Assembly: GCA_021904315.1 (NCBI GenBank)
Contig: CM038922.1
Location: forward strand, 9,151,347-9,215,346
Source: Sphagnum magellanicum
Taxonomy: Eukaryota > Streptophyta > Sphagnopsida > Sphagnales > Sphagnaceae
Reading direction: 5' to 3'
Length of the DNA stretch: 64,000 bases
Position numbers and translations under genes: made by a program
Part shown: positions 1 to 64,000 of the stretch, one piece after another
How positions within the stretch are numbered: the stretch's first letter is position 1
How the letters are laid out: each line of letters starts with the position of its first letter
Notes under the pieces: model-generated
What the model was told of the DNA's origin: nothing
What the model saw: only the letters and a program-made list of their open reading frames with translations
The model's database searches: none

Positions 1-1883
1 GCATATACGTGTGTGAGATACTGTAGACGTATGTTTTTGGGACTGCTAACCAGATACTTGTACATTGCCCATCCCATGCCAGGAGATCTCAGTGTTCCTC
101 GCAAAAGTCCATATCTGTAGCACCCCCCACAACTCAGACACCTCTTGGATTCAACAGGTCCGTAATTGAACAAGAGCCTATGGCTGGGAGAGCACCCCTA
201 ACCTCCAATTTGTAGCGAAACTTGGAAGTTAATGCCTACCGTGTCTCCATAGTTGGGCTGTGGCCAAATACAATTGGGAGGGGCCCAGCCCAAGTGGGTG
301 CAACAGCTGCTATTGCCTGTGCATTGATAGCACCCTTGCTCAGTGCCCTTGCTGCAATGGTGGCTGCGTGACCCCCTCCTATGATCACTGGTACATCCTC
401 TGTTCACAAAACCAGATACACATTCAGATCCTGCAGAGTTTGTAATGCTGGAGAGTTTTGATGAGGTTTTTGCAGCAGCAGCCGTGACTAGAGTAAAAGG
501 CTAGTGGTTACAGAAGTGCCAGCCTAATTCCTTCTTGCACTTGAGGTTCAAAACTCACAAAGCTCACAAGCACGTCAAGCTGTGGACACCAAGGATGAGT
601 TAAACCCTCCTAAAACATGTCAGCAATCTTATACATTAACTCAAAGGCAAGAGCAGTGAAGTTCATGTATGGTCCAAATGAATGTTCACAGTGACCCAAG
701 GAGATAGAGGAACATAGCATTCACAACCTGAAGTCAGACCAAGAGGACCATTTGCATCCAGCACCAAATCGATCAAGAACTTCTCAAGTACATCAACGGT
801 ATACTCAATAGGAGGTCGATCTGAGAGGCCTAGCCCCGGCCAATCGACAACCACAGCTCGCCAATTGTCAGACCCAGACTGTTTTACCAGAGTTTCAGCT
901 ACAGCCTGCCATTCTTCCGTTGTGCTCACATCTGATAGACTTGGCAGGAGCAATAAAGTCTTTGAAGGACGGCCCTCACTCCTAGAATGCTCTACATAAT
1001 GAATGTTTAACTGGTTGCCTTCATAAGACCATTGCCATGTCCCTGTTTTAAATTGCTGCTTCCATCATGTACAACAAATCACAAAGTGGTGAATTATGAT
1101 GAGACAATTGCAAGTGTGGCGGTGGCGGTGTCACCAAGGATTCCAGCTTTTCAGCAAACACAGAGAGCATCTTAGGTCAAATAGAATCAAGCTTTCCTTC
1201 CTCTTGAACTCTCAATTTCCAAATTGGAAACTGGAATTGTAGCATCCATGAGGAAACTGAGAACCACAGACATTACTACACAACAAGCCATTTTCTGTTG
1301 AAACAAGAACATAAGTAGGGTTTCGCTTCCAGTTCTCCTCACCAAAAACCCAGATTTCTACTGAAGATTCAGCCAGCCCTAAGCATGATAAGAACAACAT
1401 ACACCAACATCAAACTCTCCCTCTTTCTTTCACAATTCGGTTCATGGGTAGATTGTGTTTTACCTTGGAAGGTTGGGTAGTCTCCACAACAGCAGCTCGC
1501 AGGCTGGAATGAGGTCTCATTCCAGACCCTTTCTTCTTGCCCTTCTCCTCCATATGTGTCCAATTTGCTGCCTTTCTGATACCCCGCACATACACTCCAT
1601 GTGCAGCCCAGGAATCACTCTGCACTTTACTGCCCACCACGGCTGTTGCTCTGGAGTTGTGAACCAAACAACACAAATCACCTTTGGGTGATGAACCATG
1701 ACAAGACTTGTACATCAAAGAAGGCATGGAATCTTGGAGCTTGAGAGCAACAGCCATGGCCATTGTGTGCACAGGTCTGACATAAGAAACTGAGGCCACT
1801 GTAGCTACTGCCACTGCTGCCATTTTTGAAGCTTTGAAACGTCGAAAACCCAAACTTCCGGAGAAAGCTACTTCTTTGCCCAC
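1..1883 (-). CDS. plastid-type alpha/beta hydrolase family protein, partial (exons on minus strand)
   Basis: Exons read on the minus strand are 1883/1823-1464, 1042-731, 399-240 and 114 to beyond the left edge. The last three join in consistent phase with GT/AG borders. Exon 1 starts MAAVAVATVASVSYVRP (ATG at 1823), which resembles a plastid transit peptide. Its frame is open back to an AG at 1884, so the start could lie further upstream. The 1042-731 exon has a strand/turn pattern with VVVDWPGLGLSDRP. The 399-240 exon has VIIGGGHAATIAARA and AAVAPTWAGPLPIVFG. The last exon starts YGLLRGTLRSPGMGWAMY. I know these strings from a plant alpha/beta hydrolase family of unclear substrate. The nucleophile elbow reads GGGHA rather than GxSxG. 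Phase shows that one exon between 1043 and 1463 is missing from my model; minus 1240-1150 looks partly coding, with a TGA inside. A damaged gene therefore cannot be excluded. Confidence 0.75.
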
Positions 1884-2045
1884 CTGATCATGCAACAACA
1901 ATCAAAATCTGCAAAAGCAAAAAGTCTGCAACAACAATAGACTATTGTTTGTAAACTTTCTCTACCATGTGCAAATGTACCCAAGACTACTACTTTCTTT
2001 TGCCCACCTGATTGGTGCAACAACAAAGTTTGCAACAACAAATGC
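1870..2045. repeat. 124-bp-offset duplication upstream of the hydrolase gene
   Basis: The string TTTGCCCACCTGAT followed by TGCAACAACA occurs at about 1875 and again at about 2000. On the minus strand each copy reads as a possible 3' splice acceptor (ATCAG|GTGGGCAAA). The area is rich in CAACAA. It probably belongs to the 5' untranslated region or promoter of the hydrolase gene. I could not place a TATA box. Confidence 0.45.
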
Positions 2046-2254
2046 CTGCAACAGCAATCTGCCCCACAATTGTGGGACACTGTGGCTTCAACAAATTGTT
2101 CAACAGAGAGTATTCAAGCTTTTCCATTATCTACTTTTGCTTTTGCATAGGTTTACACAAAGTTCCACGTCTCCATTTTGACCCTGTGGAACGTGTGTAG
2201 CTGTGAACAGGCTTGCTTCTTAAGAGCGTTTGTACAGGAGAAATGGTCTTTATA

Positions 2255-2440
2255 TAAGGGCCTACTTAAGGGTCTTTTTCTAAGGACCTACTTAAGGGTC
2301 TTGGTTTAGGGGACTACTTAAGGGTCTTTGTTAAGGGGGCTACTAAAGGGTCTTTGTTTAGGGGCCTACTTATGGACCTTTTCTAAAGGTCTTCATCTAA
2401 TGGCCTTCTTGAGGGTCACGTTTGAGAGCCTTCTTGGGGA
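2255..2440. repeat. degenerate minisatellite, unit about 30-35 bp
   Basis: The phrase CTACTTAAGGGTCTTTGTTTA recurs with small changes about five times. Unit lengths vary and the last units are degenerate. No gene is associated with it. Confidence 0.7.
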
Positions 2441-3282
2441 TTTTGTGGTGAACTCATTGGCAACTCATTTTGGAATAAAAGGTGTTGTAATATACAATGA
2501 CCCATGTCATGATATTTTACATTACTTTTATTTAGTTTTAAAATAAATTACACTTTGGACAAGACTCTTTATAGTACTATGTACATATAACAACTTATAG
2601 CTAGTGCTAAATTACTAGTTATGTTTTATAAGTGTGCTTGAAACTCATAAGTTTTTCATAAGATCTGAGCTACTTCTAGCATGGAGGAGTTGGAAAGCCA
2701 AGTGAATGTTTGCTCCTTTGTGAAGAGTCTTTGTTGCCATGAACCCTACCATTTTGCAAAAGTATGTTTATGGATGTTGGCTTGGGCATGATAATACACA
2801 ACTTTTCTTCATAGTGCAAGAGGGTTAAATTTCCAATGCAAGTACATATGGTTTTGACTTTTCATCACCTTCTTTGGCATTATTTAGTGTGGGATGAGAT
2901 ATAGGATCAAGGCAGCCCAGTTCTTTTGTAGTACATTTTTTCTTTTTATGAAATTGCTTTCAAAGAAGCACTTAATGATTTAGAATTAGAAAACGCCAAA
3001 TATGTATAATGACCACTCTAGAAACCATTCCAACATAAAAAAGGATTTTGAAGGTTTTTTCAGGTAGGTAGATGATGAATTGTGTGGAATTATTCACAAC
3101 TATAAATCACAATTTGAGAGAGAGAACTTAGAAGTATCTATAATTGTGTTTTTTAAATATATGCATCTCCTTTTATTTAGTGCCTTTACCCTTTGGCCAA
3201 AAAAAGCTATCCAGGTAAAACCAACGCTAATGAGAAGTTTGCATGGAATGTGCAACCCTAATTTCCTAGGATTTGCACACTG

Positions 3283-3317
<35 letters not shown>

Positions 3318-3709
3318 TTTGTCCAAAATCGAATGACTTTTAATGCAGCAAAATGATGTGTCTATCCTTTTGACCCTTTTGCAAATGTGCGATCCCAAAT
3401 TTTTGCTGAAGTTTTTATTGCAAAAGAAGAATGGTTTTGTATATTTCAAATCTTCTGAAACTAGTGGATCCAAACTTTGATGAATTTTAATACAGGTAAG
3501 AAATTTGTAATATCCTTCACTCGCCTTGACACTAGTACCTCTTTCTATGCTACATATGCAAACTTTGTGGAATGATAATAGTTTTATGATTTCATAATCT
3601 TTGGGATTGTTCAAAATCTTGAAACAATACATCAGGATGTACCGATCAAATAAATTCTGAAAGAATAAACCCTTTGAGCAGGGCCATTTCCAAACTGGAA
3701 TAACCACAG
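2441..3709. other. AT-rich spacer with a CT microsatellite
   Basis: I see no gene here. A pure CT dinucleotide run lies at 3285-3314. Open frames across it only reflect the dinucleotide repeat. Confidence 0.6.
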
Positions 3710-4080
3710 GGTATCATTGGGGGCAGGGCGTTTACCTGGTTTGTTTGGCTGGTTCAAATCATCGATTTCCGTTCCGTTATCCACAATCAAACTGGAATCA
3801 TTTTTAGAACTGGGTTTTTTAATTGACTTCAGTTCTGTAACCAGAACCTAAATTTTTGAAAATAAAAATAAAAATGGGGAAATAATGGTCTGGAACCGGG
3901 TCTAATTTACTGATCCAAAAGTGGAACTGAAACCTGAATTCGGTTTTTATTTTCGAGAACTGAACCAGAACCGGATCCAGGGTTTTATTTTTGTGGAACC
4001 AGAGAGCAAGAAGTTGTTCCAAATTTCCTTAAAGAACTGGAACCGGAGGTTCTTCTTAAGAGGCAAGAACCGCCCAACAC
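3710..4080. mobile_element. GGAACC-rich repeat, possible hAT-type nonautonomous element
   Basis: The segment is full of GGAACC/GGTTCC words. Its right end, read on the minus strand, starts TAGTGTTGGGCGGTTC, which resembles hAT termini. The left end (CATTGGGGGCAGGGCG) matches only weakly, and no 8-bp target duplication was seen. A related, more decayed piece ending AACTGCCCAACACTTG lies at about 28335-28482. Confidence 0.35.
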
Positions 4081-4087
4081 TAGTCAA

Positions 4088-4312
4088 AGCCAACTACGGA
4101 CGGATGAAAAGAAGTGGATTGAAATGGATCGTCCAAAAGTACAGAAAGCGGCTAACACTTACTTCTGGTGTATGCGCAGAGACAGAATCGGTAAAACTTT
4201 TCCAACTATGGACGGATGAAAAGAAGTGGATTGAAATGGATCATCCTAAAGTACAAAAGCGGCTAACACGTATGGTGTGTGCGCAGAGACAGAATCGGTA
4301 AAACTTTTCCAG
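4088..4312. repeat. 112-bp tandem repeat, two units, left border of duplication copy 1
   Basis: Units start at CAACTA(C/T)GGACGGATG at about 4091 and 4203 and continue through ATGCGCAGAGACAGAATCGG. The same repeat forms a longer array at 30307-30893 and a broken unit at 20160-20241. Because 112 is not a multiple of three, the open frames running through it are not a conserved protein. Confidence 0.9.
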
Positions 4313-4658
4313 GGAAACAGTTCCGCTGCTTCTCATCCATCATTCATTGGTTAGCCAGCGACAGTGAAGTCAAGGCACGCTTTCATCGTTCGATTCTCAT
4401 CCATCTAAGGAAACAAAATGTCAACAGTTTTTGGTCAAGGAAGGCTGGCTTCATCTGAGGAAGGTCCATTGGAACCAATTCGTCTTGCCTCAGCAGCCTT
4501 TTTTTTTGGTCACTGCCAAAAAGCGAAATTCAAAATTAAAAAATTAAGTGAATTAATTTGGAGGCTTTCAATCGCCAGAAGGGAGGGGGCCCCAAAAAAA
4601 AATAAAATCGCCAGATTTCTGCACTGGGTTTCCAGTTTGTATTCAAGAACGTATAATT

Positions 4659-5030
4659 GAAGGATGATTAAAGATTTGTACTTCAAATTTGGTTTATATA
4701 GCCAGATTTGGCTAAATCTTCCTAGGGATGGTTGTCACTTTTTCTATTTCTTCCTATGGAAATTGCCACTTTGGCTACAACCTAAAATTCCTGGAAAAAA
4801 AATATTATTACAAACAAAATTACAACTGTTTTCTTTTTAAGGAATTTTGAAAAAAAAATCTATTACGAACAAATTACACTATTCCTTTTAGGAATTTTTA
4901 GTTTGTAGCCAAAGTGGCAGTCGTCCACAGGAACTTGCAAGATGAAGGAAAAGTGAAAAGATCCTAGGAAGATTTAGCCAAATCTGGCTATAAACCAGAA
5001 ATAAAGTACAAATCTGTAATCATTCTTCCA
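4659..5030. mobile_element. foldback (long terminal inverted repeat) element, copy 1
   Basis: Arms of roughly 150 bp are inverted copies of each other. Left: GATTTGTACTTC, then AGCCAGATTTGGCTAAATCT, then TTGCCACTTTGGCTAC. The right arm gives the reverse complement of the same words in reverse order. The centre is AT-rich. It has no coding capacity. The same element sits at the same place in copy 2 (31227-31600), so it predates the duplication. A diverged right arm lies at about 30130-30240 inside a Helitron. Confidence 0.75.
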
Positions 5031-6739
5031 TATTTTTCGCTTACATAATGAAAACCAAACATATGAATGTGGTTTTTTCTTTCAAATTTTGGCGACTGAA
5101 AACCTCCAAAATCACTTCTTTTCGAATCTTTACTTTTTTAATTTCTCTTTTTGGCGAAATTCCGCCAGAAAAGAAAACAAAAAGGGAAGGTTTGCTGCCG
5201 CTTCCGTGACGTTTGTGCGCAAGTGACTCTTCCGACAAATCCACAGCAGCAAAGTATCCCCTCTCTCGAGGATCGCGCGGATGTCTCTGGAGCCATTGGT
5301 GTCGCAGTACAGCTTGCCATTGCTCAACCAGCAGAGCTTGCGAAGAACCATCTCAAGTAGCTGCAGTTGTTGGAGAGGAGGAATAAGCTTTCTCTGAGTT
5401 TTTGCCAGTGGTGGGGTTTTGCAGTGCTTTCCAGAGCTTGTAGCTTCCTCTCCCGGCTGGAGCGGAACTCGCATTTGGTTGCCGTTGTACTGTAATACAT
5501 CAACAACAAGAGGTCTGGTCTGCTTAACAAAGAAAGAAAGATTTTTTTTTGGCCTGTTTCTGTGTTTTTCTCTGCCTTCGGAATTTGGCAAGTCAAGAGT
5601 TATTTCAAAAGGCTTCCTACTCATGAGTTGGGGGAGGGTGCCCTTTTCGAAGCGCACCTTTGTGCTCAAATGATCATCATCATGTTCTTAGGGCTCTTCG
5701 TGTTGTTGTGTTTCTCTTTCTCTTCCTTTCTACCCTTCTTTTTTCTGTGTTCCAATTTCTTTGGTCATCTCCTTCACTGACCCAGCCAACCAGTATCATG
5801 GCTATGTTCTCCTCTTACTGCTGCTCTTTGGTCATGTGACACAAACTCTGGCCACTACAATACACTGTTGTTGCTGCTGAATGTACTCTCCCTATGTAGG
5901 CCCCTGTAATATGTATTATGCCTTCCTCAGCTTGGATGTTTTCTTTTAACAGGGACAACCAAAAAGGAAATGAAGTTTACCCTCACGAGCTTTGTTGCAG
6001 CTTGAATGAGGATCGGTACTGTTTTTATGAGTTTTGTCTTTTGATGAGTGGTAGCCAACTTCATGGCCTAATCTTTCCCTCGCTTCCAGAGGTGCAACAG
6101 AAACTCAGGATGCAGCTTTTGCACAATGGTTGGCCTGAAATTTTGGGTTGATTATTGTTTACTTATCTACACATACCATTGGGAGCTGATGGATGAAGTC
6201 AGTGGGCAGTCATAGCAGCTCGTCCCTGCTGTTCATGATAAAGCCGATGTTGTGTTGATTGTGTGTTGATGGTGTGCTGATGGTGTGGTACTTTGTGAGT
6301 GACTCGCATAAGGTTATGACTGCAACCATTGTCATGTTACCATCTACAGTTTTTTTGTTGCAGAGATGTCTTTGCAACTTCATAGATAGGTTGCTGTTAA
6401 AGGTGACTGATGATGCCTGTGATTGCTGCTGCTGTTCATGCCACTCCTCATTTCTCTCTGTGGTTTCCAAGGTTGTGTCTCCTCGTTTTACTGCTCACTC
6501 ATTTGTTGTAAGAATACAAACATGGTTGAGTGTGGAGTGTGAAATTCAGATTGACAAAATTCAAGTGGGAAGATAATTTTATGAGAACTTCGTCTCTCTG
6601 ATGTCATTGTCAGATTTGCATTTTACACCTATATGTTATAGGATGGGAACCCAAGTGGAAATTTTCAGAATGTGTACCAAACATCTGGTCTTCTCCACTC
6701 TACCACCCTGTACCAACTGTGTAATTTGGATACAACATT
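5031..6739. other. highly conserved block of the duplication, no clear gene
   Basis: About 99 percent identical to 31601-33320 over most of its length. It has balanced composition and looks transcribed rather than spacer-like. A minus ORF at 5669-5130 and plus ORFs at 5918-6151 and 6259-6576 are open. The minus ORF is frameshifted between the two copies by a short insertion and a C-run change, which argues against it being coding. The block could be a 5' exon/promoter region used by the cassette gene that follows, or a noncoding RNA gene. Confidence 0.5.
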
Positions 6740-7440
6740 GGAGTAGTTAAGTTGCTATCTCAAGTCAATTTGTATACTCTTTGAGTTGAACTCAGCATTC
6801 GAGATGCACTTCATCAGGAGGATGAACATAGGAAGGCCATAAGCAGCAACAGTGGAAGACATTTCTTGATTGTCATCATATGAAATTCTTCAGGCAATAA
6901 CTTTGTATTGTCTAGTGCTACATACACTGGTGGATAAGATGACATCACGATATTCTTTTCTTTTGTGCTACTATTTTAGGTTTTAGGACCATAGTGCTTT
7001 TTTTTGAGTCAATGGATGCTATTTTAGGTATCAAAGTTAGCACAGAACATATGCACATGTGAACTTGAAGGTATTTTCATCATGTAAATCCTTGAAGTTT
7101 TCTCCTTTTGTCAGTGGAATTTTTCCACCAGTTCATTTGACGATTAAAACTTCATGTACAGACTTCTATGCTTGAGAACGGCATGGGTTTCATTGAGCAT
7201 TTGGCAAGTGCTCTAAGCAATTCCGTTTTCTCTATTCTGTAGGATTGGGTTACCCAATTTCCCCTGTTTGCTGATATTTCATCTGTTTTGAAATCCCTGT
7301 AATAAAATGCCTTTTGTTGGGTCAACTCTTTATCCTATTTGTATTGGAGACGGAGAAATTCTCAGTAGATATGAAGAAATTTTCTGCTAATCCTTATGTC
7401 CGGATTCTTGTGGTGAAGGTGGATCCTACCCTTTTTCAAG

Positions 7441-8022
7441 ATGGTTAGCACAAGAATTGTCAATCTTACGGGCTCTGACGTTCAATTGAAAGAAGGCAAT
7501 GCGGGCCTTACAAGCGCATACATGATTCTTAAACCGAACAAGTTTGAGAAGGTTTCGGTTGACATGAACGCCACTTATAAAACCTACATAATTGCAAGTA
7601 CACACCCTGGCGGACATTTGTTGGACCTGAACTCAGATTTCTGCACTGACTACAAGATTGTGTATATCAGGAAGGATGGGAATGGAAAAGTGTTTAAAGA
7701 CCCTGTGCCTAGATCAAATGAGTTGGTGAGCAAAAAAATCAAAAACTCCTCCGGTAAACAAATTGCTTTGATTGAGGAGATTGCTGCGGGTACTGACCAC
7801 CAGCGTCTTGAGATACAGCTAGCAAAGTTGAACTCAGGGGGCCATCATCAAATAGAAGAAATGGACCCCGCAGCTGACCATCGGAAATACTATGTGGCTG
7901 TGGTGAATGGGGACAATTCTCTGTCGGAAGATAGAGTTGAGATTAAAAATGCACCTGGGGACAAAAAGAATAAAAGTCTGAATGTCACTTTCGATTCCAA
8001 CAAATTACAAGTCACTCCATGA
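7441..8022 (+). CDS. uncharacterised 193-aa plant protein, intronless
   Basis: This is an uninterrupted ORF of 193 codons starting MVSTRIVNLTGSDVQLKEG, with strongly protein-like composition. It has alternating short hydrophobic strands (TYKTYIIAS, CTDYKIVYIRKDGNG, HRKYYVAVVNGDNS, KSLNVTFDSNKLQV) and polar turns. It has no signal peptide or membrane segment. The pattern suggests a mostly beta protein with two related halves, likely cytosolic. It faintly recalls a small family of unknown function in seed-free plants, but I cannot confirm this or name a function. The start is the first ATG after TTTTCAAG, which could be a 3' splice site of a leader intron. The gene is present only in duplication copy 1. 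Confidence 0.7.
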   Translation: MVSTRIVNLTGSDVQLKEGNAGLTSAYMILKPNKFEKVSVDMNATYKTYIIASTHPGGHLLDLNSDFCTDYKIVYIRKDGNGKVFKDPVPRSNELVSKKIKNSSGKQIALIEEIAAGTDHQRLEIQLAKLNSGGHHQIEEMDPAADHRKYYVAVVNGDNSLSEDRVEIKNAPGDKKNKSLNVTFDSNKLQVTP

Positions 8023-8673
8023 AGAATGTTCTGAAGCTTTGGTGAGACTTCCTTTGCATCCAAAAGTTCTATGCCAACAATTGGGGATGTGATGGAGGCA
8101 GGCGGAGTTGGCTGCAGGTGGTTGTGTTTATGATCATAGTCACTAACTCAATACTGCAAAGTAATAGCAGACTTGTCAGTTCAGGTGGCACTTGGATTAT
8201 ACCTCCTCTTACTATCTTTGTCTTTTTCATTTTTTGGTTTGTCTTTTGCTCCTTTGCTCTGTTTCATAGCTTCCTTTCCGTTGTGTCAAACATTTCAGAA
8301 CTCACTCCTGGACTAGGAGTTCAAAGGAGTGGTTTTATCTTATGATTAGTTTGCTTGGAAATTGTTGTATGTATTAAAATATGCGTTTTTTTGCATCTGA
8401 GATGTACTGTGCTGTTTAACCCAAATATATTGACTGTTTTTTTGTCTTACCCTGACCTTTAGGGCTTCAGGAGAAAATGCATTATAACTTTCTTAAGTAC
8501 GAGAGCACCCAGTAGTGTCTTCTGTAGACTTGCTTCTCATGCATTCAGATATGCAACAAGTTCTTTTGTCTTGACCCAAATGGAAAGTAAGAAGAATTGT
8601 CAAGCTTATGAATCTTCTTTTTATTTGCTGAGCAGTTTTGGGAAGAGTTTTGATATGGGAAGTTCATGACTAG
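8023..8673. other. probable 3' untranslated and flanking sequence of the 193-aa gene
   Basis: T-rich downstream sequence without convincing coding potential. A weak frame at 8118-8345 is hydrophobic because of T runs and is not supported by anything else. Confidence 0.4.
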
Positions 8674-9024
8674 GGCATCTCCTGCAAAAATATTTCTCAC
8701 ATCCTAGTTATTTACTTTTTTTGTAACCCCACCCATAAAACTAAATCTGGGACTGCAAATAAGTGACAGGAAACAAGGAAACAACTTGAAACAATAATTA
8801 TGATTGGCCAATCCAAAACAGTGAGCACCAGTCACATCATATTTATTACACTCCTCTATGGCAGATATCAGGATATGCTGTGCCCTTTAGGAGCCTCAGC
8901 AAACTGTGCAGAAATGCTGGGCCAAAACCATTTTGCTGAGCTAAACCTACACGTTTTGACTTTTCTTAATCAAATTTTAATTTCCAGGGTCACATACTGA
9001 GCACCATCGGAGTTGCTCTTACAA
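8674..9024. mobile_element. possible MITE
   Basis: The left end GGGCATCTCCTGCAAAAATATTTCT and the right end CGGAGTTGCTCT form a weak terminal inverted repeat of the GAGCATCTCC type that is common in plant MITEs. Words shared with 27935-28270 (AGGGTCACATACTGAG, CAAAAATATTTCT, GGGACTGCAA) suggest a second, diverged member there. Target duplications are not clear. Confidence 0.3.
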
Positions 9025-9410
9025 GTTCTTCTTGTTCCAGTACTGGCAGCAGGAGAAGTGTCTGGTGTCCTTGACGCAGCTTTTATGAAGAAAGTAAAAG
9101 GTATTTGGATACAATCGAACACAATTCTGCTACAGAGGTTACAATAGCTCTGAGAAAGATGAACATGGTTCAAATCCTTCATGTTTATAGTGCAAGAAAC
9201 TAGTGTGAAGGAAGGTGGACACAAACAGATGAAAGAATGCTAGGAAGAACTGGTGTTGAATTAGATGGACAAACAATTTCACCTCTTATGCTGTTGATGC
9301 AAGAGGAGATGATACAAACACCAGAATGTAGATTAGAAGCTCAAGCAAAGCAAACAGAGATTTTCTCCTCAGACAGAAATGTGATACGATACATAGAAAG
9401 CCATTGATCG

Positions 9411-9719
9411 TCACACCTTTGTTTCCCATGAGAAACCTTTGTAGAAAGGCTGGCCATAGAAGCAGAAGGGAAGAGGCAATGTCTGGCGAGGCGGATTGTA
9501 GCGAGCAACATCAGGGTAGCGATTCCACACTTGTGAGTTGCCGTCAAAGAAACGACTCCCATCTTCAGACCCCACAGGTTCAGAATCCCCCACAGGCGAA
9601 TCCGCACACCGTAGTTGTTGTTGTTGTCGTTCTTTCGGTGGTGTTGAGGGCAATCGAAGCAACAACGGCAGCTTCAGCATGTGACGAAACTCCTGCAAAA
9701 CTGAGCTCAGTTTCTCCAT
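9411..9719 (-). CDS. uncharacterised 102-aa protein
   Basis: Minus-strand ORF starting MEKLSSVLQEFRHMLKLPLL and ending FYKGFSWETKV. The N-terminal 45 residues lie in the conserved block. The rest (EDGSRFFDGNSQVWNRYPDV, then a Pro/Phe/Tyr-rich stretch) lies in cassette A. The N-terminus is basic and amphipathic and could be a mitochondrial or plastid presequence. I do not recognise the family. The frame is open far upstream of the chosen Met, but that upstream part overlaps the GGAACC-type repeat region, so the internal Met is preferred. In copy 2 the reading frame is lost exactly at the cassette boundary. Confidence 0.5.
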   Translation of the reverse strand: MEKLSSVLQEFRHMLKLPLLLRLPSTPPKERQQQQLRCADSPVGDSEPVGSEDGSRFFDGNSQVWNRYPDVARYNPPRQTLPLPFCFYGQPFYKGFSWETKV

Positions 9720-9979
9720 CAAACAACTCGAGTAGGGAGATGGGGACCTTGTTTTAGGGTTTGAAACTTTTGCGATAGCCAAGATGAAAACTCTCTGTAC
9801 CAATTGCAGCACCAGCACAAATCTTGCGTTTGTCTTCCCTTCTTGATCACAAAAAATTGCAGTTAAACAATAAGACAACTTTATCGCCACTGCGAAATCG
9901 CCGTGCAAATTCCGGAAGAAACAATCGGAGCTTCCAAACCCACCGCCAATGCGGAGGAGATGAGGAGCGAGAACGAACA

Positions 9980-10900
9980 TATGTCCGTTTCGTACTGGGC
10001 TCGACACCGTTCCGTCAAGTGGTAACCGGTCGTGCCAGGGCCCGTTCCAGACCGTAACCGCTGTTCCCCACCGGCGATTGACAGCACAAGTGGAACTCAC
10101 ACAACCCAAAGTGGAACCAGTAGCTGATCACCAATCCCACCTAGAATACAGCTTAAAATAGTACCCCCAATAAGACAGCCAAAACCGGTTGCCTAATCTG
10201 GAACGGCGAGCCACCTTTCCATCTCCATCATTCGGCAACTGGTCCTACCAGGGCCTGGTCCAGAGTGTAACCAGTGTTCCGCACCATGTCGATTGACGGT
10301 ACAAACTGGAACTGACAAAACCTAAAGTGGAACCAGAGAAACCTCAAGCATTACCCACATAAGCCACCAAAAACTGGTCGTGCATTATAGAACCTGGCTA
10401 GGTAGTTCGGCAAGTCACCATTCCGTTAGACGGTGACAGGTTCTACCAGACCATAACCAGTGTTCCCCACCAGTGATATTCAATTTTCTAATGTTATGTC
10501 ATTGGCTAGCATTATCGCAAGAGGGATTTAGCATTAAATGGCGACAGGTTTTCTAGAACCCGTTTGTCTAGTAAAAAAACTAGTTTTTAAAAAAAAATGC
10601 TAGGAAACTAAAATCAAAGCCCAAATGTGAGGAATTTTTTTTTCTTTTTTTTTCCCAAGAATTGAAATTTTTTTCAAAAAATTGAGAATATTTTGATAGA
10701 ATATTCCCTTTTTATTTTATTTTTTGCATTGTGACCAAATTTCACATTAAAAAAAACCTATGATACCCACCGTTGATTCACATTACAAGTGACGTTCACA
10801 AAACGAAAAGTGGAACCAATATGACAACCTCTCCTACCCAGGAAAAAATCTAAAACAATAGCCAAATAAGACACCCTGTGGCTTACTCAGAAAAGCTTGA
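9980..10900. repeat. degenerate tandem repeat, about 190-215 bp unit, copy 1
   Basis: Phrases of the type CCAG...GTAACC(A/G)(G/C)TGTTCC(C/G)C, ATTGACGGTACAA and AAAGTGGAACCAG recur at about 10030, 10245, 10435 and 10800. An AT-rich stretch at about 10560-10760 interrupts the series. An almost identical copy is at about 36310-37215. Confidence 0.6.
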
Positions 10901-13900
10901 GACAAGTGGTCGGTGGTGCTCAACTGGGTCTGACCAATGGTCATTATCTGAGGTAATTTGCACTCGGGGATTCTTCACTCCCATCCTGAGTATTGCATGC
11001 ATTTGAAAGAGCAATTGACCCTGAGAAGTTTAGGGTGAAAGGTGGAATCTCTCTTGAGTGAGTGACAATTACGTCTTCTAATGAACCACCAGTTCATGAT
11101 GCATGAGTGCATCCCACAAGGAAGATCAAATATTTCTTGTCGATTTTCAATCCAACATACCCATTAAGTATAACGTAAAGGTCTTCTTTTCATGAGGCTC
11201 ATGCTTGGAATATGTAAGAGCACCGGCCTCCCCACAAAACCGGGTTGGAAAAATTTTATTCCTTTAAAAAAATGTGTCACTAAGGCAAAAAGAAGTGAAA
11301 TTTTGATTGTTTTGGATGGTTATAAGTTAAAATATGTGCAGATCCTAATCAAATTGAATCTTCTGGATGCTTGAAATTTTGGGTGGAAAATTGCATGATT
11401 TATGATTTCTGGATAGATTTGGCAATGGTTTAAACAAATGTTGGCCAATTATTGAGAAAACTTCTCATCTAGTTATTGATCATTTACCCACCTGGTATTG
11501 AATTTTCAAATTTTAATAACCTACCTAGATGAGCTGGTTGGCTGTCAGGTACATGCTATCAATCCTTAAACACTGAACATGTTTATGATAGAAAAATTTT
11601 AAATAAGGATTTTTTTCAATTTAAAACTTAAAATCTTGTAACCAATAATGTAACTGATGGTTCTCAGCTGGGTCTTTGAAAATCAACCCTTATGCACAAT
11701 AAAATATTACTATCAAAACAATAATTTAATAGATTGATATGATCAAGGGTATTACTCCGACAATGAATTTGATAACTGTGGGTCCTTTTGTTTGGGTTAA
11801 TAACCTACCTGGCCAGTTATTGCCCAAAAGCAATAACCAGCCAACACTGGTATAAAGTTTAGCTTCCCCAGTAGCATTTTTCAGCATCTGAGGAACCAAC
11901 TGGAATGAGCCCACCCACTAGATCAACAAGTTTGTTTGGCTGTTTCCAAAAGACCTTGATGCAAAATGGAGGCCAAAGTGACCCCAACATCCACCATGCA
12001 GGCAGCAAGATGGACAATGTATTGACAGAAAGACTTTTTCGGGTTGTATTCCTGTCCATTAGCTTATACTAACCATCCACATGCATCTACATCCTAATGG
12101 TCACCAAGCGCCTTCCCCACTTACATTCCCTGCCTACACACCTATGGTACTTACCCACTTACATAACCAGTTCCTCCCTAGAAATTGGTGGCATGGCATC
12201 ACCCATTGGCGGAGAGGTCTCAGGTTACAACCCGTATCTGTTGTGGACTTGGTTGGCCAGAGGGGTGCAGGGGGGTCCGTTGACAGCAACAATGGCATTC
12301 ATCCTAGACGTCCGAGTAGTCATCGGTTACAGGTGAGTGAAATTTTGTCCACCGGTTATGTCTCGTAACATGGCTTGAGCAGCCCAATTATTGGAAAATA
12401 AACTCACCACTCCTGTGGCTCATTTTTTCCAGTAATCGGGCGGCTCTCACCAATTACGGAGTCCATGGGTTGCTACTACTGTTGTGCAGGTACTCAAATC
12501 CAAGTGTTAAAATCAGCAATTTTGGATCCAGGTTTAAGAACCTGACCTGACTGGATTCAAATATCAAGAAATTGATGTAAACCTTATTCACAAACCATTG
12601 AACATTGTATAACCAGGGTAGAACCCCCAAATCTTTTACTTGCCTTGTTTTCGGTGGAGAAAACCTCCAAGGAGTTCTTCGGGTTTCGGACAAGTATTAT
12701 TAAAGTTTAAGGTTTCTCTTATCACTTTGAATGAAAAATCATCTTCATGGATGTTCATAAGATGTTAAAACTTTAAATTATAGATAACAACTTTTATATA
12801 TTTTTTGGTTACAATTATCTTACATTATGCACATATGTAATATATATTTTTATGTTTTTTTTTTCCCGGTCATCTTTTTGTAAGCTTTGTGACAATGTGG
12901 GATGCATAAAAAAAGTTAGATGATAAAATCCATGTAAATTTGAATCAAATGAGAACTTTTGAAATCATAACCTTAAATTCTTAATATAGCCAAAACTTCA
13001 TCCACTTCAACAAACTTAAACTTTATACCTGATACCCATCGTGAGTTGAGAAAAAAAAAGTCATATTCAAAAATTCTGAATTTTTTTTTAAAATTCAAAA
13101 CATTACTCAACAAGGTAGGTTAGAGAGGCCAGTCATAGTACATTTAAGGGAGGGCTTTTAGCCATTTTTACAGGAGGGCCCCATTGTTTATGGTGTCGAA
13201 AGAGTAAATGGAGCCCTCCTCTTTGTCCATCTATCACACTAAAAATCAACAAAAATGAGCTAGAGGCAAGAAAGCTATGACCCACAAAAGTAAAGGGGAT
13301 TGTTTTTACAAAAACATTTCGACCGAACAACACATAGTCTATTTCCAAACCCCTCAAAAAAATCCTTAAATATTATTATGTTGCTTTTAGAGTTACAAGA
13401 TGATTTGTAAAGCTTAAGATGGCGATTTCAAAGCAGTTTAAATCGCTCAATTTGAACCAAAAATTTGAGAAAGTTATGCACTGATGAAGTGGGAGGGGTC
13501 CAAAAAAATTTATTAAAGAAAAATCATATTTTGTAATTCGAAAAAACATATTTTCTTTATAGCTCTTTTTTGTCTGCTCCTTTGGCTTTGCATTTCAAAG
13601 ATGATTTGTAAAGCTTGAGTACACGCCCCTGTAACATTTTAAATCAGTCAAAATCGAGAAGAATTGAGAAAGATCAGCCAAACATGATGGCCCAGTTTAC
13701 CCTCACCAACATAAATAATACCCAAAATCATATGTTCTCTTCAAAATCAATACCCACTCAACACTGGTAGCTCAATAGGTAGGAGAAAGGGGAAGTCCAA
13801 GGGTTTAGAAGATAGTTCACCCAGTTGAAACCATGGTCACTCTGTTGTGGTTCATTCGTTCATCGAGAACTGAGTCATAACAGGTTTTCACTGGCGGGTG

Positions 13901-16900
13901 CTGGGTCACAGACCTAATCTCCAAATGGAATGGAGGGACACAATCACTTTGTCCTTTCATACATGGGTTTCTAGTTTCTAAACAAGTCTTTGTAGTGTTG
14001 AACTCAGGGGGGTTTCTTTAAATGTTAGGATATATAGCAAAACTGGTGATTATCAACAAAAAGATTCAGTCTAATGTGGCTATACGCCAGATATAAAAAT
14101 TTTAAGAATCAAATTACATTTTGGCTACCTTCTGCAAGGTGTTGTAACGAATCTGAAATTTTGGAAATATATTAAAAGTCTGGCGAAATGGGGTCAATTT
14201 TTTTTACTCAAAAGAAACCTTTGAATAAAGTAATCTGTAAAGTCAGGAAAAGACGCACCGGAACCCCCTGTTTGTTCACATTGGGGATGAGATTTCAAAA
14301 AACAGGGAAAAAAAAAGTACGCTAGGCTTCAACGGGGTATGAAACTCAGGTTAGCACCAAACTAGGTGCTAAACTGAGTTTGCCCTATCCTTTCTTTTCC
14401 TGAACGCCTTCAACCAATCACTGCTGCTGCTATGTGTACTTTAGCTATAAATCTTCTCTTGCATTTAATTCTGAGTCTCAGCTTTTCATACCCTTATTTA
14501 ATAAAATTTCATTACGTTGCGGACAACAGGGGTTGAAGCATCAAATGAGGGGTGAAACTCAGGCCCAACAAGGCATGACTTTACAGGTAACTCTAATGTG
14601 TTGAATCATTATTTTCAGGTGGAAAACATGTGAAAATTTGCAACCCATACCCCGCCTTATCCCTCCCCCCAAACACTAATTTGAACTAGCATTGCAGGCT
14701 TCTTATTTTTTAAACAGCTTGACACTATGTGCAATCAACCAATTGGGAAGTTCATCCTAATGCCATACTGATTTTTTGAGCTGAAAGGCTTTAATCATTT
14801 TCAATGGGGTTATATGGCGTAATTTCATGGATCCTGATAGAACGAAGAACCCCACATGTAGGATCCCAGGACATTGGACAGATTTTGGTAAGGGGGTACA
14901 GGGAAAAACTAAAATGTAAAAGTTTTTTGAATGCTCAAAAATCTTTCCGCAGGACGAGGCAATTTCTTGCAGACGCTTCGTCATGGTCAGTGAGTGAAAC
15001 CCACCCTTGTCCTACTGGCCTCACATGATGTAACTCTCGCAGGGCAAATGCCTCCCTCTATGCATAGTTCGGGGGTCTTTTTGGAATTGCCCTTTGTTGC
15101 AATGTTATCTTGAGAGGTCACCCCATCCATAGACTACCATAGTAGCTTGGCAGATTCAATGCATGTCTGTTGAATAATTAATTAATTTTCAGATTTTCAT
15201 TTCAACAAAAAGAATTTTTGTGAAGATTCAATGTTTCCCTTCACAATTTTTTGTTATTTGAAGGAAAATAATATAATTAGTGTCAAAGCTGCCAAGGTAG
15301 TAGGGTATTTTAATTCTTTGGATGGTATCCCCCTCCCCCTCCCCGCTTTGTGTTACAGTGCCCTTCCTACAACAAAAGGGATACCATAGTACAACGGCAG
15401 CATCAACATATGTTTGTCAAATAATTAATTAGTTAATTTTGGTCAAAATAGAATAATTTCAAAAACGTGGGTACCTATTCCTCTTTCATAAACATACACC
15501 CATAGATCCCTACCACTTTCAAGGTTTAGGCATAGTATTTTTTCTCTTTTAAGGAAACATTATTCACAAATATAAGGTGCTTTTTAGATACAATAAGATG
15601 TTTTTTATGATCTGGGAAACAAACCATTCTTCCTACTGATTCACCAACAAAGCACTGAATTTTTTTTAATGTGAGAAGATTGACAAACCCATCAAGAATG
15701 GATCAAAATGTCTCTTTCCATCAGCTTGTTGTTGCCATAGTTATGGTGCATTCATACTTGAAGTAAGTTAAATGAAAATCTACGTGGCATCCTAGGTGGC
15801 ACCCAATGTTAAATGGGCAATAGCTTAATGTTAAGTGAATGTTAGCTTAATATAAAATGTTTGTGATAAGTAAGTGTAAGTTGTAAATGACTAGCATGGT
15901 GTTAGGGGACTCAACATTAAGGTCCCTAACACCAAGTGTGAATGCACCTTTACACACACAATGTATTGTAATGTCAACAAGGTTACACAAAGGCACTAAA
16001 ATCATTCCATGTTTCTTATTGCATGGCCATGTACTTCACATTGGAGAACTACAGGTAGGCTAGAAATTTGTAAGTAATTAATGTTCAGAACATTGGGTAC
16101 ATTTAGTTGGAAATTTATAAGTAATTACTGTTGAGAATATTTGATACATTTGAAATGAAAGCACAAAGCTTTTCAACTCTTTTGGCCCAATTGTGCATTT
16201 GTGTTGCCAAAATGATTTTTTTTTCCTCTTCTCCAAATACATGAAAAGTTCATAAGAACAAGTTTTGTCACTATTAATTGATGGTATTTACTGTCACATA
16301 ATTATTTATAGGGGAAAAATAATCATTAGTTAATTTTAAAATGGAATTCCAACAAAAAAATATTATTGCACAATAATCTACTAAATCTAATTTATGAATA
16401 GTGTGTAGAAACATGTTTGAAAATTACACTTGGATGTTGTTGGAATGAAAGTGTTCCAAAGAAGGTAGAAACCTTGTATATTTTCTTTTTTTTTCCTTTT
16501 AAAAAAGAAGTAAAATATACTTAGTTTTCTTGTGATATAAGAAATTACAGATCTCTGTTTTTTTATTCTTTTCTTCATAAATGTTTGTTGAAAAATAGTT
16601 GCAGTCATGAATTCAACAATTCTGGTGAAAAACAACATCAAATAGTGAAAGCAGTGAATTTCCACTGGGACAACCTGCATTTGAGCTCAAAGATTGAGCA
16701 AGTCAATAACTCCCTTCCTACCACTGCATTGGTTTTCTAGAATTATTGTTTGTTTTCCACACATTTTCTAGAAAACAGGGTTAAGAAGTTGAAGGCAAGC
16801 ACAAGGTGAAACTTTTCTTGGCATTTTTTTTTGTTTCTAAACCCGATAGCCGTCACGTAGGGGTGATTTGGGACTATCAAGATCACGGACATTTTGTCAT

Positions 16901-19900
16901 CCTAGTTAGGTTGCAACAAAACCATTTTCCATTCTTTTCAATAAATGAATAGTTGTGGGCTTTGTTATAAGGAAATTTGTCATTAACTTTAAAAGAACAC
17001 ATCCTACCATTCAAAACAATGACAAATATCACCTATTGAGGGTTCACATGTTCGGTCACAGCTCTCAAAGCTATGCATTTTGATCAATATTTGACCCATA
17101 GAGCTACGAGGCAATTGTGAATACAACTAGAGCCCAATAGATGTAACAGAAAGTTGATGTTGAGGGACAAAATGTGTGATGAAAGCAACCTAATGGAAAG
17201 ACCTAAATAACTAGAGACTCCCAGATTAATTCCCATCACTTTAATGAACAACATCAGTTTACCATCAAATGCTTTGAAACACACCAAATGGATTATGATG
17301 GTATAATAATATCATGTCTAGTAATTGGATCCAACACGTGCATGTTATGAATATTACATTGCATGTACCTAAATTCATGAGTACAATTGTTTCACTGAAT
17401 TTGTCTAAAATTCAATCAATACTTGAGATGTCAGATATTGCATGAACTCAAAGGTGGGGGGGGCCCAAAAGAAGTGCATCAAAATTTTAACACAAATATT
17501 CAAAAGCTATTTGTTCAGCCAATCTTAGACTTAAGGATTACAAGCACCAATGCGATGTATGCCACCAAAGGCTTTTTAAGCTAAATTGCACCTTTTTTTC
17601 ATTAAGTGATAGGGGGTATGTTAATTTTGTGTGGAAAAAGTGGTTTCAAAGCCAAGTCTTGACCATAAAATTTGCAGACATGGCTAAATCATGCCCAACC
17701 TCTTGAAGCTAGTTGCTTCTGATTTTCCCTCAATTGAAGGTAAGGGTTGCCAAAGAGCATGATTTAGGATTAGGACTTCGCCTAACAACACTTGGACACC
17801 ATTGATGTCAACACATCTCTAAGGGTTGATGTGAGGTAGTGGAAGGTTTTTCCATGCTTGAATATGGTCCTTGGATATTTTTTGTAAGTAATGGAAGAAA
17901 ATGGGTGACATTTGAAAATTTAATTTGTCTTCATAGGGCACATAAACTTGAAAGTGGAATTCTTTTGAAATAACTCTCGTCATCATTGCTTGACCCCGCC
18001 CCCAAATTTCCAAAGGGGTCACCATTTAATCTCAAACTAGCATGGACTATGTTGTTGGCCCAAGTGTGAACTCATTACCCAACTAATTAAATTTGAATTT
18101 TTACTAATTTTTTTATGGAATTTCCTATTATGTTCTTTAATAGATAGAAGAGCAATTTATGATTATATAAATGGAAGAGCACAGTCACCATGTTCATACA
18201 CCCTAAAACAAAACAAAAATCCACACTCCTCCCCAAAATATTGGAGCTGTACCTATTGGTCATTTCCCCAAAAATAAAAAAGAAGCCCCCATGCCACCAC
18301 TGGTCCACCGCCAGTTGACACAAATCATTAGTAGTAATGAAATGTGTAGGGTAATGCTCCAGCCCGAGTGCATTGCACAGCATAAAAATTGACGGATTTT
18401 TTATGATTTTTAAGAACTTTTTACCCTTTTTCGCTGTGATATCCGCAAGATACCCACCGGGTATCACAAGAAACAAACCAGAGGCATTTCGATAAACAAA
18501 ACACTTGCTTGAGACAAGACAAAACACACACACACATGGTATGGTCGTACCCTGGTGCTCAACTAGGTAGTGTCCTTGCGATGTTCCCTCACATGACTTC
18601 AGGATGTCTCTTCAAAGTATAGAATAGTGTTTTGATTATTCCTTCAAAAAAAAGTGAAATTCAGTAGGAGTGAGTGCATTGAAATGCCATTGGCAACAAC
18701 AAAACTAGCAGGCTCACTACATAATGACTTTGCCCTTTTACGACAAGCTTGAACAAAAAGATGTCAGAACCATTTTTTTGGGGGGGGGCTAAAAATCGCA
18801 TTTTACCTATGTAATCCAGAGCCTTGGTATGAACACAATGTCATGTGAAGCAAAAGGAATTTCGCTCAATTTCACCAACGCAAAAAATCATGTATTCTTC
18901 CGTCTTAAGTTATAACTGTTGTTTTGCACGGGCATAAAATAAATTGTTAGTTCCAAATGTAGTGGTTAAAAGAGGATCATTAGATCAAATAGATTGTCAT
19001 ATTTTAAGTTTTTTTTCCATCTGCTTTCATCTAGACCCATCTTTAGTTTCACCTCTTTATTTCTTCCCTCATTTTTAGTCTATTTTGAGTGATTAAAAAC
19101 TTGATGGGTGCGCTAACTGGGGCTTTACGAAACTTCTTTGTACACCAGAGGCAAACAGGCAACAATCAAAGATTTTAAGCTTGAAATCCTAATCTGTTTT
19201 AATTCACTCATCGTCAAACACCACCGATGACCGCTTACACAAAATACCTCATATTTTCCCCATTCCTTTACCAAATTGAATCATAATCTTATGAAAAATG
19301 AAAAGATCATGGAACCATGTAATATGGTTAGGTAATTTTAATGGTCTTGTCCAATGGCTTCATGCCATTTCATGTATGTTAAAGCCCTGGAACCGGGCAT
19401 TTGTAGGGCATTTTAGAAATGCCCTAGACCCTAGGGTAGAACCTCGGGTCCACAGCATAAATGTGCAGCTGCTCTGGGGACTTGAGTAAGACCCATACTT
19501 GAAAGGAAATTATGTTTTTCATAATTTCCCTCCATACAATGGGAGGACGAGCATTAGGGTAGGGGCATTTCAAGCAATTTTTTAATTTATTTTTTTCAAT
19601 TTCTCGATGGAGCGAGAGTGGCGACAATCACTAGGCAGATTGTGACTTAATTGGCGACATGTTTCCAATGAACTCTTAAATATTGTAGCCAATACATATG
19701 GATGTGGTGACACTAACCCCAAACGAAATTTATAAAATAAAAAAAAGGGTGATCACAATCTGCATGGCACAATGCTTCTCGAAACATTTTGCTTTTTTTT
19801 ATTACCTCAAATGGGACTTTCAGGTACTACTATCCCTTCAAACTTCAGCAGGGCAAAACAAGGGACCATGAAGGTTGCCACTACATTCAAATGGGCCCCC

Positions 19901-20160
19901 ACAAATCCCATCACATGCCCCAACTTTGGAGCCTCAGAATTGGTCCAAAATGAATATTATCTCCGGCGGAAGCTTATCATCGCGTCCTTGGGGATGCAAA
20001 ATTCACATCCCAGCCAATAATGGCAAATAGATTAGGTGTTGGCCCCAAGTACTAGCGACCACAAAAGTCTTTATGCAATGTGATAAAAATGCAATCTATC
20101 ATGTTTGACTTCCCAGCCGCAAAATGTAGGCCAAAGTAGCAGAAGACTCGAAATGGATAA
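10901..20160. other. gene-poor right block of duplication copy 1
   Basis: AT-rich sequence, about 95-97 percent identical to copy 2 after removing the LINE and Helitron there. No ORF shows protein-like sequence conserved in frame between copies. It contains the MITE at 15745 and homopolymer runs. I see no exon that I would defend. Confidence 0.6.
15744..15949. mobile_element. Tourist/Harbinger-like MITE, copy 1
   Basis: Terminal inverted repeats GGTGCATTCATACTTG (15745-15760) and CAAGTGTGAATGCACC (15933-15948) differ at one base. They are flanked by TTA at 15741-15743 and 15950-15952, the usual PIF/Harbinger target duplication. About 200 bp, noncoding, with repeated AATGTTAA words. The counterpart in copy 2 is 42284-42462, so the insertion predates the duplication. 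Confidence 0.7.
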
Positions 20161-20241
20161 TTTATCTATGGATGGATGAAAAGAAGTGGATTGAAATCGA
20201 TCGTCCAAAAGTACAGAAAGCTAACACTTATTTTTGGTGTA
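20160..20241. repeat. left part of a 112-bp repeat unit, split by the Helitron
   Basis: CTATGGATGGATGAAAAGAA through TTTTTGGTGTA matches the first part of the 112-bp unit with one 3-bp loss. The unit resumes at 30307 with TGCGCAGAGACAGAATCGG. Joining the two parts gives one complete unit, so 20242-30306 is an insertion. Confidence 0.9.
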
Positions 20242-20339
20242 CTAGTGTGAACCTCGTGCATAATGCACAGGTGTGTTATTTCAACAATGTTTGGTTGATG
20301 TTTTTGGTTTTTTAAAAATATTGTTCTTTTCAAACAACC

Positions 20340-20590
20340 ATTGGTCCCCCCCCCTCGCCTCGGTCCTTTGCATTTCTCACTCCGGTTCCTTACCCCATCG
20401 ACCCCCCTCGCCTGGTCCTTCACATTTCTCACTCCGATTCTTTAACCCATCGACCCCCCCCCCCCCTCGCACCTAGTCCTTCGCGTCGCATTTCCCACTC
20501 CGGTATTTAACCCATCGATCCCCCCCCCCGGCCGATCCTTCCCATTTCCCACTCCGGTTCTTTAACCCGTCGATCCCCCCCTGCCCGGTC
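20340..20590. repeat. C-rich minisatellite, about 57-bp unit, in Helitron 3' region
   Basis: Units of the form GGTCCTTCGCATTTCTCACT, CCGGTTCTTTAACCCGTCGA, then a run of C. About four units here. The minus strand has G-runs of 6-11, so quadruplex formation is likely. Open frames over it are repeat artefacts. Confidence 0.8.
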
Positions 20591-20625
20591 CGTGGATTAT
20601 GTGGGGGATTCCTAGACATGAGCAC

Positions 20626-20736
20626 TCAGTCGGCCGGTTTTAGAACAATCTGAGAAAAGTGGACAGCTTCTCCAAATGGCTGCAAAAAAAACTCTTGAGT
20701 TTCATAATTCAGCAGCTCATCATCATCATCACTCAT
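20626..20736 (-). other. 36-codon ORF, possible captured exon
   Basis: Minus ORF MSDDDDELLNYETQEFFLQP continuing to a stop at 20626. The acidic start and balanced composition differ from the surrounding low-complexity Helitron sequence. Capture of a host gene start by the Helitron is possible. I do not recognise the protein. Confidence 0.25.
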
Positions 20737-21134
20737 GAACATTATTATTGTATTTCTCGCGACGAAGGAAGCGGCTGCTGCAATCCCTCCAACCGCGGGG
20801 CAGCAGCACGGTAGGGGGAAACCTGTGGGGGACAGCTGGTGGGGAACAACAGGTGGAGGAAAACTTGGTGGAACATTTCCTATTTTAACTACTGTTGCTG
20901 GTCCTTTGAACTTCCTTTAATAGGCTTTAACTGCTGGTTAACCCCCATTCTAGTTTTTTCTTTTTTTTTAAAAATGAACGTTTTCAAAAGTCTTGGTTAA
21001 CTTTCCAGTTTTCCACTGTCCGTTCGGAGTCAGCAGTTACTGGCACTGTCCGTACCGAGCGGAGTCAGGGGAGGCTGCCTTCGTCCGTACCGAGCAGAGT
21101 TAAAGGAGGCTTCAACCTTCCTTTACTATATGTA

Positions 21135-21500
21135 ATGTGAACCCGTGCATAATGCACAGGTGTGTTATTTCAACAATGTTTGGTTGATGTTTTTGGTTTT
21201 TTAAAAAAACTTTTCTTTTCAAACAACTGTTGGTCTCCCCCCCCCCCCCCCCCCCCACCGCCCCGGTCCTTCGCATTTCCCACTCCGGTTCTTTAACCCG
21301 TCGAGCCCCCCCGGCCGGTCCTTCGCATTTCTCACTCCGGTTCTTTACCCGTCGATCCCCCTCGGCCGATCCTTCGCATTTCCCACTTCGGTTCTTTAAC
21401 CCGTCGATCCCCCCCGGTCGATCCTTCGCATTTCTCACTCCAGTTCTTTAACCTGTCGATCCCCCCCCCCGCCGATCCTTGGCATTTCCCACTCCGGTTC
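21135..21500. repeat. second copy of the Helitron 3' end with C-rich minisatellite
   Basis: TGTGAACCCGTGCATAATGC (hairpin at about 21145-21157) is followed by GTGTTATTTCAACAATGTTT and a poly-C minisatellite with about five 57-bp units. It repeats 20246-20600. The terminal CTAG is absent here. It looks like an internal, superseded 3' terminus. Confidence 0.75.
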
Positions 21501-22004
21501 TTTCTTGATTCTGTGATTTTGTTTTTTTTTATGAAATACCCTAACCCAATGATTCTTTTGATTCTGAAAATTTTCAAATACCCAGAACCAATGGTTCTTG
21601 CATTCTGTTTTTTTTCTTCCAAATAGTCAAAGCATATGGGTATTACAAAAAAATAAAATACCCACCCCACACTGGTATTCTTTTTGTCCACAACAACAGT
21701 TTCTGAAACCAACCAATGGTGCATTAAATATGTTCCCATAGGTTCCCCAAACTCTTGTTCCCAATAGCACCACACGTGACACCTTATGTTAGTCACATCT
21801 TTTGTCCAAAGGTATATACTTGTCTTTACGTCAGTCATATCCTTTGTCCAAAGGTTTTTTCTTCTTCTTCTTCCTAGTTTATTTCCTTCCCATTCTGTAG
21901 CCACTGTCCGGCGGAGTTACTTTGTTTATTTAAAATAAAAAATGTAGTATGAATCCATTTTTGCATGCATTTGACGATACATATTACAAAATTACACCTA
22001 CCAA
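21501..22004. other. Helitron sequence between RepHel stop and internal 3' end
   Basis: Noncoding AT-rich sequence. CACTGTCCGGCGGAGT at 21903 resembles words near the ends of the small Helitrons at 48.4 and 21.0 kb. No gene seen. Confidence 0.45.
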
Positions 22005-25000
22005 CTACATTTCCAAAACCTCTTTATATACAACATTCCGCATGTATCCATCGGGACCCTGGCCGTTGAAAATCTTAATGTTTGCACTACTTGTGACCCG
22101 TGAAATAGCAACATAGAGCTGACCATGGGAATAGACCGGAGAATATACCCCAACGTTGTTGAATGTTTGACATTGACACTTGTTGATTGTGATCGCAAAT
22201 GCCACTCAAACTGGAAATTGACGACGATGCAAAACAAATGGCCAATCAGTCCCGGAGGGGGACATGATGATGCGGGGTATGAACACACGTTTGCCGACAT
22301 TGTTTCCTGTGATGATTTCCGCTTCAATGACACGCTGACCCAATCTTTTGACAATCAACCTCGTACCATTGCACAATCTTATTGATTGATTGAGATTACG
22401 CAACAAAAGGATTGGCACACCCACTTTGAGTTCGAGCTCGTGATTTGCGATACCGCTAAATCGCAAAGTGTCTAAAAATTCCACCGGACAATGAATCCAT
22501 TGAAACTCCTATAGCAACACTTACACCTTCTTCTGTTGGAGTCAAAGAATTTGCGTTCAGGTATGTGTGCGATTCTTCAGATAGCGATTCTAAAATTACA
22601 TTGTTGACTTCATCAATGTTAGTATTTTTGGGGGCTATAATGCTACGTTACATAAGATACATGGCATCTCGAGAGTGGCACCGGTGATCCGGATAGATGG
22701 TTCGGATTAATCCTCTTAAGTTGCAATCTTCTGGTGGCAGCCTCATATGGGATGGAATCTTGATCCAATCTGGATCGACACCTTCTTCTCCTACAATGGC
22801 GGGAAGACTACCGTCTCCAACATTCAACATCCATTTGGCAAACTCTCGCTGCTCTTCAGAATTGGTTGCCATGACTTACATGTTGATATGAAGATGAAGA
22901 ATTATAACATGCTGCCAAAGATACGACCGAGGCAAAGAAGCACTGACAATGTCTTCTCGTCCTCCCTTGGAAACCACGGGCAAGATTTGTCGAAAATCCC
23001 CACCAAGGACCATGGTTTTCCCACCAAAGATTTTTTCGATTGCATGTGCATCATCTAACTACATCAAATCACGTAGGGTGCGATTAACAGCTTCGAAAGC
23101 TCGGCAATGCATCATCGGTGCCTCATCCCAAATGATTAGATTAGCTTTACGCACCAACTCCGCCACTTTCATCTGTTGTGTGATGTTGCAAATTGACTCA
23201 TCGTGCAGATCAATCGAAATCTTGAATCTTGAATGGGCGGTTCTGCCGCCCGGAAGCAACAAAGATGCAATTCGTGATGAGGCAACTGCAAGCACGATTT
23301 TGCCTTGCCCTCGTAGACGGGACAGAAGTGTTGTCCAAATAAATGTTTTGCCGATTCCACCACTACCATACACAAAAAACAACTTGCCCTGTTTGTTTGT
23401 CACGACATTCAAAATAATTTCGTATGCGTTGCGTTCATCATCATTGAGCCTATCTTCTGCATTGTCCGCATCTGTGGTCAATGAATGTCGATCATAAGCC
23501 AGTTCTTCTTGGACCAATCGGTTTCCTCCATGAACAAAAGGGATGTAATTAGACTTGGGAAGCGTTGGAAAATCTTCCAGGCGGTGTCCATTGCGGATGA
23601 GAACCTGATCGATCTCATATAATGCACGATCCTTTAGTGCATCCTCAGGAAGGGTGACAGTTGGATCAGCACGCTCGCAACGTGTCATTGCTTCAGTGTC
23701 ATCGCTCAAAGACTCCCAATGTGCATGCCATAGCTGTCTGGGATTCGTGACCTCACAAAACATCAACATGGAAGCAAACATGTCACACAGCTATCGTCCT
23801 GAAGCCCAAACACCGGCTTTTTCCGAGGCTTGATCCCATTCATTGTCGTCTGCAAGCAAACCCATCGCAATGCATGCATCTTTGAATGTGTCGTGCTCTC
23901 TGCCATCCACTGTCCGCAAATGTTCGTAAGATGTGGCACCTTTGACGTAGTTCAGCAGCATTCGCAAATAGTAACGTTCACCCGATGTCGAGTGTGCATA
24001 ATACATGCGACCAATGGCAAAGCCTTGTTTGCGCAGTGTCCATCGCTTCAACTTCCGATTCCACACCCATTGTTGAGGGAATTGATCGAACGTAAGGCTT
24101 CGTGCAATTTCCGATTCTTGGTTTGTTTTGAACCATTCTGTCAGCATTGTTCTAGAAATGGCTGACCGTGTTGCCACTTCTTGCACATCATCGTCATTGT
24201 AAAACAGCACCGTCTGCTGATTGGGTAAATGGTATTGCAGACGCTCAACAATAGGAAACCGTTCATGCATATCAAACTTGAAGATGCGCCACGCTGCTTC
24301 CGATGCAAATACATAGCGACAGTCGAGATATTTTTTAATTTCATCAATATCAACCACATTTCCTTCGATGGCATTGTCGCTCTAGCGCGAGATCTCAACA
24401 GTCGCACGATCATGTCCTTTATATACGTATTTGAATAGATACTTGACTGCACGAATGTTGTTGCAAACTTCAACGTTGATGTGTGCATCATATTTGGTCG
24501 ATAAATAGGCATTATGCAGTACCACCCAATGATTGTCCAATTCAATGCCATGAACCAAAACTGTGTGCCCCGTATCTCTACACCGATAAATAGGGTATTC
24601 GTTTACATCCGTCACCATCTCGGATTGGAACTTGCGTGGATATTGTTTCTTGCATTTGCCTTCTTCCATGCACGGGGCATTTGGGAACACAGCTCCACAT
24701 GGACCATGCATCGTGCATCTGGCAACTGTCTCGTGGGCCAACTTGTTTGTTTCTGAATTCGGAAGTTCAGCACTGATCATGCGGTCCACGTCCTCGACCA
24801 TGTGTGGCTTGCAATCTTCAGTAAAGAAGATGAGAAGGTGTGCATGCGACAGCCCACGATTTTGAAATTCAACGACATAGATTCCTGCAATCGTGCGTCC
24901 CAAAATATGGTTCTTGTGAATGTCATTGATCAACTCCTTCAGCTTGATTTTGAATACTCGGGTTACCAAATCGGGTCGATCCTGAGGTTGCTGTCCGAGC

Positions 25001-26562
25001 AACAACGCTCTCTTGATTTCAAGCCATTGGGGATTGCAAGTGAATGTAATAAACGCATCCGGGCAGCCGGCCCATCTACAAATTGCCATGGCATCTTGAT
25101 AATTCTGAACCATGTGACGTGGACCTACTATGAAAGAAGATGGCAGAATGATCCTCTGTCCAATGGCAGCAGCGCTAGTGTCACCTATAGCGATGGCGTC
25201 TTGAAGGCCTTGATAAAGATCCGCGCGAAGTTTTTTTTTATTCAGGCGCAGATACTTCAAGCGATTTTGTTCGATAGCCGCATAGGCATCCACAATGTAT
25301 TGTTGCCACAATCGGTCACCCTGAAGCAACGTAATGCCGTCAGTGTCTCGATGTTGAAGTCGATAACCATAAAATTCCGCCATTGTCACATTGCAATGCT
25401 TTCTTTAAAGCTCAGATTCTCTCGCATGGTCTTCATCCAAATCTACATCAGCAACAACAACATTAACCAGAATATTCAGATGCCATCCATCCTCACCGTA
25501 AGGAAATAACAATGGATAATGTGGAGCCATGTATCCGACATGTAGTTCAGAAATGCGTTGAAACGGGCCAGCTTGCTGAGCAAGGACGACGTCACGTCTG
25601 TCTACAGCCTCAGAACCATCTCCTACCATCAATGCAACAACTTCATCGGCCGTCGGCACATTGTATTGGCGGGCATCCTTTGTTCGAAAGGCAATGAGAC
25701 GCAATTTCAGATCCAGGGGAACACCTTCTGTTGCCATCATATCCCTTGCCATTTTGAACACTTCGACATAGGGATTGATATTGTACATCATGGTCAACAA
25801 TCGATCCAACGTCGTTGGATCAAGCAAGGGCATAATAGCATGCCGGTTTTCACGTTCATGTTTCGTATCATGAATGTATAACTGTGCAAACTGTGGCCGT
25901 TGTCCTTCGGTAGGACATAGGGATCCAATTTTGTGATAAAGTTCACTTTGAATGTGAAAGGAGTACGGTCCAAGGCTTCCTGTTACCGAGTCATCAAATT
26001 TGGCACCGAAGGAAATGAATGCCAACACCGAATTGTACATGCGAATTTCATCTCAAAATTTGACAGCATTACTCTCTTTGCTGGTTAAAAAAACTTCCAG
26101 CTCTTACAGTGTTGCAGGAAGATTTGGCAACAGAACTTTGCCATTTTCGCAACACATAGAAAATTGTGGGTTATTGTTCGTTGAGTTTGCCAATCGTTCT
26201 TTGATCCACATTTTTGCGCTGCAGAATCCACATATTGTGTCCATTTTTCCACAATCCCATCGTCCTGGGGCTGACACATCTGCGTCTGCAAATAATTGTA
26301 ATGCATCATTGCGAAGAAAAGGATGTTCACGTTGCTTAACACGCCATTCTCTTTGTAGGCGATTGCGACGTTCATGTGCAAATTCTGACGTGCCTTGAAC
26401 TGACGCATCTCCATCTCTAAACAATTGTAATGCGTCATTACGAAAAAAAGGTTGTTCACATTACTTAGCACGTCGTTCTCTCTGTAGGCGATTGCGATGT
26501 TCATGTGCAGATTCTGACGTGCCTTGCGCTGACACATTTTTGTCTCTAAATAATTCGAGCAT
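22005..26562 (-). pseudogene. Helitron RepHel (rolling-circle Rep plus PIF1-type helicase), decayed
   Basis: Runs from ATG at 26562 to the stop at 22005, about 1,500 codons. In order: a short N-terminal module duplicated at 120-bp offset; a Cys-rich zinc-finger-like part (CGKMDTICGFCSAKMW ... CCENGK); the Helitron-like N domain; the Rep domain with HUH motif GLSHAHLLIFF near 24840 and the two-Tyr motif KYLFKYVYKG near 24420; and a PIF1 helicase with Walker A YGSGGIGKTF near 23360, Walker [19 protein letters not shown] and C-terminal YVAISRVT. One frame holds from 26562 to about 22500. It is interrupted by stops near 26463, 26104, 26056, 25405, 24382, 23791, 23059, 22873 and 22648. A single frameshift near 22495 and a further stop at 22206 follow. 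Codons such as SGR-TAG-LCDMF and RDLM-TAG-LDDA look like former CAG. Confidence 0.93.
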
Positions 26563-27196
26563 CTTGGGGCGGGGGGTTTCTCCTACACTCTTCGAGGAAG
26601 GTCAAGGTTACACAGAAATTAATTTGTAAATCCCCATCAAATCCAGATGATTTAAGATTAATGGAAAGTTCGCAAAGCTCTCAATGATCTAGAGCTAAAC
26701 TAAAAGTTTTTTTATTTTTTATTTTCATGTGTTTTTTGTTTTTATTATTCTTTTGTATAATAAAAATAAAGTGTTTGTTTTTCATTTTTGTATTTTTTAT
26801 TATTTCGATGCAAGTTTGAAGTTTGGAGAAAGAAGATACACCTCATTCTTTTTCAAGTAGGCTTTTTCTTCATTATTATTTTTTTTTAAATTTTTAATTC
26901 CTACTTTTTTTGGGGTTTCTTCTTTTTTGTAATTTTTTTGTCTCTTAAAATTTTCCTGTATTTCTCTTTCCTTGTTTCAATTGTTTCCATTCTTTGTTTC
27001 TATTTTTTATGTTTTTACTTTTTTTTTTGTTTATGTTTGTTTCAGGTTTTATTTAATAGGAAACAAAACTGCTTTGACGACAGTATAGTCTGATGGGCAT
27101 TTAGTTGAACAAAGAGAATCCAATCTTTGAGTGCATGGAAAGAAATGGTACGAAATAGAATTACAATGCATAATGTATAGAGTCTCTGCGACATAC
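26563..27196. other. T-rich low-complexity stretch in the Helitron
   Basis: About 26700-27050 is dominated by TTTTT/ATTTT words on the plus strand. No gene is seen between the RepHel start and the captured KH exon. Confidence 0.5.
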
Positions 27197-27268
27197 CTGA
27201 ATGCGGACCCCATAACGACTTTGAAGACTCTTAATTGTCTCACCTCCCCTACCAAAGATCAACCCAAC
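27197..27268 (-). pseudogene. captured exon of a KH-domain RNA-binding protein gene
   Basis: On the minus strand, TTTTCCCAG (acceptor), then 72 nt coding VGLIFGRGGETIKSLQSRYG and four further residues, then GTATGT (donor), phase 0 on both sides. The GRGGETIKSLQ string is the GxxG loop region of a KH domain (usual form IGKGGETIK), as in plant FUBP/Nova-like proteins. It lies inside the Helitron, in the same orientation as RepHel, and the rest of the domain was not found. This fits Helitron gene capture. Confidence 0.75.
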
Positions 27269-27321
27269 CTGGGAAAACCAAATGAAATGCTCAGTTTCAA
27301 ATCTGTGGAGTCCACAACTTC

Positions 27322-27600
27322 AACACCTTGCAAACTGGACGCCTTGTGGGAAAAAAAGACAACAACAAAAACAAATTTCCATTTTCTTCACCTATCGGTA
27401 TACGAATCGGAAAGTTGAGGCAGCCTCGCTCTATTCTTGCCGAAAACCGGGTACCATTACGTTAGTCACAACCCGTATGGTTCCGTCCACGTATGCACTC
27501 CATCGGGCACACAACTTGGCTCCCTCCCTCCTTCCCTCGCTCTCGTGTGTCTGTTTCATTCTCTTTCTTTCCCGCCTCTTACTGTGTGCAAGCATCCAAT
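27322..27600. repeat. 279-bp direct repeat, first copy
   Basis: AACACCTTGCAAACTGGACG to GTGTGCAAGCATCCAAT. The copy at 28525-28803 has equal length, the same orientation and about 92-94 percent identity at an offset of 1,203 bp. It contains a CT-rich stretch and several CpGs and could be a captured promoter/leader. The ends are not TG...CA. Confidence 0.8.
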
Positions 27601-27764
27601 TGCTGTCTACCTACAGAAAAAAAAATTCCTATAATCTAGCATATTGCCTATCCTCTCGAAGTCTTTTGGAAAATTCATTTATGCATTCCCGACTCCGGGG
27701 TTTTCTCTAAATAAATATAACATGCTTTACAGTCCTGCTAACTGTCTAATTCATCATGTTGTAG

Positions 27765-28027
27765 GCACATTCATGTTGCAGCATAGAATGCATCCTACAA
27801 AGTCAAACATCTTTGCACATTCTAAAACCCAGAAACTTCTTGAGAGAAATCCCTCACTATGGATAAAATATACAGACTTTCAAACATGTCTCCACTTTAA
27901 CGTTACAGTGCCATTTTGCAGTTCACTATTGCAGATGCTCTTAAAACATGTTCACCGAGGTTCACTATATGACCCTACAAAAATATTTCTTATGGGTGGG
28001 GACTGCAAGTATGTGAGAGACCTCTAA
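27765..28027 (+). other. ORF of unknown meaning, possible captured exon
   Basis: After a possible acceptor (GTTGTAG) the frame reads GTFMLQHRMHPTKSNIFAHS and stays open to 28027 (FLMGGDCKYVRDL). The composition is protein-like, but the end overlaps the possible MITE at about 27935-28270. No family recognised. Confidence 0.2.
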
Positions 28028-28524
28028 TAGCAACTCACTTGGACCAATCGAACTATCTAGTTAATCAGAAACAGGGAGAAGGTAATAAATACAATTTGAC
28101 TGTGTTTACTGGACTTTTCCAAGTCTCCTTGAGGGCTCTGAAAGCTATTTGTTTTTTCAGTGTCCCAGCATTCTTCCAGTGTATTCATTGGCTTTGACTG
28201 ATGAACCTCATTGAAGATTTCCTTTGTAGGGTCACATACTGAGTGTTGGTGGAGATGCTCTTAGAGCCCTTGAAGCAGGTAAGCAAGCCAAACTTTTAGA
28301 AAATATTTTATACAATAAGTAATGGCTAGTGGTAACAACCTTTTTGCCAAGAATTTGAGAACGATAGAGATATACCGGAACCGGGTTTTTGATTTTTTTG
28401 AGAACGATGGTTGTGAATCCTATGAACCCCTTGAAAATTGCCAGGGATTTGTTCCTGATTCTAATAACTGCCCAACACTTGTCTGAACATAGTTACCAAC
28501 TTGTTTAGATGGAAACTTTGGGGA

Positions 28525-28803
28525 AACACCTTGCAAATTGGACGCCTTGTGGGAAAAAAAGACAACAACAAAAACAAATTTCCATTTTCTTCACCTATCG
28601 GTATACGAATCAGAAAGCTGCGGCAACCTCGCTCTATTCTTGTCGAAAACCGGGTACCATTATGTCAGTCACAACCCGTATGGTTCCGTCCACGTATGCA
28701 CTCCACCGGGCAAGCAACCTGGCTCCCTCCCTCCTTCCCTCGCTCCCGTGTGTTTGTCTCGTTCTCTTTCTCTCCCGCCTCTTGCTGTGTGCAAACATCC
28801 AAT
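28525..28803. repeat. 279-bp direct repeat, second copy
   Basis: Partner of 27322-27600. Homology begins and ends abruptly on both sides (AACACC ... ATCCAAT). Confidence 0.8.
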
Positions 28804-28884
28804 GTGGTTATGTTGAATAATATTACTATGCCCCACATTCATTGTTCCTTTACACTTCTGGTCCTCCTGATGAAGCCTGCTATT

Positions 28885-29349
28885 GAATTCGACACCACTT
28901 AGTGATCACTCAAGAGCGGATCACAGCAATAGTAAGTAAGTGAATAGAAAGGAGACTGTCCATTCGGCTCTTTGGATACAAGCAGTAGTGATGGAGCAAG
29001 AGGGGATCACAACAATAGTAATGCAACTTTTTTGTAGTGATTTCGATACCATTTAGTGATCGCTCAAAACTCACGGTCATCACTGTGTGTGAGCACACAC
29101 ACAGGCATCGAATTCAAGCCATGTGCAAGTTCAGCAGCTTCAGCATTGTCTGTCCGGCTCTTTGGATGCAAGCAGTAGTGATGGAGCAAGAGGGGATCAC
29201 AGCAATAGTAGTGTAACTTTTCTGTAGTGATTTCGACACCACTTAGTGATCGCTCAAAACTCACGATCATCATTGTGTGTGAGCACACACGCATGCATCG
29301 AATTCAAGCCATGTGCAAGTTCAGCAACTTCAGCACTATCCGTCCGGCT
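28885..29349. repeat. 190-bp tandem repeat near the Helitron 5' end
   Basis: GTCCGGCTCTTTGGATGCAA recurs at 28960 and 29151, and GTCCGGCTT at 29342, a 190-bp period. Each unit includes CGACACCACTTAGTGATCGC and GTGTGTGAGCACACACG (near-palindromic). About 2.4 units, with GTCCGG words also found at other Helitron ends here. Confidence 0.8.
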
Positions 29350-29388
29350 TCATGGGCGGCTTCATCGTTCCTTTATTGTAAGTAATGA

Positions 29389-30297
29389 TCTTATACATTA
29401 ATTCGCTTGTCTGTCTGTGACACAACAATTCTATGGCAAAATTGCATTTTCTATGGTAGAATCGGCAAGTAGCGGAGAGACACACGCCAACAGAACCGGC
29501 CATTTTCTATGGCAGAACCCGCAGGTGGCAGAGAGACACACCATCGATCACATCGTCACCTCAATCCAGGTTCTTCGAAGCCAAATATTGGGGTTTCAAG
29601 TCCAGGTCCAGGTCCAGGTCTCGATCCATGTGCAGCTTGAGGTTCCCAAACTAGGTCTCAATCCAGGTTCTTTGAATCCAACGATTGGGGTTTGAAGTCC
29701 AAATCCAATTCCAGGTCCAGGTTTCGATCCACTTGCAGCTTGAGGTTTGGGGTTTCAAGTTCAGCTCCAGGTCCAGGTCTCGATCCACGTGCAGCTTGAG
29801 GTTCCCAAACCAAGTTTCAATCCAAGTTCTTCGAATCCAATGATTGGGGTTTGAAGTCCAGATCCAACTCCAGGTCCACGTCTCGATCCACGTGCAGCTT
29901 GAGGTTCCCAAACTAGGTCTCAATCCAGGTTCTTCGAATCCAACGATTGGGGTTTGAAGTCTAGATCCAATTTTGGGTAAGAGTCAAAACTATGGATTTC
30001 TCCATTTCTGAAATGGATTTGTCTATTTGTGCACCCAAAAATAATCATATTAATTGTATTATTATTTATTTTAAAGGTACCCATTCTTCAACCATATGGT
30101 AATAATAGCACCAGTGGGTTTTTTTTTTTGCGAATTGTTTGTGTTTGTAGCCAAAATGGCCATCATCTGTAGGAAGATGTGGAAAAAGTGGGCAATTATC
30201 TGAAGGAAGATTTAGCCAAACCTGGCTAGAAATCCAAACATGAAAGCACAAAGCGTTGGGGGTGGCTGGAGTGGCATAGCCACGGGTTACACACTAG
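29389..30297 (+). mobile_element. nested nonautonomous Helitron, 909 bp
   Basis: Starts A|TCTTATACATTAATTCG (29389) and ends with hairpin GTGGC-ATA-GCCAC (30271-30283), then GGGTTACACACTAG|T (30297). Its 5' end matches the type TCTTATATATTAAAAC of the element at 54813. It sits only nine bases inside the 5' end of the larger Helitron, in the opposite orientation. Removing it restores TGA|TATATATAA at the outer 5' terminus. It carries tandem repeats and part of a foldback element and has no gene. Confidence 0.8.
29560..29965. repeat. tandem repeat inside nested Helitron, GGTCCAGGTC-rich
   Basis: Units contain GTGCAGCTTGAGGTTCCCAA, then GGTCTCAATCCAGGTTCT, then ATTGGGGTTTGAAGTCCA. Repeats occur at about 29635, 29790 and 29900 with unequal spacing (about 110-150 bp). 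The Trp-rich minus frames over it are repeat artefacts. Confidence 0.75.
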
Positions 30298-30306
30298 TAT
30301 ATATAA

Positions 30307-30893
30307 TGCGCAGAGACAGAATCGGTCATACTTTTCCAACTATGGACGTATGAAAAGAAGCAGATTGAAATGGATCGTCCAAAAGTACAGAAAGCGGCTA
30401 ACACTTACTTCTGGTGTATGCGCAGAGACAGAATCGGTAATACTTTTCGAACTATGGACGGATGAAAAGAAGTAGATTGAAATGGATCGTCCAAAAGTAC
30501 AGAAAGCGGCTAACACTTACTTCTGGTGTATGCGCAGAGACAGAATCGGTAATACTTTTCGAACTATGGACGGATGAAAAGAAGTAGATTGAAATGGATC
30601 GTCCAAAAGTACAGAAAGCGGCTAACACTTACTTCTGGTGTATGCGCAGAGACAGAATCGGTAATACTTTTCGAACTATGGACGGATGAAAATAAGTGGA
30701 TTGAAATGGATCGTCCAAAAGTACAGAAAGCGGCTAACACTTACTTCTGGTGTATGCGCAGAGACAGAATCGGTAAAACTTTTCCAACTATGGACGGATG
30801 AAAAGAAGTGGATTGAAATGGATCATCCTAAAGTACAAAAGCGGCTAACACGTATGGTGTGTGCGCAGAGACAGAATCGGTAAAACTTTTCCA
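30307..30893. repeat. 112-bp tandem repeat array, left border of copy 2
   Basis: ATGGACG phrases at 30342, 30454, 30566, 30678 and 30790 give an exact 112-bp period. The last unit is shortened near AACACGTATGGTGTG, as in copy 1. With the broken unit at 20160-20241, the array between the copies had about six units before the Helitron arrived, against two at the left of copy 1. Confidence 0.95.
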
Positions 30894-31226
30894 GGGAAAC
30901 AGTTCCGCTGCTTCTCATCCATCATTCATTGGTTAGCCAGCGACAGTGAAGTCGGCACGCTTTCATCGTTCGATTCTCATCCATGTAAGGAAACAAAATG
31001 TCAAGAGTTTTTGGTCAAGGAAGCCTGGCTTCATCTGAGAAAGGTCCACTGGAACCAACCAATTCGTCTTGCCTCCGCAGCCTTTTTTTTTGGTTACTGC
31101 CAAAAAGCGAAATTCAAAATTAAAAAATTAAGTGAATTAATCGCCAGAAGGGAGGGGGCCCAAAAACAAAAAAATTCGCCAAATTTCTGCACTGGGTTTC
31201 CAGTTTGTATTCAAAAACGTATAATT

Positions 31227-31600
31227 GAAGGATGATTAAAGATTTGTACTTCAAATTTGGTTTATATGGCCAGATTTGGCTAAATCTTCCTAGGGATGGT
31301 TGTCACTTTTTCTACTTCTTCCTATGGAAATTGCCACTTTAGCTACAAACTAAAATTCCTGGAAAAAAAAAAACTATTACAAACAAAATTACAATTTTTT
31401 TCTTTTTAAGGAATTTTGAAAAAAAAAATTCTATTACGAACAAATTACACTATTCCTTTTAGGAATTTTAGTTTGTAGCCAAAGTGGCAGTCGTCCACAG
31501 GAACTTGCAAGATGAAGGAAAAGTGAAAAGATCCTAGGAAGATTTAGCCAAATCTGGCTATAAACCAGAAATAAAGTACAAATCTGCAATCATTCTTCCA
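31227..31600. mobile_element. foldback element, copy 2
   Basis: Same inverted arms as 4659-5030 (AGCCAGATTTGGCTAAATCT and its reverse complement), with only point changes and A-run length differences. Confidence 0.75.
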
Positions 31601-33320
31601 TATTTTTCGCTTACATAATGAAAACTAAACATATGAATGTGGTGGTTTTTTTTCTTTCAAATTATGGCGACTGAAAACCTCCAAAATCACTTCTTTTTCG
31701 AATCTTTAATTTTTAATTTCTCTTTTTTGCGAAATACCGCCAGAAAAGAAAACAAAAAGGGAAGGTTTGCTGCCGCTTCCGTGACGTTTGTGCGCAAGTG
31801 ACTAGGTATTCCGACAAATGCACAGCAGCAAAGTTTCCCCTCTCTCGAGGATCGCGCGGATGTCTCTGGAGCCGTTGCTGTCGCAGTAGAGCTTGCCATT
31901 GCTCAACCAGCAGAGCTTGCGAAGAACCATCTCAAGTAGCTGCAGTTGTTGGAGAGGAGGAACAAGCTTTCTCTGAGTTTTTGCCAGTGGGGGGGTTTTT
32001 GCAGTGCTTTCCAGAGCTTGTAGCTTCCTCTCCCGGCTGGAGCGGAACTCGCATTTGGTTGCCGTTGTACTGTAATACATCAACAACAAGAGGTCTGGTC
32101 TGCTTAACACAGAAAGAAAGATTTTTTTTTTGCCTCTTTCTGTGTTTTTCTCTGCCTTCGGAATTTGGCAAGTCAAGAGTTATTTCAAAAGGCTTCCTAC
32201 TCATGAGTTGGGGGAGGGTGCCCTTTTCGAAGCGCACCTTTGTGCTCAAATGATCATCATCATGTTCTTAGGGCTCTTCGTGTTGTTGTGTTTCTCTTTC
32301 TCTTCCTTTCTACCCTTCTTTTTTCTGTGTTCCAATTTCTTTGGTCATCTCCTTCATTGACCCAGCCAACCAGTATCATGGCTATGTTCTCCTCTTACTG
32401 CTGCTCTTTGGTCATGTGACACAAACTCTGGCCACTACAATACACTGTTGTTGCTGCTGAATGTACTCTCCCTATGTAGGCCCCTGTAATATGTATTATG
32501 CCTTCCTCAGCTTGGATGCTTTCTTTTAACAGGGACAACCAAAAAGGAAATGAAGTTTACCCTCACGAGCTTTGTTGCAGCTTGAATGAGGATCGGTACT
32601 GTTTTTGTGAGTTTTGTCTTTTGATGAGTGGTAGCCAACTTCATGGCCTAATCTTTCCCTTGCTTCCAGAGGTGCAACAGAAACTCAGGATGCAGCTTTT
32701 GCACAATGGTTGGCCTGAAATTTTGGGTTGATTATTGTTTACTTATCTACACATACCATCGGGAGCTGATGGATGAAGTCAGTGGGCAGTCATAGCAGCT
32801 CGTCCCTGCTGTTCATGATAAAGCCGATGTTGTGTTGATTGTGCGTTGATGGTGTGCTGATGGTGTGGTACTTTGTGAGTGACTCGCATAAGGTTATGAC
32901 TGCAACCATTGTCATGTTACCATCTACAGTTTTTTTGTTGCGGAGATGTCTCTGCAACTTCATAGATAGGTTGCTGTTAAAGGTGACTGATGATGCCTGT
33001 GATTGCTGCTGCTGTTCATGCCACTCCTCATTTCTCTCTGTGGTTTCCAAGGTTGTGTCTCCTCGTTTTACTGCTCACTCATTTGTTGTAAGAATACAAA
33101 CATGGTTGAGTGTGGAGTGTGAAATTCAGATTGACAAAATTCAAGTGGGAAGATAATTTTATGAGAACTTCGTCTCTCTGATGTCATTGTCAGATTTGCA
33201 TTTTACACCTATATGTTATAGGATGGGAACCCAAGTGGAAATTTTCAGAATGTGTACCCAATCATCTGGTCTTCTCCACTCTACCACCCTGTACCAACTG
33301 TGTAATTTGGATACAACATT
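31601..33320. other. conserved block of copy 2, counterpart of 5031-6739
   Basis: About 99 percent identical to copy 1 over 32000-33300. Short indels near 31803 and 31990 shift the minus-strand frame relative to copy 1. It borders cassette B instead of cassette A. Confidence 0.5.
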
Positions 33321-33337
33321 ATCTATCTAAATGATCT

Positions 33338-33529
33338 GTGAGAAGAAATCGCTGCCAAAGTTTCCCAATGAGCCCATTCTGGCCTTACTACAAACTGCAG
33401 GAACGTCAACTATATGAAACCCAATACCTCAAGCTTCGCTCCTGTCTGAAATTGCTCGATGCAAATGCAAGTTTTTCGGATTTCACAATAGAGCATGTCC
33501 AGAATTGGATTTCTGGGGCTAACCTGTAG
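33338..33529 (+). other. exon-like ORF of unknown family
   Basis: Open frame containing MSPFWPYYKLQERQLYETQY and ending HVQNWISGANL, with good protein-like composition and no low complexity. The 3' end runs into the hairpin at 33510. It could be an exon of a gene whose other parts were lost at the cassette border. Not recognised. Confidence 0.35.
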
Positions 33530-33584
33530 AGATCTTGTTACATGGAGTCCATTGAACAAGATCTCTACAGGTTGCCCCCAGAAA
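33510..33584. other. near-perfect 75-nt hairpin
   Basis: AACCTGTAGAGATCTTGTT (33521-33539) and its exact reverse complement (33555-33573) flank ATGGA-G-TCCAT. Pairing continues outward through TTTCTGGGG / CCCCAGAAA with few mismatches. It could be a small-RNA precursor fold or a cruciform made by inverted template switching. Confidence 0.8.
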
Positions 33585-33664
33585 GGAACAAGTTTCTGCT
33601 CAATGGAATAGATTTCTCCCACTCAGAACACATCCTGGAAACAGAATACGAAGAGTGGAAATAA
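33542..33664 (+). CDS. 40-aa ORF of unknown function
   Basis: MESIEQDLYRLPPERNKFLL then a Glu-rich end (ETEYEEWK) and TAA. It starts in the loop of the hairpin, and the right arm codes EQDLYRLPPE. The composition looks coding. It may be a last exon rather than a whole gene. Not recognised. Confidence 0.3.
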   Translation: MESIEQDLYRLPPERNKFLLNGIDFSHSEHILETEYEEWK

Positions 33665-33920
33665 AGAACAGAAGGGAGAAGAAGAGGAAGAAGAAGAAGA
33701 GTTTGGAACTTAAACAAGATAAGAACACCTAACTGAAGTGGCTCGTGGCAGGGACTAGGTATATCATGGATCTCTCTCTCTCTCTCTCTCTCTCAAAGCA
33801 AGCTTGTTTGTCAGAGAAATGGGGATGATGATGATGACAGTTTAGGGTTCGGTGGATTTCATAAGCATGGTCTTCAGTGTCCTTGCCCAGTGCAGGAATC
33901 TCGAGTAGTTTGGGGTTGTG

Positions 33921-34682
33921 ATGGCACAAGGAGACAAGACAAAGCAAAATGATGGGCACAAATCCTGTAAGGCGCTCGCTCTTGGACTTGTCAAGTGCCT
34001 TAATGAGTCTTCATGCATCAAGGTCTGTGACCTTTCTGGTAGCAGCAGTTTTCTTCGTGAATTAAGCATGCAACCTCTGCTGTAATTTTTCCTGTTCCGA
34101 GATCTGATGTTGAGATTTCCGGATTGATGCTGGGTACAGGAGGAGAAGAGATCTTATAAAGAGTGTGTTTTTGGGAAGAATTTATCAGCTTTTTCTTCAG
34201 AATGTGAGGAGTTCCGAGACAAATACCTTCAATGCAAGCATGATCAGGTTGTGAAGCTGGGGATCCCTCAATCCCACAAACCCATATATTTGTTTGTTAA
34301 AGAGTTTGCATCTTATGCTAGACTTCCAGATGATCCTCAAACTTATATGTCTTGTTTGTCAAAGAATTTGGCATCTCATGCTCTTCCACCTGATCCTCAA
34401 ACTTATGTCTGGGCTTGTGAAAGAGTTTTTGCATCTCTCGTGTTCTTCCAGCCATACTCAAACTCATGTATTGTTTGTGAAAGAGGTTTGCATCTTTTGT
34501 TCTCAGCTACAAAACTGTTTGTGAAAGAGTTTGCATCTCATGCTCTTCCAGCTGATACTCAAACTTGTGTATTGTTTGTGAAGGGGTTTACATCTTTTGT
34601 TCTCAGATACAAACTGTTTGGGAAAGAGTTTGCATCTCTAATGTTTTTGCAGCTGATACTCAAACTTGTGTGTCGTTTGTGA
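33921..34682 (+). CDS. COA5/PET191-like twin CX9C protein with minisatellite-coded C-terminus
   Basis: Exon 1 is 33921-34022 (34 codons, MAQGDKTKQNDGHKSCKALA ... ESSCIK). The intron, 34023-34139, is GT...AG and 117 nt, phase 0. Exon 2 runs from 34140 (EEKRSYKECVFGKNLS ... CEEFRDKYLQCKHDQ). The pairs C-KALALGLVK-C and C-EEFRDKYLQ-C are twin CX9C motifs. The order KSCKALALGLVKCL, ESSC, EKRSYKEC matches COA5/PET191, a mitochondrial intermembrane-space factor for cytochrome c oxidase assembly. The usual C-terminus (MRARIRGNKGY) is missing. Instead the frame continues about 145 residues through a minisatellite (FVKEFASxALPxDxQT repeats) to a stop at 34682. Splicing at CAG|GTTGTG (34248) instead would shorten it. 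Spacing of the second pair from the middle Cys is one residue longer than I expect. It could be a diverged duplicate or a decaying copy. Confidence 0.7.
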
Positions 34683-34880
34683 AAGAGTTTACATCTTATG
34701 TGCTCAGAGAGAAACTGTTTGTGAAAGAGTTTGCATCTTGTGCTCTTCCAGCCGATGCTCAAACTATGTCTTGTTTGTGAACATGTTTGCATCTCAATAC
34801 TCTTCCAGCTGATTCTCAACCCCATGTCTCATTTGCCAAAGAGTTTTCATCTTCTGTTTTCAGATGCAAACTTTGTTGTC
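34290..34880. repeat. minisatellite with alternating unit lengths (about 58 and 42 bp)
   Basis: About eleven units begin near GTGAAAGAGTTTGCATCT. Three units of about 60 bp come first, then units of about 44, 57, 42, 58, 42, 56 and 58 bp. Long units contain CTTCCAGCTGATACTCAAAC; short units contain TGTTCTCAGATACAAACTGT. The alternation makes a higher-order repeat of about 100 bp. Confidence 0.85.
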
Positions 34881-35510
34881 TTGTGTACCCATAACATTGG
34901 AGTGGCATATATATGTATGTTCTCTTTCCTTGTATCGGTGTCAATACTGGGTCCTGATTGTCGAGTGTTTTTACCACACAGAGCTGTTCTGCAAAGGTGG
35001 TGAGGCATGTGACCTAACAAGGTGAATGGACAATGTGACATAGCAGGTGTCTCAAGCAGTCAAGGAGAGGTTTTTGCAAAATCCAGACTCATTTTACCCC
35101 TTATGAAAATTGCAAATATGAAAAAGAGCATATGACAGGTTCCATCTCACAATCTCTCCACTGTCAGTCATGGTTTTCTTTACCCTGTTGCAGTGAACCC
35201 GATTGGGAGAGTTCTCCACATATTGTAGAAATCAGAGTGTCAAAGGTCTTGAAATTGCCTGAAATTTCAGAGATCAAGCTCTAGATTATCTTAATTTAAT
35301 AGCTAGGTTGCCTAAAATTTCAAATATCAAGCTCTCAATCATATGATGCATAGTTGGGTAGCTATCAACAAGGGCAGAGTTAAATCACCTCAGTTTGATC
35401 AATCATCATATGTCACTTCTTTTTCACCATCTCCATGTGTCTGTGCAATGTGTAAAGCGATTGATATGTTTCTCTATTAATATTGAGGGTTTATGTCTTG
35501 GTGTATACAG
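34881..35510. other. cassette B, no clear gene
   Basis: Mixed-composition sequence between the minisatellite and the possible exon at 35511. CAAGCTCT...AATTTCA phrases repeat near 35270 and 35325. Nothing else identified. Confidence 0.4.
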
Positions 35511-35769
35511 TGCACCAGATCCATTTGTTCAAGAAAATGCTGTAAAATTCTCTAGCACAACATTGTTAGCAGTTCACAAACTGCTAAATTTAAGAACTCC
35601 CTTGCTGTGGGAAAAAGCCCTTGACAACCATTCTTGTGTGCAGATTGGAGGGAACACATGGCATGTTGGAATGGGATTATCAATCTCATTGAGAGATCTG
35701 TCCTACGCATCACATAACCTGTGGAAACCAAAAGGTTACATTCCAATACCTACGAAGCAAAATGTTTGA
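35511..35769 (+). CDS. possible terminal exon, unknown protein
   Basis: After GTGTATACAG the frame reads APDPFVQENAVKFSSTTLLA, then GNTWHVGMGLSISLRDLSYA, and ends PKGYIPIPTKQNV with TGA. It has good amino-acid balance, unlike spacer ORFs. The frame is also open upstream to an ATG at 35410. Family not recognised. Confidence 0.4.
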
Positions 35770-35905
35770 ACATATCTCTTATCAACGGCAAGCATCACCA
35801 TTGATGAAAAAAAGACAACGACAGAAGGCAAATGTAGCAAATTGAAGGCGTAAATTTCCCTGGCAACTAGATAATGGGAACCTATCCAAATGGAAATAAC
35901 ACCAT

Positions 35906-36043
35906 TCAATCCCCCACAGGCGAATCCGCACACCGTAGTTGTTGTTGTCGTCGTTCTTTCGGTTGTGTTGAGGGCAATCGAAGCAACAACGGCAGCTTCA
36001 GCATGTGACGAAACTCCTGCAAAACTGAGCTCAGTTTCTCCAT
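35906..36043 (-). pseudogene. truncated copy of the 102-aa gene
   Basis: Codons 1-45 match the gene at 9719-9411 (MEKLSSVLQEFRHMLKLPLL ... CADSPVGD, two substitutions). The frame then stops at once because cassette B replaces the rest. The cut lies at GGGGGATT, where copy 1 continues TCTGAACC. Confidence 0.65.
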
Positions 36044-36309
36044 CAAACAACTCGAGTAGGGAGATGGGGACCTTGTTTTAGGGTTTGAAACTTTTGCGAT
36101 AGCCAAGATGAAAACTCTCTGTACCAATTGCAGCACCAGCACAAATCTTGCGTTTGTCTTCCCTTCTTGATCACAAAAAATTGCAGTTAAACAATAAGAC
36201 AACTTTATCGCCACTGCGAAATCGCCGTGCAAATTCCGGAAGAAACAATCGGAGCTTCCAAACCCACCGCCAATGCGGAGGAGATGAGGAGCGAGAACGA
36301 ACATATGTC

Positions 36310-37215
36310 CGTTTCGTACTGGGCTCGACACCGTTCCGTCAAGTGGTAACCGGTCGTGCCAGGGCCCGTTCCAGACCGTAACCGCTGTTCCCCACCGGCG
36401 ATTGACAGCACAAGTGGAACTCACACAACCCAAAGTGGAACCAGTAGCTGATCACCAATCCCACCTAGAATACAGCTTAAAATAGTACCCCCAATAAGAC
36501 AGCCAAAACCGGTTGCCTAATCTGGAACGGCGAGCCACCTTTCCATCTCCATCATTCGGCAACTGGTCCTACCAGGGCCTGGTCCAGAGTGTAACCAGTG
36601 TTCCGCACCATGTCGATTGACGGTACAAACTGGAACTGACAAAACCTAAAGTGGAACCAGAGAAACCTCAAACATTACCCACATAAGCCACCAAAAACTG
36701 GTCGTGCATTATAGAACCTGGCTAGGTAGTTCGGCAAGTCACCATTCCGTTAGACGGTGACAGGTTCTACCAGAGCATAACCAGTGTTCCCCACCAGTGA
36801 TATTCAATTTTCTAATGTTATGTCATTGGCTAGCATTATCGCAAGAGGGATTTAGCATTAAATGGCGACAGGTTTTCTAGAACCCGTTTGTCTAGTAAAA
36901 AAACTAGTTTTTAAAAAAAAATGCTAGGAAACTAAAATCAAAGCCCAAATGTGAGGAATTTTTTTTTCTTTTTCTTTCCCAAGAATTGAAATTTTTTTCA
37001 AAAAATTGAGAATATTTTGATAGAATATTCCATTTTAATTTTATTTTTCGCATTGTGACCAAATTTCACATTAAAAAAAACCTATGATACCCACCGTTGA
37101 TTCACATTACAAGTGACATTTGCAAAACGAAAAGTGGAACCAATATGACAACCTCTCCTACCCAGGAAAAAATCTAAAACAATAGCCAAATAAGACACCC
37201 TGTGGCTTACTCAGA
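36310..37215. repeat. degenerate 190-215-bp tandem repeat, copy 2
   Basis: Nearly identical counterpart of 9980-10900 (about 99 percent by eye), with the same internal AT-rich interruption. Confidence 0.6.
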
Positions 37216-40200
37216 AAAGCTTGAGACAAGTGGTCGGTGGTGCTCAACTGGGTCTGACCAATGGTCATTATCTGAGGTAATTTTGCACTCGGGAAAGATT
37301 TTGTCATAATCGTTACAAACTTCAAGGACTATTTGCTATAGCTAGTTATTTTCTTCAAGTCGATTCTTCACTCCCATCCTGAGTATTGCATGCATTTGAA
37401 AGAGCAATTGACCCTGAGAAGTTTAGGGTGAAAGGTGGAATCTCTCTTGAGTGAGTGACAATTACGTCTTCTAATGAACCACCACTTCGTGATGCTTGAG
37501 TGCATCCCACGAGGAAGATCAAATATTTCTTGTCAATTTTCAATCCAACATACCCATTAAGTATAATGTAAAGGTCTTTTTTTTTGTGAGGCTCATGCTT
37601 GGAATATGCAAGAGCACCGGCCTCCCCACAAAACCTGGTCAGAAATTTTTATTCCTTTAAACAATTGTGTCACTACGGCAACAGGAAGTGAACCTCCCAA
37701 AACTTTATTGCAATAAAAAACACTATGGAGCAAAGGGGTAGTTGTAAACTCACCTTAAAGATAGATAATGGAACTATTGTACCTAAGGAAATCTTGATTC
37801 TTTTGGATTGTGGGAAGTATTGTACAAATCCTAGGGAAATTTTGATTGTTTTGGATGGTTATAAGTTAAAATATGTGCAGATACTAATCAAATTGAATCT
37901 TCTGGATGCTTGAAATTTTGGGTGGAAAATTGCATGATTTATGATTTCTGGATAGATTTGGCAATGGTTTAAACAAATGTTGGCCAATTATTGAGAAAAC
38001 TTCTCATCTAGTTATTGATCATTTACCCACTTGGTATTGAATTTTCAAATTTTAATAACCTACCTAGATGAGCTGGTTGGCTGTCAAGTACATGCTATCA
38101 ATCCATAAACACTGAACATGTTTATGATAGAAAATTTTAAAATAAGGATTTTTTTCAATTTAATATTTAATATCTCGTAACCAATAATGTAACTGATGGT
38201 TCTCAGCTGGGTCTTTGAAAATCAACCCTTATGCACAATAAAATATTACTACCAAAACAATAATTTAATAGATTGATATGATCAAGGGTATTACTCCGAC
38301 AATGAATTTGATAACTGTGGGTCCTTTTGTTTGGGTTAATAACCTACCTGGCCAGTTATTGCACAAAAGCAATAACCAGCCAACGCTGGTATAAAGTTTA
38401 GCTTCCTCAGTAGCATTTTTCAGCATCTGAGGAACTAACCGGAATGAGCCCACCCAGTAGATCAACAAGTTTGTTTGGCTGTTTCCAAAAGACCTTGATG
38501 CAAAATGGAGGCCAAAGTGAACCAACACACACCATGCAGGCAGCAAGATGGATGATGTATGGACAGAAAAGACTTTTTCGGGTTGTATTCCTGTCCATTA
38601 GCTTATACTAACCACGCACATGCATCTACATCCTAATAGTCACCAAGCGCCTTCCCCACTTACCTAACTACATAATAACCACTTACATTCCCTGCCTACA
38701 CACCTATGGTACTTACCCACTTTCATAACCGGTTCCTCCCTAGAAATTGGTGGCATGGCATCACCCATTGGCGGAGAGGTCTCAGGTTACAACCCGTATC
38801 TGCTGCGTTCTGGGTTGGCCAGACGGCCACAGGGGGCTCTGTTGACAGCAACAATGGCATTCATCCCAGACGTCCGAGTAGTCATCGGTTACAGGTGATG
38901 AAATTTTGTCCTCTGGTTATGTCTCCTAACATGGCTTGAGCAAACCAAATATTGGAAAATAAACTCACCACTCCTGTGGCTCATTTTTTCCAGTAATCGG
39001 GAGGCTCTCACCGATTACGTAGTCCATGGGTTGCTACTACTGTCGTGCAGGTACTCAAATCCAAGTGTTAAAATCAGCAATTTTGGATCCAGGTTTAAGA
39101 ACCTGACCTGACTGGATTCAAATATCAAGAAATTGATGTAAACCTTATTCACAAACCATTGAACATCGTATAACCTGCGTAGAACCCCCAAATCTTTTAC
39201 TTGCCTTGTTTTTGGTGGAGGAAACCTCCAATGATTTTTTCGGGTTTTGGACAAGTGTTATTAAATTTTAAGGTTTCTCTTATCACTTTGAATGAAAAAT
39301 GTTCATAAGATGTTAAAACTTTAAATTATAGATAACAACTTATACACACACACACACACACATATATATATTAGTTACAAACATATCTTACATTGTGCAC
39401 ATATGTAATATATATTTTCGTTGTTTTTTTTTTTTTTTGGTCGTCTTTTTGTAAGCTTTGTGACAATGTGTGATGCATTAAAAAAGTCAGATGATAAAAT
39501 CCATGTCAATTTGAATCAAATGAGAACTTTTGAAATCATAACCTTAAATTCTTAATATATCCAAAACTTCCTCCACTTCAACAAACTTAAACTTTATACC
39601 TGATACCCATCATGAGTTGAGAAAAAAAAGTCATACTCAAAAATTCTGAATTTTCTTTTTTTTAAATTCAAAACATTACTCAAAAAGGTAGGTTAGAGAG
39701 GCCAGTCATAGTACATTTAAGGTAGGGCTTTTAGCCATTTTTACAGGAGGGCCCATTGTTTATGGTGTCAAAAGACTAAATGAAGCCCTCCTCTTTGTCC
39801 ATCTATCACACTAAAAATCAACAAACATGAGCTAGAGGCAAGAAACTTATGACCCACAAAAGTAAAGGGGATTGTTTTTACAAAAACATTTTGACAACAC
39901 ATAGTCTATTTCCAAACCCCTAAAAAAAATCCTTAAATATTACTATGTTGCTTTTAGAGTTACAAGATGATTTGTTAGCTTAAGATGGCAATTTCAGAGC
40001 AGTTTAAATCACTCAATTTGAACCAAAAATTTGTTAAAGTTATGCACTGATGAAGTGGGAGGGGTTCAAAAAAATTTATAAAAAAAGATTCATGTTTTGT
40101 AATTCGAAAAAACGTATTTTCTTTATAGCTCTTTTTTGTCTGCTCCTTTGGCTTTGCATTTCAAAGATGATTTGTAAAGCTTGAGTAGGCGCCCCTGTAA

Positions 40201-41256
40201 CATTTTAAATCGGTCAAAATGGAGAAGAATTGAGAAAGCTCTGCCAAAGTGTTCGACAATGGGCCAATTAACCCTAACCAACATAAATAATACCCAACAT
40301 CATATGTTCTCTTCAAAATCAATACCCACTCAACACTGGTAGCTCGATAGGTAGGAGAAAGGGGAATTCCGAGGGCTTAGAAGATAGTTCACCCAGTTGA
40401 AACCATGGTCACTCTGTTGTGGTTCATTCGTTCATCGAGAACTGAGTCATAACAGGTTTTCACTGGAGGGTGCTGGGTCACAGACCTAATCTCCAAATGG
40501 AATGGAGGGACACAATCGCTTTGTCCTTTCATACATGGGTTTCTAGTTTCTACAAGTCTTTGTAGTGTTGAACTCAGGGGGGTTTCTTTAAATGTTAGAA
40601 TATATAGCAAAACTGGTGATTATCAACAAGAAGATTCAGTCTAATGTGGCTATACACCAGATATGAGAATTTTAAGAATCATATTACATTTTGGCTACCT
40701 TCTGCAAGGTGTTGTAACGAATCTGAAATTTTGGAAAAATATTAAAAACCTGGCGAAATGGGGTCAATTTTTTTCACTCAAAAGAAACCTTTGAATAAAG
40801 TTATCTGTAAAGTCAGGAAAAGACGCACCGGAACCCCCTGTTTGTTCACATTGGGGATGAGATTTCAAAAAACAGGGGAAAAAAAAGTACGCTAGGCTTC
40901 AACGGGGTATGAAACTCAGGTTAGCACCAAACTAGGTGCTAAACTGAGTTTGCCCTATCCTTTCTTTTCCTGAACGCCTTCAACCAATCACTGCTGCTGC
41001 TATGTGTACTTTAGCTATAAAAGTTCTCTTACATTTAATTCTGAGTCTCAGCTTTTCATACCCTTATTTAATAAAATTTCATTACTTTGCCGACAACAGG
41101 GGTTGAAGCATCAAATGAGGGGTGAAACTGAGGCCCAACAAGGCATGACTTTACAGGTAACTCTAATGTGTTGAAATCATTATTTTCAGGTGGGAAACAT
41201 GTAAAAATTTGCAACCCATACCCCCCCATATCCCTCCCCCCAAACACTAATTTGAA

Positions 41257-41276
41257 CTAAACCCTAAACCCTAAAC
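41257..41276. repeat. interstitial telomere-like tract (CCCTAAA)
   Basis: CTAAACCCTAAACCCTAAAC replaces about 35 bp that copy 1 still has (14691-14727). The flanks TTTGAACTA and CTATGTGCAATC are shared. Confidence 0.85.
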
Positions 41277-42283
41277 TATGTGCAATCAACCAATTGGGAA
41301 GTTCATCCTAATGCCATACTGATTTTTTGAGCTGAAAGGCTTTAATCATTTTCAATGGGGTTATATGGCGTAATTTCATGGATCCTGATAGAACGAAGAA
41401 CCCCACATGTAGGATCCCAAGACATTGGACAGAGTTTGGTAAGGTGGTACGGGGAAAAAGTAAAATGTAAAAGTTTTCAAAAATCTTTCCGCAGGACGAG
41501 GCATTTTCTTGCAGAAGCTTCGTCATGGTCAGTGAGTGAAACCCACCCTTGTCCTACTGGCCTCACATGATGTAACTCTCGCAGGGCAAATGCCTCCCTC
41601 TATGCATAGTTCGGGGGTCTTTTTGGAATTGCCCTTTGTTGCAATGTTATCTTGAGGGGTCACCCCATCTACAGACTAGAATAGTAGCTTGGCAGATTCA
41701 ATGCATGTCTGTTGAATGATTAATTAATTTTCAGATTTTCATTTCCACAAAAAGAATTTTTGTGAAGATTCAATGTTTCCCTTCACAATTTTTTGTTATT
41801 TGAAAGAAAATAATATAATTAGTGTCAAAGCTGCCAAGGTAGTAGGGTATTTTAATTCTTTGGATGGTATCCCCCCTTCCCCGCTTTGTGTTATAGTGCC
41901 CTTCCTACAACAAAAGGGATACCATAGTACAACGGCAGCATCAACATATGTTTGTCAAATAATTAATTAGTTAATTTTGGTCAAAATAGAATAATTTCAA
42001 AAACGTGGGTACCTATTCCTCTTTCATAAACATATGCCCATAGATCCCTACCACTTTCAAGGTCTAGGCATAGTATTTTTTTTTCTCTTTTAAGGAAACA
42101 TTATTCACAAATATAAGGTACTTTTTAGATACAATAAGATGTTTTTATGATCTGGTAAACAAACCATTCTTCCTACTGATTCACCAACAAAGCACTGAAT
42201 TTTTTTTAATGTGAGAAGATTGACAAACCCATCAAGAATGGATCTAAATGTCTCTTTCCATCAGCTTGTTGTTGCCATAGTTA

Positions 42284-42462
42284 TGGTGCATTCACACTTG
42301 ATGGCATCCTAGGTGGCACCCAATGTTAAATGGGCAATAGCTTAATGTTAAGTGAATGTTAGCTTAACATAAAATGTTTATGGTAAGTGTAAGTTGTAAA
42401 TGACTAGCATGGTGTTAGGGGACTCAACACTAAGGTCTCTAACACCAAGTGTGAATGCACCT
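42284..42462. mobile_element. Tourist/Harbinger-like MITE, copy 2
   Basis: GGTGCATTCACACTTG (42285-42300) and CAAGTGTGAATGCACC (42446-42461) with TTA flanks. The inverted repeats are perfect here. About 25 bp is missing just inside the left end relative to copy 1. Confidence 0.7.
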
Positions 42463-43652
42463 TTACACACACAATATATTGTGATGTCAACAAGGTTACA
42501 CAAAGGCACTAAAATCATTCAATGTTTCTTATTGCATGGACATGTACTTTACGTTGGAGAACTACAGGTCGGCTAGAAATTTTGTAAGTAATTAATGTTC
42601 AGAACATTGGGTACATTTTTAGTTGGAAATTTATAAGTAATTACTGTTGAGAATATTGGATACATTTGAAATGAAAGCACAAAGTTTTTCAACTCTTTTG
42701 GCCCAATTGTTGCCTTTGTGTTGCCAAAATGAGTTTTTTCTTTTTCCTCTTCTCCAAATACATGAAAAGTTCATAAGAACAAGTTTTGTCACTATTAATT
42801 GATGGTAATTACTGTCACATAATTATTTATAGGGAAAAAATAATCATTAGTTAATTTTAAAGTGGAATTCCAGCAAAAAAATATTATTGCACAATAATCT
42901 ACTAAATTTAATTTATCAATAGTGTGTAGAAGTGTTTGAAAATTACACTTGAATATTGTTGGAATGAAAGTGTTCCAAAGAAGGTAGACACCTTGTATAT
43001 TTTATTTTATTTTATTTTCCTTTTAAATAGAAGTATACTTAGTTTTCTTGTGATATAAGAAATTGTAGCTCTGTGTTTTTTTTATTCTTTTCTTCATAAA
43101 TGTTTGTTGAAAAATAGTTGCAGTCATGAAGGGCAACAATACTGGTGAAAAACAACAGCAAATAGTGAAAGCAGTGAATTTCCACTGGGACAACCTGCAT
43201 TTGAGCTCAAAGATTGAGCAAGTCAATAACTCCCTTCCTACCACTGCATTGGTTTTCTAGAATTATTGTTCATTTTCCATACATTTTCTAGAAAACAGGG
43301 TTAAGAAGTTGAAGGCAAGCACAAGGTGAAACTTTTCTTGGCATTTTTTTTTTGTTTCTAAACCCGATAGCTGTCACGTAGGGGTGATTTGGGACTATCA
43401 AGATCACGGATATTTTGTCATCCTAGTTAGGTTGCAACAAAACCATTTTCCATTCTTTTCAATAAATGAATAGTTGTGGGCTTTGTTATAAGGAAATTTG
43501 TCATTAACTTTAAAAGAACACATCCTCCCATTCAAAACGATGACAAATATCACCTATTGAGGGTTCACATGTTGGGTCACAGCTCTCTTTCTTTCTTTCT
43601 TTCTTTTAATTTAACGTCAATACTCGGACCAGAGAGATCCATTTGACGACAA

Positions 43653-46600
43653 TTACAAAGTTGACTTGATCAAAACACTCCTGTTGTCTAGGCAAGAAAC
43701 TAAGTACAAAGCTACCGCTTTCTGATTAGCCGAATGCATCAATTCAGGAAGTAAGGTGCACGGTGTCAATTGTTTCCCTAACTGTTGACTAAACTTGTAA
43801 CGAATGTCATGGTGAGCTGGGCACACTAATAACAAGTGGTCTTCATCCTCAACAGCTCCTAGGGAACATAGACGACAAATCCTATCTCTCCTCGGGACAC
43901 TCTCAGGCTTTGCATGCCTGCCACACTCTACCTCCAAACGATGGTTTGAACATCTGAACCTTGACAAAGATTGCCTAAGTTGAACATTTGTGATCACTTG
44001 CAAATACCTCTGATGTGCATATGAGTATCCAGATTCTATTGTACAGCTTGTGTTCATCAGCTGGTATGTACGTAATCTGCTACTTTTGGTTCTGACCTGG
44101 TCACCATAAGTGGATTCTAGGTAAGAAGCCCGTGCCCTTGCTATAGCACATTTGATATTAGCATAGAGAACTTGAACACCTTGGTCTTTAAGCCACAACT
44201 GCACGTTCCGGAGCCAACATTGTTGGTTATCATTGAGCATGCTGAGCATCTGGATCTGGGTCTAGTAGGCACAGGACAACAGACGATCTGCTGTGGATTT
44301 CCGTAATCTATCATAATACTTGAGAGTTTGTTGCCACCAAAAATATTCTAATGGATACCTTCCAAACTCCCCCAACACAACAAAAGTGCTTGTTGTTTTA
44401 TTGACCCCTAATATTCCTCTCAGGAACATTCTATGAACTTGTTCTGCTTGTTGCAACCCTTTCGCCCCTGTACAACCTGTCCACACCTCGCATGCATAGC
44501 TCAGTACTGGGCGTACCAGTGAGTCGAACAACTGACACATTACTTCCGGATCTGTTATGCTCAGATCATTGCATCTGCGGCGTAATGCAAACAATGCCTT
44601 CTTCCCAGCAGCAGTCAATTTGGCTATGGCTACTACCATGCCTTTTGTATTATGTAACTCTAAGCCCAAGTATCTGAATGATTGAACCCGCTCAATGGTT
44701 GTCCCTCTGTATGTGAACTCTGGCGCTACACTGCGGTGTTTCTCAAACACCACCACCTTGGTCTTGTTCACATTGATGACCAATTGTCGGACAACACAAA
44801 ACTCAGACAAAGCATTTATTTGTTTCTACAACCCTTGTGGGGTTTCTGACATCAATGTCAGATCATCGGCATACAACAGTAATTTGATTATTATGTCTGC
44901 CAGTTGTGGCGGGCTGTCGCCCTCAAGTGCATCTAGATGTTTCTCAAGTCCATCAAGGTAGAGTCCAAAAAGCAGTGGACTCAATGGACAGCCTTGTTTG
45001 ACCCCAATGCCACATGGGAACTGGGCTGATAGCCCTTCTGTTGGATGCATAACTCTAACGTTATCCTGGCTATACATGCTCTGTAGACACTGCATGAAGC
45101 GACCCACAATTCCCATTTCATCTAACACTTGCCATAGCAGATCATGGGGCACTGTATCAAAAGCTTTGCGGAAGTCCACAAAACAGCAGTACACCTTTTT
45201 GCGTTTGTGAATGCTTTGTTCAATGAGCGTTCGCAGAATGTACAGATTATCCGTGGTGCGGAAATCTTTCCTAAAACCAGCCTATCCCCTAGCACGTAGG
45301 CCCCTCTCTTCTGCCCAGCTGCTCAACCGTGCCTCAAGAATCATGGCAAACACCTTAGCCAATACAGGACCCACTGTGATTCCCCTGTAGTTTTCAAATT
45401 GCAAGGCATCACCACCCTTGTGCAATGCATGAATGACTCCAGTAGACAAGCTTGCTGAGTAACCTTGTTGCAACAACTTGTTGAATACAATCTGTAGTGG
45501 CACGTGTAACATATCGCCAGCATCAAGTAGAAACTCTGCTTTGATGCCATCTAAGCCAGCAGACTTGTTACGTTTGAGTCTCCTCATCACTTGTGCAATC
45601 TCATCCAAGGTTATGTCACAGTTTAGTGTGCTGCAAGCATCACTCGCAAAAGGGTGTGATAAGTTCAAGACCACCTGATCTGTAGAGCTACCCTGTGCCC
45701 CAGCTGGATTACTGGGGCATTATCCTTCCAGTAGCTTCTGGAAGCCAGTAACCAAGTCTGTTTTGCTGATAGCAATGGATCGCTCCTTGGTCTTGGAGTA
45801 TTGCCTCCAGAAGCTGGCTGGATTTGTCTTTGCTAGTGCACACAACTGTCGCCCTTGCAACTTCTTGTACATGCGTTTTTTACGACGCAGTAGCTGTTTA
45901 AGTTGCTTCTTCCATTCGTGTGCTAGATGGCTATTAGGATGAAGTTTTGCATATGCAGATACTTCCTTGTGCTTGCTACGACATTCAGTGTCAAACCATG
46001 GTTGATGACGATGTTGTGTTGTACTGGTGCGTGCCGCAGGGCAGCCATGCACAGCCGCAACGACGTTACAAATGCAATCATGCAACAACTGCACGGCCAT
46101 GTCCACATTGTTTGTGTCACTCATCTGTGCTGTGCACTGGGCAATCTGTTGCTGCAAGTGTTGACAATACTGTGTGCACTTGCTAGCATCATATTTGAAA
46201 CGACGGATGTCTACACGAGAGTCTGAAATTGTGGGTGACACATGTTGCCAAGGTAACTGCAAGTTGAGTGAAAGTGGCCTGTGGTCGGAATCACCCCCTT
46301 TTCCACAGAATAGAGGGCATTTATGTACCACAAGTGATGTGGCACAATCAAACAGAGCAGGTGATGCGACCATATAATCCACAAGGCTGGAGCCGCCATT
46401 AGCAAGGCAAGTGCATTCCCCTGATACATCGCCTGTGTTCCTGCCATTGAGAATGAACAATCCCGAGGAGCTACAAAGGTCTAAGAACTCATTGTGCCAA
46501 CCTTTCAACCCCCCCTTGTCCGAGTTATGTCGCTTAGGCAAAACTTCCGGGAAGTCATTCCCCAATGGCAGTGTGTCAGGTATGTGCTCTGTAAAGTAAC

Positions 46601-47126
46601 GACAATCAACATAGTCGTCAGCTGCACTAGTCCTTGCATTGAAATCACCAGTGAGTAAAATACTGCCCCCAAGGTCCTGAATCATGCCGACCTCTGCAGC
46701 AATGTTATCAAACAAGCCTTCATTAGCATATGGGGACCCTTTGGGTGCAGCATATACTACAGCCAAAAACAACGGTGCAGCCCCCGAACGTTGAAACTGT
46801 AGCCATAATCTGGTGCCATCTGTGCTCTGTTTCCATAAGGATACACAATCTGACCAGGAGTCATTTACAAATACTGCAACACCACCACTATGCTTCACTG
46901 TTGCTCTGACTGAGCTCATGTCAAATACAGGGCGTGGATTATGTAAACACTGAAAACCAGGCATCTGCAGTGGTGTTTCATCAGGGAACAAGTGGGTTTC
47001 TGTGAGTGCAACAACATCTGATTCATCAAACAATCTCTGTATATGTGAACTGGTACTTAGCTTTGTGTTTGTCCCCCCATGGATGTTCCACAAGGAGACT
47101 CGTAATGCTCTCTGGTCCCAACACCC
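43653..47126 (-). pseudogene. LINE ORF2 (endonuclease and reverse transcriptase), interrupted by stops
   Basis: Same frame as ORF1, directly after its TAG. Endonuclease: SLWNIHGG, VALTETHLF, GDFNARTSAAD and SDHRPLSLNL. Reverse transcriptase: KRNKSAGLDGIKAEFL, ENYRGITV, VDFRKAFDTVPHDLLWQVL, GVKQGCPLSPLLFGLYLDGL and YADDLTLMS (44862-44873). The C-terminal CCHC reads CRLCSLGAVEDEDHLLLVCP. The frame holds for 3.4 kb with stops at 45720 (TAA), 45282, 44826 and 44262 (all TAG). Family consensus places Gln at two of them (G-stop-AGFRKD, GL-stop-KQINAL). No in-frame ATG precedes the endonuclease. Confidence 0.92.
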
Positions 47127-47824
47127 CTAGTGCTGAGCTGTGACTTTGGTGTCATTGATGTAAAGGTCTGCGCCACGCCAATAAGCTTTCATCTTATCCG
47201 CTTTGGCCTTCTCAAATAGATGCCATGATGCCCTTTTTTGCTCTTGCTGCTGTTTGGTCAAATCCTCCTCCAAGCCCCAGTGGGTACCTTTCAGAATTAC
47301 ACGGTTCTGAAAGACAACTTTTCTATCCTCAGCTGTAGCAAAAGTAACAAGTACAGCTCTTTTGTGCGCAGTCCCAGGTTTGGTCTCAGCTCTCCTGCTG
47401 ATGGGCTGGCGCACTGCTGCCACAACCTTGATGGCTAGCTTCATCTGTCCTTGTAGAACCTGACTATTGACTTGATCGAGCAGTTGTTGTGTTATTTCAC
47501 CTTCTGTTTCGTCAAATCGTATGATACGTGCATTGCAGGAGCGTGTGGCGCGTTCCCTGGCCTCACCTTGGCTGACAAAGTTATCCATCTGTTTGCCCAT
47601 TTTCTTCACAACGTCCACCCACCTGCCCCCTGACTCCTCCACCACCTCCTTAACAAGTTGTTTTGTAACCTCATTGTCACGATTGGCGATAGGGGCTGAC
47701 TGTTGGGCTGCTGTGATACGGTCCAGGAATTTGTTGGTGACTTGCTCAAATATCTGTTGCGATTGTGCAATTTGTGCTTCGATCTTCTTTTGAGCATGTT
47801 CAAGGAGTGTGTTGAGCTTGTCTT
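47127..47824 (-). pseudogene. LINE ORF1, 5'-truncated
   Basis: The frame is open from the element border without ATG: DKLNTLLEHAQKKIEAQIAQ and a Gln-rich coiled coil. A L1-ORF1-like RNA-binding region follows (CNARIIRFDETEGEI ... KRAVLVTFATAEDRKVVFQN ... WGLEEDLTKQQQEQKRASW). It ends at TAG 47127-47129. Its likely role is a nucleic-acid chaperone of the LINE particle. Confidence 0.8.
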
Positions 47825-47831
47825 AGCTCTC

Positions 47832-48367
47832 AAAGCTATGCATTTTGATCAATTTTTGACCTATAGAGCTACGAGGCAATTGTGAATACAACTAGAGCCC
47901 AATAGATGTAACAGAAAGTTGATGTTGAGGGACAAAATGTGTGATGAAAGCAACCTAATGGAAAGACCTAAATAACTAGAGACTCCCAGATTAATTCCCA
48001 TCACTTTAATGAACAACATCAGTTTACCATCAAATGTTTTGAAACACACCAAATGGATTATGATGGAATAATAATATCATGTCTAGTAATTGGATCCAAC
48101 AAGTGCATGTTATGAATATTACATTGCATGTACCTAAATTCATGAGTACAATTGTTTCACTGAATTTGTCTAAAATTCAATCAATACTTGACATGTTAGA
48201 TATTGCATGAACTCAAAGGTGGGGGGGGGCCCAAAAGAAGTGCATCAAAATTTTAACACAAATATTCAAAAGCTATTTGTTCTGCCAATCTTGGACTTAA
48301 GGATTACAAGCACCAATGTGATGTATGCCACCAAAGGCTTCTTAAGCTAAATTGCACCTTTTTTTTA
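47832..48367. other. copy 2 right block between LINE and Helitron
   Basis: Matches 17067-17599. No gene seen. Confidence 0.6.
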
Positions 48368-48639
48368 CTAGTGTGAACCCTGTGCATAATGCACAGGTGT
48401 GTTATTTCAACAATGTTTGGTTGATGTTTTTGGTTTTTTAAAAAAACTTTTCTTTTCAAACAATTGTCCGTGGCCAATATTCGTCCGGAGTCATTGTCAT
48501 TGATAGACCAAGTAATATATATATGTGTGGTTGATGTTTTTGGTTTTTTAAAAAAACTTTTCTTTTCAAACAACTGTCCGTGGCCACTATTCGTCCGGAG
48601 TCACTGTCACAGACAGACCAAGTGAATTAATATATATGA
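48368..48639 (-). mobile_element. nonautonomous Helitron, 272 bp
   Basis: On the minus strand it starts A|TCATATATATTAATTC (48639) and ends with the palindromic hairpin GTGCATTATGCAC, then a short spacer, GGTTCACACTAG|T (48368). Copy 1 lacks it (TTTTTTTCATTAAGTG near 17600). The part next to the 5' end is duplicated in tandem: TGGTTGATGTTTTTGGTTTT to AGACCAAGT occurs twice, about 110 bp apart. Its 3' end is nearly the same as that of the 10-kb Helitron, so that family could have mobilised it. Confidence 0.88.
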
Positions 48640-51186
48640 TTAAATGATGTGGGGTATGTTAATTTTGTGTGGAAAAAGTGGTTTCAAAGCCAAGTCTTGA
48701 CCATAAAATTTGCGGACATGGCTAAATCATGCCCAACCTCTTGAAGCTAGTTGCTTCTAATTTTCCCTCAATTGAAGGTAAGGGTTGCCAAAGAGCATGA
48801 TTTAGGATTAGGACTTTGCCTAACAACACTTGGACACCATTGGTGTCATCACATCTCAAAGGGTTGATGCGAGGAAGTGGAAGGTTTTTCCATGCTTGAA
48901 TATGGTCCTTGGATGTTTTTTGTAAGTAATGGAAGAAAATGGGTGACATTTGAAAATTGAATTTGTTTCATAGGGCACATAAACTTGAAAGTGGAATTCT
49001 TTTGAAATAACTCTTGTCATCAGTGCTTGACCCCGCCCCCAAATTTCCAAAGGGGTCACCATTTAATCTCAAACTAGCATGGACTATGTTGTTGGCCCAA
49101 GTGTGAACTCATTACCCAACTAATTAAATTTGAAGTTTTACTAATTTTTTATGGAATTTCCTATTATGTTCTTTAATAGAGAGAAGAGCAATTTATGATT
49201 ATATAAATGGAAGAGCACAGTCACCATGTTCATACACCCTAAAACAAAATAAAAATCCACACTCCACCCCAAAATATTGGAGCCGCACCTATTGGTCATT
49301 TCCCCAAAAATAAAAAAGAAGCCCCCATGCCACCCACTGGTCCACCACCAGTCGACACAAAATCATTAGTAGTAATGAAATGTGTAGGGTAATGCCCCAG
49401 CCCGAGGGCATTGCACAGCACAAAAATTGAAGGATTTTTGATGATTTTTTTTAATTGCCTTTTTTTCTTGTGATATCCGCAAGATACCCACCGGGTATCA
49501 CAAGAAACAAACAAGAGACATTTCAGAAAACAAAACACTGGCTTGAGACAAGACAAAACACACACACACATGGTATGGTCATACCCTTGTGCTCAACTAG
49601 GTAGTGTCCTTGCGATGTTCCCTCACATGACTTCAGGATGTCTCTTCAAAGTATTGAATAGTGTTTTAATTGTTCCTTCAAAAAGAAGTGAAATTCAGGA
49701 GGAGTGAGTGCAATTGAAATGCCATTGGCAACAACAAAACTAGCAGGCTCACTGCATAATGACTTTGTCCTTTTACAACAAGCTTGAACCAAAAGATGTC
49801 AGAACCCTTTGGGGGGGGGGGGGGCTAAAAATTGCATTTTACCTATGTAATCAAGAGCCTTGGTATGAACACAATGTCATGTGAAGCAAAAGGAATTTCG
49901 CTCAATTTCACCAATACAAAAAATGATGTATTCTTCCATCTTAAGTTATAATTGTTGTTTTGCACAGGCATAAAATAAATTGTTAGTTCCAAATGTAATG
50001 GTTAAAAGAGGATCATTAGATCAAATAGATTGTCATAATTTAAGAATTTTTCCGTCTGCTTTCATCTAGACCCATCTTTAGTTTCACCTCTTTTATTTCT
50101 TCCCTCATTTTTAGTCTATTTTGAGTGATTAAAAACTTGATGGGTGCGCTAACTGGTGCTTTACAAAACTTCTTTGTACACCAGAGGCAAGGAGGCAACA
50201 ATCAAAGATTTTAAGCTTGAAATCCTATTCTGTTTTAATTCACTCATCGTCAAACACCACTGATGACCCCTTACACAAAATACCTCATATTTTCCCCATT
50301 CCTTTATCAAATTGAATCATAATCTTATGAAAAATGAGAAGATCATGGAACCATGTAACATGGTTAGGTAATTTTAATGGTCTTGTCCAATGGCTTCATG
50401 CCATTTCATGTATGTTAAAGCCCTGGAACCGGGCATTTGTAGGGCATTTTAGAAATGCCCTAGACCCTAGGGTAGAATCTCCGGTCCACAGCATAAATGT
50501 GCAGCTGCTCTTGGGACTTGAGTAAGCCCCATACTTGAAAGGAGATTATGTTTTTTCATAATTTCTCTCCATACAATGGGAGGACGAGCATTAGGGTAGG
50601 GGCATTTCAAGCAATTTTTTAATTTATTTTTTTCAATTTCTCGATGGAGCGAGAGTGTCGAGAATCACTAGGCAGATTGTGACTTCATTGGCGACATGTT
50701 TCCAATGAACTCTTAAATATTGTAGCCAATACATATATGGATTTGGTGACACTAACCCCAAACCAAATTTATAAAATAAAAAAAGGGTGGTCACAATCCG
50801 CATGGCAAAATGCTTCTCTAAACATTTTGCTTTTTTTTGTGCCTCAAATGGGACTTACACATACTACTATCCCTTCAAACTTCAGCAGGGCAAAACAAGA
50901 GAGAATGAAGGTTGCCGCTACATTCAAATGGGCCCCCACAAATCCCATCACATGCCCCAACTTTGGAGCCTCACAATTGGTCCAAAATGAATATTATCTC
51001 TAGAGACGGTGTGCCGGCGGAAGCTTATCATCATGTCCTTGGGGATGCAAAATTCACATCCCCACCAATAATGGCAAATAGATTCGGTGTTGCCCCCAAG
51101 TAGTAAGTGTCCGCAAAAGTCCTTATGCAATGTGATAAAAATGCAATCTATCATGTTTGACTTCCCAGCCATAAAATGTAGGCCAA
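48640..51186. other. gene-poor right end of copy 2
   Basis: Matches 17602-20150. Homopolymer G/C runs differ in length from copy 1. No gene seen. Confidence 0.6.
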
Positions 51187-51310
51187 AGTAGTTGAAGAGT
51201 TGAAACGGCTGCATTCACACTTTGTGGGCGAAGTAGTTGAAGAATTGAAAAGAACCACCACATTCACACTTTGTGGGCGAAGTAGTTGAAGAACTTGAAT
51301 GGAATTGCAT
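51187..51310. repeat. short minisatellite at the right end of the duplication
   Basis: AAGTAGTTGAAGA, then ATTCACACTTTGTGGGCG, repeats about 2.5 times with a period of about 50 bp. Copy 1 has only one degenerate start of it at about 20140. Confidence 0.7.
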
Positions 51311-51347
51311 TCACATTTTCTTAAGTGGCAATTAGAGTAGGGGGCAA

Positions 51348-51396
51348 TAGGCTTGTCGAGTTGTCGAGTTGCTCCAAGAGCAACTCGACAAGCCTA
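51348..51396. other. palindrome with duplicated 8-mer
   Basis: GTCGAGTTGCTC-CAA-GAGCAACTCGAC (51363-51389) is a perfect 12-bp stem. The outer TAGGCTT/AAGCCTA also pair once an extra GTCGAGTT in the left arm is looped out. Confidence 0.8.
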
Positions 51397-54300
51397 AGGG
51401 TACCCAACCCTAAGGGTCACTTTAGATGGGGTCCAGGGTCCAAAATCCCACAAACTGAATCTTTGATCTAGACACTCCTTCACATTTTTAAGAAAAATAT
51501 TCTCAAGGGCACAATGGGTGTGCTCCAGGTATGGGGCCCAATTTGAGGGTTTGATTGATAAAAAAGTGCAATTAACATGTATGAAGAATCATATGACTTT
51601 TCTTGTTTTTTTTCTCACCTTATTCCTGTTGCTTTTTATTTATTTATTTTATTTTATTTTCTTACCCACACACACAATGGATGAACATAAGCACAAAATA
51701 TTGGTGATCCTAGTTTTTATATGATCATGCATTGAATCATTGAAGACATGATATCATTCCAAGAAATGACTAGTATCGCACAATATTAAAATATGATAAA
51801 TGCATTGTTATTTTTTTAAAAGTTTGTTAACATGAGATAAAGAGTTCAAAGCATATGGAAGTATGAGAAGGCAACAAGATACATGCAAAAAAAAAGAATA
51901 ATTTTTTTTTCAAAACAATGTTTTATCAGCATATGAGAAAAACCTACGATACATTTCATTCACTAATTCAACCTCCAATGTTAAGCTATAACAAGTTCAA
52001 GTTTTGAACAAAAAACTACAAACAAGAGAGGAAACATCCTTGTAAAAGTTAAAATAACAATGGCCTTACAAGATTAGGTAATAGGATTTCAATGCGAATG
52101 TGCAAGGAAGTACACAACAAAGCAAAAAATACAATATTCATTATATTTTTAAAATTTGTGCAACAATAAAAAAAATTTAAAACCATTGGTGATAATTAAC
52201 TACAAACAAAATCAAAGAAATCACTTTTGGTTTTGAAAACTTATATGGAATTCCTTACAATTTTTGCCATCGATGGTAGACATATTCAAATTATTACAGA
52301 TAAGATAAACCTAAAATTATACCATTATACTATTATGTAAAGGTTTGAATAATTATTGCAAATGATGATGTCATTTTGAAAGCATATCAAATTATTTTTA
52401 AAATTTGAACAAATTTTAAAAATACTAAGTACAATGTTTTATGCATGCTTTTCATTATTATATATTCATTAAATTCAATATAAAAATTATTCCACATTTT
52501 TTCATCATTTTTTTATAAAAAATTATGTAAAAACATTTTTAAAACTTATAACATTAATGTTATTTTTGACACTAAAACATGAAAATTGAACATTAATTAT
52601 TAGTGTGATTGCACTTGATACAAGGATGTTAATGAAAAGAACTTTTCGAATGTAAAAAAATAGGTCTAGAATTTTACTTTAAAAAATCAATCCACATGAC
52701 AATTTCATATATTTATACAACATGTGTTTGCCAATTTTAATGGCTTTGATATGGATAGGGCATTAAAAGTTGAAAAAGAAACACAAGTAGAAAAAATATA
52801 ACAATTAGCAACATGAAATGAGCTCATTTTTAAAAATGGTTGAAGGGTGGAATCATATTAAACATTTTTTTAATTTTTAAACGACCCCACCCATTTTTGA
52901 GATGGTTAAAGGCTAGAGTCAAATTTGAAAATCAAGGATCTCTAAAAGAAGTCATGGCCAAGAGAAAGATTGGAAATCAAATTGCCAAAATAAGTCCCAA
53001 TTATTATTTCAATGTTTTGAATGTGAATGTGAATTGTTTGGCATGCTTCATACATGCATAGTTTGGTCCACTTTAGTCTACATTCACCTCAAAGTATCAT
53101 GTTGTCCAAATTCCCCCCTAACTACCATCACCTTTTGAAGTACTATCAATTTATGTTTGGAATTTTGGATTGGTTGCAACTTCATCAATTTCATTTACAA
53201 ATGTTATCACATGTTTCATCAAACTTCAATTTCAATGCCACCAACTATCCAATGCATCATAAAAAGAACATTTAGGGCAATCTATTTGAAATGTCATTTC
53301 CAATCTTATTGTTTTTTTGTTTTATAAATTGCATTGAACTTCTACTTGCAAGCAATTGGAGCAAAAAACCATTCAATCTATGAGTTGAATTTTGACCTTG
53401 AAATAGAAAAATCAGAATTGATGTACAACGATAAACCACATGTTATTTGTGTCAACTCACTTCAAATGATGATAACTTGATGGTTAGATCCTCCCTTCCC
53501 CCTCCCCAAGGAGACAAAGGTTCAATCCACATTGTTGCAAAGGATGTATGACCTTCAATGGGGAAAAGGGAGGTAAGGCTAAGGAACAAAGGTGAAGACT
53601 TCCACTGACCTAGTTGGCCCTTGATCTAGATATGAAAATAGTCTTTTGCAATTTTTTTATCATTGTTTTAAAAGTTATATTGAGGCAAAGATGAATAGGG
53701 TTTCAAGGTTTTAAGTTGTAATACTTGTATTCAAAAAAGTATTAATGTTAAAACAACTAGGGTCTCAAGTTTTCTTCACAAATTTTATCAATATGAACAT
53801 GCCAAAGGTTTCAAGCTTCAAATGTAAGATAAACTTCTTCTTTTTTAATTGTCAACTAAATATTAAATTACACAACTTTAGTTATGCAATATTTCATTAT
53901 CCACCCAATTTTTCACAACCTTGTTGCCTTCTTCATCTTCTTATTTTATACCAACCACAACCACCCTCTTCTTCAACAAAATTTGTATTTGAAAAAGGTA
54001 GTTAGTTTTTTTTTTTTAATGTATAAATTTGAATTTTTTTCAACTTGTGAAAATGGTTGCTTCAACCATCCATAAGTTGCACTTTTTGTCCTAATGTTTG
54101 AAACATCTTCATTTCATGTACATTTGCAAGGGTTGAAAATGCACTCCTTTTAACAACAACCTTGTGTGGATTTACAAATCCAACCACATCAATAGTAAAA
54201 TTGTTCATAAATAGAATAGTGGGCATGCATTCAACAACATCGTCAATCCATGAAATGTCTTTCAATTCTTGCACAACTTTTTAAATGAAGAATAAAAGAT

Positions 54301-54812
54301 TGTGACGTAATGGATAACAAAATAAAATAATGGGAGAAGCTACCTTGGATCCTAGCTTGCATATTAGATGTTCTTCAAACCATGAGCTCCCTTTTGAGCT
54401 ACTAATTGATTTCCCTTCCAAAATAATGCCATGTAAGTGCCACTTTAATTTGGCACTTCTTGGTTTTCAATCTTAATTTTAAAATGTTGGGTTCAATTTA
54501 TGTCTTTTGACCAATGAAATTGCATTGTTTCATTGGAACCTCCCCTTGGGACCTTTATTTAAAATGACCTTAATGTAATTAAAAAATATTAAAATTAAAC
54601 TATGAACAAACATTTATGGGTTTAATGTTATTCATGCACTTTAAAAAAAACACAAAAGTTCATTGTTAGTTACCATTTTGATGTGGCTTTTAAAGCCCTT
54701 AACAATAAGGAACATTACCAAAATAATCAAGTTAATGGGTTTAGGCACTAATAAACCAACTATTAAACAACCAATGGCAATACACTTCAAAAAATGCAAC
54801 CATATTCTTCCA
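51397..54812. other. AT-rich gene-free sequence
   Basis: Long AT-rich spacer outside the duplication. The ORFs are short, Phe/Asn/Lys/Ile-rich and without motifs. Nothing identifiable. Confidence 0.6.
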
Positions 54813-55084
54813 TCTTATATATTAAAACTACAGTGTCTGTTTGTCTATCTATCCGTCTTTTACTTATCTTTTACTTATTTCTTTTTCTTTGACGTCATTT
54901 CGCTTTCATTACCTCTCTGGCGTAATCCCATTGGCTCCCGTTCCCTGTGGAGTGTTTTGGGGGGTGGGGGAAGGGAGAGCCCGGTGAAGCACGGGGGGGG
55001 GGGGGGGGGGGGGGGGGGCACGGGCGGGGAAGGACCAAGCAGGGGGAAGCTCGATGGGTGCATTATGCACCAGGTTCACACTAG
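54813..55084 (+). mobile_element. nonautonomous Helitron, 272 bp, with 26-G run
   Basis: Starts A|TCTTATATATTAAAACTA (54813) and ends with the hairpin GTGCATTATGCAC (55058-55070), then CAGGTTCACACTAG|T (55084). The 3' end is of the same family as 20242 and 48368. An uninterrupted run of 26 G lies at 54993-55018. No gene. Confidence 0.88.
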
Positions 55085-58066
55085 TTTTAAATTAAAGCAT
55101 TAAAGATGGGGTTGGCTCCTTTTTTTCTTCCACCCCTTATAGGTTTGACATAACAACAATAATGATTACTAAAAGTAAAGTTTATAAGTAATAATAATTA
55201 TGACCTATGGAAGAAAGATGAATAGGTGTGATGAATAAATAATAACCGTATGGGCCTTATGCATAACATTTTTTGATTAAAAGCCTACTTTGGGTGTCTC
55301 CATGCTAACACAAATCAACCCTACACCTTCGAGTTGATTTTTTTTTAGAATATTATCAAAATATCCCCATTTGTAAGTTTAGAAAATCATCAAAAAGATA
55401 TTTTGACCTTACAAGATGTTGCATTATACTATAATATAAAAATAAGTCCAAAGAATTTCCCCCAAAATATGTCATGTTTCATGAATTTCCTTAAATATAA
55501 AAATATTTATAATGTTTAATGAATTATTTTAAGTATTATATCCTCATTAGATCCATTCCAAATCATTCCACATATTTTTCATAATATATTAAAAACATTG
55601 TCATAAATGCTTTTAAATGACTTACAACATTTTTTTTTTTGGACACAAACATGAAAATTAAACAATGGTTACAACTTTTTTGGTTCATGTTATTGTGACT
55701 ACATCCTTTTGGACTCATGTATGGGTTAATTAATTATTTTAATTTATCAATTAGTTAGAATTCATTTGGAACAAAACACTAGATATTTTAAATGTGTCAA
55801 ATAATATAGAGGTTCATTCATGAATATGATGAATGTTAAAAAATATTTGTAGGTGTCATAATATTATTGGTTTAAAGCTAATGAATCATAACATTTATTA
55901 GATTTAAATGAAAAAAGAAAACTATTCATTCATTTTTCGCAAAAGGTTGTGGGTGGAGCTTTGGGTTCATTCTCCATTTCAATGTTTTCATGTTGTTAGA
56001 CTATTGTTAGGCCTTGTGATAGGATTTTAAGTGTAATTAACCTATAATATTGTAAGTCCATGTGTTGTTTGATTATGGAAAAGTGCACTAAAGAAAATTA
56101 TCACATGTCATTGATTGTTGAATTATAATGTTTATTTTCATCCGTTGGTATTACTTTTTTATCCTACTTGCATTCTTTTGTTTCATGGTAATTGAATTAA
56201 AACTAGTGGGCCCTTCATTTGCCCTTGAGTATATTCAACTTCTTGTAAGGTCACCCATCCCAACATTATTCCAATAGAAATGGCCTTAATTTCAAAATTC
56301 TTATGGAACTTGTTAAATTCATTATTTAAATTAATCTTCAATAATACAAATCATTTAAAATTCAATAACTTTTGTTCCATTCGTCCAAAAATTGGAAAAC
56401 AACAAATGTGCACATTATTTCAATGATTTTTTTTTAATGAATAGGTATATCAAAAGTGAAATAATGGGTTTTGTGGTTTGGGAAGGTCACAACATGGTCA
56501 CACCCAAACAAAACAAACAAACAAACAACTACCTTATTATATGTATATTATTTAGATATATCATTATCATTTGATATTAGAGACATGTGACTAATGTTAG
56601 TTTAATATTTGGTAGAAAAGAAAAAAAATATGACTCCCTCTTAATAAGTGTAACCTACCTTCATATGTTGCATGATTTATGTATGAACTTATATTCATGA
56701 TGTCATTCACCTCATGCTTTATCATGGGTAAAACCCAAGGGGGAAATTTAAAAATGCAAGGTTAAGTTTGGCTACCACCTTGTTTTATGCCTTTTATTGT
56801 GGAAATGTAACCACCTTTGGGTTTTATCGTACACATTCATCTAGTGCAAAAAAATGTAAAAATTTAAATTTAGAAAAAAAATGATAAATTTACAACTTTC
56901 AAAGTCAACTTCGATGAAAGAATACCCTACCTTTTTGTTAAATTAAAGGGGAATTAATTTTTAAAATTAGATGAAAAGAACTATGAATTATATAAAAATT
57001 TATAATCCATGTAGATGAATCTTTTAAAATTTTCATCTCCATATAAGCATCACCAACACTTCCTTAATTTTCCATCGTTAGCTCCTTCTGACCTCCCCCC
57101 TATAAAACCATACAAAAACAAGGCACACATAGGCTCTTAGTGAAGTCATTGTTAATTCACACAATGCACATCACCTTTTTAGCTCTTCATCCTCCTTTTG
57201 CCTTTCCAAACTTTTTGCACTTTACATATTCCATGCATCCATTTAAACTTACAACTTTATTTTTGAATAATCTCAAGATATCGTATGAATATATTATGAT
57301 GATGGAAAGTAATGGACATGAGACATAAATAGAAAACCAAAGTTGAGATATTTGAGAAGCCCATGTGTTAACCTTTACTAACTCTAACCTCAAGTGCTAA
57401 AATGGCCTTATAGTTTACAATTGATTGATTTTGACAGTTGGTCATCAAATTTACCTTCCATACAATAATGGTATCATATTTTGTGAATTTTAAATGTGTA
57501 AGTTTTCCTTTTGATTGTTCCATGAATAAGATTACCAATAGAAAGGGTTAAACCAAGCTTCCAATTAAGAAATTATATTTAAATGGTATTTTTATTAAGA
57601 AATTTAAAGAACTAAATAACAATCAAGCTTCCATTTATATGTATTGTTATCACTCTTGACATTATTTACAACTTATATCTCAAATAATTTTGATATATAT
57701 TTGGTAACCCCCCCCCTCTACATCAATGGATTGTGCCAAATATTGATATGTTTGTACAAAATATATACAAAACATATTGAAATGTGTACCAATTCATACC
57801 TGAGGATGGTTTTTAAGCACCTATAATATTCTCAAAAAATCTTATAAACACAATCACAAAAATAAAGTAATAATTTTAAAAAAAACTTGATTTGAATGGA
57901 CAATCTTAGAGCATTTCCAATAGTGGGCCTATAAACATGCATTGTATGAATAATGTAAAGACCCATATGTTCAACCTTGTATTCTAATTAATTCATGAAG
58001 AGTTTTCAACCCCAATAATCACCATGTTTTGATCATCATCATCTTCAACAAAATCCCATCAAATGT
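55085..58066. other. AT-rich gene-free sequence
   Basis: Spacer with poly-A/T runs and short AT microsatellites. No supported gene. Confidence 0.6.
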
Positions 58067-59489
58067 CACATAGAAAGTAATTCAACTTTTTGTGGCACTT
58101 TGCACACAAGTTGTTGAAATGGCCCAATCGTGGAGGCAATGATTGCTTTTGCATCCATAAGAATACATGGATAAGGAAACACATGAAGAACTATTTCTTG
58201 GTAGAGCTATGGTGGCACTTTACATTTGACACAACAAACCTTCAAAGAAGATACAATTGTTGTAGAGTAGGGCAACCAAAGAATTTGCAAAGGGATTAAC
58301 ATCAAGGCCATGTCAAGGTTTTTATAAATTATTTTGCAAATCTTCACTGATGCATGGTGAAGAATTATTTAAGCATTGTTATAGAAGCACTAATAGATTA
58401 ATCTTGAAATTATGAGTAGTGTTTGTGAATATGACATGTTTTTTGATTTACCAAATTATATAGGTAAACTTGAACAATTTTCTATTAGAAAATGCATTGT
58501 TATGTTTCAACATTTGCATATGGAATAAACACCAACTTTGTAGATGAATATTGTAGATTTGGCAAAAGCACCACAATTGAATGCCTAAAGTTATTTTTGT
58601 AAACATAGTGGCAATAATCTTTTAGTTGATGTACTTGCAATAACCCAACATATTTGACATAGGAAAACAACTCCATATTAATGTAGACTAGGGTTTCTCA
58701 AAAATGTTGGTGAGTTTCAACTACATGCATTATAGGTGGAAGAACTACCATATGGGTTAATAAAACCAATTTTGGAATAAAAATGGAGGCAAGTCCATAA
58801 TCTTGGAAGCATTTGCAAACCAATCCCTTTAGATTTGACATGCATTCTTTTGGCTTCTTGGTGGGAACAACAATGTCAATGTTTTAGACTAGTCCCCCAT
58901 CATTTTCAATTTGTTGAATGGAATAGGTAGGGGGTTCAATTTTGTGGTGAATGGGACAACCTACCTTTAATACTATCTTCTAACAAATGGCATTTACTCA
59001 CAATGATTTTGTTTTGTGCAAACCATACACAAAACCCAAAATGTAGAATAATAAGATTTTGCAAAGATGAAAATAGTGAGGAATGATATGAAGAGGTATT
59101 TTAAAATCTTATAACCTTGACTTGCCATCATTCAAAACCCTTGCAGAATATGACAAATGGATATAATCAACAAAATCATGATTGGTTGTGTGATAATGCA
59201 CAATATTATAATTGAAAATGACAAGGATAATAATGTTGAATGATTGTTTGATCTTGCATTTATGTAGGCTAATTGAAGTGTGGATTGACTATCTGAACAT
59301 ACATGAAAAACATTAAAAAGTTGAAGAATTCACAAATTCATTACAATTTGATATTAGATTTAGTAGAATAGTTGTGACCCATGAAAGGCTTTGATTGATT
59401 TGATTAAAATCTCCATTGCCTTTATTATTACAGTCTTATGGATGTAAAAATTGTGGTTGGTGAATGATTATCAAATGATTATGGAATGT
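58067..59489. repeat. 1.4-kb direct repeat, first copy
   Basis: CACATAGAAAGTAATTCAAC through TTATCAAATGATTATGGAAT matches 59618-61041 at a constant offset of 1,551 bp, roughly 90 percent identical. No TG...CA or inverted ends. Open frames differ between copies, so coding is unlikely. Confidence 0.85.
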
Positions 59490-59617
59490 ATTTAAATTGT
59501 GTTATATATGTTATAAAATTGTTTGCAAAATTTGAAGAAAATATAAATCCATTACTCTAATGGGATGTATTGTCATATTAATTGGGTGTATTGCACGTGC
59601 ATCCTCATTGTAGTATG

Positions 59618-61041
59618 CACATAGAGAGCAATTCAACTTTTTGTGGCACTTTGCACACAAGTTGTTGAAACGGCCCAAACAAGGAGGCAATGATTGCTTT
59701 TGCCTCTATAAAAATACATGGATAAGGAAAAAGGCGAAGAACTATTTCTTGGTAGAGTTGTGGTGGCACTTTACATTTGACATAACAAACCTTCAAAGAA
59801 GACACAATTGTTGTAGGGTAGGCCGACCAAAGAATTTGCAAAGGGATTAACATCAAGGCCATGTCAAGGTCTTTATAAATTACTTTGCAAATCTTCACCA
59901 ATGCATGGTGAGGAATTATTTAGGCATCGTTATAGAAGCACTTATAAATTACTCTTGAAATTATGAATAATGTTTATGAATACGATCTATTTTTTAATTT
60001 ACCAAATTATATAGGTAAATTTGAACAACTTTTTATTAGAAAATGCATTGTTATGTTTCAACAATTGCATATGGAATAAACACCAACTTTGTACAAAAAT
60101 ATTGTAGATTTGGTGAAAGCACCACAATTGAATGCCTAAAGTGATTTGTGTAAACATAGTGGCAACAATCTTTTAGTTGATGTACTTGTAACAACCCAAC
60201 ATATTTGACATAGAAAGACAACTCAATATTAATGTAGACTAAGGATTCTCAAGAATGTTGGTGAGTTTCAACTACATGCATTATAGGTGGAAGAACTACC
60301 ATATGGGTTGATAAAACCAATTTTGGAATAAAGATGGAGGCAAGTTCATGATCTTGGAAGCAATTGATTATGGATTCCTTTATATTTGATATGCATTCTT
60401 TTGACTTTTTGATGGGAACAACAATGTCAATGTTTTAGACTAGTCCCCCATCATTTTCAATTTGTTGAATGGAGTAGGTAAGGGGTTCAATTTTGTGGTG
60501 AATGGGACGACCTACCTTTAGTATTATCTTCTAACAAACGACATTTATTCACAATGATATTGTTTTGTGCAAACTATACACAAACCCCAACATGTCAAAT
60601 AGTAACACTTTGCAAAGATGAAAGGAGTGAGGAACAATGTGAAGAGGTGTTTTAAAATCTTACAACCTTGATTTGCCATCATTCAAAACCCTTGCAGAAT
60701 ATGACAAATGGATATAATCAACAAAATCATGATTGGTTGTGTGATTATGCACAATATTAGAATTGAAAATAACAAGGATAACAATGTTGAATGATTGTTT
60801 AATCTTGCATTTATGTAGGTTAATTGAGGTTTGAATTTCCAAACATACATGGAAAACATTAAAAAGTTGAAAAATTTACAAATCCATTACAATTTGAAAT
60901 AAATCTAGTAGAATAGTTGTGACCCATGAAAGGCCTTGATTGATTTGATTGAAATTAAAATCTCCATTGCCTTTATTATTGAAAGCTTATGGATGCAAAA
61001 ATTGCGACTTGTGAATGATTATCAAATGATTATGGAATGTA
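59618..61041. repeat. 1.4-kb direct repeat, second copy
   Basis: Partner of 58067-59489. A minus frame at 59901-59605 is open here, but the counterpart in the first copy is not maintained. The 128-bp spacer between the copies is unique. Confidence 0.85.
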
Positions 61042-62217
61042 TCATTCTTTGGTTATCAACCCCTAAGTTTGTTGTTACAATCAACTCCTATCTACTAAGG
61101 CACATGGTGTAGTGGATAATTCATTGTCTCTAAACATAAAGTAATTATATGTAGAAACACACTCCTTTTAAAATGACACACATGAAGAAATCATAATGTA
61201 ACTTATCTCCAAACAAATTGCTGAAACTTGGTGAAAAAGAAGGTCCCTGCTGCCCAAGTAGTAGTTTTTATTTTTATCTTCATCTTCATCTCTAATCGTT
61301 GGTCCACATTAATCAAGGCGCATGCATAAACAAAACCACACCATTGGAAATGCATCCAACGAAAACACAACAACACAAGAAGCGCCATAAAAAATAAAAG
61401 TTCATAATGCACATAACTTGCAAACAAACAAATTGCATAAAAAATAGTCACATTAATAAAAACATTACCTTCACAACACCATTAACCACCAAGAAATCAA
61501 TCATTTTCTACTTTTGATAGTTTGACAACATTGTTCTATTCACTTTAGGGTTTCATCTTGAATGCTTTCATCACATTGATTTCTCATGGTCCTTACAACT
61601 TTTTTGTAATTCCAATTGCCCATTGGGGTGTGCATTTGTTACAATTATTCCTTGAGATCATCGCTACATAAATGCAAACACTTAGGTATACAATCTTTCA
61701 TTAGAAATGTTCTTCTATCATTACAACATTACATTCAATATTTAATAAGAGTCAAAGTCCAAAATTTTGCATCAAAACATTACACATGCCTCCATTTGAT
61801 GGACAAGACAATTTCACAATAATTATCTCCTTGATGGTTGTTTTATGACCATAGTTTACAAGCTTTTATGGCCAATCATTTTGGATGATTGAGATTGATA
61901 CCTCTAAAACTACAACGGTGTCTCCAACTCTCGTTTTAGATTGTGATCCCAATGAAACCAAATTTTTTTCTACATGCCCTCTTGTTTAATAGTTATTAGA
62001 ATCAATGATCTTTTTTGTGGTGAATTTTTTGGCATTTTGTGAAAAAAATTTAGGGCTTCAAAACATGGTCCAAAAGATTTTCAAAATATTATTTCATAAA
62101 ACTTGCCACGTTTTAGACTACAGACCTATGAAATTGCCACTTTTTTTTAAAGATTAGGGTATATGTTCATTGTCGATAATCTTTAGTAGAGATGAGGAAA
62201 CCATCCTAAATGGACAT
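61042..62217. other. AT-rich gene-free sequence
   Basis: No ORF with motifs and no repeat of note was seen. Confidence 0.55.
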
Positions 62218-62237
62218 GGGTTTAGGGTTTAGGGTTC
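62218..62237. repeat. interstitial telomere-like tract (TTTAGGG)
   Basis: GGGTTTAGGGTTTAGGGTTC, opposite orientation to the tract at 41257. Confidence 0.75.
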
Positions 62238-62756
62238 CCCAATTTCAGCTTGAACAATCTAGACTTTTCAAGTTTGAACCCACCACTTTGGGAAGTTTAC
62301 TAAGACACATTCCCAACGTCAGTGGCAGGTACGGTAGTTGCAAAGCTTCAAACACCAATTCAAAATAATACACTTGTTGGCTTACGATTCGGGCACGGAG
62401 ACACAAATAATACAAATGGTCGCTTATGATTTGTGTACCTAATTTGTGCAAAAGACTCCAATTCTCAATCTCCCTCTAAAAACATATTTTTTTTCACACA
62501 AAAGTTGTGGCATTTTTGTCCCATTGGTTTGGGCCACCAAAAGTTCCGGGTTTTTTTTTTTTTTTCTTTTTTCCTTCCTTCCATACCCGAGATTCTAAGT
62601 ACACTACGTATGGGCCACCTAAGGTGTGGACTAGGTAACCCACAAGAGTGTTCAGGTTACCTTGAATAGTCTAGGCACATGAGCACTGAGACTCTTCGCA
62701 GTAACCAACGCACTCAAGCTGGTTACCATACATAGCCTACCATTGAGAGGTTTGAG

Positions 62757-62890
62757 AGTAATATTGTAACTCTCTCGTCCATGGATGAAAAGTCAAGTAA
62801 CCTTATTGTAGAGTGGATGAAAAACATGTAACCCTCCTGTTGATCGAGGAAAACTCATAACCGTCATCTGTCCGTCTGGATGATGTATAC
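62757..62890. repeat. degenerate tandem repeat of about 32 bp
   Basis: GTAAC(C/T)(C/T)T.....GTNGATNGATGAAAA occurs about four times, followed by a TATA-like GTATACATAAGGGG at about 62885-62898. It could be the regulatory part of an old mobile element, but no ends were found. Confidence 0.4.
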
Positions 62891-63789
62891 ATAAGGGGGA
62901 AAAAGAGCCTGAGGTTTTGCATCTCAAGCAAAGCAACTAGTTGAAGACTAATCAGAAGCTTGAGAACCACCTCTGAACCAGTGTGGTGCAAGTATTTGGT
63001 TAATTATACCCTCCCAAGTTGGATTTTTTCAAATTCCAAAAGATGTACCCATAGAGGAAGGGTGTTTCATTAGCCCCCAAAAAAGCACCCGGACCCATAC
63101 ACTTATATGGAGACTGTAAATTCTTTTTCGTCGGGCTGTGTCTGGATGATACCCATGACCTTATGAAGTACCTTCTTGTGGGTAAATAAGGCATACAAGT
63201 TTAACATGAACTAGTTAATGTATATTTTACAACCAAATTGTTTTACAATTTAATTAATCCATAGCCAAAATTAAGCCCCCAATTTCCAAATCCAGCAAAA
63301 TATCAAAAGCACACCAATTCCTCAAATAGAATTGATCATCAAATTTCCTACAACTTTAATAAGATGGTTCTCTAATAATTGAACGGTCTTCGGCACTATA
63401 ATATGCATCTTGCCACCACTTTCAATAAGGTGGTCCCTCAAATCACACTATGATAAAGGGTCTAAAAACCTTTAAATAAAAATCTCCTAAAAAGTTTGCG
63501 CACACCATAGGAGCTCTAATTTTTGGGTAAAAAGTCTTTTGGGTGTTTTCTGTACTCAACCATTGGATCCATTAATTATATGGGTACACTCTCAAGCCCA
63601 AGGGATGGATCAATTAAAAGTCTCAAAACAGCACCTTAATTCCCAAAAAACCACCAATCCAGAAGGGGAACGGAGGAACATGAACAGAGGACCAAAGCCA
63701 AGAGACAACGGCCATGAGCTAAAGGGAGGAAACAACACCCACCCAAATCCAAAACCAAAGTCTGGGTCCTAAACCCTTTCCCCAGACAG

Positions 63790-63957
63790 TTGTAGCGAAT
63801 CAGAAGCACAAGGTCTGTGTTAGGTGGTAGGTATCCAAAATCAGTTAGGTCACAGTTTGGGTATTTATTTTACCTGAAAGATATTATCAGAATATTAGAG
63901 TTATCTGTAAAGTCACCCTGTCTTCGGGCCTCCTTTCACCCCGTATTCTCTCTTTCA
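63790..63957 (+). mobile_element. possible short LTR of an LTR retrotransposon entering from the right (fossil)
   Basis: A TGTAGCG...CTCTTTCA segment of about 168 bp is followed by TGGTATCCACA, which resembles the usual tRNA-Met-type primer binding site of plant Copia-like elements. Only about 200 bp is inside the window, so family, completeness and age cannot be judged. Confidence 0.3.
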
Positions 63958-64000
63958 GTGGTATCCACAAAGTAAGAAATTTTTATTAAATCTGAGTATG

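What the first reader, a model, noticed from the sequence alone, without database searches (positions are those of the whole stretch)
20160..30341. A 10-kb Helitron split one 112-bp repeat unit exactly at the duplication junction
Left flank ...TTTTTGGTGTA and right flank TGCGCAGAGACAG... join into a single intact 112-bp unit (apart from one 3-bp loss) with the A|T host site and no target duplication. The empty site can be read directly from neighbouring units. This makes it a clean internal control for Helitron insertion into a tandem repeat.
Basis: seen in the sequence. Interest (0 to 1): 0.75.

Follow-up and report, generated by a model that had tools for sequence, protein, structure and literature searches.

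The report
Stacked Helitrons inside one tandem-repeat unit
Several related jumping elements of the Helitron type sit on top of one another at a single spot inside a short repeated sequence; neighbouring repeats show what the spot looked like before, and this fits the textbook way Helitrons insert rather than anything new.

Summary
The core observation holds. Left flank (to 20241) and right flank (from 30307) are phase-continuous in a 112-bp repeat. They map to 4172|4173 in an intact unit elsewhere in the window, with an A|T site and no target duplication.

Two parts of the interpretation need correcting. (1) The 10,065-bp block is probably not one Helitron. Its right edge (CTAG at 30294-30297, then T) reads as the 3' end of a separate 909-bp Helitron in + orientation (29389-30297), whose 5' end matches another Helitron in the window at 31 of 35 columns. 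The RepHel element (minus strand, broken frame) lies between that one and a ~0.9-kb Helitron at 20242-21137, which it abuts head-to-tail. (2) Nine bases (30298-30306) are either the RepHel element's 5' terminus, which makes the empty site exact, or extra.

The window also holds a ~16-kb direct duplication (copy A 4090-20156; copy B to 51208). The repeat array starts each copy. The block lies 76 bp inside the array edge at the A/B junction, not exactly on it, and entered after the duplication. A 272-bp Helitron of the same family in copy B has a cleaner A|T empty site in copy A.

Verdict: ordinary Helitron biology, well displayed; interest modest.

The parts
20166..20241 (+). left part of the split 112-bp unit (first unit of array B), 3-bp loss and several substitutions
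30307..30893 (+). right part of the split unit and the rest of array B (about 5.2 units)
4090..4311 (+). array A, about 2 units, with the uninterrupted site at 4172|4173
20242..30306 (.). whole inserted block, 10,065 bp
   Evidence: host flanks continuous across it
20242..21137 (-). H1: non-autonomous Helitron, about 0.9 kb; 3' end hairpin + CTAG followed by host T; 5' end abuts the H2 3' end
   Evidence: 3' end and hairpin; 5' region matches 29355-29387 at 27 of 33 bases; junction
21132..30306 (-). H2: RepHel Helitron, interrupted by H3; 3' hairpin at 21145-21157, CTAG lost; 5' end either 30306 (reading a) or 29388 (reading b)
22206..26052 (-). broken RepHel coding region of H2: Rep 24382-25404, PIF1 helicase 23059-23790, Pif1 2B domain 22206-22508 (another frame); in-frame stops at 25405, 24382, 23791
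   Evidence: Pfam; stops; frames from coordinates; PDB match to Helraiser
29389..30297 (+). H3: 909-bp non-autonomous Helitron in opposite orientation at H2's 5' edge, A|TC ... CTAG|T
   Evidence: 5' end match to the 272-bp Helitron; termini
30298..30306 (.). 9 bp between H3's 3' end and the host unit; H2 terminus or extra bases
48368..48639 (-). Hs: 272-bp Helitron of the same family in duplication copy B; empty site in copy A near 17599
54813..55084 (+). E55: probable 272-bp Helitron, same 3' end; 5' end by A|TC and 12 of 13 bases shared with H3 (15 of 2000 shuffles as good)
4090..20156 (+). copy A of the direct duplication
30307..51208 (+). copy B of the direct duplication, with later insertions

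Best explanation
The block 20242-30306 is a cluster of three related canonical Helitrons at one A|T target in the first 112-bp unit of array B. Shown: the host unit is phase-continuous across the block with no target duplication; the left edge is a minus-strand 3' end (hairpin, CTAG, host T); a + strand CTAG|T lies 9 bp from the right edge; a Helitron-type Rep and helicase lie on the minus strand between them. Inferred: H1 or H2 entered the unit first, after the 16-kb duplication; H2 and H1 ended head-to-tail because an A|T is present again at a Helitron's 5' edge (host A plus the element's first T); the H2/H1 junction then lost a few bases; H3 inserted last, in inverse orientation, at or 9 bp inside H2's 5' end. 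Movement would be by the Rep/helicase rolling-circle route known for the family, supplied in trans for H1 and H3. The present H2 frame is broken.
For: Phase continuity of the flanks. 3' ends with hairpins: as good a fold in 2 of 200 shuffles for H1 and 0 of 200 for H2's inner end. H3's 5' end aligns from its first base with the 5' end of the 272-bp Helitron, 31 of 35 columns, 0 of 2000 shuffles as good; BLAST finds it in the window at E 5e-4. H3's last 14 bases equal the last 13 of the 272-bp Helitron apart from one inserted base (read). The H1 and H2 5' regions share 27 of 33 bases, 0 of 2000 shuffles of the 50-base ends as good. A CTAG|TC head-to-tail joint less one 7-bp deletion at a 2-bp repeat gives the observed H2/H1 junction. 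Rep PF14214 E 2e-57 and PIF1 E 3e-49, Pif1 2B domain E 8e-21. Copy A has the uninterrupted site, so the block entered after the duplication.
Against: H3's 3' hairpin is weak: 43 of 200 shuffles fold as well in + orientation. The 9 bp at 30298-30306 fit reading (a) only with a 5' TT instead of TC, and reading (b) only as extra bases. The H2 5' end under (a) matches the 272-bp Helitron's 5' end only weakly (56 of 2000 shuffles as good). The 33-base H1/H2 match was noticed by eye before it was tested: it is absent from the self-BLAST at E 1e-5, the short-query BLAST found only 18 columns of it at E 1.9, and I estimate its expectation over the window at about 0.3 (not a call). The 7-bp figure assumes H1 began with TC directly before that match; under reading (a) the loss would be longer. 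No whole genome is held for this window, so H1, H2 and H3 are not seen apart elsewhere.
Confidence: 0.75

Rival explanations
1. One 10-kb Helitron with 5' end at 30306 and 3' end at 20242; the inner 3'-end-like and 5'-end-like sequences are internal repeats.
For: Outer ends fit the host site exactly; RepHel is on the minus strand, as this orientation requires.
Against: 5' terminus is TT; the right edge reads as a + strand 3' end, with a matching 5' end 909 bp inside; a second 3' hairpin lies at 21145-21157.
Confidence: 0.12
2. H2 and H1 moved together: in the donor, H2's 3' end was bypassed and the next 3' end downstream (H1's) was used, so H2+H1 entered as one unit.
For: Inner CTAG is lost while the outer one is intact. 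Bypass is shown for Helraiser (PMC4778049, passages), and multiple termini from nested Helitrons are described in maize (PMC3288121, passages).
Against: H1 seems to have its own 5' end starting at the junction, as two separate insertions also predict. The inner hairpin, the terminator in Helraiser, is intact here. The inner CTAG may have been lost after insertion.
Confidence: 0.3
3. The two flanks come from different units, with whole units lost between them at or after the insertion.
For: A loss of whole units leaves the phase unchanged, so the alignment cannot exclude it; arrays A and B differ in unit number.
Against: Needs an extra event; no part-unit is missing or added apart from the 3 bp and possibly the 9 bp.
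Confidence: 0.12
4. Assembly misjoin in repeats.
For: A tandem array, a 16-kb duplication and several related Helitrons are the kind of sequence that misassembles.
Against: The edges are Helitron edges at A|T rather than random breakpoints; the 272-bp Helitron shows the same A|T rule independently.
Confidence: 0.05

Closest known systems
Helraiser / Helibat1 (canonical RepHel Helitron of bats)
   Same: Rep of H2 matches Helraiser at 344 bits (PDB 7lcc); CTAG 3' end, hairpin near it, A|T target (PMC4778049, passages)
   Different: H2's frame is broken by three stops and a frame change; other host; H2's own 3' CTAG is lost
[quoted passage not shown]
   Same: second element's 5' TC follows the first one's CTAG; insertion at host A plus the element's first T is one of two models given there (PMC2267711, passages)
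   Different: here the joint has lost bases, a third element sits inverted at the other edge, and the repeat unit supplies the empty site
Nested and multi-terminus Helitrons of maize and Fusarium
   Same: non-autonomous copies within or beside an autonomous one, insertion into 5' ends, inverted nesting proposed (PMC3288121 and PMC5148889, passages)
   Different: Fusarium elements have non-canonical termini; here the termini are canonical where intact

Membership tests
Helitron (canonical) | Insertion between A and T without target duplication | tested here: met
   Block and 272-bp Helitron both, against uninterrupted homologous sites; for the block exact only under reading (a), otherwise 9 extra bp
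Helitron (canonical) | 5' TC | tested here: inconclusive
   Met for H3, the 272-bp Helitron and E55; H1's first base not there; H2 has TC at 29388 or TT at 30306
Helitron (canonical) | 3' CTRR | tested here: inconclusive
   CTAG in H1, H3, the 272-bp Helitron and E55 (4 of 5 elements); lost in H2
Helitron (canonical) | Hairpin shortly before the 3' end | tested here: met
   H1, H2, the 272-bp Helitron and E55: 0 to 2 of 200 shuffles fold as well; not met for H3 (43 of 200)
Helitron (canonical) | Rep (HUH) and PIF1-type helicase in the autonomous member | tested here: met
   PF14214, PF05970, PF21530 on the minus strand; frame broken
Helitron (canonical) | No terminal inverted repeats | tested here: inconclusive
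   The two outer ends of the block are similar in inverse orientation; under the composite reading this is because H3's 3' end faces right. Not tested formally element by element
Helitron (canonical) | Rolling-circle movement | not testable with these tools
   needs an active element
Helentron / Helitron2 | T|T target and an endonuclease beside RepHel (definition recalled) | tested here: not met
   A|T target; no endonuclease domain in the ORFs of the block that were scanned (not every ORF of the block was scanned)

The most novel reading that the evidence does not exclude
One A|T dinucleotide was used three times in succession: each Helitron insertion leaves an A|T at its 5' edge (host A plus the element's first T), so the site renews itself and collects same-family Helitrons in either orientation. 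The array units and duplication copy A give the starting state.
Probability: 0.25. Interest if true: 0.45.

Novelty: new member of a known kind. Interest (0 to 1): 0.3.

Why it matters
It gives two independent sequence-level checks of Helitron insertion (A|T, no target duplication) in a single window, and a relative order: duplication first, Helitron insertions after. It also warns that finding edges by empty site alone can pass a cluster of Helitrons off as one long element. If the renewed-A|T reading is right, it offers a simple cause for head-to-tail Helitron clusters.

Tried and rejected
Rejected: that the CTAG-like match at 30294-30297 is merely the inner part of a minus-strand 5' end. 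A matching + strand 5' end lies 909 bp away and aligns from its first base with another Helitron's 5' end.

Rejected: that the block predates the 16-kb duplication. Copy A has the uninterrupted site.

Weak or empty: of 6 comparisons of end regions, 5 scored below the best of 200 shuffles; the sixth (20900-21160 against 29200-29420) scored 36 against a best shuffle of 27. Those comparisons read both members on the minus strand, so they could not show the H3 match, which came. No Pfam match for 6 of 10 proteins (4 of the 6 within the block), 7 of 10 (two of them scanned before) and 9 of 10; the tenth and the Pet191 match were below the curated cut-off. No whole genome is held for the window. The DNA collections on hand hold phages, plasmids, prokaryotes, viral and metagenome contigs (metagenome scans were capped at 0); I searched none of them.

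Literature: seven searches were answered, listing 5 of 5, 15 of 54, 15 of 31, 15 of 49, 12 of 326, 15 of 15 and 5 of 5 papers. In those listings I noticed no paper on three Helitrons stacked in one tandem-repeat unit. Of five papers I saw only the passages named; of the rest only listings.

Full report
What was checked. The window looks eukaryotic, probably plant (DUF7748 above its cut-off and a Pet191-like match below it; the plant assignment is my inference). The finding says that a 10-kb Helitron splits one 112-bp unit between 20241 and 30307.

The repeat and the empty site. Tandem Repeats Finder gives 5.3 copies of a 112-bp unit at 30306-30893. Self-BLAST adds about two units at 4090-4311 and a 76-bp piece at 20166-20241. 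The left piece ends at 4172 and the right piece starts at 4173 of array A; in array B the same join is found one period apart. The junction sequence is present intact at 5 of 7 other unit junctions and with one base changed at 2 of 7. A random phase would fit 1 time in 112 (my arithmetic). The left piece has lost 3 bp and carries further substitutions; 71 of 79 columns match each of four units and 69 of 79 a fifth. So the flanks are continuous, with an A|T at the site and no target duplication. Loss of whole units cannot be excluded.

The duplication. Self-BLAST shows a direct duplication: copy A 4090-20156 and copy B up to 51208. Six aligned segments lie at 0.8 to 6.0% K2P distance, 3.3% over 13,104 sites. 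The array lies at the start of both copies, so at the A/B junction the end of copy A meets the array. Homology to the end of copy B stops at 20156 and the array begins at 20166. The Helitron block is therefore 76 bp inside the array edge, not exactly at the junction. The last unit of both arrays shares the same small deletions, so at least two units existed before the duplication. Copy A lacks the block, hence it came later.

The block is composite. On the minus strand it carries a Helitron Rep domain (PF14214, E 2e-57), a PIF1 helicase (E 3e-49) and a Pif1 2B domain (E 8e-21). The Rep matches Helraiser at 344 bits over 335 residues, with the HxH and YxxxY stretches aligned (motif names recalled). 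One frame from 26052 to 23059 holds stops at 25405, 24382 and 23791 before the one that ends it; the 2B domain lies in another frame (coordinates). The left edge is a minus-strand 3' end: hairpin, then CTAG, then host T. A second copy of that end lies at 21132-21170, hairpin intact and CTAG lost; 20243-20595 and 21133-21482 align at 80.8% over 369 columns.

The right edge is the key correction. Read on the + strand it is a 3' end (CTAG at 30294-30297, followed by T), although its hairpin is weak (43 of 200 shuffles fold as well). A + strand 5' end, A|TC, lies at 29389; its first 35 columns match the 5' end of the 272-bp Helitron at 31, with 0 of 2000 shuffles as good. This defines H3, 909 bp, in opposite orientation to the RepHel element. 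Between H3 and the host unit lie 9 bp. Either they are the first 9 bases of the RepHel element's 5' end, which makes the empty site exact but the terminus TT (reading a), or its 5' TC is at 29388 and the 9 bp are extra (reading b). I cannot decide; the match of (a) to the 272-bp Helitron's 5' end is weak (56 of 2000 shuffles as good).

At the left, the sequence that follows the inner 3' end (21137 downwards, minus strand) matches the RepHel element's own 5' region at 27 of 33 bases, 0 of 2000 shuffles as good in that local test. This was noticed by eye first; the short-query BLAST found only part of it, at E 1.9. The observed junction equals a head-to-tail joint of the two ends less one 7-bp deletion at a 2-bp repeat, if H1 began with TC directly before the match; under reading (a) the loss would be longer. 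So 20242-21137 is best read as a separate ~0.9-kb Helitron, H1, lying head-to-tail with H2.

An independent control. In copy B a 272-bp Helitron (48368-48639, TC ... CTAG) interrupts sequence that is whole in copy A. Its joined flanks and copy A align over 59 columns without a gap, 54 identical, the site being A|T. A LINE-like insertion in copy B (about 43588-47824, RVT_1 and Exo_endo_phos domains) has a 7-bp target duplication, read by eye, so the comparison does show target duplications where they exist.

Known or new. [quoted passage not shown] PMC4778049 (passages) shows the terminator role of the hairpin and bypass of the 3' end. PMC3288121 and PMC5148889 (passages) describe nested, multi-terminus and 5'-end insertions; in the latter a run of three tandem Helitron copies is mentioned for Metarhizium. 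PMC4683698 (passages) gives the defining termini. The locus is thus a new example of known behaviour. Its value is that repeat units and duplication copy A supply the empty sites in the same window.

Noticed in passing
4090-20156 and 30307-51208: A ~16-kb direct duplication, 3.3% K2P over 13,104 aligned sites, uneven between segments (0.8 to 6.0%).
   Followed up: partly
6740-9583 and 33321-35907: Within the duplication the two copies show no BLAST match to each other here: copy A holds a DUF7748 gene, copy B a Pet191-like stretch (below cut-off) and a 60-bp repeat region. Each copy may have lost a different part.
   Followed up: no
43588-47824: LINE-like insertion in copy B with a 7-bp target duplication by eye; copy A is empty.
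   Followed up: partly
54813-55084: Another probable 272-bp Helitron of the same family, containing a run of 26 G; same length as the one at 48368-48639.
   Followed up: partly
48413-48638: The 272-bp Helitron holds a 110-bp tandem duplication of its inner part.
   Followed up: no
30118-30252: Part of H3 resembles the inverted-repeat element at 31224-31601 and its relative at 4656-5031 (71.6 to 78.0% identity in four matches), as if H3 had captured half of it.
   Followed up: no
27322-27600 and 28525-28803: 279-bp direct repeats, 93% alike, inside H2.
   Followed up: no
58067-59491 and 59618-61042: Direct repeat of about 1.4 kb, 90% alike, 126 bp apart.
   Followed up: no
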